Origin: Cordylochernes scorpioides
Taxonomy: Eukaryota > Arthropoda > Arachnida > Pseudoscorpiones > Chernetidae
Assembly (NCBI GenBank): GCA_030710605.1
Contig: CP092882.1
Location: 21,524,446-21,588,445, forward strand
Length of the DNA: 64,000 bases
Reading direction: 5' to 3'
The notes under the pieces were generated by a model, which saw nothing but the letters and a program-made list of their open reading frames with translations, did no database searches and was not told the origin of the DNA. Positions 1 to 64,000 of this stretch are shown in pieces. How positions within the stretch are numbered: position 1 is the first letter of the stretch; every line of letters begins with the position of its first letter. The translations under genes and the position numbers were made by a program.

Positions 1-948
1 AATGCAAGCAATATCGCAATCCACATTGCGACTGCTGTGGTAGAGATACATGGAGACATCTGAGGCTCTTCATTGGACACGACAACAATAAATCGTTTTT
101 ATGATTTTAAATAATTTTTAATATTTTCAAAAAAGTGATACTGTCGAAATCTTAATAAAATTGGGAAAGAAAATCATCTGTGTTGATCTTTATTTGATTT
201 ATTTTTATTACAAGTGAGTATATGCACTATATGTATTATAAAACCCACATAAATGTTAAAAACAAAAAAGGAATATTCTGACTGCTCACATTAGCTTTTT
301 TTCGATATTTTTCTTATATTTTTCACACACACACTCATATATCACAGATTTTTATTTTTAAAGTTAAAAAAAATCAAGGTTGATTTGATATTTATTCCGA
401 AAAATGGCGATTCCTTTCATTATAAACGTTTTTTTACCCATAATTATTGTATTCTTCTTTATTCCATCAAAAAAAGAGAATGTTTGTATATACCACTTTC
501 ATGTTTTATTTCATACGATTTTGGATTCAACTCTTTTTTTCTAACATCATGTTTGTTTATTTGCATATTTGCTTTCTACGCTAGATATAAATTGGCTATT
601 GAAAATAATGACGTGTTTATGATATTTCTAATTCTGGTGTAGTTGTATTATTAGTATTTAGTATGATAGAAATCTTAATACCACATACAATTACAGTACC
701 TTCGTTTTGTATCTATTTATAGATATTCTCTCTAGGAAATAGTATGATAATAATTTTAATATCTTCTTGAACTTGTGTCATTTCTTTGTGTTGATTATCA
801 GTATACAGTAGTCAGTCTCCTATGAGAGACCATAGCCTAAAAACATGGATAACCTAGTCTATCCTTGGAGATGGACTCGTAGCAAAAACTTCTCCTCGGT
901 TGAAAAATACTCCTCATGACTTATCTATAAAATAAAGGTCATATTTTC
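1..948. other. AT-rich stretch, no gene seen
   Basis: The sequence is AT-rich with long A and T runs. The longest open frame (85 codons at 385-642) has low-complexity composition and no recognisable domain. I find no segment here that recurs elsewhere in the window. Confidence 0.5.
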
Positions 949-1192
949 CGTCAAAACTAGACGCCATCTATTGACTGTCGCCGCAAACTAGCGGCCTCAA
1001 GTCGGTGACAAAGCCACAACACCAGCTTTGGCAAACTGAGAAGCGTCTTTGGACTGACGAGGGCCATTAGCCCGAAACAATAGTCTCTAGGTGGACGCTT
1101 CTCAGATTGTTAAAACTGGTGTTGTGGCTTTGTCACCGAACCGAAGCAGCTAGTTTGTAGCGACGGTCAATGCATGGTGTCTCGTTTTGACG
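949..1192 (+). mobile_element. Foldback repeat family A, copy 1, carrying a hammerhead ribozyme
   Basis: A 244-bp element with inverted ends: it opens with CGTCAAAACTAGACGCC and closes with GGTGTCTCGTTTTGACG. The arms stay complementary inward (ACAACACCAG against CTGGTGTTGT), and a hammerhead motif sits in the centre. A second copy with the same ends lies at 3553-3815. There is no coding capacity. The arrangement fits a non-autonomous element or a retrozyme-like repeat; the inverted arms favour an RNA that folds as a rod with the ribozyme at its tip. Confidence 0.75.
1036..1105 (+). ncRNA. Type I hammerhead ribozyme (family A)
   Basis: The plus strand shows the conserved core in order: CTGACGA (1054-1060); stem II as GGGC, loop CATTA, GCCC (1061-1073); GAAA (1074-1077); a short stem III, AC with GT around loop AATA (1077-1084); and cleavage triplet GTC, with the predicted cut after 1085. 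Stem I is built from CTGAGAAGCGTC (1036-1047) and GACGCTTCTCAG (1094-1105), 12 perfect pairs, with a looser part next to the core that could hold tertiary contacts. All invariant core bases are present, so self-cleavage is plausible. The very short stem III is typical of Penelope- and retrozyme-linked hammerheads, which often work better as dimers. Confidence 0.85.
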
Positions 1193-2966
1193 TCTGTTTT
1201 TGACGAGAGTTGTGACCTTTATCTTTATGGATCACTATCCTCCCGGCAAAATTTCCACCCCCATGACCTGGCCTAAAATGGTAGAATATCTAATAAGCGA
1301 CCACACCTACGAGACCAGTTTTATCTATCTCTTTAGGCCATGGTATCTCATAGGATACTTTAATAAAAAAGAAAATTGTTTTCCTTTTATAGAGACTATA
1401 AAGAAAGTCAGAGTTCATTCTCTATGTAAATCCTACCGTTAACCAACCGGATTTAAGTAAAAACATCTCGAGTCTCAATTACAATCTTTTATAAGATCTA
1501 TTGCATTTATATAAGACCAAAATGGATTCAACATCAAAATTTTAAACTCTCAAATTTATTTTAATTTTCCAATTGATCGCGTATTTAAGACTAAAATGTT
1601 TTTATTTGAAATTAAATATCTATAATTTATGTTTATAGATAAAAAATATTGGTGTTGAGTATAAATATACACACTTGAATATTTAAATGTTTATATCAAG
1701 TTTAATATTTAATATATAGGGATAGGTTTCGTCACTGGCAGGAGTTGAAATTTTGGCCGATCTTGGAATCGACGATGACGTCTGATGATGATGGAAGTGG
1801 TGATGATGATAATGATGGGGAATTCTTGACAGCTTGGTCCCAAATCTGTGACACTTCGGACCATCAATTAATACATTTAAAAATCTATCTTCAAGGAAAC
1901 AGTAGTGTCGATTGTATATGGTTCCACGGTCAAATTTAATTTTTTTCAAATTAATAAAATTCAATGATAATATTTTTTAAATTTCATATCAATATAATTT
2001 ATCACGTTAAATCTTATAATATCAATTTCCTAAAAAAAACATATCTATTTTTGAGAATAAAAAAATATACAAAAATATATATATTTATTTTTTTTATTTG
2101 GCCTCCAAAAATACCATTTCATTGAGCATTATCAAACAATCAAAATATCAATTTATATATCTACAGGATTTTTATATTTTTTCTTCTTAACGTAAAAAAG
2201 CAGAAACTCAATTAAAGGTCTTGTCCCATAAACTCCTCCTTTCTTAGCACCAATAACTTTTCTTACAAGTTAACCATAACATCTCTTATCCATTTAAGTA
2301 TGATTCATGCTTCTATCTTGGTCAAAATTATTTATTTTCATTATAAATTTTACCTCCAATAATCTCTATTTGGTTTCTTTGCGAATAAATTACTTTATAT
2401 TATTACACTCTCCTTTCCAAAAGTTAAGCATGATAATAAAAAATGCGATGATTTCATCACAATAAAACGCAGTCTCCAAGAGGACAAGTTTCTTATTTCA
2501 TTAAATATTCTCGGGAACTGTGAACTACAGGAGCATACAAACGAAATGAATTTTTAAACTATTATTTATATTTCTATGTAAAATAGACACTTCGGCCAGT
2601 TTTTCCATAGAACTATGAATGCCGGCCAGGCAACCACTATCTTTACGATATTATTTACATATTATAAATTATTTACATATCTCAGAAGTACTAAGAAAAC
2701 TATTTAGCATAGTATTTGTTTATGGTGTAATATAATTGGAATTGATTTTTTCTTCTTATATACAGATTTAACAGATTATTGTCTATCCAGTGTTGTTTTG
2801 GTTATATACAAATCTACTATAGACTTCTGTCAATATGTCTATTGATACTATTGTGTTTTTTGGATAACATGGCTTCAAGGATTAGTCTTTTATGCTCATT
2901 GTTTATGTTTGTGTAATAATATGTTTAATCGATAGAACTCTTCCTGTTTAGGTAATCAAATATATT
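1193..2966. other. AT-rich intergenic sequence
   Basis: No gene is supported. A 64-codon frame at 1745-1939 (+) is rich in Asp because of a GAT-type simple repeat, and the opposite strand reads as poly-His for the same reason; neither looks conserved. The rest is AT-rich with no repeat I could match elsewhere. Confidence 0.45.
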
Positions 2967-3025
2967 AAAGCGTGAAGGAAGATGAGTTTCTTCCTTAAAA
3001 AGAAACTTATCTTCCTTCACGCTTT
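2967..3025. repeat. Near-perfect 26-bp hairpin
   Basis: Arms 2967-2992 and 3000-3025 are reverse complements with one mismatch (AAAGCGTGAAGGAAGATGAG against its complement), separated by about 7 bases. It stands alone in AT-rich DNA. It could be a tiny foldback element or a small-RNA precursor; the sequence alone does not decide. Confidence 0.6.
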
Positions 3026-3552
3026 ATTTTATTTAATAATATGTTTGTTAGAAAAATAGCCAATTCAGTTCAAATCAAAGAGGATTCAGAGCAAGATATA
3101 GAGAAACATGGTAGACATTATATTTATTTATTTATCCGTATTTATCCTTATTTCTAGTGTTCAAATCTTATGTTCATAGTCTGTTTAAAATACCTTTACT
3201 AAGAGTTTATCTTCAGTACCTTTATAAAATCCAAACCGCCCAATACAATAATAGAGCGATATGATAGAATAAACTGGCCAAACCTTTGAGAGAGTTCGCT
3301 ACTGATGAGCCAGGCCTTCCCATTATTTTTTATTGCAGTAAGGAATATATAGAAATTATTTAAGAAAACATACGCCTTTCTCATAAATAGTTCAAATTTC
3401 CGTATATACATATAGGATTGCTGATTTGCATATTAAATTGTTACCTTTCATGCTATTGGTTTATTTTCGTATTTACATATTATTTGTGGTTAAAATATAT
3501 TTCCCTAATATTTTTCAATAAAAACAAAGGTCGCCTTTCCAGCCAAAATAAA

Positions 3553-3815
3553 CGTCAAAACTAGACGCCATCTATTGACCGTCGCCGCAAGCTAACGGCC
3601 TTAGGTCGGTGACAAATCAACAACACCAGCGTTGACAAACTGAGAAGCGTCCACCTAGAGACCATGGTTTCTGGTTAATGGCCCTCTTCAGCCCAGGATG
3701 GACTTTATTCCATGAGACCCACAAGGTATCTAATAGATCTTCAAAATCCGACAAAGAGGTGTTTAACTGGCAAAGTGTCCAGACCAAATCATAGATGGCG
3801 TCTCTAGTTTTGACG
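3553..3815 (-). mobile_element. Foldback repeat family A, copy 2
   Basis: It shares termini with the copy at 949-1192: it opens CGTCAAAACTAGACGCC and ends GGCGTCTCTAGTTTTGACG. Inner segments CAACACCAG and CTGAGAAGCGTC are also shared. The central ribozyme motif reads on the minus strand, so the loop is inverted relative to the plus-strand motif in copy 1. Confidence 0.7.
3640..3702 (-). ncRNA. Hammerhead ribozyme, family A, probably weakened
   Basis: Reading the minus strand: CTGAAGA (3691-3685), GGGC CATTA ACCA (3684-3672), GAAA (3671-3668), stem III ACC/GGT around AT, triplet GTC cutting after the complement of 3660, then TCTAGG pairing with CCTGGG of the 5' strand. Stem III is longer than in copy 1. 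Stem II keeps only its two central G-C pairs because the 3' strand is ACCA instead of GCCC, so activity is doubtful. Confidence 0.65.
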
Positions 3816-4959
3816 GGAGAGGCTACCTTTCCCTTTATAGATCAATTTCCTCTCGTTAAAATGTCCATCTAACCTTTTTCAGTTTATATATTTATGTTTC
3901 GTGCTTAATACTTGGAAGAGTTTTAAAGAAGCTAGCGATGTGACACATCTTTGCGAAATCCTGATGATAAGCTAACTTTCGAAAGTTTACCATTTTAAAT
4001 GAATAACCAAAATCGATGAAAATATTTATATTGATTTAAATATATTTTTGATCTTTTATATCACACAAATTTTATTCATTTATATATATAGAGAGTAATT
4101 TTAAGAATATAGATTTTAAAATGAGTCACTTTATGATTTGTTTTGTCTTCAATACAACCGGGTAGCAGGCTAGCTATGAATAAGTTCCTGAGTTACCTAG
4201 ATTGGCTGTTCTTGCACACCTTCCTGTACTATTAGGGTATAAATGTATTGTTTATCTCATCATATTATAGAACACTACTTCAATTTTATCTCTCTTTTTT
4301 GTTTAATTTTATGTAGACACCTTCTCATAAAACGTCCAAACTCCAAGCGTCTCTCATTATAGTAGATCCCAAGAATAGTCACATTTCCAATCGTTTTTTT
4401 TTTTCACTGTACTTATAAATAAATTTTATTTACATATTTCCCACAAATATAGCTACATATATATATATATTTCTATCAAATCTTTGAAAATATTCAAATT
4501 TAAAAATAGCGATATATAAGTACTAACGATTCCATTTTTCCCATCTTGCTTCGATATTAATTTCTTTTTTTTTCTGATTCATTTATCTTTCTTTCAGTGA
4601 ATAATGGAAAATATATATTATTTTTTGACCATGTTAATACAAAGCCCAATATTCCAAAATCCCGCTTTGACCTCCTAGATTAGAATAACTTTGGTATGTT
4701 TGTACAGTGGTCATTTGTACTTACGGACGCTTAATTACTGTACGAATTTTATAATGCCGCAGCTTAAAATCCACCCCTCCCCCTATTCCTATCTCTTAGA
4801 TTTCCCCTGCGATCATTCCTCATAAAAAAAAAAGCTTAGCTTATCGCTATCAGAGAAATGTAAAATGAAGAATAAAAAGTCTTAAAAAATACGTTGTTTT
4901 GGGTCAATATTCCTCAATATTTGTTTATATACATACACTTTTATTTTAAAATTTAGAAA
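3816..4959. other. AT-rich intergenic sequence
   Basis: I see no open frame, RNA gene or recurrent repeat that I can support here; short TA microsatellites are present near 4450-4475. Confidence 0.4.
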
Positions 4960-5162
4960 AAGCTATCCTGACAATTCACATGAGCATTTTAGATAGCAGA
5001 TTGGCATAAATCAAGAAAATTGAGTTGACCAAATATTATAAAACAACTCTAAATCAACGTTTAGTTGATTTTTGTTCCATTAGATGGCGCTCTGCCATCT
5101 AAAAATGCTCATGGAAGCGGTCAGGATATGCCTTCTTTATTTTTAATATCAACACCTGACCT
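4960..5162. repeat. Family B repeat, remnant without ribozyme
   Basis: Inverted pair of family B end sequences: ATCCTGACAATTCACATG at the left and its counterpart ending GGTCAGGATATGCC at the right, with the shared block AGATGGCGCTCTGCCATCT. The central hammerhead block seen in other copies is missing, so this is an internally deleted copy. Confidence 0.65.
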
Positions 5163-5244
5163 TTTTATTTATTTTTTCTTACTTTTTTCACATACACCTT
5201 AATATAATCTAAAGTTGCAGGAGGATGGTATTCATGTACCAAAA

Positions 5245-5831
5245 GAGACATCTCTTGTTTAACCATAGTAGATAGGAAGGTTTTTTATGAATTTTCCAAA
5301 AATTGGTGTTCTTGCACATTCTTCATCACCAACTTTACGTTTTGTATTGGGGTGATGAACCAAATGCTTTGTTTTAATGGATTTTAAAAATAAATTTTTC
5401 TCTTTTAGTGGATATATGTTGTGGAGCCGACATTGTCGCAGCGGGCTCCTCATCCAACATGCAGTCATGGGCCAGAGCGCACTAGCCTGAAGATAAATGA
5501 AGACCACACACATAGGAACATGGTTACCTCGGTATAGAGAAGGTAGCACCCAGGGAGATGAGGTGGACTATGGGAGTCCTGGGATCGCTGGTTAATCTGG
5601 CAGCATGGCGACCTGGCTGCTGTCTATACTGTGTCTGTGGACTCAGAAGGAACCTCAGCTTATATGTTAATGGTGACGTCAGAGAGGTCGGACCTTTTTG
5701 GATGTCCGTGTCAAATCAAGGATTGGCCAGCTCTTTTTTATATTCTCCTAGCTTCTTGGACAATGTCAATGATCTGTTATTCGATTTTACTGGGTGCCGC
5801 GCCCTTCTTTTCCGGTGGTAGATTTTGTTGA
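5245..5831. other. Less AT-rich block with short open frames, unidentified
   Basis: Base composition rises clearly between about 5420 and 5820. A 96-codon frame runs at 5549-5259 (minus) and an 87-codon frame at 5558-5821 (plus). I recognise neither product. The abrupt change of composition suggests an old transposon or solo LTR rather than a host exon, but I could not find matching termini. Confidence 0.3.
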
Positions 5832-6196
5832 ACGTCATCCCAACAAAATTTATATTTAAGATTTTGGAGTGCAAAGTGGTTGGTTTCAAGTTACCTAGTC
5901 AGTTATAATCTCAACTATACATGGAATATATTGAGAATAGGTTTAAAAACATTTATATACATAAGATATATTAAGAAAACGGATTCTCCTGATCCTGGTC
6001 TTGCGCCATCTGTCTGAATAAATATCAACTATTCGTTAAATTGGACAAAGATACATATTCTTGATTAATGAAGAAAAGCTAACCACGTGAAATTGTACTG
6101 GGATCAAGTGGATAAATTAAGGAAAGTATTCACGATAAGGAGATGTTTTTTTTTTATTATTATTTATCTATCTAATGTCAGTTCAATTTCAATATA

Positions 6197-7118
6197 CGAG
6201 GTGGGATCAATAAATAAGGTGAATTATAATTTATTTAAAAAAATAAGAACGATATTAAAAATTAGGACTTGATTTATTCAAAATAATCACCTTGGCTTTC
6301 TATACATCGTCTCCATCGTTCTGGCAACTTGTAAATACCCTCTTTATAGGCACTCTTAGGAAGCGTGTGAAAAAAATCTTGCACCACTTTCTGGACATCT
6401 TCATCCGAGTCAAATCGCTTTCCCTTTAACTCCTTCTTTTGTAGTCCAAAAAGGAAATGGTCAGAGGGGGCTAGGTCTTGACTATATGCAGGATATTCTA
6501 AAACTTCAAAACCTAATTTAATGATTGCAGATACAGTTTTACATGATGTATACGGCCTTGCATTATCATGAAGGAAGAGAACACCTTTACTAAGCTTCCC
6601 TCTTCTTTTGTTTCTTATACCGGGCTTTAGCTTATTTACAAGAATGTCACAATAAAGGTCGCTGTTCATACGATGCCTTGAGGATAAAAAATCAAGACAG
6701 ATTGGTCCATCAACATCCCAAAAAATTGTTAACAAAACTTTACCGGCCGAACGTTGAGACCTGAAGAACATGTAATTCGTCCATTTTTGAACTCGTTAAC
6801 CCATTTATAAATGTTTTTTTGAGACAAACAAGACTCACCATAGATATTTTTCATTCTTTGGCATATTTGAGATGTTTGAATACCTTCTGCATTCAAGAAA
6901 CAAATAACTGCACGTTGTTCAAGCGTGGTGCAATCCTTCAAGGGAGCTTCCATTTTAGTTTATTTATAAGTCTCGCGCCGCGTGTGGGAAAAAAGAACAG
7001 AACACCTTAAATAGTCTCTCGTATCTCATATATTTAAATATTCTGTGGTTTAAATTATTTTTACTTTTTTAATTTTTAAGAAATAAGATAATTCACCTTA
7101 TTTATTGATCCCCCTTTG
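6197..7118 (-). mobile_element. Mariner transposon, internally deleted
   Basis: Terminal inverted repeats are visible: GGATCAATAAATAAGGTGAA near the left end and its complement TTCACCTTATTTATTGATCC near the right end. TA dinucleotides lie just outside both ends (6195-6196 and 7119-7120), as expected for mariner target duplication. The length of about 920 bp is shorter than the usual 1.3 kb, matching the loss inside the transposase. Confidence 0.85.
6274..6953 (-). pseudogene. Mariner transposase, deleted and frameshifted
   Basis: The N-terminal frame (6953-6729, starting MEAPLKDC) contains the first helix-turn-helix of a mariner transposase. The C-terminal frame (6771-6274) carries HDNARPYTS and YSQDLAPSDHFLF, the second and third catalytic Asp regions of the DD34D triad, and ends ESQGDYFE. 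Together they cover about 226 codons instead of about 345. The middle of the protein, including the first catalytic Asp motif (GDE-type), is missing, and the two halves are in different frames near 6735-6771. The product cannot be active, but the intact ends could still be mobilised in trans. Confidence 0.85.
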
Positions 7119-7513
7119 TATTTGTACTTTTTTTTTCACAATATAAGATATACAAGTACTTGTATGTATGTTGTCGCCAACAAAAATCAACCAAAAAGTT
7201 CAATGAAATATGTTAAGATATAATAATTAATATTAAAAAAAACAAACATACGTTTTGTTTTATATGTGTTCTCTTCCATATGTTTTGAAGTATCACAAAA
7301 GAAATCCAGGATAAGAGGAATTTCTTGCTTTAAAAAAAAACTTCAAAAGAAATGGTTATAGCCTAACTATAAATAAAGAAATAATCACCTTAAATTACGA
7401 ATAACAAAAATAACTCATTGCTATACTAAAGTTAAATAGACAAACTGAATTTTTTATGCCCTATAATTCACGTAACCTAATTAAAAATTATGATATAAAA
7501 AGATAAATTAAAT

Positions 7514-7770
7514 GAGCTTTTTATGGACCAAATATCAACTCGACGGTGGCTCTCGAGTGGCAGAAATGGGAACTAAACTTGTGATTAAAAATTGTAATGG
7601 GTCATTTAGAGACAGGTCACGTTTTAGAGAAGTGGTAATCATAAATGTAATTATAAAGTGATTATATATATATTTCACTTTAAACCTAACTATAATTTTA
7701 CAAAGACAATTTTAGTTCCAACTTTGGCCACAGGAGCACCACAGTCGAGCTGTTATTGGCCTATAAAGCT
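7514..7770. mobile_element. Foldback MITE family M, copy 1
   Basis: Imperfect inverted repeat: the left arm has ATGGACCAAATATCAACTCG and GTGGCAGAAATGGGAACTAA, and the right arm has their complements (TTTAGTTCCAACTTTGGCCA, CAGTCGAGCTGTTATTGGCC). The centre is AT-rich and non-coding. A second copy lies at 11716-11984. Confidence 0.7.
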
Positions 7771-8498
7771 GATTTAAATTAAACGTCTCTCTTTTGATTT
7801 ATCATTTATATCAAAATATAAAACTATATGATTTTATTATATATTGAAAACTTTACATAGAGTTTTACATAAATTTTACATATATCAAAGTTTTATTAAG
7901 AATCCAGGTAAATATATTTATTTTTTAAAATATTTCTGCATAATGAAAAGCCATATATATCAAATATTATCATAAATAAGTATGATTTTTTTAACTTTAT
8001 AGAAAATGTAGTTGTTATTAATTAAATCAGATATTCATTAAAATTTTTAAAAGGGCACAGCGTTTAAATAAAAATGTGAAATTAAAAAAGACTTCAATGG
8101 TTATTGTGTCAGCCTCAGCGACATATAGATGCGATTCATTGATAAAGTATTTATTTAGGTTTCGGTTTCATTTGTATATACCTATTTGTATAGCTGGCAA
8201 AATGAACATATTGTTACGGCGTCGGCCAAAACTTCGACAAACGCAGTGGTAGTAAGCAGGGTCAGTTCACAACCACATGTGTTCACCGCCAAGAATAGCT
8301 GAGAGGAGCGCGCGCGGGGATTGTGACCAGTCTGCAAGGTTTTCACGTTGATAACAACGGCTGTTAGATGTTTCAATTGTTTGTCTGTCCCTATAGGAAT
8401 ATTCCGAGTTAATAGATCGAAAATAAAGGTCCTTATCGAACCTGGGTGATGATTTGATCATCCTGATATAGCAACAATTTTATTAAAATATCTCTCAC
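7771..8498. other. Intergenic, then a GC-richer block upstream of the minisatellite
   Basis: 7771-8200 is AT-rich with nothing recognisable. 8212-8460 is less AT-rich and contains short frames on the minus strand (64 codons each) without recognisable domains. It opens TGTTACGGCGTCGGCC, which could be the edge of an LTR, but I could not locate a matching end. Confidence 0.35.
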
Positions 8499-9813
8499 TC
8501 CTCCTTCAATGCCTTCCTCTACTGAGGATGAGCCACATGGTCTCTCCATATCTCCCTCCTTCAATGCATTCCTCTACTGAGGGTGAGCCACATGGTCTCT
8601 CCATATCTTCCTCCTTCAATGTCTTCCTCTACTGAGGGTGGGCCACATGGTCTCTCCATATCTCCCTCCTTCAATGCATTCCTCTACTGAGGGTGAGCCA
8701 CATGGTCTCTCCATATCTTCCTCCTTCAATGTCTTCCTCTACTGAAGGTGGGCCACATGGTCTCTCCATATCTCGCTCCTTCAGTGGCTTCCTCTACTGA
8801 GGGTGGGCCACATGGTCTCTCCATATCTCCCTCCTTTAGTACCTTCCTCTACTGAGGGTAGGCCACATGGTCTCTCGATATCTCCCTCCTTCAATGCCTT
8901 CCTCTATTGAGGGTGGGCCACATGGTCTCTCCATATCTCCCTCCTTCAATGCCTTCCTCTACTGAGGGTGGGTCACATGGTCTCTCCATATCTCCCTCCT
9001 TCAGTGCCTTTCTCTACTGAGGGTGGGCCACATGGTCTCTCCATATCTCCCTCCTTCAATGCTTTCCTCTATTGAGGGTGGGCCACATGGTCTCTCCATA
9101 TCTCCCTCCTTCAATGCCTTCCTCTACTGAGGGTGGGCCACATGGTCTCTCCATATCTCCCTCCTTCAGTGCCTTCCTCTACTGAGGGTGGGCCACATGG
9201 TCTCTCCATATCTCCTTCCTCAATGCCTTCCTCTACTGAGGGTGGGCCACATGGTCTCTCCATATCTCCCTCCTTCAATGCCTTCCTCTACTGAGGGTGG
9301 GCCACATGGTCTCTCCATATCTCCCTCCTTCAATGCCTTCCTCTACTGAGGGTGGGCCACATGGTCTCTCCATATCTCCCTCCTTCAATGCCTTCCTCTA
9401 CTGAAGGTGGGCCACATGGTCTCTCCATATCTCCCTCCTTCAATGCCTTCCTCTACTGAGGGAGGGCCACATGGTCTCTCCATATCTCCCTCCTTCAATG
9501 CCTTCCTCTACTGAGGGAGGGCCACATGGTCTCTCCATATCTCCCTCCTTCAATGCCTTCCTCTAATGAGGGTGGGCCACATGGTCTCTCCATATCTCCC
9601 TCCTTCAATGCCTTCCTCTACTGAGGGTGGGCCACATGGTCTCTCCATATCTCCCTCCTTCAATGCCTTCCTCTACTGAGGGAGGGCCACATGGTCTCTC
9701 CATATCTCCCTCCTTCAATGCCTTCCTCTACTGAGGGAGGGCCACATGGTCTCTCCATATCTCCCTCCTTCATTGCCTTCCTCTACTGAGGGAGGGCCAC
9801 ATGGTCTCTCCAT
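8499..9813. repeat. 55-bp minisatellite, about 24 units
   Basis: A head-to-tail array with a 55-bp period. Each unit contains CCTTCAATGCCTTCCTCTAC, TGAGGGTGGGCCACATGG and TCTCTCCATATCTCCC. I count about 24 units; variants differ by single substitutions (CAATG/CAGTG, GGGTGGG/GGGAGGG), and one unit near 9205 is shorter. The period is not a multiple of three and the frames do not stay open, so it is not a coding repeat. The strand is strongly pyrimidine-rich. Units near the left end are the most diverged and right-hand units are nearly identical. Confidence 0.95.
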
Positions 9814-10023
9814 ACTTTCTCCGCCATCCTCTTTATTTCCTCGTGTCGTTCAGTCATTGTTTTAGATCGTCTGTGTATCCCCGTCGTCTCCTTCCCCTCG
9901 ATCTCTTCTCCACGGAGCTTTCCCTCTCACGCACAAAATATAATGTAATATTTTAATGCGATGATTAACTCATAGTAATTATTTTTAGCATTTATATGTT
10001 TCTTCTGATATATAATTAACACA

Positions 10024-10686
10024 GTGAAAACATTAACTAAAAGAATTTGTACTCATTGTTCTTTAAATCAATACAAAACGCAAGAAACGCAAACAGTTAT
10101 CCATAATTTGACATCAGCTGGTTATCCCAAAACATTTATTTTAAAACATTTCTATCAGGCACAGGTCACATCTAACATGTCAGCACAAAAAACTAAAATA
10201 TACAGGCAGAATTGTTACATCCCATATTCTCCGAAATCCATCCACATTTCTAGAACACTAGATAAGTATGGAATAAAAACCTTTTATAGCAACTCTCCCA
10301 ACTTATCAGATATCTTAAGAAACCCGATTACAAAAAACAGGCAAACCGAATATATGTCAAGCAGAAAAGAGGTAATTTATTCTATAGAATGTAATAATTG
10401 TAATGCCAAATATGTGGGAGAAACGGGAAGAAAATTACATCATAGAATCATTGAACACAGAAGAAACATAAACAGAAATGACCCATTATCATTAATAGTA
10501 CAGCACTCCAATTCAACAGGACACACATTTAACTTAAATGAACCTAAAGTACATTACAACAATATCAATAACAAATATAAAAGATTAATAATTGAAGCAA
10601 TAGTGTCCAAACAATATAGCAGTATAAATCGCAGAATTGATTTACCAGAAGCATATAATTCAATAGACTTAAATAAAATTAGATAA
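10024..10686 (+). pseudogene. Penelope-like element, C-terminal GIY-YIG part, 5'-truncated
   Basis: The 220-residue frame begins inside the end of the reverse transcriptase region and holds the GIY-YIG endonuclease of Penelope-like elements: VIYSIECNNCNAKYVGETG (residues about 119-137), with the Cys pair typical of this family, followed by RKLHHRIIEHRR and a later conserved Glu (EAIVSKQ region). The reverse transcriptase palm with its YxDD motif is absent upstream, where the minisatellite flank begins, so this is a 5'-truncated copy. Its 3' end seems complete, ending NSIDLNKIR before a stop at 10684-10686, followed by a 3' UTR with a hammerhead-like motif. Confidence 0.85.
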
Positions 10687-10817
10687 AACAAATTCATTCA
10701 CAGTATAAGATATCACATGTCTGATGGGATACCTTGCAAGTTGATATGAACGTGTATCGTGGATATGCACGTTACATTTAAATTTATATATAAATCTTAT
10801 TTCAAACTAGTTGGATT

Positions 10818-10895
10818 ATTATTTCATTAATTCCTGTAGAAGGGCGTATGTGCCCGAAAGCTCGTATATATTTATTATAATAAAGATACGCAGCC
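10818..10895 (+). ncRNA. Hammerhead-like motif in the Penelope 3' region
   Basis: CTGTAGA (10834-10840, one base off the CTGANGA consensus), hairpin GGGC/GCCC (10842-10845 and 10852-10855), GAAA (10856-10859), a palindromic AGCT in the stem III position and C as the cleavage base, cut predicted after 10863. Penelope-like elements are known to carry hammerheads of this minimal kind. The change at the normally invariant A makes activity uncertain. A second copy occurs at 12165-12210 on the minus strand. Confidence 0.6.
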
Positions 10896-11018
10896 CTTGA
10901 TGCTTTATTTTATTCATTTATAAATCGTACAGGGCTTTTCAATTGATATATTATCCTATATTATATCTCTGCGCAGATTCTCTCTACTGCAATGATGATA
11001 ATTGATAGATTAGAGGAC

Positions 11019-11058
11019 TTGACTCATCAGTGGTGAACCCTCTCAGCGGTTTCGCCAA
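11019..11058 (-). other. Conserved 40-nt motif with a covarying stem, copy 1
   Basis: On the minus strand TTGGC-GAAA comes first and CTGATGA-GTCAA follows 19 bases later. The two outer pieces pair (TTGGC with GTCAA). The same layout at 29974-30013 reads CTGGC-GAAA and CTGATAA-GCCAG, so pairing is kept by compensatory change. The boxes are those of a hammerhead core but in permuted order, and the inner 19 bases are too few for two further stems, so I do not call it a ribozyme. Confidence 0.45.
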
Positions 11059-11454
11059 TTTAATTTTCAGACCGCTCTACTATTGTATTGGATTGGTTTT
11101 CTATATAACCTGTATTTACCATGGAAGGCATCTTAGGTGGGTTTATGAAACCTATGGTCTGTAGAAGTACATATATGTAAATACAAGTAAATTCCTCGAG
11201 CAATGCTCTTCTTCGAAAATATTAAGTTATATTAAAGCAATCAATTATCAAATTATAATTGTATGATCCATCTATCTCTATTAGAGTTAATTTTGTAATT
11301 ATTTTGGTATTTCTCTTCCTTATTCAACAAGATACCACATAAAGTTTCAGGAGTATGATATTCATGAACTAAAAGAGGCACATCTCCCTTTAATTATGCA
11401 TATTAGAACAGAGAAATATAAAAAAATAAATCTAAGTTATAATAAAGGTGAATG

Positions 11455-11615
11455 GCTAAACCTGGACACCCGCCGACATGCTTCGTGGACCAATTAAAGG
11501 AACTCACTGGCTTAACGATCGCCGAGATGGTACATTGAGCTCAAGACAAAGATGGTTGGTGTCGTGTTTGGGATGTAATACGTACAGTGGGCCACAACGT
11601 TCGATTGCGAATAAA
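11455..11615 (+). pseudogene. LINE ORF2 C-terminal remnant
   Basis: In one frame the plus strand reads KPGHPPTCFVDQLKELTG, then a stop (TGA, 11536-11538), then DKDGWCRVWDVIRT. This resembles the extreme C-terminus of RTE/Jockey-like endonuclease-reverse transcriptases (GRPxxxFVDQL...DRxxWR). Only about 55 codons remain with an in-frame stop, so it is a decayed fragment. Confidence 0.45.
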
Positions 11616-11715
11616 ATGATTTATGAATGACTAAAATATAAATTTTATATCCTATAGTATTGACGCACAAAAAAAATAAGTTTAAAATTAAGAAAGAAAT
11701 AAATTGAATTAAAAG

Positions 11716-11984
11716 TGAGCTTCATGGACCAAATATCAGCTCGGCGGTGGCGCTCGAGTGGCAGAAATGGGAACTAAAATTTATTTGAGAAAAATTGTTG
11801 ATGTAGGGTGTAAAATGAAGTCAAGTATGTGCGTATGGGCTTAATAATTATGAATTATTATAAAAAATGATTGTGTAAATAAATTTCTTGCTTTAAGCGG
11901 AACAAATATTTCAAACCCAATTTTAGTTTCAAATTTGGCCACTCGGGCGCTACAGTCGAGCTAATGTAAGTCCATAAAAGTGAC
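11716..11984. mobile_element. Foldback MITE family M, copy 2
   Basis: It shares both arms with 7514-7770: left CATGGACCAAATATCAGCTC and GAGTGGCAGAAATGGGAACT, right TTTAGTTTCAAATTTGGCCA and CTACAGTCGAGCTAATG. The central portion differs between copies. Confidence 0.7.
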
Positions 11985-12164
11985 TTTTTCGTCGTTTTTT
12001 TTATTTCCATTTTTATTTTTAAAAAACTTGATTTTAAATCTCCTGGATATAAATTACAACAGGTTTCTGGAGATGAGTTTATTTTTATTCAATAACCCAT
12101 TGTATCAATATTGAGTAAAAACATCAGGCCTTCAGAGAAAAGTATCTTTTCAAAAACCTTTTTA

Positions 12165-12210
12165 ATCTCTAGCTTTCGGGGCACGAACGCCCTTCTACAG
12201 AAGAAAACAG
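12165..12210 (-). ncRNA. Hammerhead-like motif of Penelope type, second copy
   Basis: The minus strand reads CTGTAGA (12200-12194), a GGGC/GCCC hairpin, GAAA (12177-12174) and AGCT. It matches the motif downstream of the Penelope frame at 10834, including the same one-base departure from consensus, which suggests the departure is inherited. No coding part of the element accompanies it; this is probably a truncated copy. Confidence 0.5.
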
Positions 12211-12270
12211 CATAACAATTCGCCAATAGAACACGAGTTATATATAATCCGATATTATTTTACATAATTT

Positions 12271-12581
12271 TGTGGCGACCACACTTTACTTCAGCGAGCG
12301 CGGACAAAGCTTCACTACACATATGGGCAGTAGAGTGGCGACCTCACTACGCCTCGGCAAGCGCGAGCTGGGAGAACACGTCACTACGCATGCGCGGGCG
12401 TCATCCGGAACTTTCTGACCACGCGCGTCGTAAACAACAAGGCTTGCTTCCAACGGCCGTTACTTCTTTTCTCTTTATATATTTCTGGCTTCAAATAAAT
12501 TAATTTAAATTATAAAAATAATTATCATTTTATCAGCGGCCTTTCCACAAGCCACACCAACACTCACGCAGCAATCCCACA
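12271..12581 (+). mobile_element. Solo LTR of a gypsy-type element
   Basis: It begins TGTGGCGACC and ends GCAATCCCACA, with ATTT on both sides (12267-12270 and 12582-12585), a 4-bp target duplication. Long blocks match the LTRs of the minus-strand gypsy element at 48802-53433, for example CCAACGGCCGTTACTTC, TTTCTGGCTTCAAATAAATT and CTTTCCACAAGCCACACC. Internal sequence is absent, so it probably arose by LTR-LTR recombination. It is a diverged relative, not the same subfamily. Confidence 0.85.
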
Positions 12582-13129
12582 ATTTTATAAAAATGCTATA
12601 GATTTAAAATTGCTATGATATGCATTTCTTCTAAATGATTAATAAATTTTATGCTTACAAAGCCAATAACTTCAAAATATTTCGATGACAGGGATGACAT
12701 CAGCTTCTTAAAAATTAAATATTTTCAAATATATTTCAAAACATTGAGCAAATTTGAAAAATGGTTATATTCATGATCTACGGGTTACATTTACTAGAAA
12801 CAACTTTCAAATATTGAGAAGGAAAAAGTGTGTGTACAAGTGTTTCAATATTTATTTATATATATTACACTGTTTTTCTTTTGATATATTTACTTTGTTT
12901 AAAATGTATATATTAGATGGTTCATTGCCCAATAAGATTATAAGACGTTAGTGGCTCACTGAAGCACGCGACCTGCTGTGTGCTTCATAACAAAAATCAT
13001 CGTAAAAGATGGACGATTGGTCCATCGAAATATTGTATCAATAAAATATCTTATTAAAATCTAAAAAAAAAACTATTTTAAAATATATATGTGTGTGAAA
13101 AATAGGGAAAAAATAATAAAAGGTCTAAA
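12582..13129. other. AT-rich intergenic sequence
   Basis: No gene or repeat is supported. A 65-codon frame at 12754-12951 is low-complexity and unrecognised. Confidence 0.4.
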
Positions 13130-13330
13130 AGGCATATCCTGACCAGGAGTACATGAGCGTTTTAGATAGCAGAGCGTCATCTAGTGGAACAGAAATCAAC
13201 TAAACGTTGATTTAACCTATTCCCTGATATTGACCAGTCCATTTTCTTGATAAATCAAGGAGAGGCATCAATGAACGCGTTTCAGGCTCTTGGCCTCATC
13301 AGCGTGGAACAGGCTGTACCACTGCGACGT
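13130..13330 (-). repeat. Family B repeat, half unit with ribozyme
   Basis: Contains the family B start (GCATATCCTGACCAGGAG), the block AACAGAAATCAACTAAACG and the ribozyme region AACGCGTTTCAGG on the plus strand. It stops soon after the hammerhead, where it abuts a LINE 3' tail. Confidence 0.7.
13264..13316 (-). ncRNA. Hammerhead ribozyme, family B, decayed copy
   Basis: Minus strand: CCACG, CTGATGA, stem II GGC/GCC around CAAGA, one extra T, GAAA, CGCGTT, then CATTGATG as the stem I 3' strand. The extra base before GAAA and the mismatched stem I (CATTG instead of CGTGG) indicate loss of function. Confidence 0.55.
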
Positions 13331-13422
13331 GAATATATTTATTTACAGGACTGCTAACAAGAATGGATGATTTTTGAGCCCCGATGGACGCATAAAGCGG
13401 AATATGTATAAAGCACTATATA

Positions 13423-14841
13423 CACTGCGTGACATTGAAAATGGAACACCAAGAAATAGTGGCCAGAAAGTGATGAAACTCGGCAGACAGAGAGAGACAA
13501 TCACGAACAATAAGTGATCTTTATTTCAAAATGATAGTCATAATACAGAGCGAGAACGGCGTCGGCTTAGTAGCAAGTAGGAACACCGCGGACGGCGATG
13601 CACGCAGCAATACGTCTAGGTAGAGAGTCAATCAGAGTACGGATGGCGTCCTGAGGGATGGCTCTCCATTCCCTCTCAACCATTTGCCACAGTTCGTCTT
13701 CTGAACGCGGCTGTGGCAAGGCATGCAAACGGCGTCCAATGATGTCCCAGACGTGCTCGATTGGTGAGAGATCAGGAGAGTACGGTGGCCAGGTAGGCAT
13801 CTGTACATCTTGCAGAGCTTGTTGGCTAATGCGAGCAGTGTGCGGTCGGGCGTTATCCTGCTGATAAAGGGCATTGGGTACCCCCTGAAGGTAGGGGAGT
13901 GTCACCGGTCGCAGCACATCATCAACGTATCGTTGGGCCGTCATAGTGCCCTGAATACGAAGTAAAGGTGACCTGGAATCATACGCGATTGCGCCCCAAA
14001 CCATGATTCCACGTTGTCGCACGGTGGGGCGTTCCACAATTGCTGCCAGATTGGACCTTTCTCCACGTCGACGCCACATGCGTACACGGCGACTATCACT
14101 GGACAAGCAGAAACGCGACTAATCTGAGAACACGACCCTGTGCCATTCCGTCATCCACGTCGATCTAGCCCGGCACCATTCCAAACGTTGGCGCCTATTC
14201 GGTGGGGTCAATGGCAGTCTTCTTAGCGGACGGCATGAGTGCAAGCCATTAGCAACCAATCGACGGGAAATGGTTCTGGTCGAGATGGAATGATCTAGGG
14301 TGTCTTGCACATGTTGCAGGATGGCGGTACAAGTGGCTTGTGGGGCCGCCACTGCTTGACGAAGGATACGCCGATCCACACGTGCTGACGTCACTCTGGT
14401 TGCACCGACATTCCTATAAATTGCCACATTTCCTTGTTCCAACCATCTTCTCCACAGTCGGTGCACCGTGGACGCACCAAGTTGTGTATCAGCTGCGATT
14501 TGACGTATGGACCAACCTGCCCTTTTCAGTCCGATCACGATGCCCCTCGTAAAAGCGTCTGTCTGCTTGAACTGCCTCCGTTTACGATGACCTGGCATTC
14601 TCTGTTATTACACGTGTCTTTTGACACAAGAACAAAATTTCTACAATGATTTTCCTTGAAGAAATAACGACACGAATACTGTCCTTTCTGCAAGTTCCTT
14701 CCCTTATATCTTACTCCATGTGCGCACGAGAGCTGCGCATTTTACATCATTTGCATAACTCGGTTAGGCGCGTCTACCCTGAAATTTGCATAATTTTCTG
14801 GCCACTATTCCTTGGTGTTCCATTTTCAATGTCACGCAGTG
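13423..14841 (-). mobile_element. Full-length Tc1-like transposon
   Basis: 1419 bp with terminal inverted repeats of about 47 bp (start CACTGCGTGACATTGAAAAT, end ATTTTCAATGTCACGCAGTG; one mismatch noted in the arms) and TA duplications at 13421-13422 and 14842-14843. It holds one transposase frame on the minus strand. It is inserted in a LINE 3' tail, so it is younger than that LINE. Confidence 0.95.
13567..14598 (-). pseudogene. Tc1-like transposase with a single nonsense codon
   Basis: The frame reads 343 residues from MPGHRKRRQF to RGVPTCY with one interruption, a TAG at 14121-14119. It falls directly after the first catalytic Asp (VVFSD, stop, SRF), where Tc1 proteins have SDESRF, so a Glu codon GAG became TAG. 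The rest is canonical: N-terminal paired-like helix-turn-helix (SIRQIAADTQLGASTVHRLW), second Asp in QQDNARPH, final Glu in SPIEHVW, giving a DD34E-type triad. Reading frame and length are otherwise preserved, so the copy is recent or was recently active. As it stands it would make a 159-residue DNA-binding fragment. Confidence 0.9.
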
Positions 14842-15239
14842 TACATTGCATTGTTGGAGGGGCCTGGGAATGGGTGGCCATGGAATCATCGTCGGGTGAG
14901 GCCAGGAGAGCCGGGGTGTAGAGGAGGATCAAGGGGGCAGGGTGGTGATTCGCAGAGATCTGGGGGAGGCAGAGACGGGTCCAATAGTATTGAGCCCAGG
15001 GGTGAGCGTGGAGAGCAGACAGACCGCAATGCTATGTTGCAGCCAGAGCGGACAACGTATATATAACAAACTCTCTTTCTTTCTCTACAAAGTAAAGAGA
15101 GAGAGAGATTGAGATTGAAACTGATTTATTATAACGTCCATATAAGATTATATAAGGTTAAATACATAAAATGAATAAATAAGATTAATAATAATAGATA
15201 TATGAATAAATAGATAAAATAATTGATAAATATACATAT

Positions 15240-15692
15240 CAACATATATAGTCACGACCGTCTTTCCTCAATTCCTCATGTCACGGATGCGCGCATCATC
15301 ATCATTATGATCATTATCATTATCTAATGATAATAATAATAATTATTATTATTATATTATTATTATTATTTTATTAATAATATATATAGTCACGACCGTC
15401 TTTCCTCAATTCCTCATGTCACGGATGCGAGCGCATCATCATTATGATCATTATCTTCTATAGAAGCTTCTATCTTTATAATTATGTATATTTACAAAAA
15501 GTCAATTCGCTCGCGCCTCTAGCGGTGAAAATGAGGGGTAATACCAGCTGACCTAATGTACATGTAAAGTTTGGAGCGGGACGTTTCACAAGAGTGACAT
15601 CCACGGCTCCAATTTATAATTGTAACAAATAGTATTGGAATAAAAACATTCAATCGGGTAAAACACGGGCGTTGCCCGGGTCATTCGTCTAG
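15240..15692 (+). mobile_element. Helitron-type element, 3' end defined
   Basis: The 3' end shows a GC hairpin (GGGCGTTGCCC), then TCATTCGT and CTAG at 15689-15692 followed by T, the Helitron terminus pattern. The body shares TAGCGGTGAAAATGAGGGG and GCTGACCTAATGTACATG with the Helitrons at 26110 and 46084. Inside, AGTCACGACCGTCTTTCC with flanking sequence occurs twice (15250 and 15390) around AAT/TAT microsatellites. The 5' end is not certain. Confidence 0.6.
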
Positions 15693-15754
15693 TATATATA
15701 TATATATGAAAAAAAAAAAAAACAATAGAAAAAAAAAGTGGGTCAGGTGTTGAT

Positions 15755-16144
15755 ATTAAAAATAAAGAAGGCATCTCCTGACCACGAGCACATGTGCTTT
15801 TTAGATGTCAGAGCGCCATCTAGTGGAGCAAAAATAAACTAAACGTTTATTTAGCTTGCTCCGTGATATTTGGCCAACCCAATTTCTTGATTTCTCGGGA
15901 AGCCATTGGGACCAAAAAATATTTTTGGTCGCAGTGGTTACAGCCTACTCCACGCTGACGAGCACCAACAGCGCGAAACACGTTCGTGGATGGCTTTTCT
16001 TGATTTATCAAGAAATTGGGTTGGCCAAATATCACGGAGCAAGCTAAATAAACGTTTAGTTTATTTTTGCTCCACTAGATGGCGCTCTGCCATCTAAAAA
16101 GCACATGTGCTCGTGGTCAGGAGATGCCTTCTTTATTTTTAATA
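15755..16144 (+). mobile_element. Family B foldback element with hammerhead in the loop
   Basis: Two arms of about 140 bp, 15755-15895 and 16003-16144, are nearly perfect reverse complements (left GGCATCTCCTGACCACGAGC, right GCTCGTGGTCAGGAGATGCC). The loop of about 110 bases contains a small hairpin (GACCAAAAAATATTTTTGGTC region) and a hammerhead at 15945-15992. Other units of this family are direct tandem repeats, so here one unit appears joined to an inverted partner. A transcript would form a long rod with the ribozyme at its tip. It cuts off the 3' end of the LINE at 16146-18943. Confidence 0.9.
15945..15992 (+). ncRNA. Hammerhead ribozyme, family B
   Basis: Stem I TCCACG / CGTGGA; core CTGACGA (15955-15961); stem II GCAC/GCGC around CAACA (15962-15974, one mismatch); GAAA (15975-15978); minimal stem III, AC/GT around AC; H17 = T at 15984 with predicted cut after it. 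All core positions are intact. Stem III is only two pairs, as in minimal animal hammerheads that act as dimers. Confidence 0.8.
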
Positions 16145-16145
16145 T

Positions 16146-18943
16146 ATATATATAAATATATATATACAAGGTCTTCATTGGTGGCGCCCACCGCGAGAAA
16201 GACTTCGCCAACGATGGACTGCGAGAGTTCTTTCCCACAGAGTGGGCAGGTCGAGGTGATGGCTGGTATTACCCAACTCAAGACAAGATGGTACTTGTAG
16301 ATGGTAGCCTTCGCCACACTTGTGATATTTATTGCCTCGGGATGGAGGCCGACGCCGAAGAGCCAGGCCTGCAGATCCAGGGGCAAGTCGCAGGAAGCGA
16401 ACACCTCCCGGAGCAGGGGGCGCACGGCTCGGCAACTCCAATATCTGTGGGTCAGCGACCCGTCGCTGGACCCACAGGCGGCACAGTTGGCAAGCCTCGA
16501 GGCAGGATGGTCAGGATGAGGTAAGGCGTGGAGGGCCAGCCTTAGGGCGACATCTGCGTCGTGCCCCGAGAAGCAGTTGCGACGCAGGTCGGCCCAGGAG
16601 ATGGAGCGGGACACATCCACGGTAGAGATCCACCGCGCAGCTAGCTCGGCAACAGGATACTCCTGGAGACGTGCCGAATCAAGTGCCCGGCGCGCCCTCT
16701 GGCTGGTGAGGCGGGTAATGGGAGTCGCCGATCCCCGCAGGACGATGGTTTCCGGCTCGTACTCCGCATGATAGCTGGAGCTGGCGTTTTCCCGCAGGAG
16801 ACGTTGGCAGAAGGCCCCCAGATGCTGCGCGTCCAGGAGCGCGGCCCGCGTTGAGCGCGCTAGTGCAGGGGCGCCATCGGAGAAGTCCCCGACAGTCGCT
16901 TGTAGCCAGCGCTCGGGAGCCAGCAGGTCTGGCGGCCGCAGGAACCTCGAAGACGCAGGGACCTCAGGCTAGCGGGATGAAGAACCCGGTGGTCAAACTC
17001 GAGGACGCTGGACGCGGCCTCCCACAGGCTCGGCAGTTTCCTCCTCCTAGGCGAGTGCCAGACGTCAGGAGCCGGCGGTGACAGCCACGCCCGGCTGCAG
17101 ACCAGCCAAGAGTAGCCGTTGGCGGCGCCGCGAAGAGAGGCCTGGACCCCCTTCAGGCAGGCGAGCCGAAGCTGGCCCGCGATGTCAAGCAGGCCGACGC
17201 CACCATCGGAGACTGGACGAGCCAGGATGCGCCCGGGGAGCCACCAGACTCGGCTCGTACCCCACACGAAGCGCGCCAACCGCGCCTGCAGCCGGCCGAT
17301 AGTAGTTTCAGGTGGAAGGTAGCCATGGAGGTGGTGTAGGATGGAACCCAGGACCAGGCTGTTGGCCGCGCGAGCACGACCCACCAGCGACAGGCCGCGG
17401 GTGACGGGCGACCACCTCGCGATGGCTCGCTCCAGCAGCCCCATCAGGTGTGAGGCCTGGGAGGCGACGGAATTTCTGGTGGTGATGGTGCAGCCCAGGA
17501 CGGTCAGCAACTCGGACGTCCAGGAGATTCCCAGAGGAGAATCCGTCCGGCGCTTCCAGGAACCGCACCAGAGCCCGCAGCTCTTCGTGAAGTTGACAGC
17601 CACCCCGGAGGACATGCGGAACTCTTCGAAGATCAGGGGCACGAGCTCAAACTGAGCGTCGTCCCTGATGAAGAGTACGATGTCGTCCGCATAGGCGACC
17701 ACGTTGCCGCGGCCCAAGGTCCTCTCGAGGCGGCGTAGCAGAGGTCCAACTCCGATACTGAAGAGCGCGGCGCTGAGACGGCAGCCCTGCCTCACCCCGT
17801 TGAGAAGCGGGAAGGCCTTGATGTAGACATCTCCGACCCGGATGGAGGCGTCTGCTTCCCCGTAGAGGGCAGCAATCCACCCTAGGAAGGTAGATGATAG
17901 GCCCAGCTTCTCCAGCAGGGCGAACAGGTAGCTCCTGCTCAGGGTGTCGAAGGCCGACTTTAAGTCCAAAGAGATGACAGCCAGCGGCATGTCATGTCTG
18001 GATGCCCCGGCGGTTTCGTCACACACTCGCGCGATGTTCCAGGAGGATGACCGTCCTGGGACGGCGTAGGTCTGACATTGGGGCACCAGGTCTGGCAGAT
18101 GACAACGCAGACGGGCCATGAGCACGCCACTGAGGACCCTGTAGTCGGTCGTTGGCAGGCTGATTGGCCGGAAAGCCTGTAGACCCGGACCACCGTGCAC
18201 CTTCGGCAGCAGGATGACCTTGCTGCGCCTTGAGGATGGAGGTAAGGCCCCGCGGAGTCGAGAAGCCTTGAAGACTTGCCAAAGAACTTCGACGAAGAAA
18301 TCTCCAAAGGCTTTGACAAACTCGCAGGGTAGTCCGTCCCATCCCGAGGCACGGCCATTTGGCAGGTGATGGACGGCTGCCGCTATCTGGTCGCGGGAGA
18401 TTTCGGCGAGAAAGAGCTGGTCCCACTCGTCGAACTACAGGGGAGTCACTTCAGCTAGGAAGTCGGCGATGGCTTCTTCCGAGCTTGGAGCCTGGGTGAA
18501 GCGACTGCTAAAGCGCTCCAGAAGGAAACGCCTAAGCTGGCCCCCGGAGATGGCGTTGCCGTCGTCGTCGGTGAAGGTGGAGGGAGAGCGGCGTCTGGCT
18601 CGGAGGGAACGCCCGAGGTCCGACAAGGAAGGATAGTCGGAGCAGGCAGTGTCGTCCTCCAGTCTCCGCCTCAGGAAGAGACATGCTCTCTCGATGTATC
18701 CACCGCCGGACTCGGCGACGGCAGGCGCGAGTGACCGTATCTCCGCGACCAGATCTGACTTGATCCTGGTCCATTGTTCCCATAACATCGGAGGTGAAAG
18801 ATTTGCTAGGTCTTCCCAAATTTCATCGATGAACGTTTCCATTCGATCGACAAAGAGGTCTGACCGTAGCAGCTTTCCTATGCAGGGAAGTCTTGTAGAA
18901 GCTGGATCTCCTACTTGGATCAGGACGGCACGGTGGTGAGCGT
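16146..18943 (-). pseudogene. GC-rich LINE ORF2 (Tx1/L1-like reverse transcriptase), 5'-truncated
   Basis: The minus strand begins at the very end of the endonuclease domain (HAHHRAVLIQVG, about 18943) and continues through the full reverse transcriptase: RPISLPTTDYRVLSGV, SLDLKSAFDTLSRS, GVRQGCRLSAALFS and the catalytic YADDIVLF. A Cys-rich knuckle follows (CAACGSSDGSLTHRYWSC). Motif wording is closest to the Tx1/L1 group. One in-frame TAG (18437-18435) and one frameshift near 16860 are the only breaks I can find. The last part of the ORF is lost at the foldback element at 16144. Base composition is far more GC-rich than the surrounding DNA. It abuts, in the same orientation, the 3' tail of the LINE at 18947-21624. 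Confidence 0.8.
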
Positions 18944-18946
18944 GAG

Positions 18947-21624
18947 AGGGAATATGGTTTTACAGGCTACTAACTAAGGTGTATGGTTTTTTTAACCCAA
19001 AATAATGCAGCAAACACACAATGCACTATATCATGGTACCAAGATGCTGCACACAACCAAGGTTGTTCAAAAAGGTTAGATTCCCAAGGTCAGGGAATAT
19101 AAGATAAAGACAGGTGTTGTTTAGATAAAAAGATTAGATAAAGCGGGAATGAGTAAGCAACTGATGGGAAAAGATAGATTTTCTTTTTGTAAAAATGAAT
19201 ATGTAAAAACTTTTAGATAAAAAAAATGTTAATTAAAAAAAAAAAACTTTGATAATATATAAAAAATTTGAAATTGAGATTATATCAAGGATTACTAGTG
19301 ATGGTACCAGTACTATGTTCAGCGTCAGGGGCGATCACATACGCAGGGCAGGGCGCGAAACCGATCTTAAACAGCGGCACATGCCAGAGTTGCTTCTACA
19401 AACGGCCGCTAACGACCGGTGTTAACCATGATGCGAGGAGTCCGAGTGACTCAGCTGGTCGGAATCCTCTGCGCGGGCGCTTGGCTTAAGTCTATCAGAA
19501 GTCTTTAGGTACTCCAGGCAGGCTCGCCAAGTTTTCCTGTTGAAAATAAAGACTTTGAGTGACCGCGGAGTGTACCCCAATTCTTCTGAACAGGTGGAAA
19601 GAAGTGGGAATCTAAGGGCAACAAGGCTTCTGCACTTTAGCACGATTTGTGACAAAGGAGTTTCTTCCCTGTCAGTGTCGCAGTAAGGGCAGGAAGGATC
19701 GTCAATGACGCCTATCCTGTGGGCGAAACTGTCCGTCCACATGTGTTCCGATAGCTGCCAATCACAATGTGCTGGCTAGGGTCGATGTACGCATATCTTT
19801 TGTTTAAAAGACTCATTAGAGTAAGGACAAAGCGGGTGTGGATAAAAGGAGCTAGAGAGATGAATCTGCCCTCCCATGCTTCACGCGCCCGGCCGTAGAT
19901 TGCCGATTTTACAAAGGAGCGAGTTTGTAACAGCTTGGGTTAGCAGAGTCAGCACCCCGCTTTGCGAGTGTGTCCGCAATGTCATTACCCACGATCCCAC
20001 TTTGGCCCTTGATCCATTGTATGGTACACTTGTTCCCATTGCGATTCAATCCCGAAATCAGTAGCAGGGCTCTGTTGATAAGATAATTACCAGTCTTTGA
20101 GTTCAGAACTGACTTCACGACTGAGAGGTTGTCCAGGAAGAATCCTAAGATTAGATGATTTAGTAAAGTGGTTGCGTTTTTAAGTGCCTCAATCAATCCG
20201 AGGGCTTCCGCCTGAAAGACAGAACAATGAGGGGACAGGACATGAGATTCACGTATTTCAGATGCACAATCGAGACCAGAGAACCTGTACACGCCGACGC
20301 CCACTCCATCTCTGGTTTTGGAACCATCTGTAAAATATGCCACGTGGAAGAAAATAGCAGGAATATTACTGGGAGCGGAGTAATAAGGGGGGTAAATGAG
20401 AGGATGTGGAAAGGGATGAGGCTCGAGTGGAATTTCAGCGTCTACCACTCCATGCTCTTTAAAGTATAGCTTAGTTTTAGCCGCGATTTCCAGATCGATA
20501 AGAAAAACTCTAGAGAGGGAAATAAGAGCAGCGTTGCTGGTTGATCTGAGATCTCTACAAGATGTCACTAGGAAAGACCTTTGAGCACTCAGTAGAACAT
20601 TTAAGGAAGGTTGAGAAAGATTAGGAAACCATACCGCCGAGGCAATGGCAGGGACAACCGCTTGCAGATACAGAGTTCTCAAGGCGCGGTAACTGAAACC
20701 AGTACAACCATTCATAGACAGTCTCACAACACGGTTAAATAGAAACGAGTTTATGAGATGATAAATGTTTCTGGGACAAACGCTTTTGTGCAACGCTCTC
20801 AAGATACTGAAAGGGAGCACGTTGTTAAAAGCCCCTTTAACATCAAAAGAAAGAAAAAGACAAGGTTATCCTATTTTTAATCGTATGGGTAATATTAACC
20901 TCCTGGTTTGAAGGCGCTTTACACATCCTATCGGCCATCCACGACAGCCTAGCAAGAACTAGACGCTCAAGGATTTTGCCCAAACCAGGCAGCATCGTGA
21001 TTGGACTGTGTGATGCGAGAAATTCCTTCCCACTTCGCTTGGGAACGAGAACGACGTCCCCCAGCTTCCATGTAGATGGAAAGTGGCCCGTGGTTAAATA
21101 AACACTTGTTGAAATTATTTAGGAAAAACGTCCGAAAATGTTTAACTAGTTTTATGATAAGAATAGGTGGCATGCCATCACTAAGATAAGTGCACCTTAT
21201 CCGCTGTCAACAACAACTCGTTATCTGTAATCATAGGGTCGTTATCAGATAACTATGTGATGACTTTGCTTAAATCTCAATGTTCTAACATGGTATCGGG
21301 CGGGACGCGACCGAAATAGTAATCTAATACGTGATTTAATGTGTCCCGCGGACCTTCAGTGAAACCGCTACCAACTGGGAGTGCTGAGAGGGGTTCGCGT
21401 TTAAATTTCCCTTGTTGAAACTGAAGATTCCACCCCAAGGGCTGATTTCGCAACGCGAGCAGGCTGTCATCCCTGCTTCTTTCTTAGCCAGGCTCCTCGC
21501 ACGGCGATATCTTGCCTTCAGTCTCTTGAAAAAGACCTCCTGGACACTCTTAACGACTCCACGTGCCTTTTGTGTGGCGCTTTTGAGAGGATTCAAATCA
21601 GATATCCACCAAGAGATGGACTAC
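18947..21624 (-). pseudogene. I/R1-group LINE, dead copy of the 34-38 kb element
   Basis: Segments match the plus-strand ORF2 at 34614-38291: NPLKSATQK...KARYRRAR (21596-21336), ILRALHKSVCPRNIYHLINS through RNase H (20820-19909, with YFTDGSKTRDG and WIKGQSGIVGNDIAD), and the zinc-knuckle C-terminus (CPYCDTDREETPL, 19742-19422). The stretch from NGCT to YRALRTLYLQ is fused without the roughly 150 residues that hold the catalytic YADD box, so the reverse transcriptase core is deleted in frame. Several frameshifts occur elsewhere. The 3' UTR runs to about 18947 and ends TTAGTTAGTAGCCTGTAAAA. The 5' end is truncated at 21624, inside a family B repeat. Confidence 0.85.
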
Positions 21625-21790
21625 GACTGCGACCAAAAATGTTTTGATCTAATATGCTTCTTGAAAAACTAAGAAATGGGTATCTAAGGCCAAAATTTCG
21701 TGAATTCGCTAAACATGTGAAAAAATAAGAAAAATAAATAATAAAAAAGGCCAGGTGTTGGCACTGATATCAAAAAATGTGCATATCCTA
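21625..21790. repeat. Family B repeat, right-hand part
   Basis: CTGCGACCAAAAATGTTTTG, CTAAGAAATGGGTATCTAAGG and the end signature GGCCAGGTGTTGG match the second half of family B units at 54060-54165 and 55690-55820. The hammerhead part is missing because the LINE at 18947-21624 joins here. Confidence 0.6.
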
Positions 21791-21909
21791 ATCATATATA
21801 TATTCTTATATTATCAACAGCTGAACTTTTTGTTTTTAAATTAAATTCTCATACATATATACCGCAACATATATAAGATGTATATGGATAAAACTTCAAT
21901 AAAGGGTGT

Positions 21910-22095
21910 ATGGAAATGACTGTTCTTCTAGACCCGTTTGTTGAACGGGATAATCTAGTTGTTAATATACATCTAGACCACCTAGAAGTCTGCTATTTTA
22001 AAGATTATTTCATTCCCGCTAATAATGCAAGAATAGAATATTTCAAACTTATAGGTATCCAGGTTGTTTCAATTCAGAGAATTGACTGTTACTGA
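21910..22095 (+). repeat. Dispersed repeat with coding-like frame, copy 1
   Basis: The 61-residue frame MEMTVLLDPFVERDN, then VVNIHLDHLEV, matches in the same frame the segment at 57704-57901 (LERDNDLVLNIHLDHVEV). DNA similarity is also clear (ATACATCTAGACCA in both). I do not recognise a protein family. It may be an unclassified repeat whose frame survives by chance. Confidence 0.45.
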
Positions 22096-22893
22096 AACAG
22101 GAAGCCTCATTATGTAACTTCAAAATATTAGCCTTGCCAGGTGAAACAATGGAATACTACAACAAGTAGCGCCATCTTTATCAAACCCCATGAACTTATT
22201 TATGCTTACAATAAAAATCGAATACCTTAAATAATCATTATTTATAATGAGTATTAAATAATATAAAATAAAGGTATGGAACTATTTTAGGCATTTTGGA
22301 TCATAAAAATTGTTTTCGTTAGAATTCCCAAAAAATATGAAGATAGAAATTTGAAGCCTTAAATATTCATTCTAAAAAATATCAATTGTTAACTTCCAAG
22401 TGTTTCTTAGGTGAAAATTGTGTTCCCATACAAATAAACATGTTTTATATTGATGAAAAAAGCTTTATATTTAAAATAGTGTCACTTATTTTAGGTTTTA
22501 TTATAAACTCTTTTTTTTTTTTCAGAAAATTGGTTAGCAATTTTTTGCGTAATCTTATAGCCTAAAAATGCTATTTTGGGCAAAAGTGCTGAAGAGTTGA
22601 TATTATAAATATTAAAGAATTGATATAATAATAATAAATATGAATGTAAATTGGTATTAGAGTTTGAGTAGGATAAATTCGAGGTACATTAATATTATAT
22701 TTAAGGTATCCAAAATATTTCATCAATTTTTTAACAAATTAGAGCCATAACAAGTTCACTCTGTAGCTTTGGCAGTTACTTGTCATATTTCGAATAGTGT
22801 GAAAAAAAATTATACCTCCAAATATTATTTGTTATAGTTAGCTATTAATATGGTTAAATATTTGATAAGGCACAATTTGGATTATAGATTATG
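22096..22893. other. AT-rich intergenic sequence
   Basis: Nothing supported: no open frame above 60 codons and no repeat matched elsewhere. Confidence 0.4.
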
Positions 22894-23015
22894 AACACAA
22901 GGTAATAAGACTAAATCCAAATAAATAAATAGTGTTTGACGTTTCGCTAACAGCGTTGTTACCGAAAGGTCACACACTATTTATTTATTCGGATTTGGTC
23001 TTATTACCTTGTGTT
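22894..23015. repeat. Inverted repeat with 42-bp arms
   Basis: Left arm 22894-22935 and right arm 22974-23015 are nearly perfect reverse complements (AACACAAGGTAATAAGAC / GTCTTATTACCTTGTGTT). The 38-base loop contains GACGTTTCGCTAACAGCG and ACCGAAAGGTCAC. Read on the minus strand, GCGAAACGTC resembles the GAAA plus stem III plus cleavage part of a hammerhead, but no CTGANGA box precedes it. Probably a foldback element. Confidence 0.7.
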
Positions 23016-23396
23016 TATGGTTCAATTTTTAAAACAACCCACTATTGTGTGAAAATTCTAGTGGCTTAAAAATGTTAATATACATATTCATCCAATATAG
23101 AAAAAATTAACGCAAAGAATTTAAATTCACCAATTTTATTCTAAGGAATTTTGATAGTTTTATTCATATATTTATAACAAAGAGATGGGTTATTTAAACT
23201 CAAATTATGTGAAATAAAACCTCCAAATTTTCTATATTATAATTTGCCTATTAACATCGTTTATATTTTTATAAAGAACCACTATTGTTTGAAAATACAA
23301 AAAGGTTCAAAATATTAAAATACATATTAATCCAATAGAAAAACAATAGCAAACAAAATTTGAATACACAAATTTTATTATAGAGTATTTTTTACC
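23016..23396. other. AT-rich sequence downstream of the ankyrin gene
   Basis: Contains two diverged versions of one AT-rich motif (ATTCATCCAATATAGAAAAA near 23090 and AATCCAATAGAAAAAC near 23330), suggesting an old local duplication; otherwise nothing. Confidence 0.35.
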
Positions 23397-23402
23397 TTTA
23401 TT
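23397..23402 (-). terminator. Polyadenylation signal AATAAA of the ankyrin gene
   Basis: AATAAA on the minus strand about 95 bases after the stop codon at 23497. A second AATAAA-type hexamer lies closer, near 23418-23424. The distance suits a short 3' UTR. Confidence 0.5.
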
Positions 23403-23496
23403 TATATAATTATAAACATTTTTATTTTCCACATTCTCAAAGGGAACAAACATTCATAATAAATATTTACAAAATAATCTCCAGTATAAAGGTATT

Positions 23497-24987
23497 TTAA
23501 TTTGGTTTATCAACTGGGTATGATTCCAAATTCCAGCAATGTAATTGTTTGACGACATTGAATAAAACAAATTTCTTTGCCTTCTTGAAATCCAGCTCTT
23601 TGGCGACAGTGAAACATTTTGCAAGGAGCATTGATTTCTCGATACCTTTCATGAAGCGTTCTTCTAAAATTTCGTGGTAGCTTGGATATAATACAGCAAA
23701 TAAAGGCATGTTGAGCTCCAGTTCTTGTCGTAAACCTGTAGAATCATTTGACAAGAAGCCAGCCACTTTGTTTAGGTTTTTCTCCGTGATGAAGCTGTAC
23801 AATGTGATATTGGTTTTACCTATAAAATGGCTCTGCATCTTCAATACTTGAGTCTTAAAGTTAGTCACCCAGTCAGACATATCAGTTGACATTTGAATAT
23901 CACTTGACAGACTTGTTTTTGGGTCAAGCAGAATGGAATACTTGATTATTAAACGTAGGAATTGCTGTTTTGAAATATTAATATTGATTTGGTGATTCAT
24001 CAAAAAAATGTTCAAATCAATATGATCTGAATATTTTAGTATTACCTTCAGGGAATTCATTTTATCAAAATGACTTTTGTTTGAATTGATGCATTCGATG
24101 ACAACTATATCAAATGCTGTTTTTCCATTTTTGTTTTCAAGCTTGATTTCGGCTTCACCTTCAAGAAGAGTTTGTAAAATATTTGATTTCAAGTCTTTAG
24201 CTGCAATATGCAATGCTGTAGCCCCGTATCTATTACCAGCATCTAATATAGCGCCTGATTGTATTACCAATTTTGTTAATTCATTGGAGTCACTCTTTAG
24301 AAATGCTAACTTTAAAACAGATATTTCCTCATTTGATATATCATTAACATTAGCTCCTAATTTAATTAGGAATGCCGCTATTTTTAGATTTTCATATAAA
24401 CATGCTTTGTGTAATACAGTTTCTCCTGCTATATCTTTCATGTTGATATCAGCGCCAGCATCATATAAAAGCTTGAAATTGGTGAAAGGCGTCTCGGTGG
24501 AATAAAATAGCGCTGTTCTTCCCAACCTATCTCTTACATCCAGTTCTACATTTAATTTCAACAAATCATTTATAAAATCTGCATTATCATATCTAGAAGC
24601 AAACATCAATATTGTTTGTCCATTCTTTGTTACAGCATTATAATCTGCTCCGGATTTAATTAAAAAGCGGAATATGTTTAAATGTTGATATTTGACAGCC
24701 TTGTATAGTGGTGTTATGTTCTCGTGGTTCCTGGCATTTATTTCTGCACCATTCTCCACTAGTAATTTGCAGACGTCTTCTCTGCCCATACTCGCTGCCA
24801 AATGCAATAGGAAGTCCCCTCGATCAAGTTTGCGATATATTTCATATCTTAACAAAGTATTGATGTTGTCAGCTATAAAGATTTCGTCGAAACTTTCATT
24901 TATATCTGCCCCTTTTTTAATTAAAGTCTTCATATCCTCCAAACTTCCTTTACATATTGCTTGAATAAGTTTCATTTTTGATGCCAT
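23497..24987 (-). CDS. Intronless ankyrin-repeat protein with conserved C-terminal domain
   Basis: A complete 496-residue frame from MASKMKLIQA to YPVDKPN. Residues about 4-315 form nine ankyrin repeats, with consensus pieces such as FLLHLAASMGREDVCKLL, GETVLHKACLYENLKIAAFL and GATALHIAAK; repeat 9 is degenerate. Residues about 320-496 form a non-ankyrin, Leu/Lys-rich domain. That domain is conserved in a second locus of this window (31951-32456), so it is a family module. There is no signal peptide or membrane segment, so an intracellular adaptor role is the likely reading; the partner is unknown. The frame has no intron although neighbours are transposons, which suggests a retrocopy or an intronless gene family. 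The AT-rich codon use matches local DNA. A latrotoxin-type toxin is not supported: the large N-terminal toxin domain is absent. Confidence 0.85.
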   Translation of the reverse strand: MASKMKLIQAICKGSLEDMKTLIKKGADINESFDEIFIADNINTLLRYEIYRKLDRGDFLLHLAASMGREDVCKLLVENGAEINARNHENITPLYKAVKYQHLNIFRFLIKSGADYNAVTKNGQTILMFASRYDNADFINDLLKLNVELDVRDRLGRTALFYSTETPFTNFKLLYDAGADINMKDIAGETVLHKACLYENLKIAAFLIKLGANVNDISNEEISVLKLAFLKSDSNELTKLVIQSGAILDAGNRYGATALHIAAKDLKSNILQTLLEGEAEIKLENKNGKTAFDIVVIECINSNKSHFDKMNSLKVILKYSDHIDLNIFLMNHQININISKQQFLRLIIKYSILLDPKTSLSSDIQMSTDMSDWVTNFKTQVLKMQSHFIGKTNITLYSFITEKNLNKVAGFLSNDSTGLRQELELNMPLFAVLYPSYHEILEERFMKGIEKSMLLAKCFTVAKELDFKKAKKFVLFNVVKQLHCWNLESYPVDKPN

Positions 24988-25516
24988 TATATATTTCTTA
25001 CTTTAATGTTGTTTTTCAATTCTTAAACTTTTGTTTATTTTGAAATTGAAAATGTATCTATTCGAATAGTAGTAATATAGATGTAATTCAGGTTATAGAG
25101 AGATATTTATTACCCAAGTTCCTAGAGCGTAGAACGTAAACTATTGGGAAGTAAAGAATAAACATTCTTTTAAATTTTAAAAATTCATGATAAACAATAA
25201 TATAGAGCAAAATTTCTTCAGTGAATATTTTTTATTATAATTATATATTAATGAAAAAAAATATTCATCGCCTCAAATAAACAAAATATTTTGTGGATTA
25301 TATTTTTGTGCTGATTAAGGTATTGTATTGATTTCTTTGAATAGGCTAAATTTCTCAAGTTGAGAACATAGAGATCTTCACCCATGGTATTTATCTGTTC
25401 AAGAAAAAAATTAATACCTTAATCTCTCACCATTACCATATATAAAAAATACATTAAAAAGTAAAAAATAATATAACACACATATACATTTGTATTTTTT
25501 ACTTCTATAAATTTTA

Positions 25517-25553
<37 letters not shown>

Positions 25554-26007
25554 AATACTTATTAAATATTTGAATGGCATTTAATATTTAAATTATGTGT
25601 TATATTTTATTATTGTGTGTGTGTGTGTAATGTTTTATTATATATATATATTTGAAATCAAAGGGTTGTAAACAAAAATCCCCTTTATGCACAATAATTT
25701 TTTATTTGTTCTATGACACATTATAAATAAGATTCTGGAAAATTTAGGAAGTAAAAGAAATTATAATCATGGATTTATATGATTTCAATGATTCCAACAA
25801 TTAACTGCCATTCTAAATGGTGATTCTAAAGACAATTGTATCCATGATAAATGATTTTAATATCTTGTTGAAAGCCTACATTCTGGTTTTCTCTCACTGA
25901 ACTGAAATTTACAAAGATATTTAAGAAAAAAATCACATTTTGTATTCTTACATAAATCAGTGAGTTATAATTGAATTAAAGTGTTTGAAAATATGGATGA
26001 ACAAAAT
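24988..26007. other. AT-rich flank upstream of the ankyrin gene
   Basis: The putative promoter side of the ankyrin gene. No convincing TATA/initiator pair can be chosen in such AT-rich DNA. A (TA)n tract lies at 25520-25551 and a TG run near 25613-25629. No other gene seen. Confidence 0.4.
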
Positions 26008-26127
26008 CTGAGGATTTTCATTGTTTCTTTTTTTTTTTTTGGTTCCTTTAATTATTAGTTTACGAATTTGAACTACAATTAAAATACCTTCCGTTTTTCA
26101 AACAAATAATCCCTATATATATAAAAA
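26008..26127 (+). repeat. 119-bp direct duplication, left copy
   Basis: CTGAGGATTTTCATTGTTTC through AATAATCCCTATATATATAAAA is repeated almost identically at 27436-27554. It covers the 5' flank of a Helitron and its first 17 bases. Confidence 0.85.
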
Positions 26128-26817
26128 TCAGTGTATGTATGTATGATTGTTCCTATGTCGGCTATACACTTCCACAATACGTAACTAATCTGACTGAAAT
26201 TTTAACAGTTTATAGAGTATAATCTGGAAAAACTTATAGTGAAAATTTCAGGTCTCTATCCCGAATAATTTTCGAGTTATTTGCAAATTGCGTTGCAAAT
26301 TTGCCCTTTCGCTCGCAAGCAGCGCCTCTAGCGGTGAAAATGGGAGGTAATATCAGCTGACCTAATGTACATGTAAAACGTTTTTCAACAGGACATAGAG
26401 AAAAATCTGGAAGAGGAATTTATCGGATTTTTAGCCAAAAAAAATTAAATTAAAAGGTTCTGGACAAAAATAGCTGTATTTTATTCAGAAAATGATCATG
26501 ACAATATTGCTGTATCATGTTTGATTATCAGATACAAAATTATAACGGGAACATTTTCAAAAAGCAGAGACCACGGGTAAAGCCAGTTCATTTTTAGTAT
26601 GAAAGAACAAAATTCTAACAATAAAACATTCATTCGAGCAGAAGATACAAAGCCAGATCATCTTTCTATAAAAATATCGCTTCTCAGACACAAAGTTTGG
26701 AGCGGGACGTTTCACAAGAGTGACATCCACGGCACCAATTTATAATTGTAACGAATAGTATTTGAATAAAAACATTTAATCGGGTAAAACCCAGGCGTTG
26801 CCCGGGTCATTCGGCTA
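26110..26817 (+). mobile_element. Non-autonomous Helitron, apparently full length (708 bp)
   Basis: The 5' end is TCCCTATATATATAAAAATC preceded by A. The 3' end is a GC hairpin (CAGGCGTTGCCCGGG), TCATTCGG and CTAG (26814-26817) followed by T. This is the Helitron pattern of TC...CTRR inserted between A and T. Internal blocks recur in Helitrons at 30367 (minus), 46084, 54406 and 59775. There is no coding region, so it depends on Rep/helicase in trans. Confidence 0.85.
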
Positions 26818-27435
26818 GTATTTGATAATTTTATCATTAAATATTTGACAGCTTCGCTATATTTGATATGTATAGTAAGAATTTTTATTTTTGGGGACAA
26901 GCGGCTCATTTCCAACATTTTGTTTTTGCCTAAAGTAAGCATATTTCTTTCAAGCCACATTTTGGCATTTAATTATTATTTCTGCTTCTGCTGTCCCACC
27001 TATTTAAAAAAGGATGCTTTGTTTTCTTTTTTGCAAACTCAATAAAATACCAATAATTTAAAACTTCTGGAAACTTCTCAGTTTTATGATATTCATAAGA
27101 AACGAATAGCTTTTTTACATTTTGGGGTTTTGAGAGAATAGGCAACAGGTATGTAAGTTAATGATTACTAAAATGTAACACACCCTTTCAAACATATTCA
27201 GAGGAATCAATAAAGACTCTATACTTGGTATCATTTTAGTTTTTTATCAAAGTTTTCGATTGAGGATACTTGAACCGTTTTAAAAATTAGTATGGGATTC
27301 TCGAGATTGTAAATAGGTTGTCTAACTGATGGTATATCAGGAATAAGGTTTATTTGTTTTTTTTTTTTTGAATTTTAGACTGTGATATGACAGACAAAAA
27401 AAAATTATCATGGTGATTTTTCAGGTATTGCCAAA
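26818..27435. other. Intergenic sequence between the duplicated flanks
   Basis: No gene or known repeat. It separates the Helitron end from the second copy of the 119-bp duplication. Confidence 0.4.
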
Positions 27436-27554
27436 CTGAGGATTTTCATTGTTTCTTTTTTTTTTTTTGGTTCCTTTAATTATTAGTTTACGAATTTGAA
27501 CTACAATTAAAATACCTTCCGTTTTTCAAACAAATAATCCCTATATATATAAAA
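27436..27554 (+). repeat. 119-bp direct duplication, right copy
   Basis: Matches 26008-26127 up to and including the first bases of the Helitron (CCCTATATATATAAAA), then diverges. CTAGT follows within 35 bases. Confidence 0.85.
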
Positions 27555-27884
27555 CTCTATGGGGGCACCACCACTAGTTTTGATTACCTAAGTTCGCATT
27601 AAAATATTTGAATCGATTTTTTTAATCTTTTAAAAGATATGCTATTTGACAAATGAAAATCTTCTTCAAATGTAGCATAACTTAGGCTGGACTTAACCTT
27701 TGAGTAGAGTAGAATATATTCATTTATAAATATATATTTAGGCTTCAAGAAATATCTTCCAGAAATTTCAATTAGCTTTTTTAAACACAATATCAATATG
27801 ATGCCTCAGCGCCTTTTCTGTTTTAAGAATTTGAATTATTTTCATTTTAAATAAATATGTGAAAAATAATTTGTAAAAAATAAA
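27555..27884. other. Intergenic sequence
   Basis: A 65-codon frame on the minus strand (27796-27599) is unrecognised; nothing else is supported. Confidence 0.35.
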
Positions 27885-28125
27885 AAAGGTCAAGTGTTGG
27901 TAAAAATAAAAAAAGACATATCCTGTCCATGAGCACATGAGCTTTTTAGATGGTATTTTCTTGATAAATCAACAGGCTCGTGGTTGGCTTTCCTTGATTT
28001 ATCAATAAAATGGGTTGGCCAAATATCAGAGAACAAGCTAATTCAACGATTAGTCAATTTCTCCCCCATGGCGCTCTGCCATCTTAAAGGCTCATGTGCT
28101 CATGGACAGCATATGTCTTTTTTGA
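27885..28125. repeat. Family B repeat, foldback form, ribozyme deleted
   Basis: Starts GGTCAAGTGTTGG, then CATATCCTGTCCATGAGCAC. It continues with TTCTTGATAAATCAACAGG, GGGTTGGCCAAATATCAG and ATGGCGCTCTGCCATC. The arms are inverted and the loop is shortened, so the hammerhead core is absent. Confidence 0.65.
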
Positions 28126-28319
28126 TAAATATATTGGGAGTATAAATAAATACGTGCGGTTTTGATAAAGATGAAGCAACTAGTTTATTATTTCATTGTT
28201 TAATCAAGCAACACCATTATTTTGAAACGTCATCATAAGGCTTCCTTTTTCAGTAACCGCATTATTCTGAGGTAGAAGTAACCTAGTTTCTGTTTGCTCT
28301 TAAATGTCAACTTTTGTAC

Positions 28320-29395
28320 CAAATAATGTGTTTTTGTGGGGAGTTTACTTCATTACTTCAATATGAAGAAAAAAGCTGATGAGAGTCATTGTAGTTTATG
28401 GTGATCATGCTTTAGCTGAACGAACGTGTCAGAAATGTCTTGCATTATTTAAAAGTGGAAATTTCTTTTGGAAGACGAAGAAAGACCAGGAGAACGTCAC
28501 AAAAGTTTGAGAATGAAGAATTGGAAGCAAGGCTCGATGAATATCTAACACAAACGCAAAAGAACTGCAAAAACAATTTGATTCACTCAACCAGCCATTT
28601 TTCATCGCTTAAAAGAAATGGGAATGATCCAAAAGGTGAGAAATTGAGTGCTGTATGAACTGAAGAAAAGAGACATCGAACGCTGTTTTTTCACGCATGA
28701 ACAACTCCAACGTCAAAAAAGAAAGGTGTTTTTGCATCGAATTGTAACTGCTGATAAAATATGGGTCCATTATGATTCTCCAAAACGTCGGGCAACGTAT
28801 GGATACCCTGACAGCGGCTCATCATCTACAGCGAATATTCATGACGATAAGATTATACTGTGTATTTGGTGGGACCAGCTAGGAATGGTATATTATGAAA
28901 TGTTACAACTAAATGAAAGTATCACAGGAGAGGTCTAATGGAGACAATTGATGCGTTTGAGCCAAGAATTGCGAGAAAAACGGCTGCAATACGCCAATAG
29001 ACATGATAAAGTGATAATAGATGATGAATAAAGAGGATACTGCTTGGCCACATGCTGCAGCACCCGTTGAAACATACTTAGAAACGCTCAAATGGGAAGT
29101 CCTACCCCACTCGCCGTATAGCCCAGACATTGCTCCTTCCAATTACTATCTCTTCCAATTAATGCACCATGGCCTGGCTGACCAACACTTTTCCAATTAC
29201 AATGAAGTAAACAAATGGATCGATAAATGGATAGCGACCGAAGAGCCGGCATTTTTTCGCGATGGGATCCGTTAATTGCCAGAAAGATAGGGAAAAGTAG
29301 TGGCTAGCGACTGACAATACTTTGAACATTGAACGTCTAACCAATTTTTCACAATAAAGCTTCAATTTTCGAAAAGAAAAACGCTCGAACTAAAA
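28320..29395 (+). pseudogene. Mariner transposase pseudogene (Mos1/mellifera-like)
   Basis: Fragments in shifting frames follow mariner order: FGRRRKTRRTSQKFENEELE (28440 region), an FLHRIVTADKIWVHYDSPKRR block (28723-28796) with the first catalytic Asp, then SITGEV, EKRLQYANRHDKV, a degraded DNA-rich motif, and VLPHSPYSPDIAPSNYYLFQ (29098-29157), where the third catalytic Asp (SDY) is now Asn. The C-terminus FFRDGIRxLPER is recognisable. At least four stops or shifts break it. The terminal repeats are not clear, so the edges are approximate. Confidence 0.8.
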
Positions 29396-29973
29396 TATAC
29401 TACCAATATCATTAAATAATCTTAGTAAACTTTAAGAGATATTTCCTGAATATGAAAAATGAAAGGACAAAGTTTTACAACAATTTTTGGAATTGTATAA
29501 TTAAATCTTCTTGTCTTGAAGATGAAGCAGGTTTCCAGCCGAAGTAGTGTGCAGGGTGGGAGTGATTGGAAAATGTCTAAATGACTCCAAGGATATTCTA
29601 GATAAAAACTTTGAAAATTCACTATAAGTGTTTATAGTTCAAGCACACACAACCCTATATATTCTTTTAAAATTCAGCCAGATTATTTTTATTGAGCCCG
29701 TTCATAGCAGACAAATAATATAATAAGTATATTCGCCTATTACTTAGTTAATTTCAATATTGCCTGATTGGGGAATGTTACAAAAACTTATTTCAGACAT
29801 AACTATATGTCCTGTTAAAATATCAACCAAATAGGTTGGACGGACATAGCCAAAAACATATATATACATTGAATTTTATAAGAAATTTAAACTATTTTTG
29901 ACGCGTATGATTCTTTTTGAAATAAAACGATTTCTACTGATTTTACTTCATTTTGATAAAATAATGAGAAGAC
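29396..29973. other. Intergenic sequence with a foldback fragment
   Basis: 29877-29950 (ACGCGTATGATTCTTTTTGA, AACGATTTCTACTG) matches one arm of the inverted repeat at 57538-57681. The rest shows nothing recognisable. Confidence 0.45.
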
Positions 29974-30013
29974 CTGGCTTATCAGTGGTGAACCTTCCCA
30001 GCGATTTCGCCAG
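29974..30013 (-). other. Conserved 40-nt motif with a covarying stem, copy 2
   Basis: The minus strand reads CTGGC-GAAA, 19 bases, CTGATAA-GCCAG. Compared with 11019-11058 the outer stem has changed at two pairs (T-A to C-G, G-T to G-C) while pairing is kept. GGTTCACCACTGAT is shared. Confidence 0.45.
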
Positions 30014-30366
30014 TTTAATATAAAATAATGCTATAAAATTGCATATGAATTGTTTTTTTTTTAGACCGATACTGATGGTAATCCTTTGGAAAAGGTATTT
30101 TGATTGAACTATGTATATAATCTTTGAGAGAACAGAAGAAATACATATATTTATAAATAAATAATATGCTTCAAGGAATGGTCTTCCGCAAATTTAAATC
30201 AGTTTATTTTTATATAAAATATTAATATTATGCATTTGCGCGTCATCTGTTATAGGAAATTTTTGAGCTATTTATTATTTATGTTATATACACTATATCA
30301 GCACAATATAGTGTAATCCACAAAATGTTTTATTTAAATGAGTAGAATACTATTTTTATTTATTAA

Positions 30367-30706
30367 CTAGCCGAATGACCCGGTCAACGCCCGGGTTTTA
30401 CCCGATTAAATGTTTTTATTCAAATACTATTCGTTACAATTATAAATTGGCTCCGTGGATGTCATTCTTGTAAAACGTCCCGCTCCAAACTCTGTGTCTG
30501 AGAAGCGATATTTTTATAGAAAGATGATATGGCTTTTGTTTTCTGCTCGAATGAATGTTTTTCTGTTAGAATTTTGTTCCTGCGTACAAAATAATGAACT
30601 GGTTTCACCCGTGGTCCCTGCTTTTAGGAATTCTTCCCGATATAATTTTGTATCTGATAATCAATCATGATACAGCAATATCGTCATCATCATTTTCTGA
30701 CTAAAA
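30367..30706 (-). mobile_element. Helitron 3' part (family of 26110)
   Basis: On the plus strand it starts CTAGCCGAATGACC (30367), the complement of the Helitron 3' end with its GC hairpin, and runs through CCCGATTAAATGTTTTTATT and GAGAAGCGATATTTTTATAG. Its 5' half is missing, replaced by a different Helitron family. Confidence 0.75.
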
Positions 30707-31273
30707 ATATATAGTTTTAATAATTGATTTATATATTTTTTAAAATAGCCTATCGTCTTCCCCGTATTTTTTTTTACCTATGTATGGAAATTTTGGTTTG
30801 AATTAGTGAACTACTGCGAATTTGTATACCGGACATACAGACAGACAAACAGACAAACATTCATTTATATATACTGTATATAGAGAAGAGATATACACTA
30901 TATCAGCACAATATAGTGTAATCCACAAAATGTTTTATTTAAATGAGTAGAAGACTATTTCCGTGTGCATATCTACCCGAGTGATATATATTTAGATAAG
31001 ATTTTTTTATAATTGTTTGTTATTAGCATTGTCTATTTGTTTGCATCAGCATAATTTAATCTAATCTTTGATAGAGAGAGCTGTTCGTGATCTAAGTAGA
31101 ATAATTTGAATATATAGTTTTAATAATTGATTTATATATATTTTTTAAATAGTCTATCGTCTTCCCCGTATTTTTTTACCTATGTATGGAAATTTTGGTT
31201 TGAATTATTGAACTACTGCGAATTTGTATACCGGACATACAAACAAACATACAAACATTCATTTATATATATA
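30707..31273 (-). mobile_element. Fragments of a second Helitron family, partly duplicated
   Basis: ACCTATGTATGGAAATTTTGG and ACTGCGAATTTGTATACCGG occur at 30777-30837 and again at 31178-31238. A shared AT block (AATTGATTTATATAT) precedes each, and TATATCAGCACAATATAGTG occurs twice (30294, 30899). The same family appears in plus orientation at 43299-43707. Confidence 0.65.
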
Positions 31274-31950
31274 CTAGCGGACGGACCCGGCTTCGCCCGA
31301 GGTTTTACCCGAGTAAAGGTTTGTCTAACGAACATTTGTTAAAACAATTCTCTAAAAACTTATAAAAAAAAGATATATTTTGATAATTTGAAACTCGTAA
31401 ATTTTTGAATCTCTCGATAAAGTGAACATTTTTTCCCGGTCCCTGTGTGCCGTGTCATCCTGAATTTTGTCTTTCCTAATTTTCTACATTAGAAAATCAT
31501 AGTTTTATCTAGTGAACATTTTTTCCCGGTCCCTTGAAAAATACTCGATAAGTTGAATAAAATCAATATTAATTGGTTCCCTCGGTAATTGGAAGTTAAA
31601 GGAATAGTATCTTTGCCTTGGAATTGTATCATTATTCTTGTCTCAAATAAATTGCCGTGTCATCCTGAGATAATCTTAATTTTGATAAATAATCTTTAAG
31701 ATAATAAACTTAGTGATATTAAAACTTATAGATAAAAACTCTTGTTATCATCGTCGCAATGGTGGCGCTGCTTGCGAGTTAAATCTACAAATCTGCAAAT
31801 AACTCTATGGATATTCAAGAAATTATTTTTCAGAAACCTTCCCAGTACTATACTAAATAAGTTCCCAAAGTTTCATGACGTTCCAATGAGTGGTTTGGTC
31901 AGGCATAAAGGACAGACACACATACATTCATTTTTATATATATAAATAGA
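31274..31950 (-). mobile_element. Helitron, third family, both ends visible (677 bp)
   Basis: On the minus strand it begins TCTATTTATATATATAAAAA after A (31950) and ends with a GC hairpin (CCTCGGGCGAAGCCGGG) and CTAG (31277-31274) followed by T. It carries GTGTCATCCTGAATTTTGTC, a piece also found inside the ankyrin-family fragment next door, and a partly repeated block inside. Confidence 0.7.
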
Positions 31951-32456
31951 TTACTCGTGATATATTTTAAAAATAATTTATTGACATGTATTTGGGGATG
32001 ATGTTTTAAAGTAAGACATGCTAGGTTGTTATCAGTAAGATGTTCCGCTATGCGAAGTCGAACTGACACCGTGGTCTTCTTGAACTGTCCTTCTTGTGTG
32101 ATGATATTCCATGGGCGTAGCATCTTCGCTCTCTTCACATCTTCCGAAATGTATTCTTCAATCAAATCACCGTAGATTTTATCATTCTTTTTATACCACA
32201 ACATCTCAGATTCCAGCTCTATGATGTTGTGGGATACAAAATTTGCTCTTTGGTTTGAATTCATTTCTAAGAGATAGGTACGCATGGTAATAGCATTCCT
32301 ACCTATCTTGTGTTCTTTAATTCTTACAACATTTTGTTTACAATTGCCAAACCAATTTGTTTGTGGATTTGACAAAGTTGATTTGGATGGATCAATATCT
32401 TTTTCTTGTCTCAAATAAATTGCCGTGTCATCCTGAATTTTGTCTTTCCTAATTTT
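31951..32456 (-). pseudogene. Fragment of an ankyrin-family gene (C-terminal domain only)
   Basis: After a TAG at 32459-32457 an open frame of about 165 codons has no ATG at its head. It aligns with the C-terminal domain of the ankyrin protein at 23497-24987: here DPSKSTLSNPQTNWFGNCKQ, there DPKTSLSSDIQMSTDMSDW and VTNFKTQ. Both continue with an IG-x-N-x-IT-x-x-x-Y/F motif and a long Lys/Leu-rich tail. No ankyrin repeats are present. AATAAA follows in the HVNK region (about 31970). It is flanked by two Helitron copies and its first codons overlap sequence shared with them, so capture by a Helitron is likely. It could be part of a longer broken gene. Confidence 0.6.
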
Positions 32457-32835
32457 CTACATTACAAAATCATCATTTTATCTATTCTCCCAATATATAT
32501 GTTGTAGTAAATGATAAAACTAACTTTGACTTGAGCGCAATTAATAGGTAAAAAATCTTACTTTTGATAAATAATCTTTAAGATAATAAACTCATAGATA
32601 AAAAAAACTTGTTATCATCATCGCAATGAGGGCGCTGCTTGCGAGTTAAATCTACAAATCTGCAAATAACTCTAAGGATATTCAAGATAATATTTTTCAA
32701 AAACCTTCCCGGGGATATACCTAATAATATCCCAAAATTTCACGGCAATTGGATGTATGGTTTTTGAATCTATAGAGTACAGACAGACAGACAGACAGAC
32801 ATTCAATTATATATATATATAGATATATACTTAGT
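32408..32835 (-). mobile_element. Helitron, third family, partial second copy
   Basis: Shares with 31274-31950 the blocks TTGCCGTGTCATCCTGA, TGGGCGCTGCTTGCGAG-like sequence (GGGCGCTGCTTGCGAGTTAA), CTACAAATCTGCAAATAACT and the GACAGACAGACAGACATTCA tail typical of Helitron 5' ends. The 3' hairpin/CTAG end is missing because the ankyrin-family fragment lies there. Confidence 0.6.
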
Positions 32836-32981
32836 CTAGCCATAAATAATTTTTCCCCGATTGGCATCCTCGTTGGCAGGGTTCGAAACTCAGCCCCGTA
32901 AAATAAAGATATTTTCTCTTCCCCGATTGGCACTACACTTAACTTCGAGTATTAAACTTTTTTAGGTAAGGTCGTTCCCCG

Positions 32982-34617
32982 TTGGCCTTATATTCGAATC
33001 GATTCATTGAAGAAGTTAAAATAACGCATGTTGAGCTAAAAAAGATGCAGCCTATTGTAATCAAATCAACGATCGGCCCAGCTGGCGAAAAGGTCAGTAT
33101 AATCGACACCAACATACTTTTTAAAATTCTTGAAAGATGTGGCATCGAGTACAAAGTTGAAGAAACTCCTTCAACAAAGAAACGAACTCGCGAATCCCCC
33201 TCAGTTTCAACACCACGTAGCCATAAGACACCGAGAATGGAAGTTGTCTCACAGCATAATAAAAACGATGTCTCCATGAACGAGGTAACTGAAGTCCCTC
33301 AAGAAACGTCCGCAGCTACCCCTTCTCAGGTTAACAAAGAAAACATTGATGAAGATGGTCCTTGGACAAAAGTCACACATGCAAAAAAGCCAAGAACACC
33401 ACCTGTAATAGCAGAAAATGTAACAAGTTCTGGGACCGTGGCCGAAGAGGTCTCCGCTCCTATCAATAGGACTGCCCATGGTAAGATCCCCCAGGCCCCT
33501 ACTTCCATTCCTTCCTGTACCCATTCTGGATCCTCTGACTGCTGGGAAGAGATAGATTCTCTTTTCAACAAAAATGTTCATGAGGTAGCGGATATCGCTG
33601 CCTCTAACCTTCCTGCTACCACCCGCACTAGGTTATCTGACTCAGTTAAAGACGACGTAAGGCGTATTTTTAACGCTTTACAAACTGAAGTCTTGAGAAT
33701 CTTCAAAAAAAAATGTAAAAATAGTTGAAAATGAGGTCATCCAACTTAGGAAAAGGTTGGCCAAGCCTCCCTCTCCTCCTAACCCCGTTAAAATTATCCC
33801 CCAACTAGATACTTCTACTATCCAAATTAGGTCCAACCAACCCACAACTGTACACCCTAGAGTGCCAGCGCTTTCAACCTACGCGCAAACGTTAAAGAAC
33901 AGTGTAAACCATGTAAAAATTGCCTCAGACAACCTATCTTTCGAGGCCATCAGAGCCAAAATTGCCAAGACTCCACAGTTGAAGAGTTGTGATGTGACGG
34001 CGGTAACTGGGAAGGACAAAAAACTTGTCCTTCACTTTCCCAATTCTGCAGAATCAAAGCGGTTTGTGGACGGATTTAAGACCGCCAACATTGACGGACT
34101 TAAAGTCCTACCAAACCCGACATTCAGGCCCAGGTTGGCAATTTTCGGCATCCCTGTCGAGAAATCTGAATCTGATCTGGTGTCTGATCTGATGGAAAAC
34201 CCTGTGATAGCCCCGCAGTTAATTAATAACAGCGGCGGCTTGAAGCTGGTTAAATTGATTAGGAAAGAAGGTTCGCCTTCCACCGCTATCATAGAGGTCA
34301 ATAAGGGTATCGAGGAAGCTCTCCTTGCACGCGGCCGCGTCACTGTTGACTTCCTGTCCCTCAGGCTCGCCCAGGCGAAACGCGTCTTCCCATGTGGTAT
34401 CTGCGGTTGCCTCTCTCACAGGACGCACACTGATGGTAAAAAGTGCACCAATGCGCCCAAGTGCGCCAATTGTGCAGGTGCACATTTTACCACTGCCTGT
34501 GAAAATAAAAGCGCGCTTAAGTGTCACAGGTGCGGTGACAAGCACAATGCCAACTCCATGATGTGCAAGCACATGCGAGATGCCCAGGATCACTTCAATA
34601 AGTTGATAGTCAAATGA
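32982..34617 (+). pseudogene. LINE ORF1 (nucleic-acid-binding protein) with one frameshift
   Basis: Two frames, 32982-33728 and 33757-34617, join if one A is removed from the A run at 33706-33714; the joined frame then reads through with no stop. The first half is hydrophilic, with Ser/Pro/Thr-rich linkers. The second has three Cys-rich knuckles (CGICGCLSHRTHTDGKKC, CANCAGAHFTTAC, CHRCGDKHNANSMMC), the gag-like RNA-binding module of I/R1-group ORF1 proteins. The single-base slip in a homopolymer is the only defect, and a sequencing error is a real possibility. The stop codon TGA overlaps the ORF2 start. Confidence 0.8.
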
Positions 34618-37600
34618 TTGTTTTCAAGTGCCTACAAATCAATATAAGACGCTCTCAGCCTTGTTTGTATTCAGTATTGAGTGATTGTCGTGAGGAGAAC
34701 ATAGATTTACTACTTTTACAAGAGCTCCCAACCGCGCGCGGCAAAATCCCATCGCTGTCAATCCCATCTAACAGAGTTTGCTATGGCCCTATTACAAACT
34801 CTAGGTTGGGAGCTATGGTCATTGTAGTAAATCCTAGCCTTAAATTTGTTCATTTGTCTCATTTGTCCAGTGTTAATGTCGTGTTTGTCATGTGTGAATT
34901 GAGTGGTAAAAGTATTCTTCTTTGTAATGTTTACCTTCCGCCATCATGTGATCCCTCCCCTCTTCTCGATAAGATAAATTATAGCCTTAATTCTCTGAAC
35001 TATGACGAGGTCATTTTTTGCGGCGATCTAAATGTTGAATCTTTTAGGTGGTCGGATAAACCCCTGCTCCTCAGGCATCACTCACCTAAGAGAGATCTAG
35101 TTGAAAACTTTATTGATGCCAACTATTTGCATGTGCTCAACACTCACGGCGCGGTGACGTGGGAGGAGGGCAACCGCTCTTCTTCCATCGACGTCACTTG
35201 CTGTAGTGCTGGCCTTGTAAATAGCGTTACCGATTGGCATCCTGAGTACCAGGAGTTGTCTGACCACAAACGCCTCGTCTTTAACCTAAATTTCGCTCCC
35301 TCTTCACAGGACAACACCAGATTTAAATTAAACAAATTTAGCGAAATATACTTCAGCTTTGGTCGCGCTGACTGGGATAGAGTTTTTGAACATTTCAGCC
35401 AAAAAATAGAAAATATTAATATTTTTTTAGAAAATGTGCGTGACTCATCCTCCCTCGACGATGTAATTAATTTACTCGGCGAAGAGATTTTTCACACATG
35501 TCTAAACACCATTCCATCCCGTCCCAGAAGTGATAAATACCTCAAGTCCATCTCTTGGTGGAAATCTGATTTGAATCCTCTCAAAAGGGCCACTCAAAAG
35601 GCACAGCGGGCCTATATAAAGGCACGCGGTGTCGTTAAGGGTGTGCTGGAGGTCTTTTACAAAAGACTTAAGGCAAGATATCGCCGTGCGAGGAGACTGG
35701 CTAAGAAAGAAGCATGGAGGGCAGCCTGCTCGCGTTGCGAAATCAGCCCTTGGGGTGGAATCTACAGTTTCATCAAGGGAAATTTTAAGCGCAAACCCCT
35801 CTCAGCTCTCCCAGTTGGTAGCGGCTTCACTGAAGGTCCGCGGGACACATTAAATCACGTATTAGATTACTATTTCGGCCGCGTCCCGCCCGATACCATG
35901 TTAGAACACAAAGATTTAAGCAAAGTCATCGCATCGTCATCTGATAACGACCCTTTGTTTACAGATAACGAGTTGTTGTTGACAGCGGATAAGGTAAACT
36001 TATCTTCTCCTGGTAGTGATGGCATGCCACCTCTTCTTATCGTAAAACTTGTTAAACATTTTCGGACGTTTTTTCTAAGTATTTTCATCAAGTGTTTAAC
36101 CACTGGCCACTTTCCATCTACATGGAAGCTGGGGGACGTCGTTCTCGTCCCCAAGCGAAGTGGGGAGGACTTTCTCGCATCACACCGTCCAATCACGATG
36201 CTGCCTGGTTTGGGCAAGATCCTTGAGCGTCTAATTCTTGCTAGGCTGTCGTGGATGGCCGATAGGATGTGTAAAGCGCCTCCAAACCAGTTCGGATTTA
36301 AGCCTTGTAGATCTACTACAGCCGCACTCTTAAATCTAAAATCTACTATAACCCGGACGATTAAAAATAGGAAATCTTGTCTTCTTCTTTCTTTTGATGT
36401 TAAAGGCGCCTTTGACAACGTGCTCCACTCCAGTATCTTGAGAGCGTTGCACAAAAGCGTCTGTCCCAGAAATATTTATCACCTGATAAACTCGTTTCTA
36501 TGTAACCGTGTTGTGAGACTATCTATGAATGGTTGTACTGTGTCGAGACGAGTTTCCAAAGGATGTCCCCAGGGTTCAGTTCTCGGCCCATTCCTTTGGA
36601 ATATTGTCTTTGATGAACTCCTCACGCTGGACTACAGGAATAATGTTTTCCCGCAAGCCTACGCGGATGATCTGGTCGTGGTGGTCTCGGGATGCCGACC
36701 AAGTCAACTTCCCGCGGCCCAACACACCATAGATATGATCGCTAGGTGGTGCAGTTTGCATAAACTGGAACTCAGCGTGGGGAAGTGCCAGGCTATGGTT
36801 CTCCTCAGACCACACGGGAGACTGCCTGAAAAGCGCCGGGATCTGGTTATCCACGGACGGCCAATCCAATGGTGCGACTCAATTAAGGTGCTGGGAGTGA
36901 GATTTGATCAACGTCTATCTTTCTACCAGCACGTAGTTGAAGTCTGCGCCAAGGTCCGCGGCATGTTGCCGCGTTTGACCGCAGCCGCTAATCTCAACTT
37001 TGGTTTTGGTTACCGCGCCTTGAGAACTCTGTATCTGCAAGTGGTTGTTCCGGCCATTGCCTATGCCTCGGCTGTATGGTTTCCTAATCTTTCTCAACGC
37101 TCCTTGAATGTTCTACTGAGTGCTCAAAGGCCTTTCCTAGTGAGAGCTTGTAGAGCTTTCAGATCAACCAGCAACGCTGCTCTAATCTCCCTCTCTAGAG
37201 TCCTTCCCCTCGATCTGGAAATCTTGGCTAAAACTGAGCTATACCTTAAAAAGTATGGATTGGTTGACGCTGAAATTCCACTCGAGCCTCCTCCCTTTCC
37301 ACATCCTCTCCCCTACCCCCCCTATTACTCCGCTCCCAGTAATATCTCTGCTCTTTTCTTCCACGTGGCATACTATACAGATGGTTCCAAAACCAGAGAT
37401 GGAGTTGGCGCCGGCGTGTACAGGTTCTCTTGTCTCGATTGTGCACCTGAAATACGTGAATCTCATGTTCTGTCCCCTCATTGTTCTGTCTTTCAGGCGG
37501 AAGCCCTTGGATTGGTTAAGGCTCTTGAAAACGCAACCACTTTACCAAATCATCTAACCTTAGGATTCTTCCTGGACAACCTCTCAGTCGTGAAGTCAGT

Positions 37601-38291
37601 TCTGAACTCTAAGACTGGTAATTACCTTATCGACAGAGCTCTGCTACTGATTTCGCGATTGAATCGCAATGGGAACAGATGCACCATACAATGGATCAAG
37701 GGCCACAGTGGGAACGTGGGTAATGACATTGCGGACACACTCGCAAAGCGGGGTGCTGAGTCTGCTAACCCAAGCTGTTACAAACTCGCTCCTTTGTCGT
37801 TTGTAAAATCGGCAATCTACGGCCGGGCGCGTGAAGCATGGGAAAGCAGATTCCTCTCTCTAGCTCCTTCTATCCACACCCGCTTTGGCCTTACTCCAAT
37901 GAGTCTTTTAGACAAAAGGTATGCGTACATCGTCCCTAGCGAGCACATTGTGGTAGGCCTGCTATCGGGACACACGTGGACGGACAGTTTCGCCCACAGG
38001 ATAGGCGTCATTGACGATCCTTCCTGCCCTTACTGCGACGCTGACAGGGAAGAAACTCTGTCTCACATCGTGCTTGAGTGCAGCAGCCTTGATGCCCTTA
38101 GATTCCCCCTTCTTTCCACCTGTGCAGAAGAATTAGGGTACACTCCGCGGTCACTCAAAGACTTTATTTTCAACAGGAGCACTTGGCGAGCCTGCCTGGA
38201 GTTCCTAAAGGCCTCTGATAGACTTAAGCCACGCGTCCGCGCGGAGGATTCCGATCACCTGAGTGACTCGGACTCCTCACCTCATGGTTAA
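34614..38291 (+). CDS. LINE ORF2: endonuclease, reverse transcriptase, RNase H
   Basis: An uninterrupted 1225-residue frame. Residues 1-230 form an APE-type endonuclease (QINIRR, LLLQELP, GDLNVES, SDHKRLV). The reverse transcriptase follows (RPITMLPGLGKILERLI, FDVKGAFDNVLHSS, GCPQGSVLGPFLWN, catalytic YADDLVVV at 683-690). RNase H I spans residues about 915-1060: YTDGSKTRDG, FQAEALGL, FFLDNLS and WIKGHSGNVGNDIAD give all four acidic residues. A CPYCDADREETLSHIVLEC knuckle closes the protein. Presence of RNase H places it in the I/LOA side of the I/R1 group. The start ATG overlaps the ORF1 stop as ATGA (34614-34617), which suggests translation by termination-reinitiation. Full length and no broken motif imply recent activity. 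Confidence 0.95.
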   Translation: MIVFKCLQINIRRSQPCLYSVLSDCREENIDLLLLQELPTARGKIPSLSIPSNRVCYGPITNSRLGAMVIVVNPSLKFVHLSHLSSVNVVFVMCELSGKSILLCNVYLPPSCDPSPLLDKINYSLNSLNYDEVIFCGDLNVESFRWSDKPLLLRHHSPKRDLVENFIDANYLHVLNTHGAVTWEEGNRSSSIDVTCCSAGLVNSVTDWHPEYQELSDHKRLVFNLNFAPSSQDNTRFKLNKFSEIYFSFGRADWDRVFEHFSQKIENINIFLENVRDSSSLDDVINLLGEEIFHTCLNTIPSRPRSDKYLKSISWWKSDLNPLKRATQKAQRAYIKARGVVKGVLEVFYKRLKARYRRARRLAKKEAWRAACSRCEISPWGGIYSFIKGNFKRKPLSALPVGSGFTEGPRDTLNHVLDYYFGRVPPDTMLEHKDLSKVIASSSDNDPLFTDNELLLTADKVNLSSPGSDGMPPLLIVKLVKHFRTFFLSIFIKCLTTGHFPSTWKLGDVVLVPKRSGEDFLASHRPITMLPGLGKILERLILARLSWMADRMCKAPPNQFGFKPCRSTTAALLNLKSTITRTIKNRKSCLLLSFDVKGAFDNVLHSSILRALHKSVCPRNIYHLINSFLCNRVVRLSMNGCTVSRRVSKGCPQGSVLGPFLWNIVFDELLTLDYRNNVFPQAYADDLVVVVSGCRPSQLPAAQHTIDMIARWCSLHKLELSVGKCQAMVLLRPHGRLPEKRRDLVIHGRPIQWCDSIKVLGVRFDQRLSFYQHVVEVCAKVRGMLPRLTAAANLNFGFGYRALRTLYLQVVVPAIAYASAVWFPNLSQRSLNVLLSAQRPFLVRACRAFRSTSNAALISLSRVLPLDLEILAKTELYLKKYGLVDAEIPLEPPPFPHPLPYPPYYSAPSNISALFFHVAYYTDGSKTRDGVGAGVYRFSCLDCAPEIRESHVLSPHCSVFQAEALGLVKALENATTLPNHLTLGFFLDNLSVVKSVLNSKTGNYLIDRALLLISRLNRNGNRCTIQWIKGHSGNVGNDIADTLAKRGAESANPSCYKLAPLSFVKSAIYGRAREAWESRFLSLAPSIHTRFGLTPMSLLDKRYAYIVPSEHIVVGLLSGHTWTDSFAHRIGVIDDPSCPYCDADREETLSHIVLECSSLDALRFPLLSTCAEELGYTPRSLKDFIFNRSTWRACLEFLKASDRLKPRVRAEDSDHLSDSDSSPHG

Positions 38292-38860
38292 CACCGGTCA
38301 TTGGCGGCTGCCCGTAGACGTAACTCTGGCCTGTGCCGCTGCTTAAGATCGGTTTCGCGACCTGCCCTGCGTATGTGATCGCCCCTGACGCTGTCTCTGT
38401 AACCCAATGACAGAGGGCAAATGGTTTGGCGATTCGACGGCGCGGGCTGCTCGAGAAATCGACTTACGCAGCGACCCATTTGAACGCGCTATGCAATCCA
38501 TGGTGCACTTTTCTGGTTGGTCGTCTTAGCACTGGTACCCTCACCAGTAATCTTACCTAAAACTTTAATATATTCATTTTTACAAAAAAAAAATAATAAA
38601 TAAATAAATAAAATAATAATAATAATAAAATAATAAATAAATAAAATAAAAAATAATCTATCTTTTCCCATCAGTTGCTGAATCATTCTCGCTTTATCTA
38701 ATATTCTTATTTAAACAACAGCTGTCTTTCTTTTATTTTCCCTGGCCTGGGGAATCTAACCTTTTTGAACAGCCTTGGTTGCGTGCAGCACCTTAATACT
38801 TTGACATTGTGCATTGCGGCTTGTCTGCCTGCTACACCTTTTGGGCTTAAAAATCGTATA

Positions 38861-39149
38861 CTTTAATCATTGCGGTCTGTCTGCTCTCCACGGTCACCCC
38901 TGGGCTCAACACCATTGAACCCGTCTCTGCCACCCCCTGAACTCCCTGGATCACCACCCTGCTCCCCCCCCCCCCCCCCCGGTCCTCCTCTACATCCCGG
39001 CTCTCCTGGCCTCACCTGGCGATGATCCCTGGCCACCCATCCCCAGGCCCCTCCAACTATGCTTTGTATATATTCCGCTTTATGCGTCCATCGGGGCTCA
39101 AAAATCATTCATTTTGGTTAGCAGCCCCGTAAAATAAAGATATTTTCTC
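38861..39149 (+). mobile_element. 3' UTR tail of a related LINE subfamily
   Basis: CATTGCGGTCTGTCTGCTCT onward matches the complement of the split copy at 13331-15060. It ends GGTTAGCAGCCCCGTAAAAT and AAAGATATTTTCTC, the same tail as at 41456 (minus) and 32897. A run of 18 C (38967-38984) sits in its GC-rich part. No coding sequence. Confidence 0.75.
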
Positions 39150-39151
39150 TA

Positions 39152-40420
39152 GCCATAAATATTGTTACAAAACCAAATCAGTGATCAAAATATTAATTTG
39201 AGTGCGTGAAGTATTCAAAATACAGTAGTTGTTATTTGAATATCTCGTGCACACGTGTTTAGAAAAAAAATCGGAATATATTTGTTTTTCGATAATGGAT
39301 TGGAGTGTTAAAGAAAACCTATAGCTGTAATAGCCTTACACAAGGTAGGCCAAAGTCCTTCTTCCATTTTAAAACCTTTACAAAATTTGAATATTACGCG
39401 TCAATTTGTTTATCGAACCATTAAAAGGTTCAACAAGGCTGGCACTATTAAGAACCTTGAAAGATTTTGTCGACCGCGCGTGCAATGAACGCAAGCAGCT
39501 ATAAAAGCCATTCGCGAAAGATTTCGTCGAAATCCACGCCGCAAACAAAAGAACTTCGCAAAGCAGATGAATTTAGCTTCAAGAACCCTTTCCAGGATAA
39601 TCAACGACGCACAAGTCATTTGATAACCCCTGCTCTTAGAGATATTAGAAGAGTTAGATCAAAAATGTTATTGGCGCGGCATGATGTCGGTGGCATGATA
39701 GAATCCTTTTCACAGACGAGAAAATTTTTACTGTCGAGAAAAAGATTAATCGTCAGAATGATAGGATATATGCTTGTAGCTCTCTAGAAGCTTCTTTGAA
39801 AGTCAGAAGACTTGAAAAAAGTCACCATCCTTCTTCTGTCATGGCTTGGTGGGGAGTTAGCTACCAAGATGTAACAGATCTCCACTTCTGTGCCAAAGGG
39901 GTAAAAACTACAGCTAAAAACTATCAAGAAGATACTTTGGAACAAAAAGTAAAGCCTCTGAATAATGAAAAATGTTTAATGGATAACATTGGATATTTCA
40001 ACAAGATTCAGCTCCTGCTCACAAAGCTAAGTCAACTCAACAATGGTTGAAGGCGAATGTTCAGAGTTCATAAAGGCCAATGAATGGCCCTCTGGAAGCC
40101 TTGATTTAAACCCCCTTGATTACAGTTTGTGAGAATATTTAGAGGAGAAGGTGTGCTCTAAATGATATCATAATTTGGATCAATTGAAATCAGCATTTGT
40201 GAGAGCAATGAAAGAAATACCCTTAGAAAAGCTGCGTGCCGCCATAGATCAGTGGCCCGGACGTTTGAGATCCTGTGTCAAAAATAAGGGAGGATATTTT
40301 GAATGATTGTATATATTTAAAATCTATGTCCTATTGGCTAATAAAATATGTATTTATAATCCATTAGTTTTTGTTCTTAAACATTTAATTTATAAAATTG
40401 TTTGTAACAGAATTTATGGC
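39152..40420 (+). mobile_element. Mariner-like element (DD37D/maT type), full length but decayed
   Basis: Terminal repeats GCCATAAATATTGTTACAAA (left) and TTTGTAACAGAATTTATGGC (right), complementary with two mismatches, are flanked by TA at 39150-39151 and 40421-40422. Length is 1269 bp. It is inserted exactly at the 3' edge of a LINE tail. A stray copy of the terminal repeat (TAGCCATAAATAATTTTT) lies at 32837. Confidence 0.8.
39297..40305 (+). pseudogene. maT-type mariner transposase pseudogene
   Basis: Fragments in several frames: a helix-turn-helix region (ITRQFVYRTIKRFNKAGTIK), AIRERFRRNPRRKQKNFAKQ, a VMAWWGVSY block (39838-39864), SPDLNPLDYS with the final Asp of a DD37D triad, and the C-terminus CVKNKGGYFE. 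More than five stops or shifts are visible. Motif wording matches the maT/DD37D branch rather than the classical DD34D mariners. Confidence 0.7.
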
Positions 40421-40469
40421 TAGACTGTATATATATATATATATATAAAATATATATAAAATAATATTA

Positions 40470-41370
40470 TGGCTACGATATATTGATGACATTTTTTGTC
40501 TAACAGAAATAGACATTGACAGCTTCAAATGTTTTCTCAATAGTCTCAAACCTTTTTTGAAGTTCACATATGAAAAAGAAAGCAATAATTCCCTAGCCTT
40601 TTTAGACATCCAGCTTAAAAGAAATCAATATAACATCGAAACTTGTATTTACAGGAAACCCACTCACACCGGAAACTATTTGAATTTCAGCTCCTTTGGT
40701 CCCATACATAACAAAATAGCCGTAGTGAAATCTCTTTCTAAAAGAATAGAAGCACACCACTCAAATAGAAATAGTGCAACAGAAGAATGAAATAGAATTT
40801 TCAAAGAATTAATAAATAATAATTATCCAAAAATATTTATTGAAAAACATTTTCATAAACAGAGAGATATACCTTCAAATAATAGTCGTGATCAATCCCA
40901 AAAAAAGATATTGCTCTATTCCATATAGCTACGGTTCGGAGAGAATTGCCCGAATTTTAAAGAGACATAATATAATCACAACATATCAATCTGCACAAAA
41001 TCTTCGACAAATCTTACGCCATTCAGATACAAAAAATACTTTAAATCAAGAAAATACAACCAATGTAATTTACAAAATTCCCTGCCAAACATGTCAAGCT
41101 AAATACATTGGAGAAACAGGTAAATCACTTAAAGATCGTATCAATCAACATAAAGCAGCTTTAAAAAACTACAAACCTTTATCCCTACTAGTTGACCACT
41201 CCCTTAACAATAGCCATGTACCAGATTTCAAACAGGCCACAATTATATACAGAAATATAACAGAAAAGCATTGTAGACTGTTTTTAGAAAGTTGGGCTTC
41301 TGCCGAAGATAAACACAGTATAAACAGAAAAATTGATTTCCCAGAGGTTTATAAAGAATTCATATCTTAA
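40470..41370 (+). pseudogene. Penelope-like element, RT end plus GIY-YIG, frameshifted
   Basis: Starts with the reverse transcriptase active site (WLRYIDDIFCLTE, 40470 onward), then LAFLDIQLKRN and IYRKPTHTGNYLNFSS, hallmarks of Penelope reverse transcriptases. A TGA at 40788 and a frameshift around 40850-40905 separate it from the C-terminal frame, which has the GIY-YIG endonuclease VIYKIPCQTCQAKYIGETG, GKSLKDRINQHK and a conserved Glu (LESWASAEDK). The upstream part is cut off at a TA microsatellite. It is related to, but distinct from, the element at 10024-10686. Confidence 0.85.
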
Positions 41371-41455
41371 TTATTTGTAAATAACTATGTATATACTTTT
41401 AATTTACTTAGTTATTTTTCTTTCAAAATTTTTTTATTAATTTATAATTAATAGA

Positions 41456-42965
41456 GAAAATATCTTTATTTACGGGCTACTAACCAAAAGTTATGATTTT
41501 TGAGCCCAAAATCGATGTCAGGTGGCAAGGGACCCTAGGATGTGGAAGCAGGAGATGTCTCGCAGGGGTGGTGGAAACGTTGGGCAAGCAGGGGAATAGC
41601 GCCAGGGTGCAGTGAGGCGGGTGCGTTGAATAGGCCAGGAATCCAGGAGAAGTGGCAGATGGAAATGGAGGCAGAAGGTCCTTGAAGCCTAGAACTTGAG
41701 GGCCCTAGACTTCAGGATGGGGCAGCTTGAGGCTCTCGCCTCGTGCTTGTCAGGAAGGCCCTGGGAGCAGCAGTTGGCACATTTGGAGGTGCGCTGGTCA
41801 GCAATGGATGGGCAGGTTCGGCCTTCATGGCCGTCTTCACCGCAGTGGAAGCACTTAGGAGCTCTGGTGCATTGGGCAGAGTTGTGGCCGAAGCCACAAC
41901 AGCGGAAGCAGACGCGGGCGCGGATGGACTCCTCGAAGTTGAGGATTACTCCATCCACCACGATCCTTCCGCGAACGCCCAGGGCTCTAAAGGTCTTGAG
42001 GTCCACCTCGATGAAGGCGGTGCAGGTCCCGTTTCTGGGTGCAGAACGGTGCGCCACGCGCACCACCTTGTCCCCAGGAAGTTTTCTAACAGCAGCGGTT
42101 TCCAGGAAGGTCTCCTCAATTGTGGAGTTGGATGTCTCCTCATCCACTTTGAAGAGGCAGATCCGTGGCAGGATCTCCTTCTGCTGGCGGACCTTCATTC
42201 CATTCAACTTGCTGGCCAGGGAGGTTGTAACCTCAGGGATGGTGTCAGGATTGCTGGAATGGAGGACCAGCTTCCCCTTGGTGCGCAGGGAGGCCCAAAC
42301 CCCTTGGGGGAGAGTGTGAGCAGCGCGGACTGTTTTCAGCATCTCCCTTGGGTCAGCCTGTGGGTCATCTGAGATGACCACTGTGTGGGCCGCCGATTTT
42401 TCTCCATGAAGGATCACTTGGGCGGCCGCAGGCTTGGAGACGTGGGAAGGCACAGGTTTTGAAGGACCATTCAGGTTTGTCCTCTTTGCAGGCGGGTTGG
42501 GAGCTTCAGACTGCTTCCTTTTGGTTGGAGCAGGAGCAGGCAGGGAGGAGGCAGGCTTCTTGGCAGGGAGAGCAGCAGGAGCAGGAGTGGCGGGCTTGAT
42601 TGGGTCAGTCTGGGAGCTGGTTTCATTGCAGGAAGGAGCAGGGCAGGTTTGAGTGCCGCGGCAAGCAGTCTTGGGCTTGTTGGCCTCCTCAATTTCGTCC
42701 AACTCTGCGAAGGACTCGAGGGTGTCAGTGAGGTTCTCTACATTGGTAGCGAGGGCCTTGATCATTTCAGTCCGCGAGGCGATGTAGCGGATCAGGTCCT
42801 CATGCAGGGATTTCAGGGCAGGATGGCCAATGGAGCTCAGGATGCTGCAGTTGCGTGAGATCACCATCTCATCTTCCCTCTCCAGGTCGGCGACGTTCAC
42901 GATGCGGGTTGTAGGCTTGTAGGCCTTCTTTTTCTTCTTGGCAGGATTCATGTCGAAATGATAGA
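41456..42965 (-). mobile_element. ORF1-only LINE (half-LINE)
   Basis: An intact ORF1 (42951-41689) is followed directly by about 230 bp of GC-rich 3' UTR ending GGTTAGTAGCCCGTAAATAAAG and ATATTTTCTC at 41456, the tail shared with other LINEs here. No ORF2 sequence lies between. Either ORF2 was deleted cleanly, or this is a HAL1-like ORF1-only element that uses ORF2 protein from relatives. Confidence 0.7.
41689..42951 (-). CDS. LINE ORF1 protein with three CCHC knuckles
   Basis: A 420-residue open frame from MNPAKKKKKA to LKSRALKF. I chose the ATG at 42951 because the basic MNPAKKKKK start fits ORF1 proteins; an in-frame ATG 24 bases upstream adds only hydrophobic residues. Residues about 35-75 are helical and may form a coiled coil, 90-180 are a Pro/Ala-rich linker, about 195-340 an RNA-recognition-like region, and 355-410 three Cys knuckles (CFRCCGFGHNSAQC, CFHCGEDGHEGRTC, CANCCSQGLPDKHEARASSC). 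It binds nucleic acid in the LINE ribonucleoprotein. The frame is GC-rich and unbroken, unlike its AT-rich surroundings. Confidence 0.85.
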   Translation of the reverse strand: MNPAKKKKKAYKPTTRIVNVADLEREDEMVISRNCSILSSIGHPALKSLHEDLIRYIASRTEMIKALATNVENLTDTLESFAELDEIEEANKPKTACRGTQTCPAPSCNETSSQTDPIKPATPAPAALPAKKPASSLPAPAPTKRKQSEAPNPPAKRTNLNGPSKPVPSHVSKPAAAQVILHGEKSAAHTVVISDDPQADPREMLKTVRAAHTLPQGVWASLRTKGKLVLHSSNPDTIPEVTTSLASKLNGMKVRQQKEILPRICLFKVDEETSNSTIEETFLETAAVRKLPGDKVVRVAHRSAPRNGTCTAFIEVDLKTFRALGVRGRIVVDGVILNFEESIRARVCFRCCGFGHNSAQCTRAPKCFHCGEDGHEGRTCPSIADQRTSKCANCCSQGLPDKHEARASSCPILKSRALKF

Positions 42966-43298
42966 AAAAGAACAAATATATATTTTTATATAATTAATAC
43001 TATGTATATATATATATAAACAATTATTTACAATTACACTGTTGTATATAAATCTCTCTATCTTTCATAGATAAAATAATAATCTATAATATTAAATATA
43101 ATTATTAGCTGTAAATAAACTGAATACAATAGTTAAATCAAAGATACAATTCTTTCATTGGCCTTGTAGAACGAGAGTGGTGTACGCGCGCGCGCATGTT
43201 CTAGTGAAAACACAAACATCCTCGATAAAGAGAGGCGAGTTGCCCCTCAAAATATTGGAACAATAAAATAATTTGAAATCCAATATATGCATCTTTTT

Positions 43299-43302
43299 TT
43301 AA

Positions 43303-43362
<60 letters not shown>

Positions 43363-43707
43363 GAATGTTTGTATGTTTGTTTGTTTGTTTGTATGTCCGG
43401 TATACAAATTCGCAGTAGTTCACTAATTCAAACCAAAATTTCCATACATAGGTAAAACAATACGGGGAAGACGATAGGCTATTTTAAAAAATATATAAAT
43501 CGATTATTAAAACTATATATTCAAATTATTATACTTAGCTCACGAACAGCGCCCTCTATCAAAGATTAGATTAAATTATGCTGATGCAAACAAATAGATA
43601 ATGTTAATAACAAACAATTATAAAAAAAAATCTTATCTAAATATATATCACTCGGGTAGATATGCACACGGGTCAATCCCGGGGCGAAGCCCGGGTCACC
43701 CGTCTAG
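43299..43707 (+). mobile_element. Helitron, second family
   Basis: Starts in a (TA)n tract followed by AATGAATGTTTGTATG and TGTCCGGTATACAAATTCGC. It ends with hairpin CCCGGGGCGAAGCCCGGG, TCACCCGT and CTAG (43704-43707) followed by T. It also contains AGCGCCCTCTATCAAAG. It is non-autonomous. The 5' boundary is blurred by the TA run. Confidence 0.7.
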
Positions 43708-43842
43708 TCGAATATAAATAAATGTGTGCATGATGATATTGGAAACAGAATACTCTATTATAAGAGATAAATAGATATATTTCTTGATTTTTGACCGATT
43801 TTGGTTTTAATTCCAAAGAGGTTTCACATAGGATCATGAATA

Positions 43843-44120
43843 CACCTATCCCCCCATTTACACGGTAGATACGTTCCTGAGAAAAACGTGTAAATCGGGG
43901 GATAGGTGTACACAGAAATAAAAATAAAATGCATTGACAGGTTAAAATATGTAGTCAGCACATAAGCTCGGGATTCCTCGTGAGATGTGTACACAGCGTA
44001 TGTGTTCAATCACAGTAGCATTTTGTATAGTGCGATAAAAACAAAAAAAAAACTTATTTGGAAAAACGTGTAAACGCGAAAACGTTTAAAACAAGTACCG
44101 TGTAAATCGGGGGATAGGTG
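43843..44120. mobile_element. MITE with pogo/Tigger-like ends
   Basis: Ends CACCTATCCCCCCATTTACA and TGTAAATCGGGGGATAGGTG are complementary with one mismatch and flanked by TA (43841-43842 and 44121-44122). An internal inverted copy of the end (ACGTGTAAATCGGGGGATAG, near 43888) makes the first 70 bases a hairpin. A Tigger transposase fragment occurs at 60718-61175, a possible relative. Confidence 0.7.
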
Positions 44121-44529
44121 TATTTGCATTTTTTCTTCTTTGAAGTCTATAACAATCACTGAGGAATTCAAATCGCTAATCCAGAAGGTTTTTGAGTTGA
44201 AATCGTTCAAAACATAAAATATAAAAGGAAATATAAAAATCGTTTCATCCCAGTCATACTGACCACCAGATATCTGTAAATTTGCATACTTCCAATGTTA
44301 ATTAGACTTCCTTGTGGTCTGGAAGCATATTAAAATGAAATAACAAATTTGAAAGTCAATTCTAAAATTAGTCAACGTTCATCACGGTTTTAGAAAGTGT
44401 ACAAATTTTATATTTATAAATGCTCTGGGTGTATATTAAACATTTATTATAAGATTTGTGGACAGAAAAAATGAAAACAAGTTAAATAAAAGCTTTAAAA
44501 AGTGTGGCTTTGTTAATGACCTGAGTCCG

Positions 44530-44980
44530 CTAGTATATATATATATAAATAATTGTTTGTATGTTTGTTTGTTTGTATGTCCGGTTTACAAATTCGCAGT
44601 AGTTCACTAATTCAAACCAGAATTTCCATACATAGGTAAATAAATACGGGGAAGACGATAGGCTATTTAAAAAATATATATAAATCAATTATTAAAACTA
44701 TATATTCAAATTATTCTACTTAGCTCTCGAACAGCGCTTCTATCAAAGATTAGATTAAATTATGCGGATGCAAACAAATAGATAATGCTAATAACAAACA
44801 ATTATTTTTAAAAATCTTATCTAAATATATAAAACTCGGGTAGATATGCACACGGGTCAATCCCGGGGCGAAGCCCGGGTTTACCCGATTAAATGTTTTA
44901 TTCAAACACTATTCGTTACAATTATAAATTTGGCGCCGTGGATGTCACTCTTGTGAAACGTCCCGCTCCAAACTTTACAG
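44530..44980. mobile_element. Chimeric Helitron: two families fused at their 3' hairpins
   Basis: 44530-44870 follows the second Helitron family in plus orientation up to the hairpin GGGGCGAAGCCCGGG. From there (TTTACCCGATTAAATG, GAAACGTCCCGCTCCAAAC) it follows the first family in minus orientation. The CTAG termini that should lie between the two are absent. Confidence 0.7.
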
Positions 44981-45342
44981 TCAGATATATATATATATAT
45001 ATATATATATACAGTTACGATATACACATGTGTAAATCTTCAAATCGAGCGAGCGTCTATAAATACCTCGATTTAGATCAAGTATTCTAATTATTAAGCG
45101 AACTATTATTAATAAAATTTTGAGAAGATATCGATTTTAAACGTATTTATAACCTTGATAGAGGGCGCTGTTCGTGAGCTAAGTAGAATAATTTTAATAT
45201 ATATTTTTAATATTTAATTTATATATAATTTAAAATAGCCTATCGTTTTCCTCGTACTTTTTTTTTACCTATATATGTGTGGAAATCTTGGTACTGTAAA
45301 AAAAAAACTTTGCCTCAATAATTAAAAAAAAAAAAAAGAACA

Positions 45343-45414
45343 CTCAGGCTAAGTTTCGAACCAAGGTTGTGGAAATACAAAGCCGCACACCTAACCATTA
45401 AGCTACGCCTGGCA
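45343..45414 (-). tRNA. tRNA-like sequence, degenerate
   Basis: The minus strand reads TAGCTTAATGGTTAGGTG (D-arm-like) and CTTGGTTCGAAACTTAG (T-arm-like), followed downstream by T13, a good Pol III terminator. The acceptor stem does not pair well and the anticodon arm is irregular, so I assign no anticodon. Probably a tRNA-derived SINE head or pseudogene. Confidence 0.4.
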
Positions 45415-45529
45415 TTATAAATATTCGCATGCAAAGCTATTTCAGGCGTTACATATTTCTAACGACCTTTTGAAATAGGTTTTTGAAACATGGAAATTAT
45501 AATACTTCAAATAAATAGGAATAGAGTGA

Positions 45530-45900
45530 ACACAAATAAAATATACCAAATATTTCGAATTAGAGCAGTTATTTTAAACGGCGAATTAGATCAGTTATAT
45601 CAAAAAATTAAAATATATAAATAAATAAAACATACCAAATATTTCAAGAGCAGTTATTTTAAACGGCGAATTAGATCAGTTATATATAAAAATGAAAATA
45701 TATAAATAAATAAAACCTACCAAATATTTCAAATTAGAGCAGTTATTATATAAATATTTATATTATATGTGTTATTAAGCGAACTATTATTAGTTATTTT
45801 AAACGGCGAATTAGATCAGTTATATCTAAAAATGAAAATATATAAATGAATAAAACCTACCAAATATTTCAAATTAGAGCAGTTATTATATAAATTAACT
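45530..45900. repeat. Tandem repeat of about 100 bp, four units
   Basis: GAGCAGTTATTTTAAACGGC, GAATTAGATCAGTTATAT and TACCAAATATTTCAAATTAG recur in order about every 100 bases between the two tRNA-like sequences. One unit contains an insert with TTAAGCGAACTATTATTAG, which also occurs near 45096. Confidence 0.75.
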
Positions 45901-45918
45901 TTATGAACGGAAAAATAT

Positions 45919-45993
45919 GCCCAGGGTAGCCTAGTGGTCATGGCATCTGCCCGGTAAGCGGAAGTTCGTGGGTTCGATTCCCATCCCTTGACA
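45919..45993 (+). tRNA. tRNA-Thr(GGT)-like, imperfect acceptor stem
   Basis: D-arm TAGCCTAGTGGTCATGGC, anticodon arm TCTGC-CCGGTAA-GCGGA with GGT at the anticodon, T-arm GTGGGTTCGATTCCCAT, then CTTTTTTT as terminator. The acceptor stem pairs at about five of seven positions only. It may be a decayed gene or a tRNA-derived repeat; flanking sequence is repeated around 46500. Confidence 0.5.
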
Positions 45994-46083
45994 CTTTTTT
46001 TATTTTATCCATTCTGACCAAAATCTATCCGTGAACTTCACACAGTGAACTTCACACAGACAGAATAAGGCAATTATTATATA

Positions 46084-46388
46084 CTAGCCGAATGACACGG
46101 GCAACGCCCGGCTTTTACCCGATTAAATGTTTTATTCAAATAATATTCGTTACAATTATAAATTGGAGCCGTGGATGTCACTCTTGTGAAACGTTCCGCT
46201 CCAAACTTTACATGTACATTAGGTCAGCTGGTATTACCCCTCATTTTCACCGCTAGAGGCGCGAGCGAAAGAGCAAATTTGCAAATAACACGACGGATAT
46301 TCGGGATAGAGACCTGAAATTTTCACTAGGAGTTTTTCCAGATTCTACTTTATATACTGTTAAAATATGTTGTGTATATGTTAAATAA
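46084..46388 (-). mobile_element. Helitron 3' part (first family)
   Basis: On the plus strand it opens CTAGCCGAATGACACGGGCAA and continues with GCTCCAAACTTTACATGTAC, CACCGCTAGAGGCGCGAG and TTCGGGATAGAGACCTGAAA, all shared with 26110-26817. It stops where a tRNA-Phe begins. GTGAACTTCACACAGACAG occurs on both sides of the Helitron plus tRNA block (46041 and 46508). Confidence 0.7.
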
Positions 46389-46461
46389 GCCAAAATAGCT
46401 CAGTTAGGAGAGCGTTAGACTGAATATCTAAAGGTCCCTGGTTCGATCCCGGGTTTCGGCA
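46389..46461 (+). tRNA. tRNA-Phe (GAA), one acceptor mismatch
   Basis: 73 nt: acceptor GCCAAAA / TTTCGGC (one A-C mismatch at the fourth pair), D-arm AGCTCAGTTAGGAGAGC, anticodon arm TTAGA-CTGAATA-TCTAA with GAA, T-arm CCTGGTTCGATCCCGGG, discriminator A, terminator TCTTTTTTT. A and B boxes are intact. It is embedded in Helitron-type repeats. Confidence 0.85.
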
Positions 46462-46559
46462 TCTTTTTTTAATTTCTAAATTTCTACTTACCGTACCGTA
46501 AACAAAGTGAACTTCACACAGACAGAATAAGGCAATTATATAAGTAGAAGATATATATA

Positions 46560-46965
46560 TTGTTGCAATGTGCCGACGTATGGATGAACTGGCAGTCGTG
46601 TACGTGAGACGAGTGTTGCTGTTCTTCCCACACGCGGACAACAAGAAGCAGAGGCAGGGCTAGATGTTAGCACATAGAGGGATCGGGGACAGCCCACGGG
46701 ACAGAGGTAGAGGCCATGACACCAACTTGGATGCTTATCACCGAGACATGGAGGGCGAGTGTCTGTGAGAGAGACTGGCTGAAGCCGTCTGCCGATGGTC
46801 ACCCTCCAGAACATCTGCTGCTGATCCCCTGCCAAAATCTGTCCTGTTTTCAGGGGTCGTCTATAAAGAATCCCTGGGGGCCCCACATGGGCTGGGCGTT
46901 GCCATTTTCCTCCTCTCTCCCCAGCTGTCCCCAGCTGACCGCTCTTTGGATTTTTATTTAGACGT
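46560..46965. repeat. Solo-LTR-like repeat
   Basis: A GC-richer block opening TGTTGCAATGTGCCGACG. Its first 110 bases (GGCAGTCGTG, CAAGAAGCAGAGGCAGGGCTAG) match the start of the repeat at 56700. Large parts of the interior differ. The right edge is uncertain. Confidence 0.5.
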
Positions 46966-47094
46966 CACCATTTTTAGTTTAAATACAAATAAGGGTGTAC
47001 AGGTTACATTAAGAAAGATATAGCATATATACAAAATATGGGGTGGTAGTAAATAGAAAGTGTCATTATTATACAGTTTAAAATATACTAAATA

Positions 47095-48607
47095 CAGTGG
47101 TCCGCAAAATTAAAGGAACAGCACATGTTTAAGAAAAAGAAAAGTTATATTAAGAGATATATATCAAGTTTTGGTATATTCAGAAGCTTTCATGAATTAA
47201 GAGAGTATGTAAAACAGAAAAACAAATAAAGTTGTTCCCAATATGCAAAATACCACCGTCTACGTTGACTCCGCCTCCAGCACATGCCTGAGTCTTTCTC
47301 AAAGCGTCCTAATTTTACGCTGCACTAGAATTTTATTGAACCTTTTTGTTTTTTGAAGTTTTCATGGCTTATAGGCAACATTTATCACAAGAAAAAAAAT
47401 GGCAAGCTATTGGAAGGATGGAAGCAGGCCAATCACAGGCAGAAGTAGCAAGATGGCTTGGAGTGACAAGAAACGTTGTCTCAAGGCTTTGGAAAAAAAT
47501 TCAAACGACAGCTAATGTTGCCAGAACACCCAGACAAGGACGGCCAAGGGTCACAACGTTAACTCAAGACCGTTATTTAAGTCTCCTTGTGCGTCGCAAT
47601 AGAAGAATGACAGCATCGCAACTACGAAGTGACCTCAATGCAGCTACAGGAGTCTTAGTATCAACTGATACAATACGCAGAAGGCTTCACAAGAAGGGCC
47701 TCTATGCTCGACGACCCATAATTTGTGTGCCATTGACACCACCTCAAAAGAGAGCAAGGAAACTTTGGTGCAGACAACATGTCGCCTGGAATCCAGATGA
47801 ATGGAGGCGTGTAATGTTCACTGATGAGTCCAGATTCTCTCTAAACAGCGATTCTCGTCGTGTCTTTGTCTGGAGTGAGGTAGGAACCAGAAATAATCCC
47901 GGAATATGGTTGAAAGGGATCCCTACAGAAGCCAAGGTTTTATGGTCTGGGCTGGAATTTTCTTGGGCGGTCGCACAGCACTCCATATTTTTCGGCAAGG
48001 AACCCTAACTGGACAGAGGTATCGGGACAAGATCTTGGCAGCATATGTGATGCCTCAAGCATTGGAAATGGGAGAAAACTTTCTTCTAATGGATGATAAT
48101 GCCCGTCCACATAGGGCTGGTGTGGTCGACACTTTTCTCCAAAACCATGCAATTGCTAGGATAAATTGGCCAGCTCGATCCCCAGACCTAAATCCTATTG
48201 AGCATGTATGGGACAACCTAGGACGGCGGATCTCATCCCTCCAACCCCCTCCTAGAGACACTCATGAGCTAGAAACAGCCTTAACACAAGAGTGGGCGTT
48301 AATTCCACAGGAGCTGATAAACTCCCTAATTCTTAGTATGGGTCACCGATGTAGAGCCTGTCTATCAGTTAAATGCGATCACACCCCATATTAACAACAA
48401 TATCCAAGATATTTATGCACTGACTGCAAGAATAACATTGCTTGACCGGCTAATTTGCATAAAATACGTGTTAGAATTCTTTGATTTCGGGTATTCTAAT
48501 CAATAATGGAATAATAAATTTGTGTATAAAATTTCATTGATAAATGTTCAATAAAATTTGAGATAAATGAAAAAAATATGTTGTTCCTTTAATTTTGCGG
48601 ACCAGTG
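47095..48607 (+). mobile_element. Full-length Tc1-like transposon, second family
   Basis: 1513 bp with ends CAGTGGTCCGCAAAATTAAA and TTTAATTTTGCGGACCAGTG and TA on both sides (47093-47094, 48608-48609). It holds one transposase gene in plus orientation. The terminal repeats differ from those of the element at 13423. Confidence 0.92.
47364..48394 (+). pseudogene. Tc1-like transposase with one frameshift
   Basis: MAYRQHLSQEKKWQAIGRME begins a helix-turn-helix N-terminus with a second HTH (VSRLWKKIQT) and the linker motif GRPR (RQGRPRVTT). The catalytic residues are all present: FTDESRF, DDNARPHRA and SPDLNPIEHVW, a DD34E-type triad. A single-base loss near 47901-47906 shifts the frame in the NNPG/MVERDPY region, so the two halves (47364 to about 47905, and to 48394) lie in different frames. 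Combined length is about 344 codons, normal for Tc1. Confidence 0.88.
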
Positions 48608-48801
48608 TATATATATGTGAGAATTATTAATGAGTGTATTTTAAACTTAGAGTTAAATGTGTTCACTGTGAATGTGTATGTTGTAAAATTATATTCAACT
48701 TCAATTGTGTTTTGTGATGAATTCTAATAAAATGAATATATAACTATTTATAATTATCTATGTATATTTTTGCGCGCCTTTTATATATATATATATATAT
48801 A

Positions 48802-49057
48802 TGTAGGATGGTTGTTGGGCGATGTGTGGTGTGGCTTGTGGAAAGGCTGCTGATAAAATTATAATTAAAATTAATTTATTTAAAGCCAGAAATATAAAAA
48901 TAGAAAAGAAGCAACGGCCGTTGGTTAGCCTAGATGTTTACCGCGTCAGTGGCCAGAGTCTCTCATGACGTCCCGCGCGCATGCGTAGTCAGGTTGACGC
49001 CCGCGGATGCCGAGGCCGTCCTAGTTCGGCTCGCTGAAGCAAAGTGTAGTCGCCACA
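48802..49057 (-). repeat. 3' LTR of the gypsy element
   Basis: 256 bp, plus strand TGTAGGATGG to GTAGTCGCCACA. It differs from the other LTR mainly by a 12-bp absence after AGAAGCAACGG and a few substitutions, so the insertion is fairly young. Confidence 0.9.
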
Positions 49058-49101
49058 CTACTCCCCCTCCAGTATGATCTTTCCAGCGATCCTATGCAAT
49101 C

Positions 49102-52100
49102 TTATTGGCTTGCCAAGTTCGGGTCTTGGGAAAACATCGGTCCTTCTGATGTGAAAGCTGGCTTGAGGCGGTCGATTGACACCCACGTGGATATCTTTTT
49201 AATTTTCAGTTTGTAAATTTTGGGTTTCCTAAAAAGGACTTCATATGGACCGTCGTATGGGGGAGCTAGCGGTGGCAATATCGGGTCCCGACGTAGATAG
49301 ACATGGGAACATGTCTCGAGTGGTTTGGGCACGTAAACGTGGCGGTTCCAATGTGGTTTGCTTGGTGCAGGTTTCAGAGATGCCATGGCGCGCTTGAAGT
49401 CCTCCAGCCACGGTTCGGTAGGCGAGCTTGCAGAGGGGGGGTCCTCGAAAAATGTTCCTGGAAGGGGTAGGGGCTTCCCATAGACCAGCTCAGCGGTTGT
49501 GGTGTTGAGATCTTCCCTTAGCGACGAACGAATCCCTAGGAGCACCAGGGGAAGTTTCAAGGACCAGCTCGTGGAATCGTGACAGCGGAGTCTTTCAGCT
49601 GTCTGTGGAATCTTTCTACCAGGCCGTTTGCTGCTGGGTGGTAGGGTGATGTCCTTATTCTGTTGATTCCCAGAAGCCGTGTCAACTCACCGAAAAGTGC
49701 TGATTCAAACTGCCTGCCTTGGTCTGTAGTCACTTTTGCTGGCACGCCAAAACGAGATATCCAGACCGATAGGAAGGCATTTGCTACTGTTTTGGCGGTG
49801 ATGTCCTGTATGGGTAGGGCTTCGGGCCACCTAGTGAATCGGTCGACGCAGGTGAATATGTACCGATAGTTTTCACTCGGTGGTATTGGTCCGACCAGTT
49901 CAATGTGAACATGACTGAACCTTCCGTCTGGGGGACTAAACGACTGAAGGGGCGTTCTTGTGTGTCTAGCGGTTTTGGAGACTTGGCAGCGGTGGCAGGC
50001 GCGAGTCCAAAGTGCGCAATCCTTCTTGACGGCCGGCCAGACGTAATGGGCGGTGACCATCCTTGTAGTAGCTCGTACTCCGGGGTGAGACAAGTTGTGG
50101 TATGCAGAAAAAATTATGCGGCGACAGGATGCGGGTACGAATGGTCTGGGTTTTGCTGTGGAATCGTCACAGTACAGGGAAATGTTCGTTTCTGGGATTT
50201 GTACTTTTTCCAGTTGTAGTGAGCTGCGGGTTTCCGATGCCAAGAGAGCTTGTAGCTCCTGGTCTACTGCTTGCGCTTCGGCGAGGGATTTCGGGTCATA
50301 AGGTTTGTGATGGGAGATGGATTCCACGCGTGACAGGAAATCTGCAGGTACATTTTCACAGCCCGCGATGTGGCGGATGTCTGTTGTGAATTGCCCGATG
50401 AAATCGAGGTGTCGACATTGGCGCGGTGAGGCCTTGTCCAGATTTTGTTGAAAGGCGTATGTGAGAGGTTTGTGGTCCGTATAGACCGGAAATTGTCGCC
50501 CTTCCAATAAATGCCTGAATTGCTTGATAGCCAAGTATACCGCCAGGAGTTCTCTGTCGTATGCGCTGTATTTTCTTTGTGCAGCGTCTAGTTTCCTTGA
50601 GAAAAACGCTATTGGTTGGAAATTGTTGCCAACTTGCTGGTGAAGCGCGGCGCCCACAGCAAAATCCGAGGCATCTACCGTAAGGCAGAGAGGCTCTTCT
50701 GGAAAAGGATGGTGCAAGAGGGCAGCGTTGGCTAGTTGAAATTTGCACTGGTCGAAAGCCTGGAGTGCTGTTGGGGTCCATTGGCAGGATGCGTTCTTGC
50801 GCCCTTCGACCATGGCGTGGAGTGGTGCCTGAGTACTAGCGGCATTGGGGAGGCAGCGCCGATAGAAATTTAACATACCCAGAAAACGTCGAAGTTTTCC
50901 GACAGTATCAGGGATTGGGATGTCTTTAATTGCTTGTACTTGCTGAGGGTCCGGCGAGATTCCAGCGTTAGTGATGATAAACCCCAAGAATTTGACTGAA
51001 GGTTGGCCGAAGGTGCATTTGGTTTCGTTGATCGTCAGGCCGTAGTCTCGAAGGCGACCAAAAAGTTGTTGAAGATGGGATACATGTTGATTTTCTGAAT
51101 CGGATGCGATAAGCACGTCGTCAATGTAGGCATATGCAAAATCCAAACCTTGGAGTACTTCGTTGATGAGCCTTTGAAAGGTTTGGGCTGCGTTACATAG
51201 GCCAAAGGACATGCGGGGAAACTCGAAAAGGCCGAAAGGCGTAATAACGGCAGTCTTAGGTATATCTCTAGATTCCACGGGCACATTGTGGTACGCTCTA
51301 ATCAGATCGATAGTAGAAAATATTTTCTTACCATGCAGATGCGATGCAAAGTCCATAACGTTAGGGACTGGATATCGGTCGGGGACGGTAGCGGCATTCA
51401 GTTTCCTGTAGTCTCCACATGGTCGTAGCGAGCCGTCTTTTTTGGGTACTAGGTGGAGAGGGCTGGCCCACGGTGATTTGGATGGACGACAGATGCCTTT
51501 CTCCATCATGAAGGCGAATTCTTTCTTTGCCGCGGCGAGTTTGTCCGTGGGGAGTCGTCGCGGTTTTGCTGCAATCGGGGGGCCCTTTGTGACGATATGA
51601 TGAGTCACTGAGTGACGGGGAGGGCTTTTTACAAGATTCTGACTAGTGAGCTCTGGGAATTGTCTGAGTATTCTGGAGTACAACAACAAAAAGCCTTTAT
51701 TCAGGGTCACTGACCCTATACAGGATTCACCAGAGGTATGCATAAGAACAAAGCAGTGAGACAAAGGAAATAACGATATATACAGAAGAAAAGGAAAAAA
51801 AAAAAAACAAGAAAGAGAAAGAGGGAAGCAAGAAAAAGTATTCTGGAGTAAGGCGAATTGGCAATTGTAAGGTGAATGCTAACAGCGGGGGAAGGGGAAA
51901 CTTGTCCAATGGAGTGAAGGGAAGATACTGGGTCGCTCAGCCGGTGATTACGCAGGTCTACTGTCAGCCCGTAATGTCGGAGAAAGTCTGCGCCGATGAT
52001 GGACACGCCGACGTCGGCTATGATGAAAGGCCAACGGAATAATCGTCCGAGACCGAGGTCAAGCTCAAGATGTCGTTCCCCGTAAGTGTGGATGATAGAT

Positions 52101-52195
52101 CCGTTAGCTGCGAAAAGCTGCCTGTGCGAGGGCCTAGCGTTTTTTACTGGTGGTGGAATCACTGAGACTTCGGCTCCAGTGTCGACCAAAAACAA
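49102..52195 (-). pseudogene. Gypsy pol: protease, reverse transcriptase, RNase H, integrase
   Basis: Order on the minus strand: protease with active site FLVDTGAEVSVIPP (from 52195), reverse transcriptase ([19 protein letters not shown], catalytic YIDDVLIA), RNase H ([13 protein letters not shown]), and integrase with an HHCC zinc finger (HNLSHPG...CHRCQ). Breaks: a 156-bp LINE insertion between protease and reverse transcriptase, a one-base loss in the integrase near 49580 separating the frame 51764-49557 from 49560-49102, and two stops between gag and protease. The integrase first acidic position reads HIELVGP, where relatives have Asp (HIDLVGP), giving an E-D-E set. Confidence 0.9.
51667..51850 (-). 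mobile_element. Short 5'-truncated LINE inserted in gypsy pol
   Basis: AGTATTCTGGAGTA occurs at 51667-51680 and 51837-51850, a 14-bp target duplication. The 156 bp between ends, on the minus strand, with CTGAATAAAGGC and a TTGTTG tail, so it carries a polyadenylation signal and a short trinucleotide tail, as in CR1/I-type LINEs. It is too short for coding evidence. It is younger than the gypsy insertion. Confidence 0.85.
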
Positions 52196-52291
52196 ATAGG
52201 CGCTGCGTCGGTCCGTAATGAAGAGCCGGCGAGTAAGGCCTGCGCCGTCAGTGGCTCCTACTTACGGCGGGCGTATTCGTTTTCCTTGGAC

Positions 52292-53074
52292 CTAGAAGTT
52301 GCATGGTTGAAGGCACTTCCTAGCTTGCGCTCCAAACTTCATATGGTACCAGCAAGTTCCTGCGTTTCTTTTTTTGTTGTGGGTCGGGTACCTAGCGTTC
52401 GGATAGCGATTGTGTGGGGTGTCCATGGATGACTTCAAAGCTTCGACTTGCGTATGCAGGTCTTGGATTTGCGTCATCAGCTGTTGGTGGGCTTCCGCGC
52501 TATGACCTGTGCTTGGTTGGTCCACTGCTGAGACCGTTGGCAGTATGGCTTCGTGTATGTTGTCTGCCATTTCCGCCAGCTTACTCAAACTTGTTTCAGA
52601 GGATGCTGCGAGAGCGGCCCTTATGTCTTGAGGTAGGCGTCGAGTCCACAGCATTTTCAGTACTGTATAGGATAAATTTCTTCCTGCCTGATGTTGCATC
52701 GAGGCTAGGACTGTTGATGGCTTCTGATCTCCCATGGGACGCCCATCCAGAACCTGTAAGATTTTAGTTTGTTTTGATTGACCGAGTCGTTGGAGAAGGC
52801 CTGCTTTCAGCGCATCGTATTTACCAGAGGGTGGGGGGGCCGTTACGATGTCCGCGACGTAAGTAAGGGTTGGCTGGTCTAGGCTCGTTACCGTTGCTTG
52901 GAATTTTGTTTCGTCGCGGGAGATCTCGGCTAGACCGAAAGCGGCTTCTAGCTGGCTTATCCACAGTTCAACGTTGTTGGGCCAGAATGGTGGTGCACGG
53001 AAAGCCAATCTTGATATTTGGGAGGGTGCCGTGGATGTTGGCCCTTCCGGATGTTCCGTAGTTGCGTCTTGCAT
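52292..53074 (-). CDS. Gypsy gag polyprotein
   Basis: 260 residues, MQDATTEHPEG to KCLQPCNF. The N-terminal part is a capsid-like region (FWPNNVELWISQLEAAFGLA, RNLSYTVLKMLW, LPQDIRAALAAS), followed by a helical segment and a C-terminal CWYHMKFGAQARKCLQPC Cys/His motif, the short variant of the gag knuckle found in this gypsy branch. The frame is intact and in the same frame as the protease, but TAG and TAA stops separate them. Confidence 0.85.
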   Translation of the reverse strand: MQDATTEHPEGPTSTAPSQISRLAFRAPPFWPNNVELWISQLEAAFGLAEISRDETKFQATVTSLDQPTLTYVADIVTAPPPSGKYDALKAGLLQRLGQSKQTKILQVLDGRPMGDQKPSTVLASMQHQAGRNLSYTVLKMLWTRRLPQDIRAALAASSETSLSKLAEMADNIHEAILPTVSAVDQPSTGHSAEAHQQLMTQIQDLHTQVEALKSSMDTPHNRYPNARYPTHNKKRNAGTCWYHMKFGAQARKCLQPCNF

Positions 53075-53165
53075 TCTGGAGCTGTTGAAAGTTTCGTGGA
53101 TGAAATCAAAAAAATATAGAAGTGTGATTAAAATAACTTTTGCATCACGTCCGGCTCACCAATTT

Positions 53166-53433
53166 TGTAGGATGGTTGTTGCGCGATGTGTGGTGTGGCT
53201 TGTGGAAAGGCTGCTGATAAAATTATAATTAAAATTAATTTATTTAAAGCCAGAAATATAAAAATAGAAAAGAAGCAACGGTTGAAGTAACGGCCGTTGG
53301 TTAGCCTAGATGTTTACCGCGTCAGTGGCCAGAGTCTCTCATGACGTCCCGCGCGCATGCGTAGTCAGGTTGACGCCCGCGGATGCCGAGGCCGTCCTAG
53401 TTCGGCTCGCTGAAGCAAAGTGTAGTCGCCGCA
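53166..53433 (-). repeat. 5' LTR of the gypsy element
   Basis: 268 bp, matching 48802-49057 and containing GGTTGAAGTAACGGCCGTTG, where the other LTR lacks 12 bases. It is related to the solo LTR at 12271. Confidence 0.9.
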
Positions 53434-53866
53434 TATATATATGACACAATGCCATTGTACAAATTTTCAGACTTCTGGGTTGTTGGAGTGGGCGGGAAAG
53501 AAGAAATTTCAATATATCTTCTTAAATCTTATGTGTTGCACGAAGTCAAGTCCTTAACTTTTGGGAGTAGCGAATTAATTTTTTTTTCTGGGAATATTCA
53601 AGACCTCAAACAAATTAGAAATTCGAATATTCAGGCTCTTATCTAAAACCTCCTTTGAATCACAAGCAAAAAGTTGTCAGAAGTCAATAAATATGATAAT
53701 TCATCTGTTATAATTTATAGCATTTTAAGATTGAAATCGTAGAGATTCAGTAGAGATTAGATTTTTTCTAGAATCCTTTTAACAAATGTTCGTTAGGCAA
53801 ACTTTTACTCGGGTAAAAACCGGGCGAAGCCGGGAAAAAAAAAAAATATATATATATATTAAAAAT
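53434..53866 (+). mobile_element. Helitron-like remnant
   Basis: AAACTTTTACTCGGGTAAAA and the hairpin ACCGGGCGAAGCCGG near 53806-53835 match the 3' region of Helitrons at 54961 and 55443, but the CTAG end is replaced by an A run and TA repeat. No gene; a 65-codon frame at 53449 is unrecognised. Confidence 0.45.
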
Positions 53867-54215
53867 GGCATATCCTGACCAGGAGCACTTGTGCTTTACA
53901 GAAGGCAGAGCGCCATCTGGTGGAACAGAAATCAACTAAACATTGATTTAGCCTGTTCCCTGATATTTGGCCAACCCAATTTCTTGATAAATCAAGAAAA
54001 GCCATCCACGAACGCGTTTCGCTCTTTTGGTGCTCATCAGCGTGGAGTAGGCTGAACCACTGCGACCAAAAAAGATTTTTTGGTCCCAGTGGCTTCCTGA
54101 AAAACCAAGAAATGGGCATTTAAGGCCAAACTTGCGTAAATACGCTTAGCACATTAAAACACGAAAGAAAAAAAAAAGATAAAAAGATCAGTTGTTGAAA
54201 TCAATATTAAAAATG
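53867..54215 (-). mobile_element. Family B hammerhead repeat, tandem unit 1 (349 bp)
   Basis: GGCATATCCTGACCAGGAGC begins this unit and recurs at 54216, so the period is 349 bp. Order along the plus strand: end block, GCGCCATCTGGTGGAACAG, CCAACCCAATTTCTTGATAA, hammerhead (complement), CTGCGACCAAAAAAG, AAATACGCTTAGCAC, an A-rich spacer, and GATCAGTTGTTGAAATC. No coding capacity. Direct tandem units each with a hammerhead are the signature of retrozyme-type elements. Confidence 0.85.
54002..54051 (-). ncRNA. Hammerhead ribozyme, family B tandem unit 1
   Basis: Minus strand: TCCACG, CTGATGA (54040-54034), stem II GCAC/GAGC around CAAAA (one mismatch), GAAA (54020-54017), CGCG as minimal stem III, T-T before the cut, then CGTGGA closing stem I with six pairs. 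The palindrome ACGCGT in stem III would favour a two-molecule or tandem-dimer form. Confidence 0.8.
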
Positions 54216-54405
54216 GCATATCCTGACCAGGAGCACTTGTACTTTACAGAAGGCAGTGCGCCATCTGGTGGAACAGAAATCAACTAAACATTGATTTAGC
54301 CTGTTTCCTGATATTTGGCCAACCCAATTTCTTGATAAATCAAGAAAAGCCATCCACGAACGCGTTTTGCGCTTTTGGCGCTCGTCAGCGTGGAGTAGCT
54401 GTGTG
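54216..54405 (-). mobile_element. Family B hammerhead repeat, tandem unit 2, truncated
   Basis: Nearly identical to the first 190 bases of unit 1 (GGCATATCCTGACCAGGAGC, AACATTGATTTAGCCTG). It ends just after the ribozyme at a Helitron junction. Confidence 0.8.
54351..54397 (-). ncRNA. Hammerhead, family B tandem unit 2, core mutant
   Basis: Stem II is perfect (GCGC CAAAA GCGC), with CTGACGA and stem I intact, but the GAAA box reads AAAA, changing the conserved G12. Predicted to be inactive. Confidence 0.7.
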
Positions 54406-55017
54406 TTTGTTGGCTATGCACGCCCTCAATATGTAACTAATCTCGCTGAAATTCGAACAGGACAGAGAGTTAAATCTGGAAGAGGTTTTGTCGCACTCTT
54501 AACCAAGAAAAATTATAATTAACCAAGTACTGAGCAACAATATATTTTAGTCAGAAATGATTATGAAAATATTGCTGTATCATGATTGATTGACATAAAC
54601 AAAATTCTTTAGGGGAATATTCACCAAAGCAGACCACTGGCGAAGTCAGATAATATTTTTAGTAGTCAGGAACAAAATTCTATCAGCGAAACATTCACTC
54701 GAGCAGAAGACACACGAAGCCAGGTCATCTCTATATATAAAATATCATTTCTCGGCCTTTTGGCTAAGATCATGTAGTATATCTCTAGATATTTTTATTC
54801 ATATATATCTTTTTAAAAATCAACTCAGTAGAGAGAGTGGATATGTTTGCTCGAAAAATATATTTTATATATTATATCGATATATAATGTAACGAATATT
54901 ATTATCATTATTATCATAGAATTCTGTATATTTCTGAATATTATTATCAATAATATTCGCGTTAGGCAAACTTTCATTCAGATAAAACCCGGGCGAAGCT
55001 GGGTACACATCCGCTAG
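54406..55017 (+). mobile_element. Helitron (first family) carrying a U2 snRNA fragment
   Basis: Shares GCTATGCACGCCCTCAATATG-like and CTCGCTGAAATTCGAACAGG blocks with the Helitrons at 26110 and 59640. It ends with hairpin CCCGGGCGAAGCTGGG and CTAG (55014-55017) followed by T. The 5' end is lost at the family B junction. Confidence 0.7.
54744..54784 (+). pseudogene. U2 snRNA 5' fragment
   Basis: ATCATTTCTCGGCCTTTTGG followed by CTAAGATCATGTAGTATAT corresponds to the first about 40 nt of U2 snRNA, including the branch-point recognition GTAGTA, with few changes. The rest of U2 is absent. The first 10 bases (ATCGCTTCTC) also survive in related Helitrons at 26676-26690 and, inverted, at 30506-30515. 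Confidence 0.75.
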
Positions 55018-55074
55018 TATATTTATATGTGAAAAATAATAGAAAAAAAATAATAAAAAGGTCAGGTATTGATA

Positions 55075-55492
55075 TCTATATTAATAAAATGGAAATTTCA
55101 TAAGTGGTGTTCGCTAAAAACTTTCGTTACAATGCATCAATTTCGACCAAATTTTCAACATTTATGTAAAACGAGATGGAGCAGGTTTTGCTTAACATCA
55201 AAATATATTTCCTAACATTAACATGCGTAACTTCGCTGTTATCGATTAAATACAAAAAAAATCAACAGAGTTAATTTTATTTATGTATAAATACAAAATT
55301 AAATTTCAACAGAGTATGTAAAAATACTAGCTAATAATCTCAATCTAAAAAATGTTCAAAACAAGCAATTTTAAGATAACATATTATATAAATATATGAT
55401 GTAACGAATATTATTATTATAAAATTCTGCGTGTTCCGGAATAAACTTTCACTCGGATAAAACCCGGGCGAAGCCGGGTACACATCCGCTAG
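55075..55492 (+). mobile_element. Helitron with an identifiable empty site (418 bp)
   Basis: TCTATATTAATAAAATGG begins after A55074, and CTAG (55489-55492) precedes T55493. The 3' hairpin is CCCGGGCGAAGCCGGG. The flanks join to GATATTAAAA, exactly the sequence of an unoccupied family B copy, so insertion was between A and T without target duplication. Confidence 0.88.
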
Positions 55493-55640
55493 TTAAAAAT
55501 AAAAAAGGCATATCCTGACCAGGAGCACATGTGCTTTTCAGAAGGCAAAGCGCCATCTGGTGGAACAGTTATCAACTAAAAATTGATTTAGCCTGTTCCC
55601 TGATATTTGGTCAACCCAATTTTTTTATAAATCAAGAAAA

Positions 55641-55687
55641 ACCATCCACGAACGCGTTTCGCGCTCGTCAGCGTGGAGTGGGCTGTA
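55641..55687 (-). ncRNA. Hammerhead, family B, stem II loop deleted
   Basis: Stem I (TCCACG/CGTGGA), CTGACGA, GAAA and CGCGTT are intact. The stem II hairpin has shrunk to GCGC alone through loss of about 9 bases, leaving no 3' strand, so it is probably inactive. Confidence 0.65.
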
Positions 55688-55825
55688 CCACTGCGACAAA
55701 AAGATTTTTGGTCCCAGTGGCTTCTTGAGAAACCAAGAAATGGGTATTCAAGACCAAACTTTCGTAAATACGCTTAACATGTGACAAAATAATATAAAAT
55801 AATAATAATAAAAAGGTCAGGTGTT

Positions 55826-55985
55826 GATATCAAAATAAAATATTTTCTTGATTTATAAAGAAATTGGGTTGGCCAAATATCAGGGAACAGGCTAAATCAA
55901 TGTTTAGCTGACTTCTGTTCCACCAGATGGCGCTCTGCCTTCTAAAATGCACATGTGCTCCTGGTCAGAATATGCCTTTTTATTT
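55826..55985. repeat. Family B partial unit, inverted relative to its neighbour
   Basis: AAATTGGGTTGGCCAAATAT, CACCAGATGGCGCTCTGCC and GCTCCTGGTCAGAATATGCC are the complement of the family B left half. Together with the preceding unit it makes a foldback like 15755-16144. Confidence 0.75.
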
Positions 55986-56654
55986 TAAATATATTTATAT
56001 ACATATGATAATATAAGATAACACATTTCATGACAACGTTATAAAAAATTCCTTTTTCACAATTTATTTCCTATATTATTTATAAATAAAATCATTAATT
56101 GAATGATCATAATCCATAAAAAATATGAGCCAATTATCCCTCAACAAATAACCATTATGTGTTTGTAACTTTGTAAAATAGTTCACAATAAATTTAGGGT
56201 TCCCCAAACCAAAAGTAAAAAGACTTATTTCAATTAGGCTATTGCTTATCTTCCCATCTCTTACAACGAATTAACCAATCTGCCGCTAGAAGACTTCAGT
56301 CTGTTTAAAACCTAATCGCAACGAATTTTTAAAAAATATTTAACTTTACTTGCTTCATTTCTGTCTGTTCACAAATTTTGTAATCAATTATCACAAAGAA
56401 GTTTGAAATTTAGTACACTTATTTGAACTTGATGGCAATTCAGGTTGTCAAATTTTCAGACTTCTAGTTGGTCAGAATGGTCGGGAACGTACCAATTTCC
56501 GAATTACCTTTTAAAATTTAATTTTATTATATACTTCCAGACCACATGGAAGTCTTTAATTTTGAACACTCAATCTGACTACCATTACAGGTGTATACAT
56601 TTTCAGAAAATTGGCTAGTTGGGAAAACCTTTGAAGTAGAGTATTGAATTCTTC

Positions 56655-56699
<45 letters not shown>
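55986..56699. other. AT-rich intergenic sequence
   Basis: No gene. TTCAGACTTCTAGTTGGTCAG resembles the sequence at 53466, a shared old repeat. A (TA)n tract fills 56659-56700. Confidence 0.4.
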
Positions 56700-56705
<6 letters not shown>

Positions 56706-57209
56706 AATCCCGAAGTAGAATGTGCTGGGCAGTCGTGGTAGTGGGTGCGTGATGGGATTCCCGCACTGGGACAGCAAGAGACAGAGGCAGGTCTAGATGG
56801 TAACTCCAAGAAGGTAGAGGTAGACAGTCGGACTACGAGCGTCACGGATGCACTACATCGCGGATAGGGGTGAGAAGTCTGACTGACCGTATAACGGCGT
56901 CACTCTGAAACAACTGAAACAACTACTTTGTCCCAATCTTGGGGGGCTTTTATATGAGACGCTCGCAGATGGCGGCGAGTTCTGATTGGCTCCCGTAATC
57001 ACGCCACCTGTCAAGCGCTGGGTTATTTATCACGTCTGGCCACCTGTTGACGGGGTAATTGAACTCATTAACATAAACACCTGTTCGTCTGGGTTGTTTA
57101 TCACGTCTGGCCTTTGTCGTCTGGACTACCTCTACTCCTTTTGTTTTATTTGTCACTTCTATTATTCCAAGTTTGATACATATTTTTATATAGGTATGGT
57201 GTTATAACA
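56700..57209 (+). repeat. Solo-LTR-like repeat
   Basis: Opens TGTAGTAATCCCG and closes GTTATAACA. It has a TATA-like CTTTTATATGAGACGCTCGC after a GC-rich region. Its start is related to 46560-46670 (GGGCAGTCGTGGTAG, CAAGAGACAGAGGCAGG). TTTATCACGTCTGGCC occurs twice inside (57027 and 57098). No target duplication could be verified next to the TA tract. Confidence 0.5.
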
Positions 57210-57249
57210 AATATTAGAATAAGGCTGTGAACTATATTACTCGAAATGT

Positions 57250-57303
<54 letters not shown>

Positions 57304-57537
57304 AAGAGGAAATCTAAATATTTAGGTTATTATCTGAACCCTCTTAGGAATTAAAAGCAAAAATATTTTATAAATAAAATATTTATCTCTTATACTTAAG
57401 TAATTTGTTTCCATTATCATCATATGCACACATTTTAATTAATTATACTTATATATGTCTCTCTTTTTCTCTCTCACAACGTTTTGAATATTGTTTTTCA
57501 TTAAAGATTTATGATGCATTAGCGCGCCATCTGTTAT
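57210..57537. other. Intergenic with TA microsatellite
   Basis: (TA)n at 57252-57300; no gene. Confidence 0.4.
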
Positions 57538-57681
57538 CAAAATTCGAAACTATTTTAGACTCGTATGATTCTTTTAAAAATAAAACAATATCTACTGCTC
57601 TTACTGCAATGGAAGTAAGGGCAGTAGAAATTGTTTTATTTTTAAAAGAATCATACGCGTCTATAATAGTTTCGAATTTTG
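57538..57681. repeat. Inverted repeat with about 67-bp arms
   Basis: Left arm CAAAATTCGAAACTATTTTA... and right arm ...TAGTTTCGAATTTTG pair almost throughout around an 8-base loop (GCAATGGA region). GCGCGCCATCTGTTATC precedes it. One arm recurs at 29877-29950. Confidence 0.75.
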
Positions 57682-57703
57682 AATTAAAGGTTTATAAATA
57701 TTA

Positions 57704-57901
57704 ATGGGTAAAACTTTAACAAGGGGAGTTTTAGAAATAACTGTTGTTCTAGCCCAGGTCTTAGAACGAGATAATGATCTAGTTCTCAATATACATCTAG
57801 ACCATGTAGAAGTCTGGTATTCTATAGGCTATTTAAACACTGCTAACAATGTACTTTTACAAAATGTCATTTTTCAAGGTGACAGTCATAGCATGGAATA
57901 G
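57704..57901 (+). repeat. Dispersed repeat with coding-like frame, copy 2
   Basis: The 65-residue frame MGKTLTRGVLEITVVLAQVL with LNIHLDHVEVWY is related in protein and DNA to 21910-22095. Unrecognised. Confidence 0.45.
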
Positions 57902-58884
57902 ATTTTAGAATAGAAATTGTATTTTTCCTCTTAGATCAAGCTGTTTCTGTGGTGTATAGAGCGGCCAGCATTCTATTAAAATGTGCTCGGGAATGGATTA
58001 ATTTCAATGCTTCTATTCAATTTTTGTGATCGATTTTTGATATAATCCCAAACCACAAAAAAGTATTATATTTTTGGTATACTGGTTTAAAACAATTTAC
58101 AAAGGAAAAGTAATGAATTTCAAACTTCATCTGACTTTGATAACCAGGTATAAGAAATAGAATATAATTTTTATATTCCTCCAGTAATCTCGAAGTTTAC
58201 GCCAGAATTTTGATCTCCCCGTTCCCAATAATCTAACATGAATGCACTTCAAGAACTATCCTAACTTTGTATGTCAACGTACAAGTATACTACGTGAGAT
58301 TTGAAAGAGAATCGATTTACCCCAACTGCTAGAATGAAGTCCAAACAGTGGGCCATCTCCTCTTCATAGGCTCAGCTTTCTGATAACAATTAAATCGAAC
58401 GGCCACTCTACTATGAATTATAAATCTCAACCTGGATTCAATGTAAAATATCTATAGAAATAAATCTGCTTGACACTAATAATATCTTGGACTTCCACAG
58501 TCATTGTAAATGAAACCAAAATACTTAAGTACTTGACTGACAACAAGAGTGGTTAGAGAGAATTTGAAGGCCTAAGAAACTTGAATTAATTAAATATATA
58601 TTCTAATATCATAGTGTGTGGATGGTTCTATAATTAGATAATAATACTGTATTAAATATTGATGTGCATATTTATATATTTTGGTGAGGTTTTGAATGTT
58701 TTCATTTTGATTCTATGTTTTGTATATTTATGACAAAAACCTAACTAAATAAAAAAAATCGTCGCCTTTAAAAATCAAAAGACAAATATCATAAAGATAA
58801 ATTAAATACATTTGACATTAAGTTCAAAACACTAATATTAGAGAAAATAACCACAAAATGAATTAGAAATAATATTTTATTAGA
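57902..58884. other. AT-rich intergenic sequence
   Basis: No gene, RNA or matched repeat that I can support. Confidence 0.4.
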
Positions 58885-59165
58885 TAAAGTGGTGTTCTTG
58901 TGTGTCCAGGAAGCAAATTTTGCGAAAGCGAACAAACCATCCTTCACAGTCTACTGATGTAATTCTACTGATTGCATCAGTGATAACCTCGCCTAACGTT
59001 ATGTCGAGGAAGCAGCCACCTTACCAATGTTTTAATTTTGCTAAATGAAAATTCGATTGGATTTAGCCTATATGAATATGGTGACAAAAACTTCACACTG
59101 CTTCTTAGCAGACTAACAGATGCTCGTGTTTCTGCGGATGTGTGCGCTCTTGCATTATAATGCAA
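58885..59165 (-). pseudogene. IS630/Tc1-superfamily transposase C-terminal remnant
   Basis: The frame 59165-58977 reads YNARAHTSAETRASVSLLRS and FLSPYSYRLNPIEFSFSKIK. These correspond to the DNA-x-H and PPYSPDLNPIE motifs of DDE transposases, with second Asp to Tyr-type damage and SPD to SYR changes. After a one-base shift at about 58985 it continues VITDAISRITSVDCEGWF. Only the C-terminal third remains. Confidence 0.65.
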
Positions 59166-59774
59166 TAATTATTCATATAGAAACAGGAATTATTATATCT
59201 CGTGGTTGCAATTTCATCAAGCTGGCGTAAAAATCAAAGAAAATTGTGCTATTACAACCGCCAACACGTGTTGATGACGAACTCATTTTTAAAAGTTACC
59301 CATTCACTTTTAAAAGTGACGAATTCACTCTTAAAATGCTTTAGTAATTTAATTTCAATATCATCATATGCATATATATATATATTCATTATATATCCTT
59401 CCTTCCTTATATATCTATAAAAATGAAATCCAAAATCGATGTTTGTTATTGCGTTGCGCAAAAACTACAGAATCAATCATTATGAAATTTCGCATGTAGG
59501 TAGCTGAAGATTTCGTTTAACATTGGCTATTCAAAAAATAAATATAGAATGATAGTCAGTTTTCTCTCTCTCTCTCTCTCTCTCTCTAAGAATTGGTGAG
59601 GGTTTACTTGAACTGTCTATGTATAAAAGTCAACGTATCTAAGTATATATGTTTGTCGGCTATGCACGTCCTTATTCATTCCATATAGAGCGTTTTAAAT
59701 AAATTTTACCTTTTTTTTGCATTTTATTCGATTTGAACACACGCGATGAAAATTCGATTTATAATTATGTAATA
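59166..59774. other. Intergenic, with Helitron 5'-like pieces
   Basis: CTATAAAAATGAAATCC (59411), a (TC)n tract at 59564-59586, and TGTTTGTCGGCTATGCACGT (59649), which resembles Helitron 5' regions. AAAAGTTACCCATTCACTTT and AAAAGTGACGAAT at 59290-59330 form a short local repeat. Confidence 0.4.
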
Positions 59775-59930
59775 CTAGCCGAATGACCCGGGCAACGCCC
59801 GTGTTTTACCCGATTGAATGTTTTTATTCAAATACTATTTGTTACAATTATCATATTAGTTACGTATTGTGGACGTGTATAGTTGACAAACATACATACA
59901 TACATACGCTGACTTATATATATATAGGGA
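59775..59930 (-). mobile_element. Minimal Helitron, 156 bp
   Basis: Minus strand: TCCCTATATATATATAAGTC after A, then GTATGTATGTATGTATG, ending with GGGCGTTGCCCGGG, TCATTCGG and CTAG (59778-59775) before T. Both ends match the 708-bp Helitron at 26110, so this is an internal deletion derivative retaining only the termini. Confidence 0.85.
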
Positions 59931-59973
59931 TAATAATATAAATGAGTTTTAAAAATTGTAAAAAGAAAAAAAA

Positions 59974-60044
59974 TGCATCGGCCGGGAATCGAACCCAGGC
60001 CGCCCGCGTGGCAGGCGAGCATTCTACCACTGAACCACCGATGC
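59974..60044 (-). tRNA. tRNA-Gly (GCC)
   Basis: 71 nt, perfect cloverleaf: acceptor GCATCGG/CCGATGC, D-arm TGGTTCAGTGGTAGAATGC, anticodon arm CTCGCCTGCCACGCGGG with GCC, T-arm CTGGGTTCGATTCCCGG, discriminator A. TTTTTTTCTTTTT follows as Pol III terminator. The sequence is very close to the universal eukaryotic tRNA-Gly(GCC), so it is likely functional. Confidence 0.95.
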
Positions 60045-60256
60045 TTATAATAAATGGCCCTATTTGGGTATTTATTCCATTCACAAAAGCAAACGATGAC
60101 AGAATTGTTGATGACTCTGATACTTGTATTTATAATTATGTTAGCATAATGAATTAGTCAGTATTCCCATGGTCTCCAGCGAAGAGGTGTGAATTGACTT
60201 TTTGAAAATATACATAATTATAAAGATAGAAGCTTCTATAGAAATAAATAAAATAA

Positions 60257-60329
60257 GCCGAAATAGCTCAGTTAGGAGAGCGTTAGACTGAATATCTAAA
60301 GGTCCCTGGTTCGATCCCGGGTTTCGGCA
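60257..60329 (+). tRNA. tRNA-Phe (GAA)
   Basis: 73 nt, acceptor GCCGAAA/TTTCGGC fully paired, anticodon loop CTGAATA (GAA), T-loop GGTTCGATCC, discriminator A, terminator TCTTTTTTTT. It is identical to the copy at 46389 except for one acceptor base, and shares about 20 bases of 3' flank (TTTTAATTTTTAAATTTC). It interrupts a repeat also seen at 15395-15490 (CGGTCGTGACTATATATG, AGATAGAAGCTTCTATAGAA). Confidence 0.92.
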
Positions 60330-60717
60330 TCTTTTTTTTAATTTTTAAATTTCATCCGTGACAGAGGCCAGGAAAGACGGTCGTGACTATATATGTTGAT
60401 TTTTCAAATATATAATCAAGAGTCGACTCACGATAATTTGAAACTCAACGGACAAGAGAAAAATTTCAATTTATCAAGGTATCAAAATAACAGGAGTTTA
60501 AACAAATAAGCAGAAGGGAGGGAAAAATTAAAGTGAACAAGAGTTTGAAAATTTGGCAGCTCCGGAATAAACATACTATGTTGATACAAGATTAAATAAG
60601 TGAATCACCACAAGTTTTACGGTAATCAATTTATTGGAAGCGCTTTCTGGTGGTGCCCTTTCTCGAACAAAAGTTTGATATTAATATTCGTGATTTATTA
60701 TTTTAAAATTTGTACAA
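60330..60717. other. Intergenic sequence
   Basis: Begins with Helitron-type repeat sequence (GGAAAGACGGTCGTGAC) and then shows nothing recognisable. Confidence 0.4.
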
Positions 60718-61175
60718 TTATTCACAAATATTCTTTTTTAAAAGAAATCCGTAATTTTTTTTTTTAGTAAGCGACTTCAGTCTATCATTGTCCAATGAAT
60801 TTTCGATAGTAGTAAAGGCGGCGAAGAAATCGTCACTTGTGTCGGTTCTGAAGGCGTAGAAGCGTAGGGTAGTAAGAGATCTCTTTGCCTCGCTCAATGT
60901 GACTGGAATTGGCGGTTGGTCTTCCTTCTCGTCCTGATCCAGATGGGTCAAATTCAATATGTTGGCATCGGTTAGGGAACCGTGGACACTGATGTCTTGG
61001 TCGACATAAGAATAATCCTCAAATGTTAAATCTCCATAGTAAGGTAGACGTTCCCACCTTGTGTCAGAATTTGTAATTTTTGACGGCTCTGATAACTGTT
61101 CTACGCTTTCGGTGTGCTTAAACCCGCACTTTCTAAAGCAGTTATAAATAGTAGTGGTGTTAACATTTTTTAGGC
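60718..61175 (-). pseudogene. Tigger/pogo transposase C-terminal fragment
   Basis: Minus-strand frame: NVNTTTIYNCFRKCGFKHTE (about 61170), then an acidic stretch DISVHGSLTDANIL, LTHLDQDEKEDQPPIPVTLS and FAAFTTIENSLDNDRLKSL. The order NCFxKxGF, acidic linker, then a helical AxxxxxTLRxF segment matches the C-terminus of Tigger-derived proteins. The catalytic DDE domain is not upstream, so this is a 3' fragment. Confidence 0.7.
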
Positions 61176-61396
61176 CTTTTTAATCATAATTATAGTGGTC
61201 AAAACTGTTATATTTTCACCTTTATCAATGCCTTTTCTCTCTCTCTCATTCAACATATATTTATATTATATTTTAAAATCTATAAAATTGAATTTTATCG
61301 TTTTAAAATTGATACCCATTTTAATAAAAAGGGTTATACATTTGAAAAAAATCTATATCTAGTCTATATATATAAAAATGAATGTATGTGTGTGTG

Positions 61397-62292
61397 TGTT
61401 GAATTTGAAAAAAAAAAAAAAATAAATGTGGGGAAGGTCAATCTTACCCAGATTGAAAATAGAGATTCACCAGTTGTGTTTGCACAAGTTGTAGAAATAA
61501 AATTTAACAAAAATGGCCTAAAGATATATTTTATTTTGCTTATCAACAATGACTGAGCAATAAAAATAAATAAACAGATAAAAAGGGTGATAATCAAATT
61601 GGCCAAAAGGTTAGATATATTTAAAATTAGAATAAACAAAACAAGTGATACAAGTTAAATATACATAAAAACAAATAATGTAGAGAGCAAAATAACTTGG
61701 GTTGGAAAGGCAAAATCTTTTTCAATCAAAGTTTAAAAATACTTATCTAAGCTTCTGTTTATAAAAACAAATCTTGTTTTCGATTCTGTCGATAAATTTG
61801 ATCAAGAGTTCACTTGAAATAATTCTTCACTTGAGATAATTTTCCAGATTAATTCTTCTGTTCCTTAACAGGAAACTATATCGCAACCCACTTAATTGGT
61901 GCGCAATTCTATAACAACTCTCTTCTCGTTATCTTCTTTGTTTCATTCACACGTGGTTACTCATTCCTTCTGAGGCGGGAGCTCATATTTGGCGGGAGCT
62001 CATATTTCCCGGGAGCTCATATTTCCCGGGAGCTCATATTTCCCCGAGCCTATACACCAGCGCTGCCGGTTGTCCTTTTCTTCTTTTTTCTCCCCGTCAC
62101 CGCGCATAGGTGCTCGCGCATGGGATGGGGGGGCGATGTCTTGTTTGTTTACAAATCTTGCTCTTTCCATTCTTTATTCCTTTCCACCCATTAAGAGAAA
62201 GAGGCAACAAAAATAAAATAAAAATATATATACATAATAATAATAGAGGAAAATCTATAAAGCATACAATTATAAATTATCTATTTTTAACA
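61397..62292 (-). repeat. BEL/Pao 3' LTR
   Basis: About 896 bp, plus strand TGTTGAATTTG to TTTTTAACA. On the coding strand the polypurine tract AAAAAGGTGGGAGTA lies immediately before TGTTAAAAATAG, which fixes the LTR start at 62292. The outer end sits within TG repeats of a Helitron-like sequence (TATATATAAAAATGAATG). The 5' LTR would lie beyond the window. Confidence 0.75.
61975..62045. repeat. 17-bp tandem repeat in the BEL/Pao LTR, four units
   Basis: CGGGAGCTCATATTTCC repeated four times with minor variation. It lies in the LTR upstream half in transcriptional sense and may be a regulatory array. Confidence 0.85.
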
Positions 62293-62334
62293 TACTCCCA
62301 CCTTTTTGTATGGGAATACAAAAAAAAATCTTAA

Positions 62335-64000
62335 TTAGGAAAGATTATTGGTGTATACCCCCAATCTCGTAGGTTTTTTCACTTCTCTTCCAGACCTAGT
62401 AAAAATTGACTGTTCTCCATCTGTTGGAATCTCCTGGGCTTTGATCCCTTCTGTCTTAGGTAATCTCACCTCCCTGGAAATATCAGAACCAAGTTCCAAA
62501 GAGAAAAGTCTCTTTAACGGTCTTACAAATTCCCCCGTAGCAGTCCTAACTCTAGCTACACGTTCTCTGCCATCCTTCCCGGGGTACAGTTCCAAGATTC
62601 TGCCTAGTGGCCAGAATATTCTTTTTTGATCATCTCGACCAATCAGCACAACTTCGCCTGGATGAAACCTTCTACCCTCTGTTTCCTTCCCCTTTTGTAC
62701 GAGCATGGCGAGGTATTCCTTGTGGGATCTTTCCTTCTCATCTATACCTACGGTCTGAAAAGCTTTGCGGATGTCAGCGATGGCTCCTATTTTCTTTTCC
62801 CTAAATCTTATCAGGATTTCAGGTAAAAGTTCAATCAGATTAGGTCCAGTCTCTAAACATTCATTTAGAGACAAACTTCTCTTACTTGATTTACATGATG
62901 CATCGTAAACTGGTCGAATAGGAGTAGTCTGACTCTGAACCTTATATATTGGGCGATGTGGTAGATAATGTCCAGTAGGTCTGATGTCTTCCCTGTCAAC
63001 CTCTTCAATAAGGTTTTCCCTGAACCAGGATCGGAAGACTTCATCATAAGGAACAAACTGACCCTTTTGTGTCAACCTTTGAGTCATAGCCTCCAAGCGC
63101 CTTTTGGCTATTTCCAAGTTATTAGGTATCGTCCCAATTCCTTCCTTCCATGGAAGAGATACAAGATAACGTCCATCATGGCCTCGACAGATTTTCTCAC
63201 GAAACTTTTCTTGCATGAGAACATTTTTCTCTTTCACAGAGATGACCTCTGTAGGATCTCGTATCCCTATTGTTTCTAATTCCCATAAGGATGCTACTCT
63301 CTGTTGGGTTGTAAGTAAGGTGATAACCATTTGAGCACTTGTCTCTGGTCTCTCTGATGAGGTATTACCTATTAAAGTCCAACCAAGAACTGTTTGAATT
63401 GCGGTCAATCCTCCTGCCAGCTGTTCAATTTTTCCTGTGAGAAGTTGCCCATAATAGTCTCCACCGATTAGGATGTCTATCTCGGTTTTATTATTGTCTA
63501 CCTTGGTCAAAGTAATTCCTTTCTTATCCAATTCCCATTGTCTGGGTCCTGTTTCAACGGGTGAAATATTGCCACAAATTATTGTTTCCTCTAACGCTTC
63601 CATTTTGAAAGCCTTTCCCTTATCCACATTGTCCAACTGGAAATAAAATATTGAATGAGCCTTTTCTCCTGTGGTTTGCCCTCCAAACAAAAATTTATTC
63701 AATTTGACTTCTCCCACCTTGGGTAAGTCTAACTCCTTAGCTAGAGACCTTCTGATGTAAGATTTTTGACTACCAGAGTCTAAAAGCACTCTTACCATTT
63801 TGGAATGTTTCGGCCCTTTAATTTTTACAATGAGAGTCATTAAAGAGATATTATTTGTGCATACTTGATTCGCCATTGCTGTTACAGGCTCGTTGTTCCC
63901 CTCATTCTGCTCTGCTGAACTATTGTGAGATCTGTTATCTGACCTCCAATTTAAATTTTCCTGACTATGTGAGGTTCCTCTGCACATTATCTCAAAATGA
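62335..64000 (-). pseudogene. BEL/Pao pol with large in-frame deletion, runs off the window
   Basis: The minus-strand frame is open from the window edge to the stop at 62335 (about 555 codons). It carries the Pao-type protease (VRVLLDSGSQKSYIRRSLAK, active site DSG) and the region leading into reverse transcriptase (PIYKVQSQTTPIRPVYDAS, IADIRKAFQTVGI). It then jumps at DEKERS/HKEYLAML to the DUF5641-type integrase tail (FHPGEVVLIGRDDQKRIFWP...GRI). The catalytic reverse transcriptase, RNase H and integrase core are absent, yet the frame stays open across the junction. It ends 42 bp before the 3' LTR. Confidence 0.85.

Follow-up and report, generated by a model that had tools for sequence, protein, structure and literature searches.

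A family of short non-coding repeats, here called family B, that recurs in a 64-kb window of the Cordylochernes scorpioides genome (the whole stretch of 64,000 nucleotides analyzed here) is probably a retrozyme-like retroelement that relies on Penelope-like elements (PLEs) present in this genome. The original prediction had read these repeats as retrozyme-like and served by PLEs, and that reading is supported by a covarying hammerhead, arrays without open reading frames (ORFs) and PLE-type insertion signatures. The repeat and its hammerheads are real, and both were confirmed. From the DNA, we infer that B transcripts would cleave themselves, form circular RNA and be mobilized in trans, and our reading is that B acts as an animal retrozyme does, with enzymes borrowed from Penelope elements. 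What is novel is the anatomical link to PLEs and a footprint at the ribozyme cut; that such repeats exist is not new.

The copy with which we began occupies positions 53867–54398, and its hammerheads are read on the minus strand. The copy consists of one complete unit of 348 bp (u1, 53867–54214, with minus as the sense strand) and, upstream of it in the sense direction, a second unit of 184 bp that is truncated at its 5′ side (u2, 54215–54398, minus) and is 96% identical to u1. The unit start, GGCATATCCTGACCAGGAGC, occurs exactly at 53867, 54215 and 55507 and as five further near-copies in the window; with up to three mismatches allowed it had eight matches in the window versus none in 100 shuffles. 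The prediction of tandem 349-bp units across 53867–54405 therefore stood in outline only: the unit start does recur and a second copy is present, but the spacing within the window is 348 rather than 349 and the tract holds only 1.5 units, with the match of u2 stopping at 54398. By eye, the sequence past 54398 resembles the host repeat past one of the B loci fetched from elsewhere in the genome (L013). At its 3′ end u1 has the shorter of the two forms described below, followed by (AT)n at about 53846–53860, and its best relatives in the genome are 95–97% identical.

Each of the two units has a six-pair stem I, the CTGANGA motif, a stem II hairpin and CGCGTT, and the predicted six-pair stem proved to be TCCACG/CGTGGA. 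The u1 hammerhead (54005–54046, minus) has an intact core (CTGATGA / GAAA / C-GC-G / UU) and a predicted cut between 54010 and 54011; its stem I is lengthened by AGCC/GGCU across an internal loop, and this outer stem Ia enlarges the hammerhead to 54000–54053. The u2 hammerhead (54353–54394, minus; cut position between 54358 and 54359) has the same inner helices as u1, but u2 is truncated where u1 has the AGCC/GGCU extension. In addition, G12 of its GAAA box has become A, at 54368. Because AAAA stands where GAAA is needed, the u2 hammerhead is predicted to be inactive. A box of GAAA or AAAA, as originally described, is thus what the units contain (GAAA in u1, AAAA in u2), and the hammerhead form is present in both, whereas predicted activity is not, u2 lacking G12.

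Hammerheads of this kind are far from chance expectation: a search for the motif with stem rules returned four sites in the window, whereas 60 dinucleotide shuffles averaged 0.03. The expectation that they would score with a covariance model held in part. The Rfam model RF02275 (HH9) aligned to window hammerheads with 29.9 bits (E 6.7e-5) and 24.4 bits (E 0.004), and to better-preserved genome copies with 38.0 bits (E 1.3e-6), but all of these scores fall below the curated threshold of 52 bits of this model, which has a longer helix III, and at gathering thresholds Rfam reported no hammerhead in the window.

Judged by covariation among 27 distinct hammerheads of family B and a related family, B2, the hammerhead is kept by compensatory change. 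In this set 95.1% of cells were paired, and 20 cells in five pairs were altered on both sides; the observed cell count or score was reached by 0 of 500 shuffles. Related sequences can exceed such shuffles without any structure, and for this reason the control in which stem partners were slid out of register matters; it yielded 0–3 cells. Other measures were less clear, with the number of pairs showing double changes reached in 21 of 500 shuffles and that of further pair types in 43 of 500. The 27 hammerheads were taken from 33 distinct variants and leave out three in which a junction replaces the outer stem (L011:1190, L040:811 and L049:167), two 64-nt variants and a decayed 62-nt window copy at 13258. 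Pair counts also back the outer stem Ia (AGCC/GGCU in B, AGCU/AGCU in B2), which makes the B hammerhead more than a bare minimal one. Family B2 is about 70% identical to B (L049, 73–852; L051, 2245–3454), has tandem spacings of 338 and 345 bp, and has a compensated hammerhead of its own.

In family-B units stem I is the open helix, which makes the hammerhead type I and not type III as in plant LTR retrozymes; some copies are mutated, u2 among them. Helix III consists of two pairs, A-U and C-G, that enclose GC. Because ACGCGU is palindromic, two copies could form a six-pair stem III; a stem III shared between two hammerhead copies is described in part of PMC6155905 for the newt and in part of PMC7229834 for the axolotl too. 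Folded as a circle, one genome unit had a predicted energy of −111.7 kcal/mol (z −7.2) and the window unit −106.5 kcal/mol (z −5.8), with a z of −3.4 predicted for the antisense strand. Hairpins downstream of the hammerhead likewise show compensatory changes among the eight window copies (four pairs, six cells), with values as high in 4 of 500 shuffles for pairs and in 0 of 500 for cells; in the same eight copies, pair types were no higher than in shuffles (395 of 500). Matches of a miRNA model to preserved B copies were taken to reflect their inverted repeats, and a scan of viral contigs for a hammerhead word gave 0 matches.

The window holds seven family-B loci. Close to the u1/u2 copy, a full unit whose hammerhead has lost stem II to a deletion (55507–55841, minus) stands head-to-head with an inverted partial copy (55843–55976, plus). 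The probable rest of its longer 3′ tail lies at 55000–55084 (minus; a weak profile match, E 0.0026), with a Helitron-like repeat (about 55085–55492) standing between the two. The element at 15770–16128 (plus) has two arms, an inverted one with the longer tail (15770–15891) and a direct one with the shorter (15905–16128); its inverted repeats, 15753–15891 with 16007–16145, are 99% complementary, and its hammerhead at 15949–15990 has an intact core. The remaining loci are older: one with a decayed hammerhead and a tail of the longer type (13131–13344, minus), a head-to-head copy that has largely lost its hammerhead (27916–28115, plus), another head-to-head copy whose direct arm has the longer tail (4964–5188, plus), and a fragment comprising the 5′ half of a unit with a unit–unit junction (21621–21774, minus).

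The surroundings of these copies are rich in other repeats. Termini consisting of CTAGNNGA plus a hairpin, which we take to be Helitron-like, occur at 30367, 31274, 46084 and 59775 (plus) and at 55492, 55017, 43707, 26818 and 15692 (minus), and several adjoin B tails or AT-rich stretches. We rejected a meaningful link between them and B 3′ ends, since each of them is located at AT-rich tails and (AT)n. A look-alike of the U2 snRNA 5′ end at 54744–54828 (plus; 38.4 bits, below the gathering score of 46) lies inside a repeat adjoining one such terminus. Beside the u1/u2 copy is an element at 48802–53433, presumably gypsy-like given its long RT- and integrase-like frames, whose terminal repeats (48802–49057 and 53166–53433) are 99% identical. 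A 55-bp tandem array of about 24 copies (8500–9814) lies upstream of a Penelope endonuclease-like frame at 10009–10686. A second hammerhead-bearing repeat family, A, is present at 949–1260 (plus) and 3480–3867 (minus), with hammerhead motifs at 1048–1091 (plus) and 3654–3697 (minus), and in L016 at 41–741; it too has inverted partial copies, and a Penelope endonuclease fragment (2829–2915, minus) lies between its window copies.

A LINE frame of the window matches C. scorpioides proteins at 99 and 98% in its two best matches. Beyond the window, we searched the assembly of 2.62 Gb in 24 contigs. An exact 23-nt word from the hammerhead core matched 17,957 times, and its reversed control 0 times. 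The first 100 matches listed, which favor intact cores, formed 72 clusters in about 18.5 Mb, and among them strand switches were head-to-head in 13 of 13 cases. Tandem multimers are present elsewhere in the genome as well: same-strand neighbors among these 100 were 349–352 apart in 15 of 15 cases, and the longest array, L009, reached 4.78 units. That array belongs to a set of 39 loci fetched from outside the window, the best-scored of 2,910 first-look candidates (40 scored), which favors young, full-unit copies. Full units measured 347–352 bp (29 full genome units, and likewise the 30 units measured), and their GC content averaged 40.3% (range 39.5–41.7; 30 units), below 45% as in animal retrozymes.

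Neither arrays nor units have coding capacity. Since the B blocks of the 39 loci consist of B sequence, with at most 163 bp between arms (L031), they offer no room for an RT ORF, and no stop-to-stop frame exceeded 114 amino acids in 30 full units, tripled. In these loci and units B thus lacks the RT plus GIY-YIG ORF of a Penelope-like element. Direct units were 99.7–100% identical within L009, L010 and L011, 98.6% within L012 and 96.0% within L022; the mean identity of units between loci was 96.7%. L009 holds three consecutive units of the same sequence, which its inverted unit matches at 99.7%, and a fourth, which the inverted unit matches at 99.4%. Arms within a locus had a median identity of 97.7% versus 96.3% between loci; the 95th percentile of between-locus identity was exceeded in just 6 of 21 cases.

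The 3′ ends of B arms cluster at two points, one just after GATATGCC-ATTTTTAAT (SHORT) and the other about 51 nt further (LONG), and both are commonly followed by (AT)n. Among loci with two arms (at least 91% identity), 20 of 21 had one SHORT and one LONG end (P 1e-5 versus 50:50), L026 being the exception; without the apparent duplicates (L018/L030 and L032/L045/L046) the count was 17 of 18 (P 7e-5). L031 was counted as two-armed despite the 163 bp between its arms, and older arms near L020, L027, L033, L034, L038 and L040 stand outside these counts. By our own reading, the four two-arm copies in the window, near 5, 16, 28 and 55.5 kb, also have one end of each form. One-arm loci were SHORT in 17 of 18 cases, the other (L020) being LONG. 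An (AT) run of at least 8 was present at 43 of 58 young B ends, or 41 of 62 ends when older arms were included, and at 1.9% of window positions as background. About a third of B ends have no such run. Most B targets are (TA)n, where target-site duplications, which in animal retrozymes exceed 4 bp when present, are unreadable.

The same features recur in a PLE family of this genome. The window contains a decayed autonomous PLE at 40467–41370 (plus), with an RT piece at about 40467–40787 and a GIY-YIG frame at 40816–41367 (PF01541, E 6.5e-5), and it has intact-looking relatives in L078 and L079. The family is abundant (46,877 first-look candidates, of which 150 were scored, with open frames up to 854 amino acids) and occurs as partial tandems in L078 and L079 and as head-to-head copies in L079. 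Its 3′ ends are of two kinds: some lie at CCAATATATGCATCTTTTTTAAA and run directly into (AT)n, and others lie some 38 nt beyond, within the beginning of its own ORF. One of each was found in 7 of 8 assessable head-to-head pairs (P 0.035; L059, L066, L069, L070, L073, L076 and L079, with L075 as the exception), a count in which L077 is cut off, L055 is tail-to-tail and L061 is LONG by sequence, and in which head-to-head ends within one 3.5-kb locus were taken as the arms of one insertion, the whole locus having been examined for L079 only. An (AT) run of at least 8 was present at 29 of 38 PLE ends. The two families also share host repeats, with some of their copies inserted at matching positions: the flank of the B locus L009 equals that of the PLE locus L053 (100% over 146 nt), L025 (B) and L068 (PLE) match at 84% over 152 nt, L044 (B) and L059 (PLE) match at 88%, and L009 and L035 match the host repeat of the PLE locus L057 at 94 and 78%. 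In L066, by reading, a B copy begins in the (AT)n where a PLE ends. The Penelope link that had been proposed is thus favored by the (TA)n targets and the host repeats that both families share, by 3′ ends of two forms and by head-to-head copies.

The 3′ regions of B and PLEs had no significant similarity (best E 0.42 with this PLE family and 0.16 with another window PLE), and the fetched stretches of the PLE family contained no complete hammerhead motif of its own. They do contain a conserved hairpin followed by GAAA (GAGAGGCGAGTTGCCCCTCGAAA; L078 at about 1009 and 3766, L079 at about 3419 and 6176, all plus), which resembles a hammerhead without CTGANGA; Rfam found no ribozyme in the L078 stretch 3400–3950. 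A miRNA-model match to the PLE 3′ region was set aside as chance (E 1.7).

The main rival to a PLE-dependent retrozyme is that B is the pseudo-LTR (pLTR) of an autonomous PLE family that we did not sample, its arrays being ORF-less by-products. The anatomy invites this view, as head-to-head copies, an optional tail and partial tandems belong to PLE pLTRs, and solo pLTRs are known in other PLEs (both in excerpts of PMC3846280); PLE pLTRs elsewhere, moreover, carry type I hammerheads (PMC7761336, in part). We nevertheless consider it unlikely. The absence of room for an RT ORF between B ends in 39 loci, and of any frame longer than 114 amino acids in 30 tripled units, counts against it, and as many as 4.78 units in a row with no coding part would be unusual in a pLTR. 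The 3′ region of the PLE family that we examined is different, and B as the pLTR of the element at 40467–41370 was rejected on that ground and for want of ORF room in B blocks. We likewise discounted B- or B2-like matches in 8 of 30 PLE loci as pLTR evidence, about what chance predicts at a density of seven B loci per 64 kb.

That B is a retrozyme moved by a LINE, with its (TA)n preference a coincidence, seems very improbable: a long open LINE frame at 34602–38291 in the window puts other reverse transcriptases at hand, but paired short and long ends and head-to-head joins match the same-genome PLE in kind and target. We see only a slim chance that B is an ordinary satellite amplified by unequal crossing-over, with the hammerhead a relic. 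Constant-length head-to-tail units, near-identical within some arrays, are what a satellite would give, but the arrays are short and lie scattered (the first 100 matches listed form 72 clusters in about 18.5 Mb), they sit mostly at (TA)n sites with two fixed ends and head-to-head joins, and their hammerhead pairs are kept by compensatory change; dispersal and end structure largely refute this explanation. A fold-back or MITE-type DNA transposon, with the inverted arms as terminal inverted repeats, is hardly tenable. Inverted arms are indeed up to 99% complementary (for example 15753–15891 with 16007–16145), but in 18 of 39 loci no inverted arm reaches 91% identity, arm starts are spread around the whole unit while the two arms end at different fixed points, and direct tandems and 5′ truncation are of the retro type.

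Returning to B as a PLE-dependent retrozyme, we examined where its insertions begin. Eight A/T letters placed directly before the post-cut sequence matched the genome 571 times, compared with 126 for a like-constructed control 8 nt downstream and 75 for a control with TT context, making 5′ ends 4.5–7.6 fold commoner within 2 nt of the cut than at the two control sites. The profile consists of these three positions only, and segmental duplicates are included in all three counts; the three probe words are about equally common in the window plus fetched loci (66, 70 and 68). Among the first 100 cut matches listed, CGTGG was preceded by T in 98 and by TT in 81, and the breakpoints may therefore lie 1–2 nt 5′ of the predicted cut, or microhomology may be at work.

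Most insertions do not end at the cut, however. In the 39 loci arm starts fall all round the unit, and only 3 of 62 arms start near the predicted cut, which lies between unit positions 204 and 205 (unit window 201–205, P 0.058). Instead, the cut is crossed by 48 of 58 arms, by nine of them at least twice and in L009 five times (counts set 2 nt off, between 202 and 203, against a 10-nt margin), which suggests that the templates of most arms were uncut multimers or circles. We rejected circular RNA as the sole template as unprovable, because multimeric transcripts of near-identical arrays would look alike.

These observations suggest a cycle in which B would be transcribed and its hammerheads would cut the multimeric RNA, probably better in pairs because of the ACGCGU palindrome, through which a dimer would gain a stem III of six pairs. 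Some monomers would then be closed to circles or left linear. A PLE protein would cut both strands of a (TA)n site, and each 3′ end would prime reverse transcription, with the short internal start site used on one strand and the long one on the other; the resulting cDNAs would be joined head-to-head. On cut linear RNA, copying would reach no further than the ribozyme cut, and copying of circles or uncut multimers would give tandem units. We put forward tentatively, as a reading with nearly as much chance of holding as of failing, its strictest version: that the germ-line ribozyme cut becomes an insertion end, that the PLE reverse transcriptase primes at one fixed start site per (TA)n strand, which would produce the one-short-one-long rule, and that uncut circles or multimers give rise to arrays. 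If it is true, the many genomic copies of B preserve a record of the two halves of a retrozyme cycle that had hitherto been a proposal only.

Work on other PLEs bears on this version from both sides. According to excerpts of PMC11167929, a purified PLE protein (Anolis PAc) cuts both strands, starts reverse transcription at two adjacent internal sites and prefers AT-rich sequence; the same excerpts report no start-site difference between strands for PAc and a hammerhead dispensable for insertion in vitro. The PAc results thus argue against the idea that PLEs in general use one site per strand, and against the need for a ribozyme step. Head-to-head PLE copies have been explained by self-priming (PMC3846280, in part), but we would expect simple self-priming to give both arms a common endpoint, contrary to what 20 of 21 B loci show. 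In part of the same source, PLEs of Adineta vaga are described as carrying an optional tail on a single one of their inverted pLTRs; the B insertions agree with this description and with the double-strand cutting and two start sites of PAc.

In 2020, shared type I hammerheads, tandem occurrence and co-existence led to the proposal that PLEs are the engine behind animal retrozymes (PMC7229834, in part), and the in vivo role of Penelope-type hammerheads has been called a mystery (PMC7761336, in part). Here, B insertions carry Penelope signatures beside an intact-looking Penelope family with the same targets, and insertion ends cluster at the ribozyme cut, so that both the retrozyme engine and the in vivo role of the hammerhead become testable in one genome. 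Our literature search found no spider retrozymes, and the literature matches listed included none from arachnids or chelicerates, which says little on prior publication.

Among the closest known systems, B resembles the animal non-LTR retrozymes described in part of PMC7229834: ORF-less repeats of about 150–450 bp that occur as dimers to multimers, with a type I hammerhead, GC below 45%, a strongly self-paired predicted circle and co-existing PLEs. Its weak helix III with a palindromic tetraloop is like that of axolotl HHR_Amex1 (PMC7229834), and is nearer to weak axolotl and Penelope hammerheads than to the stronger ones of invertebrate retrozymes. Circular RNA was shown for retrozymes in that source and is predicted for B; unlike the account there, the insertion anatomy of B (two 3′ ends, head-to-head arms and (TA)n targets shared with PLEs) points to the very enzyme that was proposed. 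With plant LTR retrozymes B has in common that it is non-autonomous and hammerhead-bearing and, as would follow from our reading, uses a circular RNA route, but the plant elements have type III hammerheads, LTRs, a PBS, a PPT and circles of 600–800 nt (PMC7229834, in part), as opposed to type I and about 350 bp in B.

The likeness to PLEs themselves extends to partial tandems, an inverted copy at the 5′ side and an optional 3′ tail on one inverted copy (PMC3846280, in part), as well as to AT-rich targets and two internal RT start sites (PMC11167929, in part). Unlike PLEs, B has no ORF, and what separates its tail from the hammerhead is about 140 nt of non-coding, folded sequence, not the start of an RT ORF. 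Like the minimal hammerheads of Penelope and Terminon elements, which excerpts of PMC7761336 and PMC6155905 describe as thought to work as dimers, the B hammerhead has a very short helix III; unlike them, it has retained stem Ia, the outer stem, together with an internal loop.
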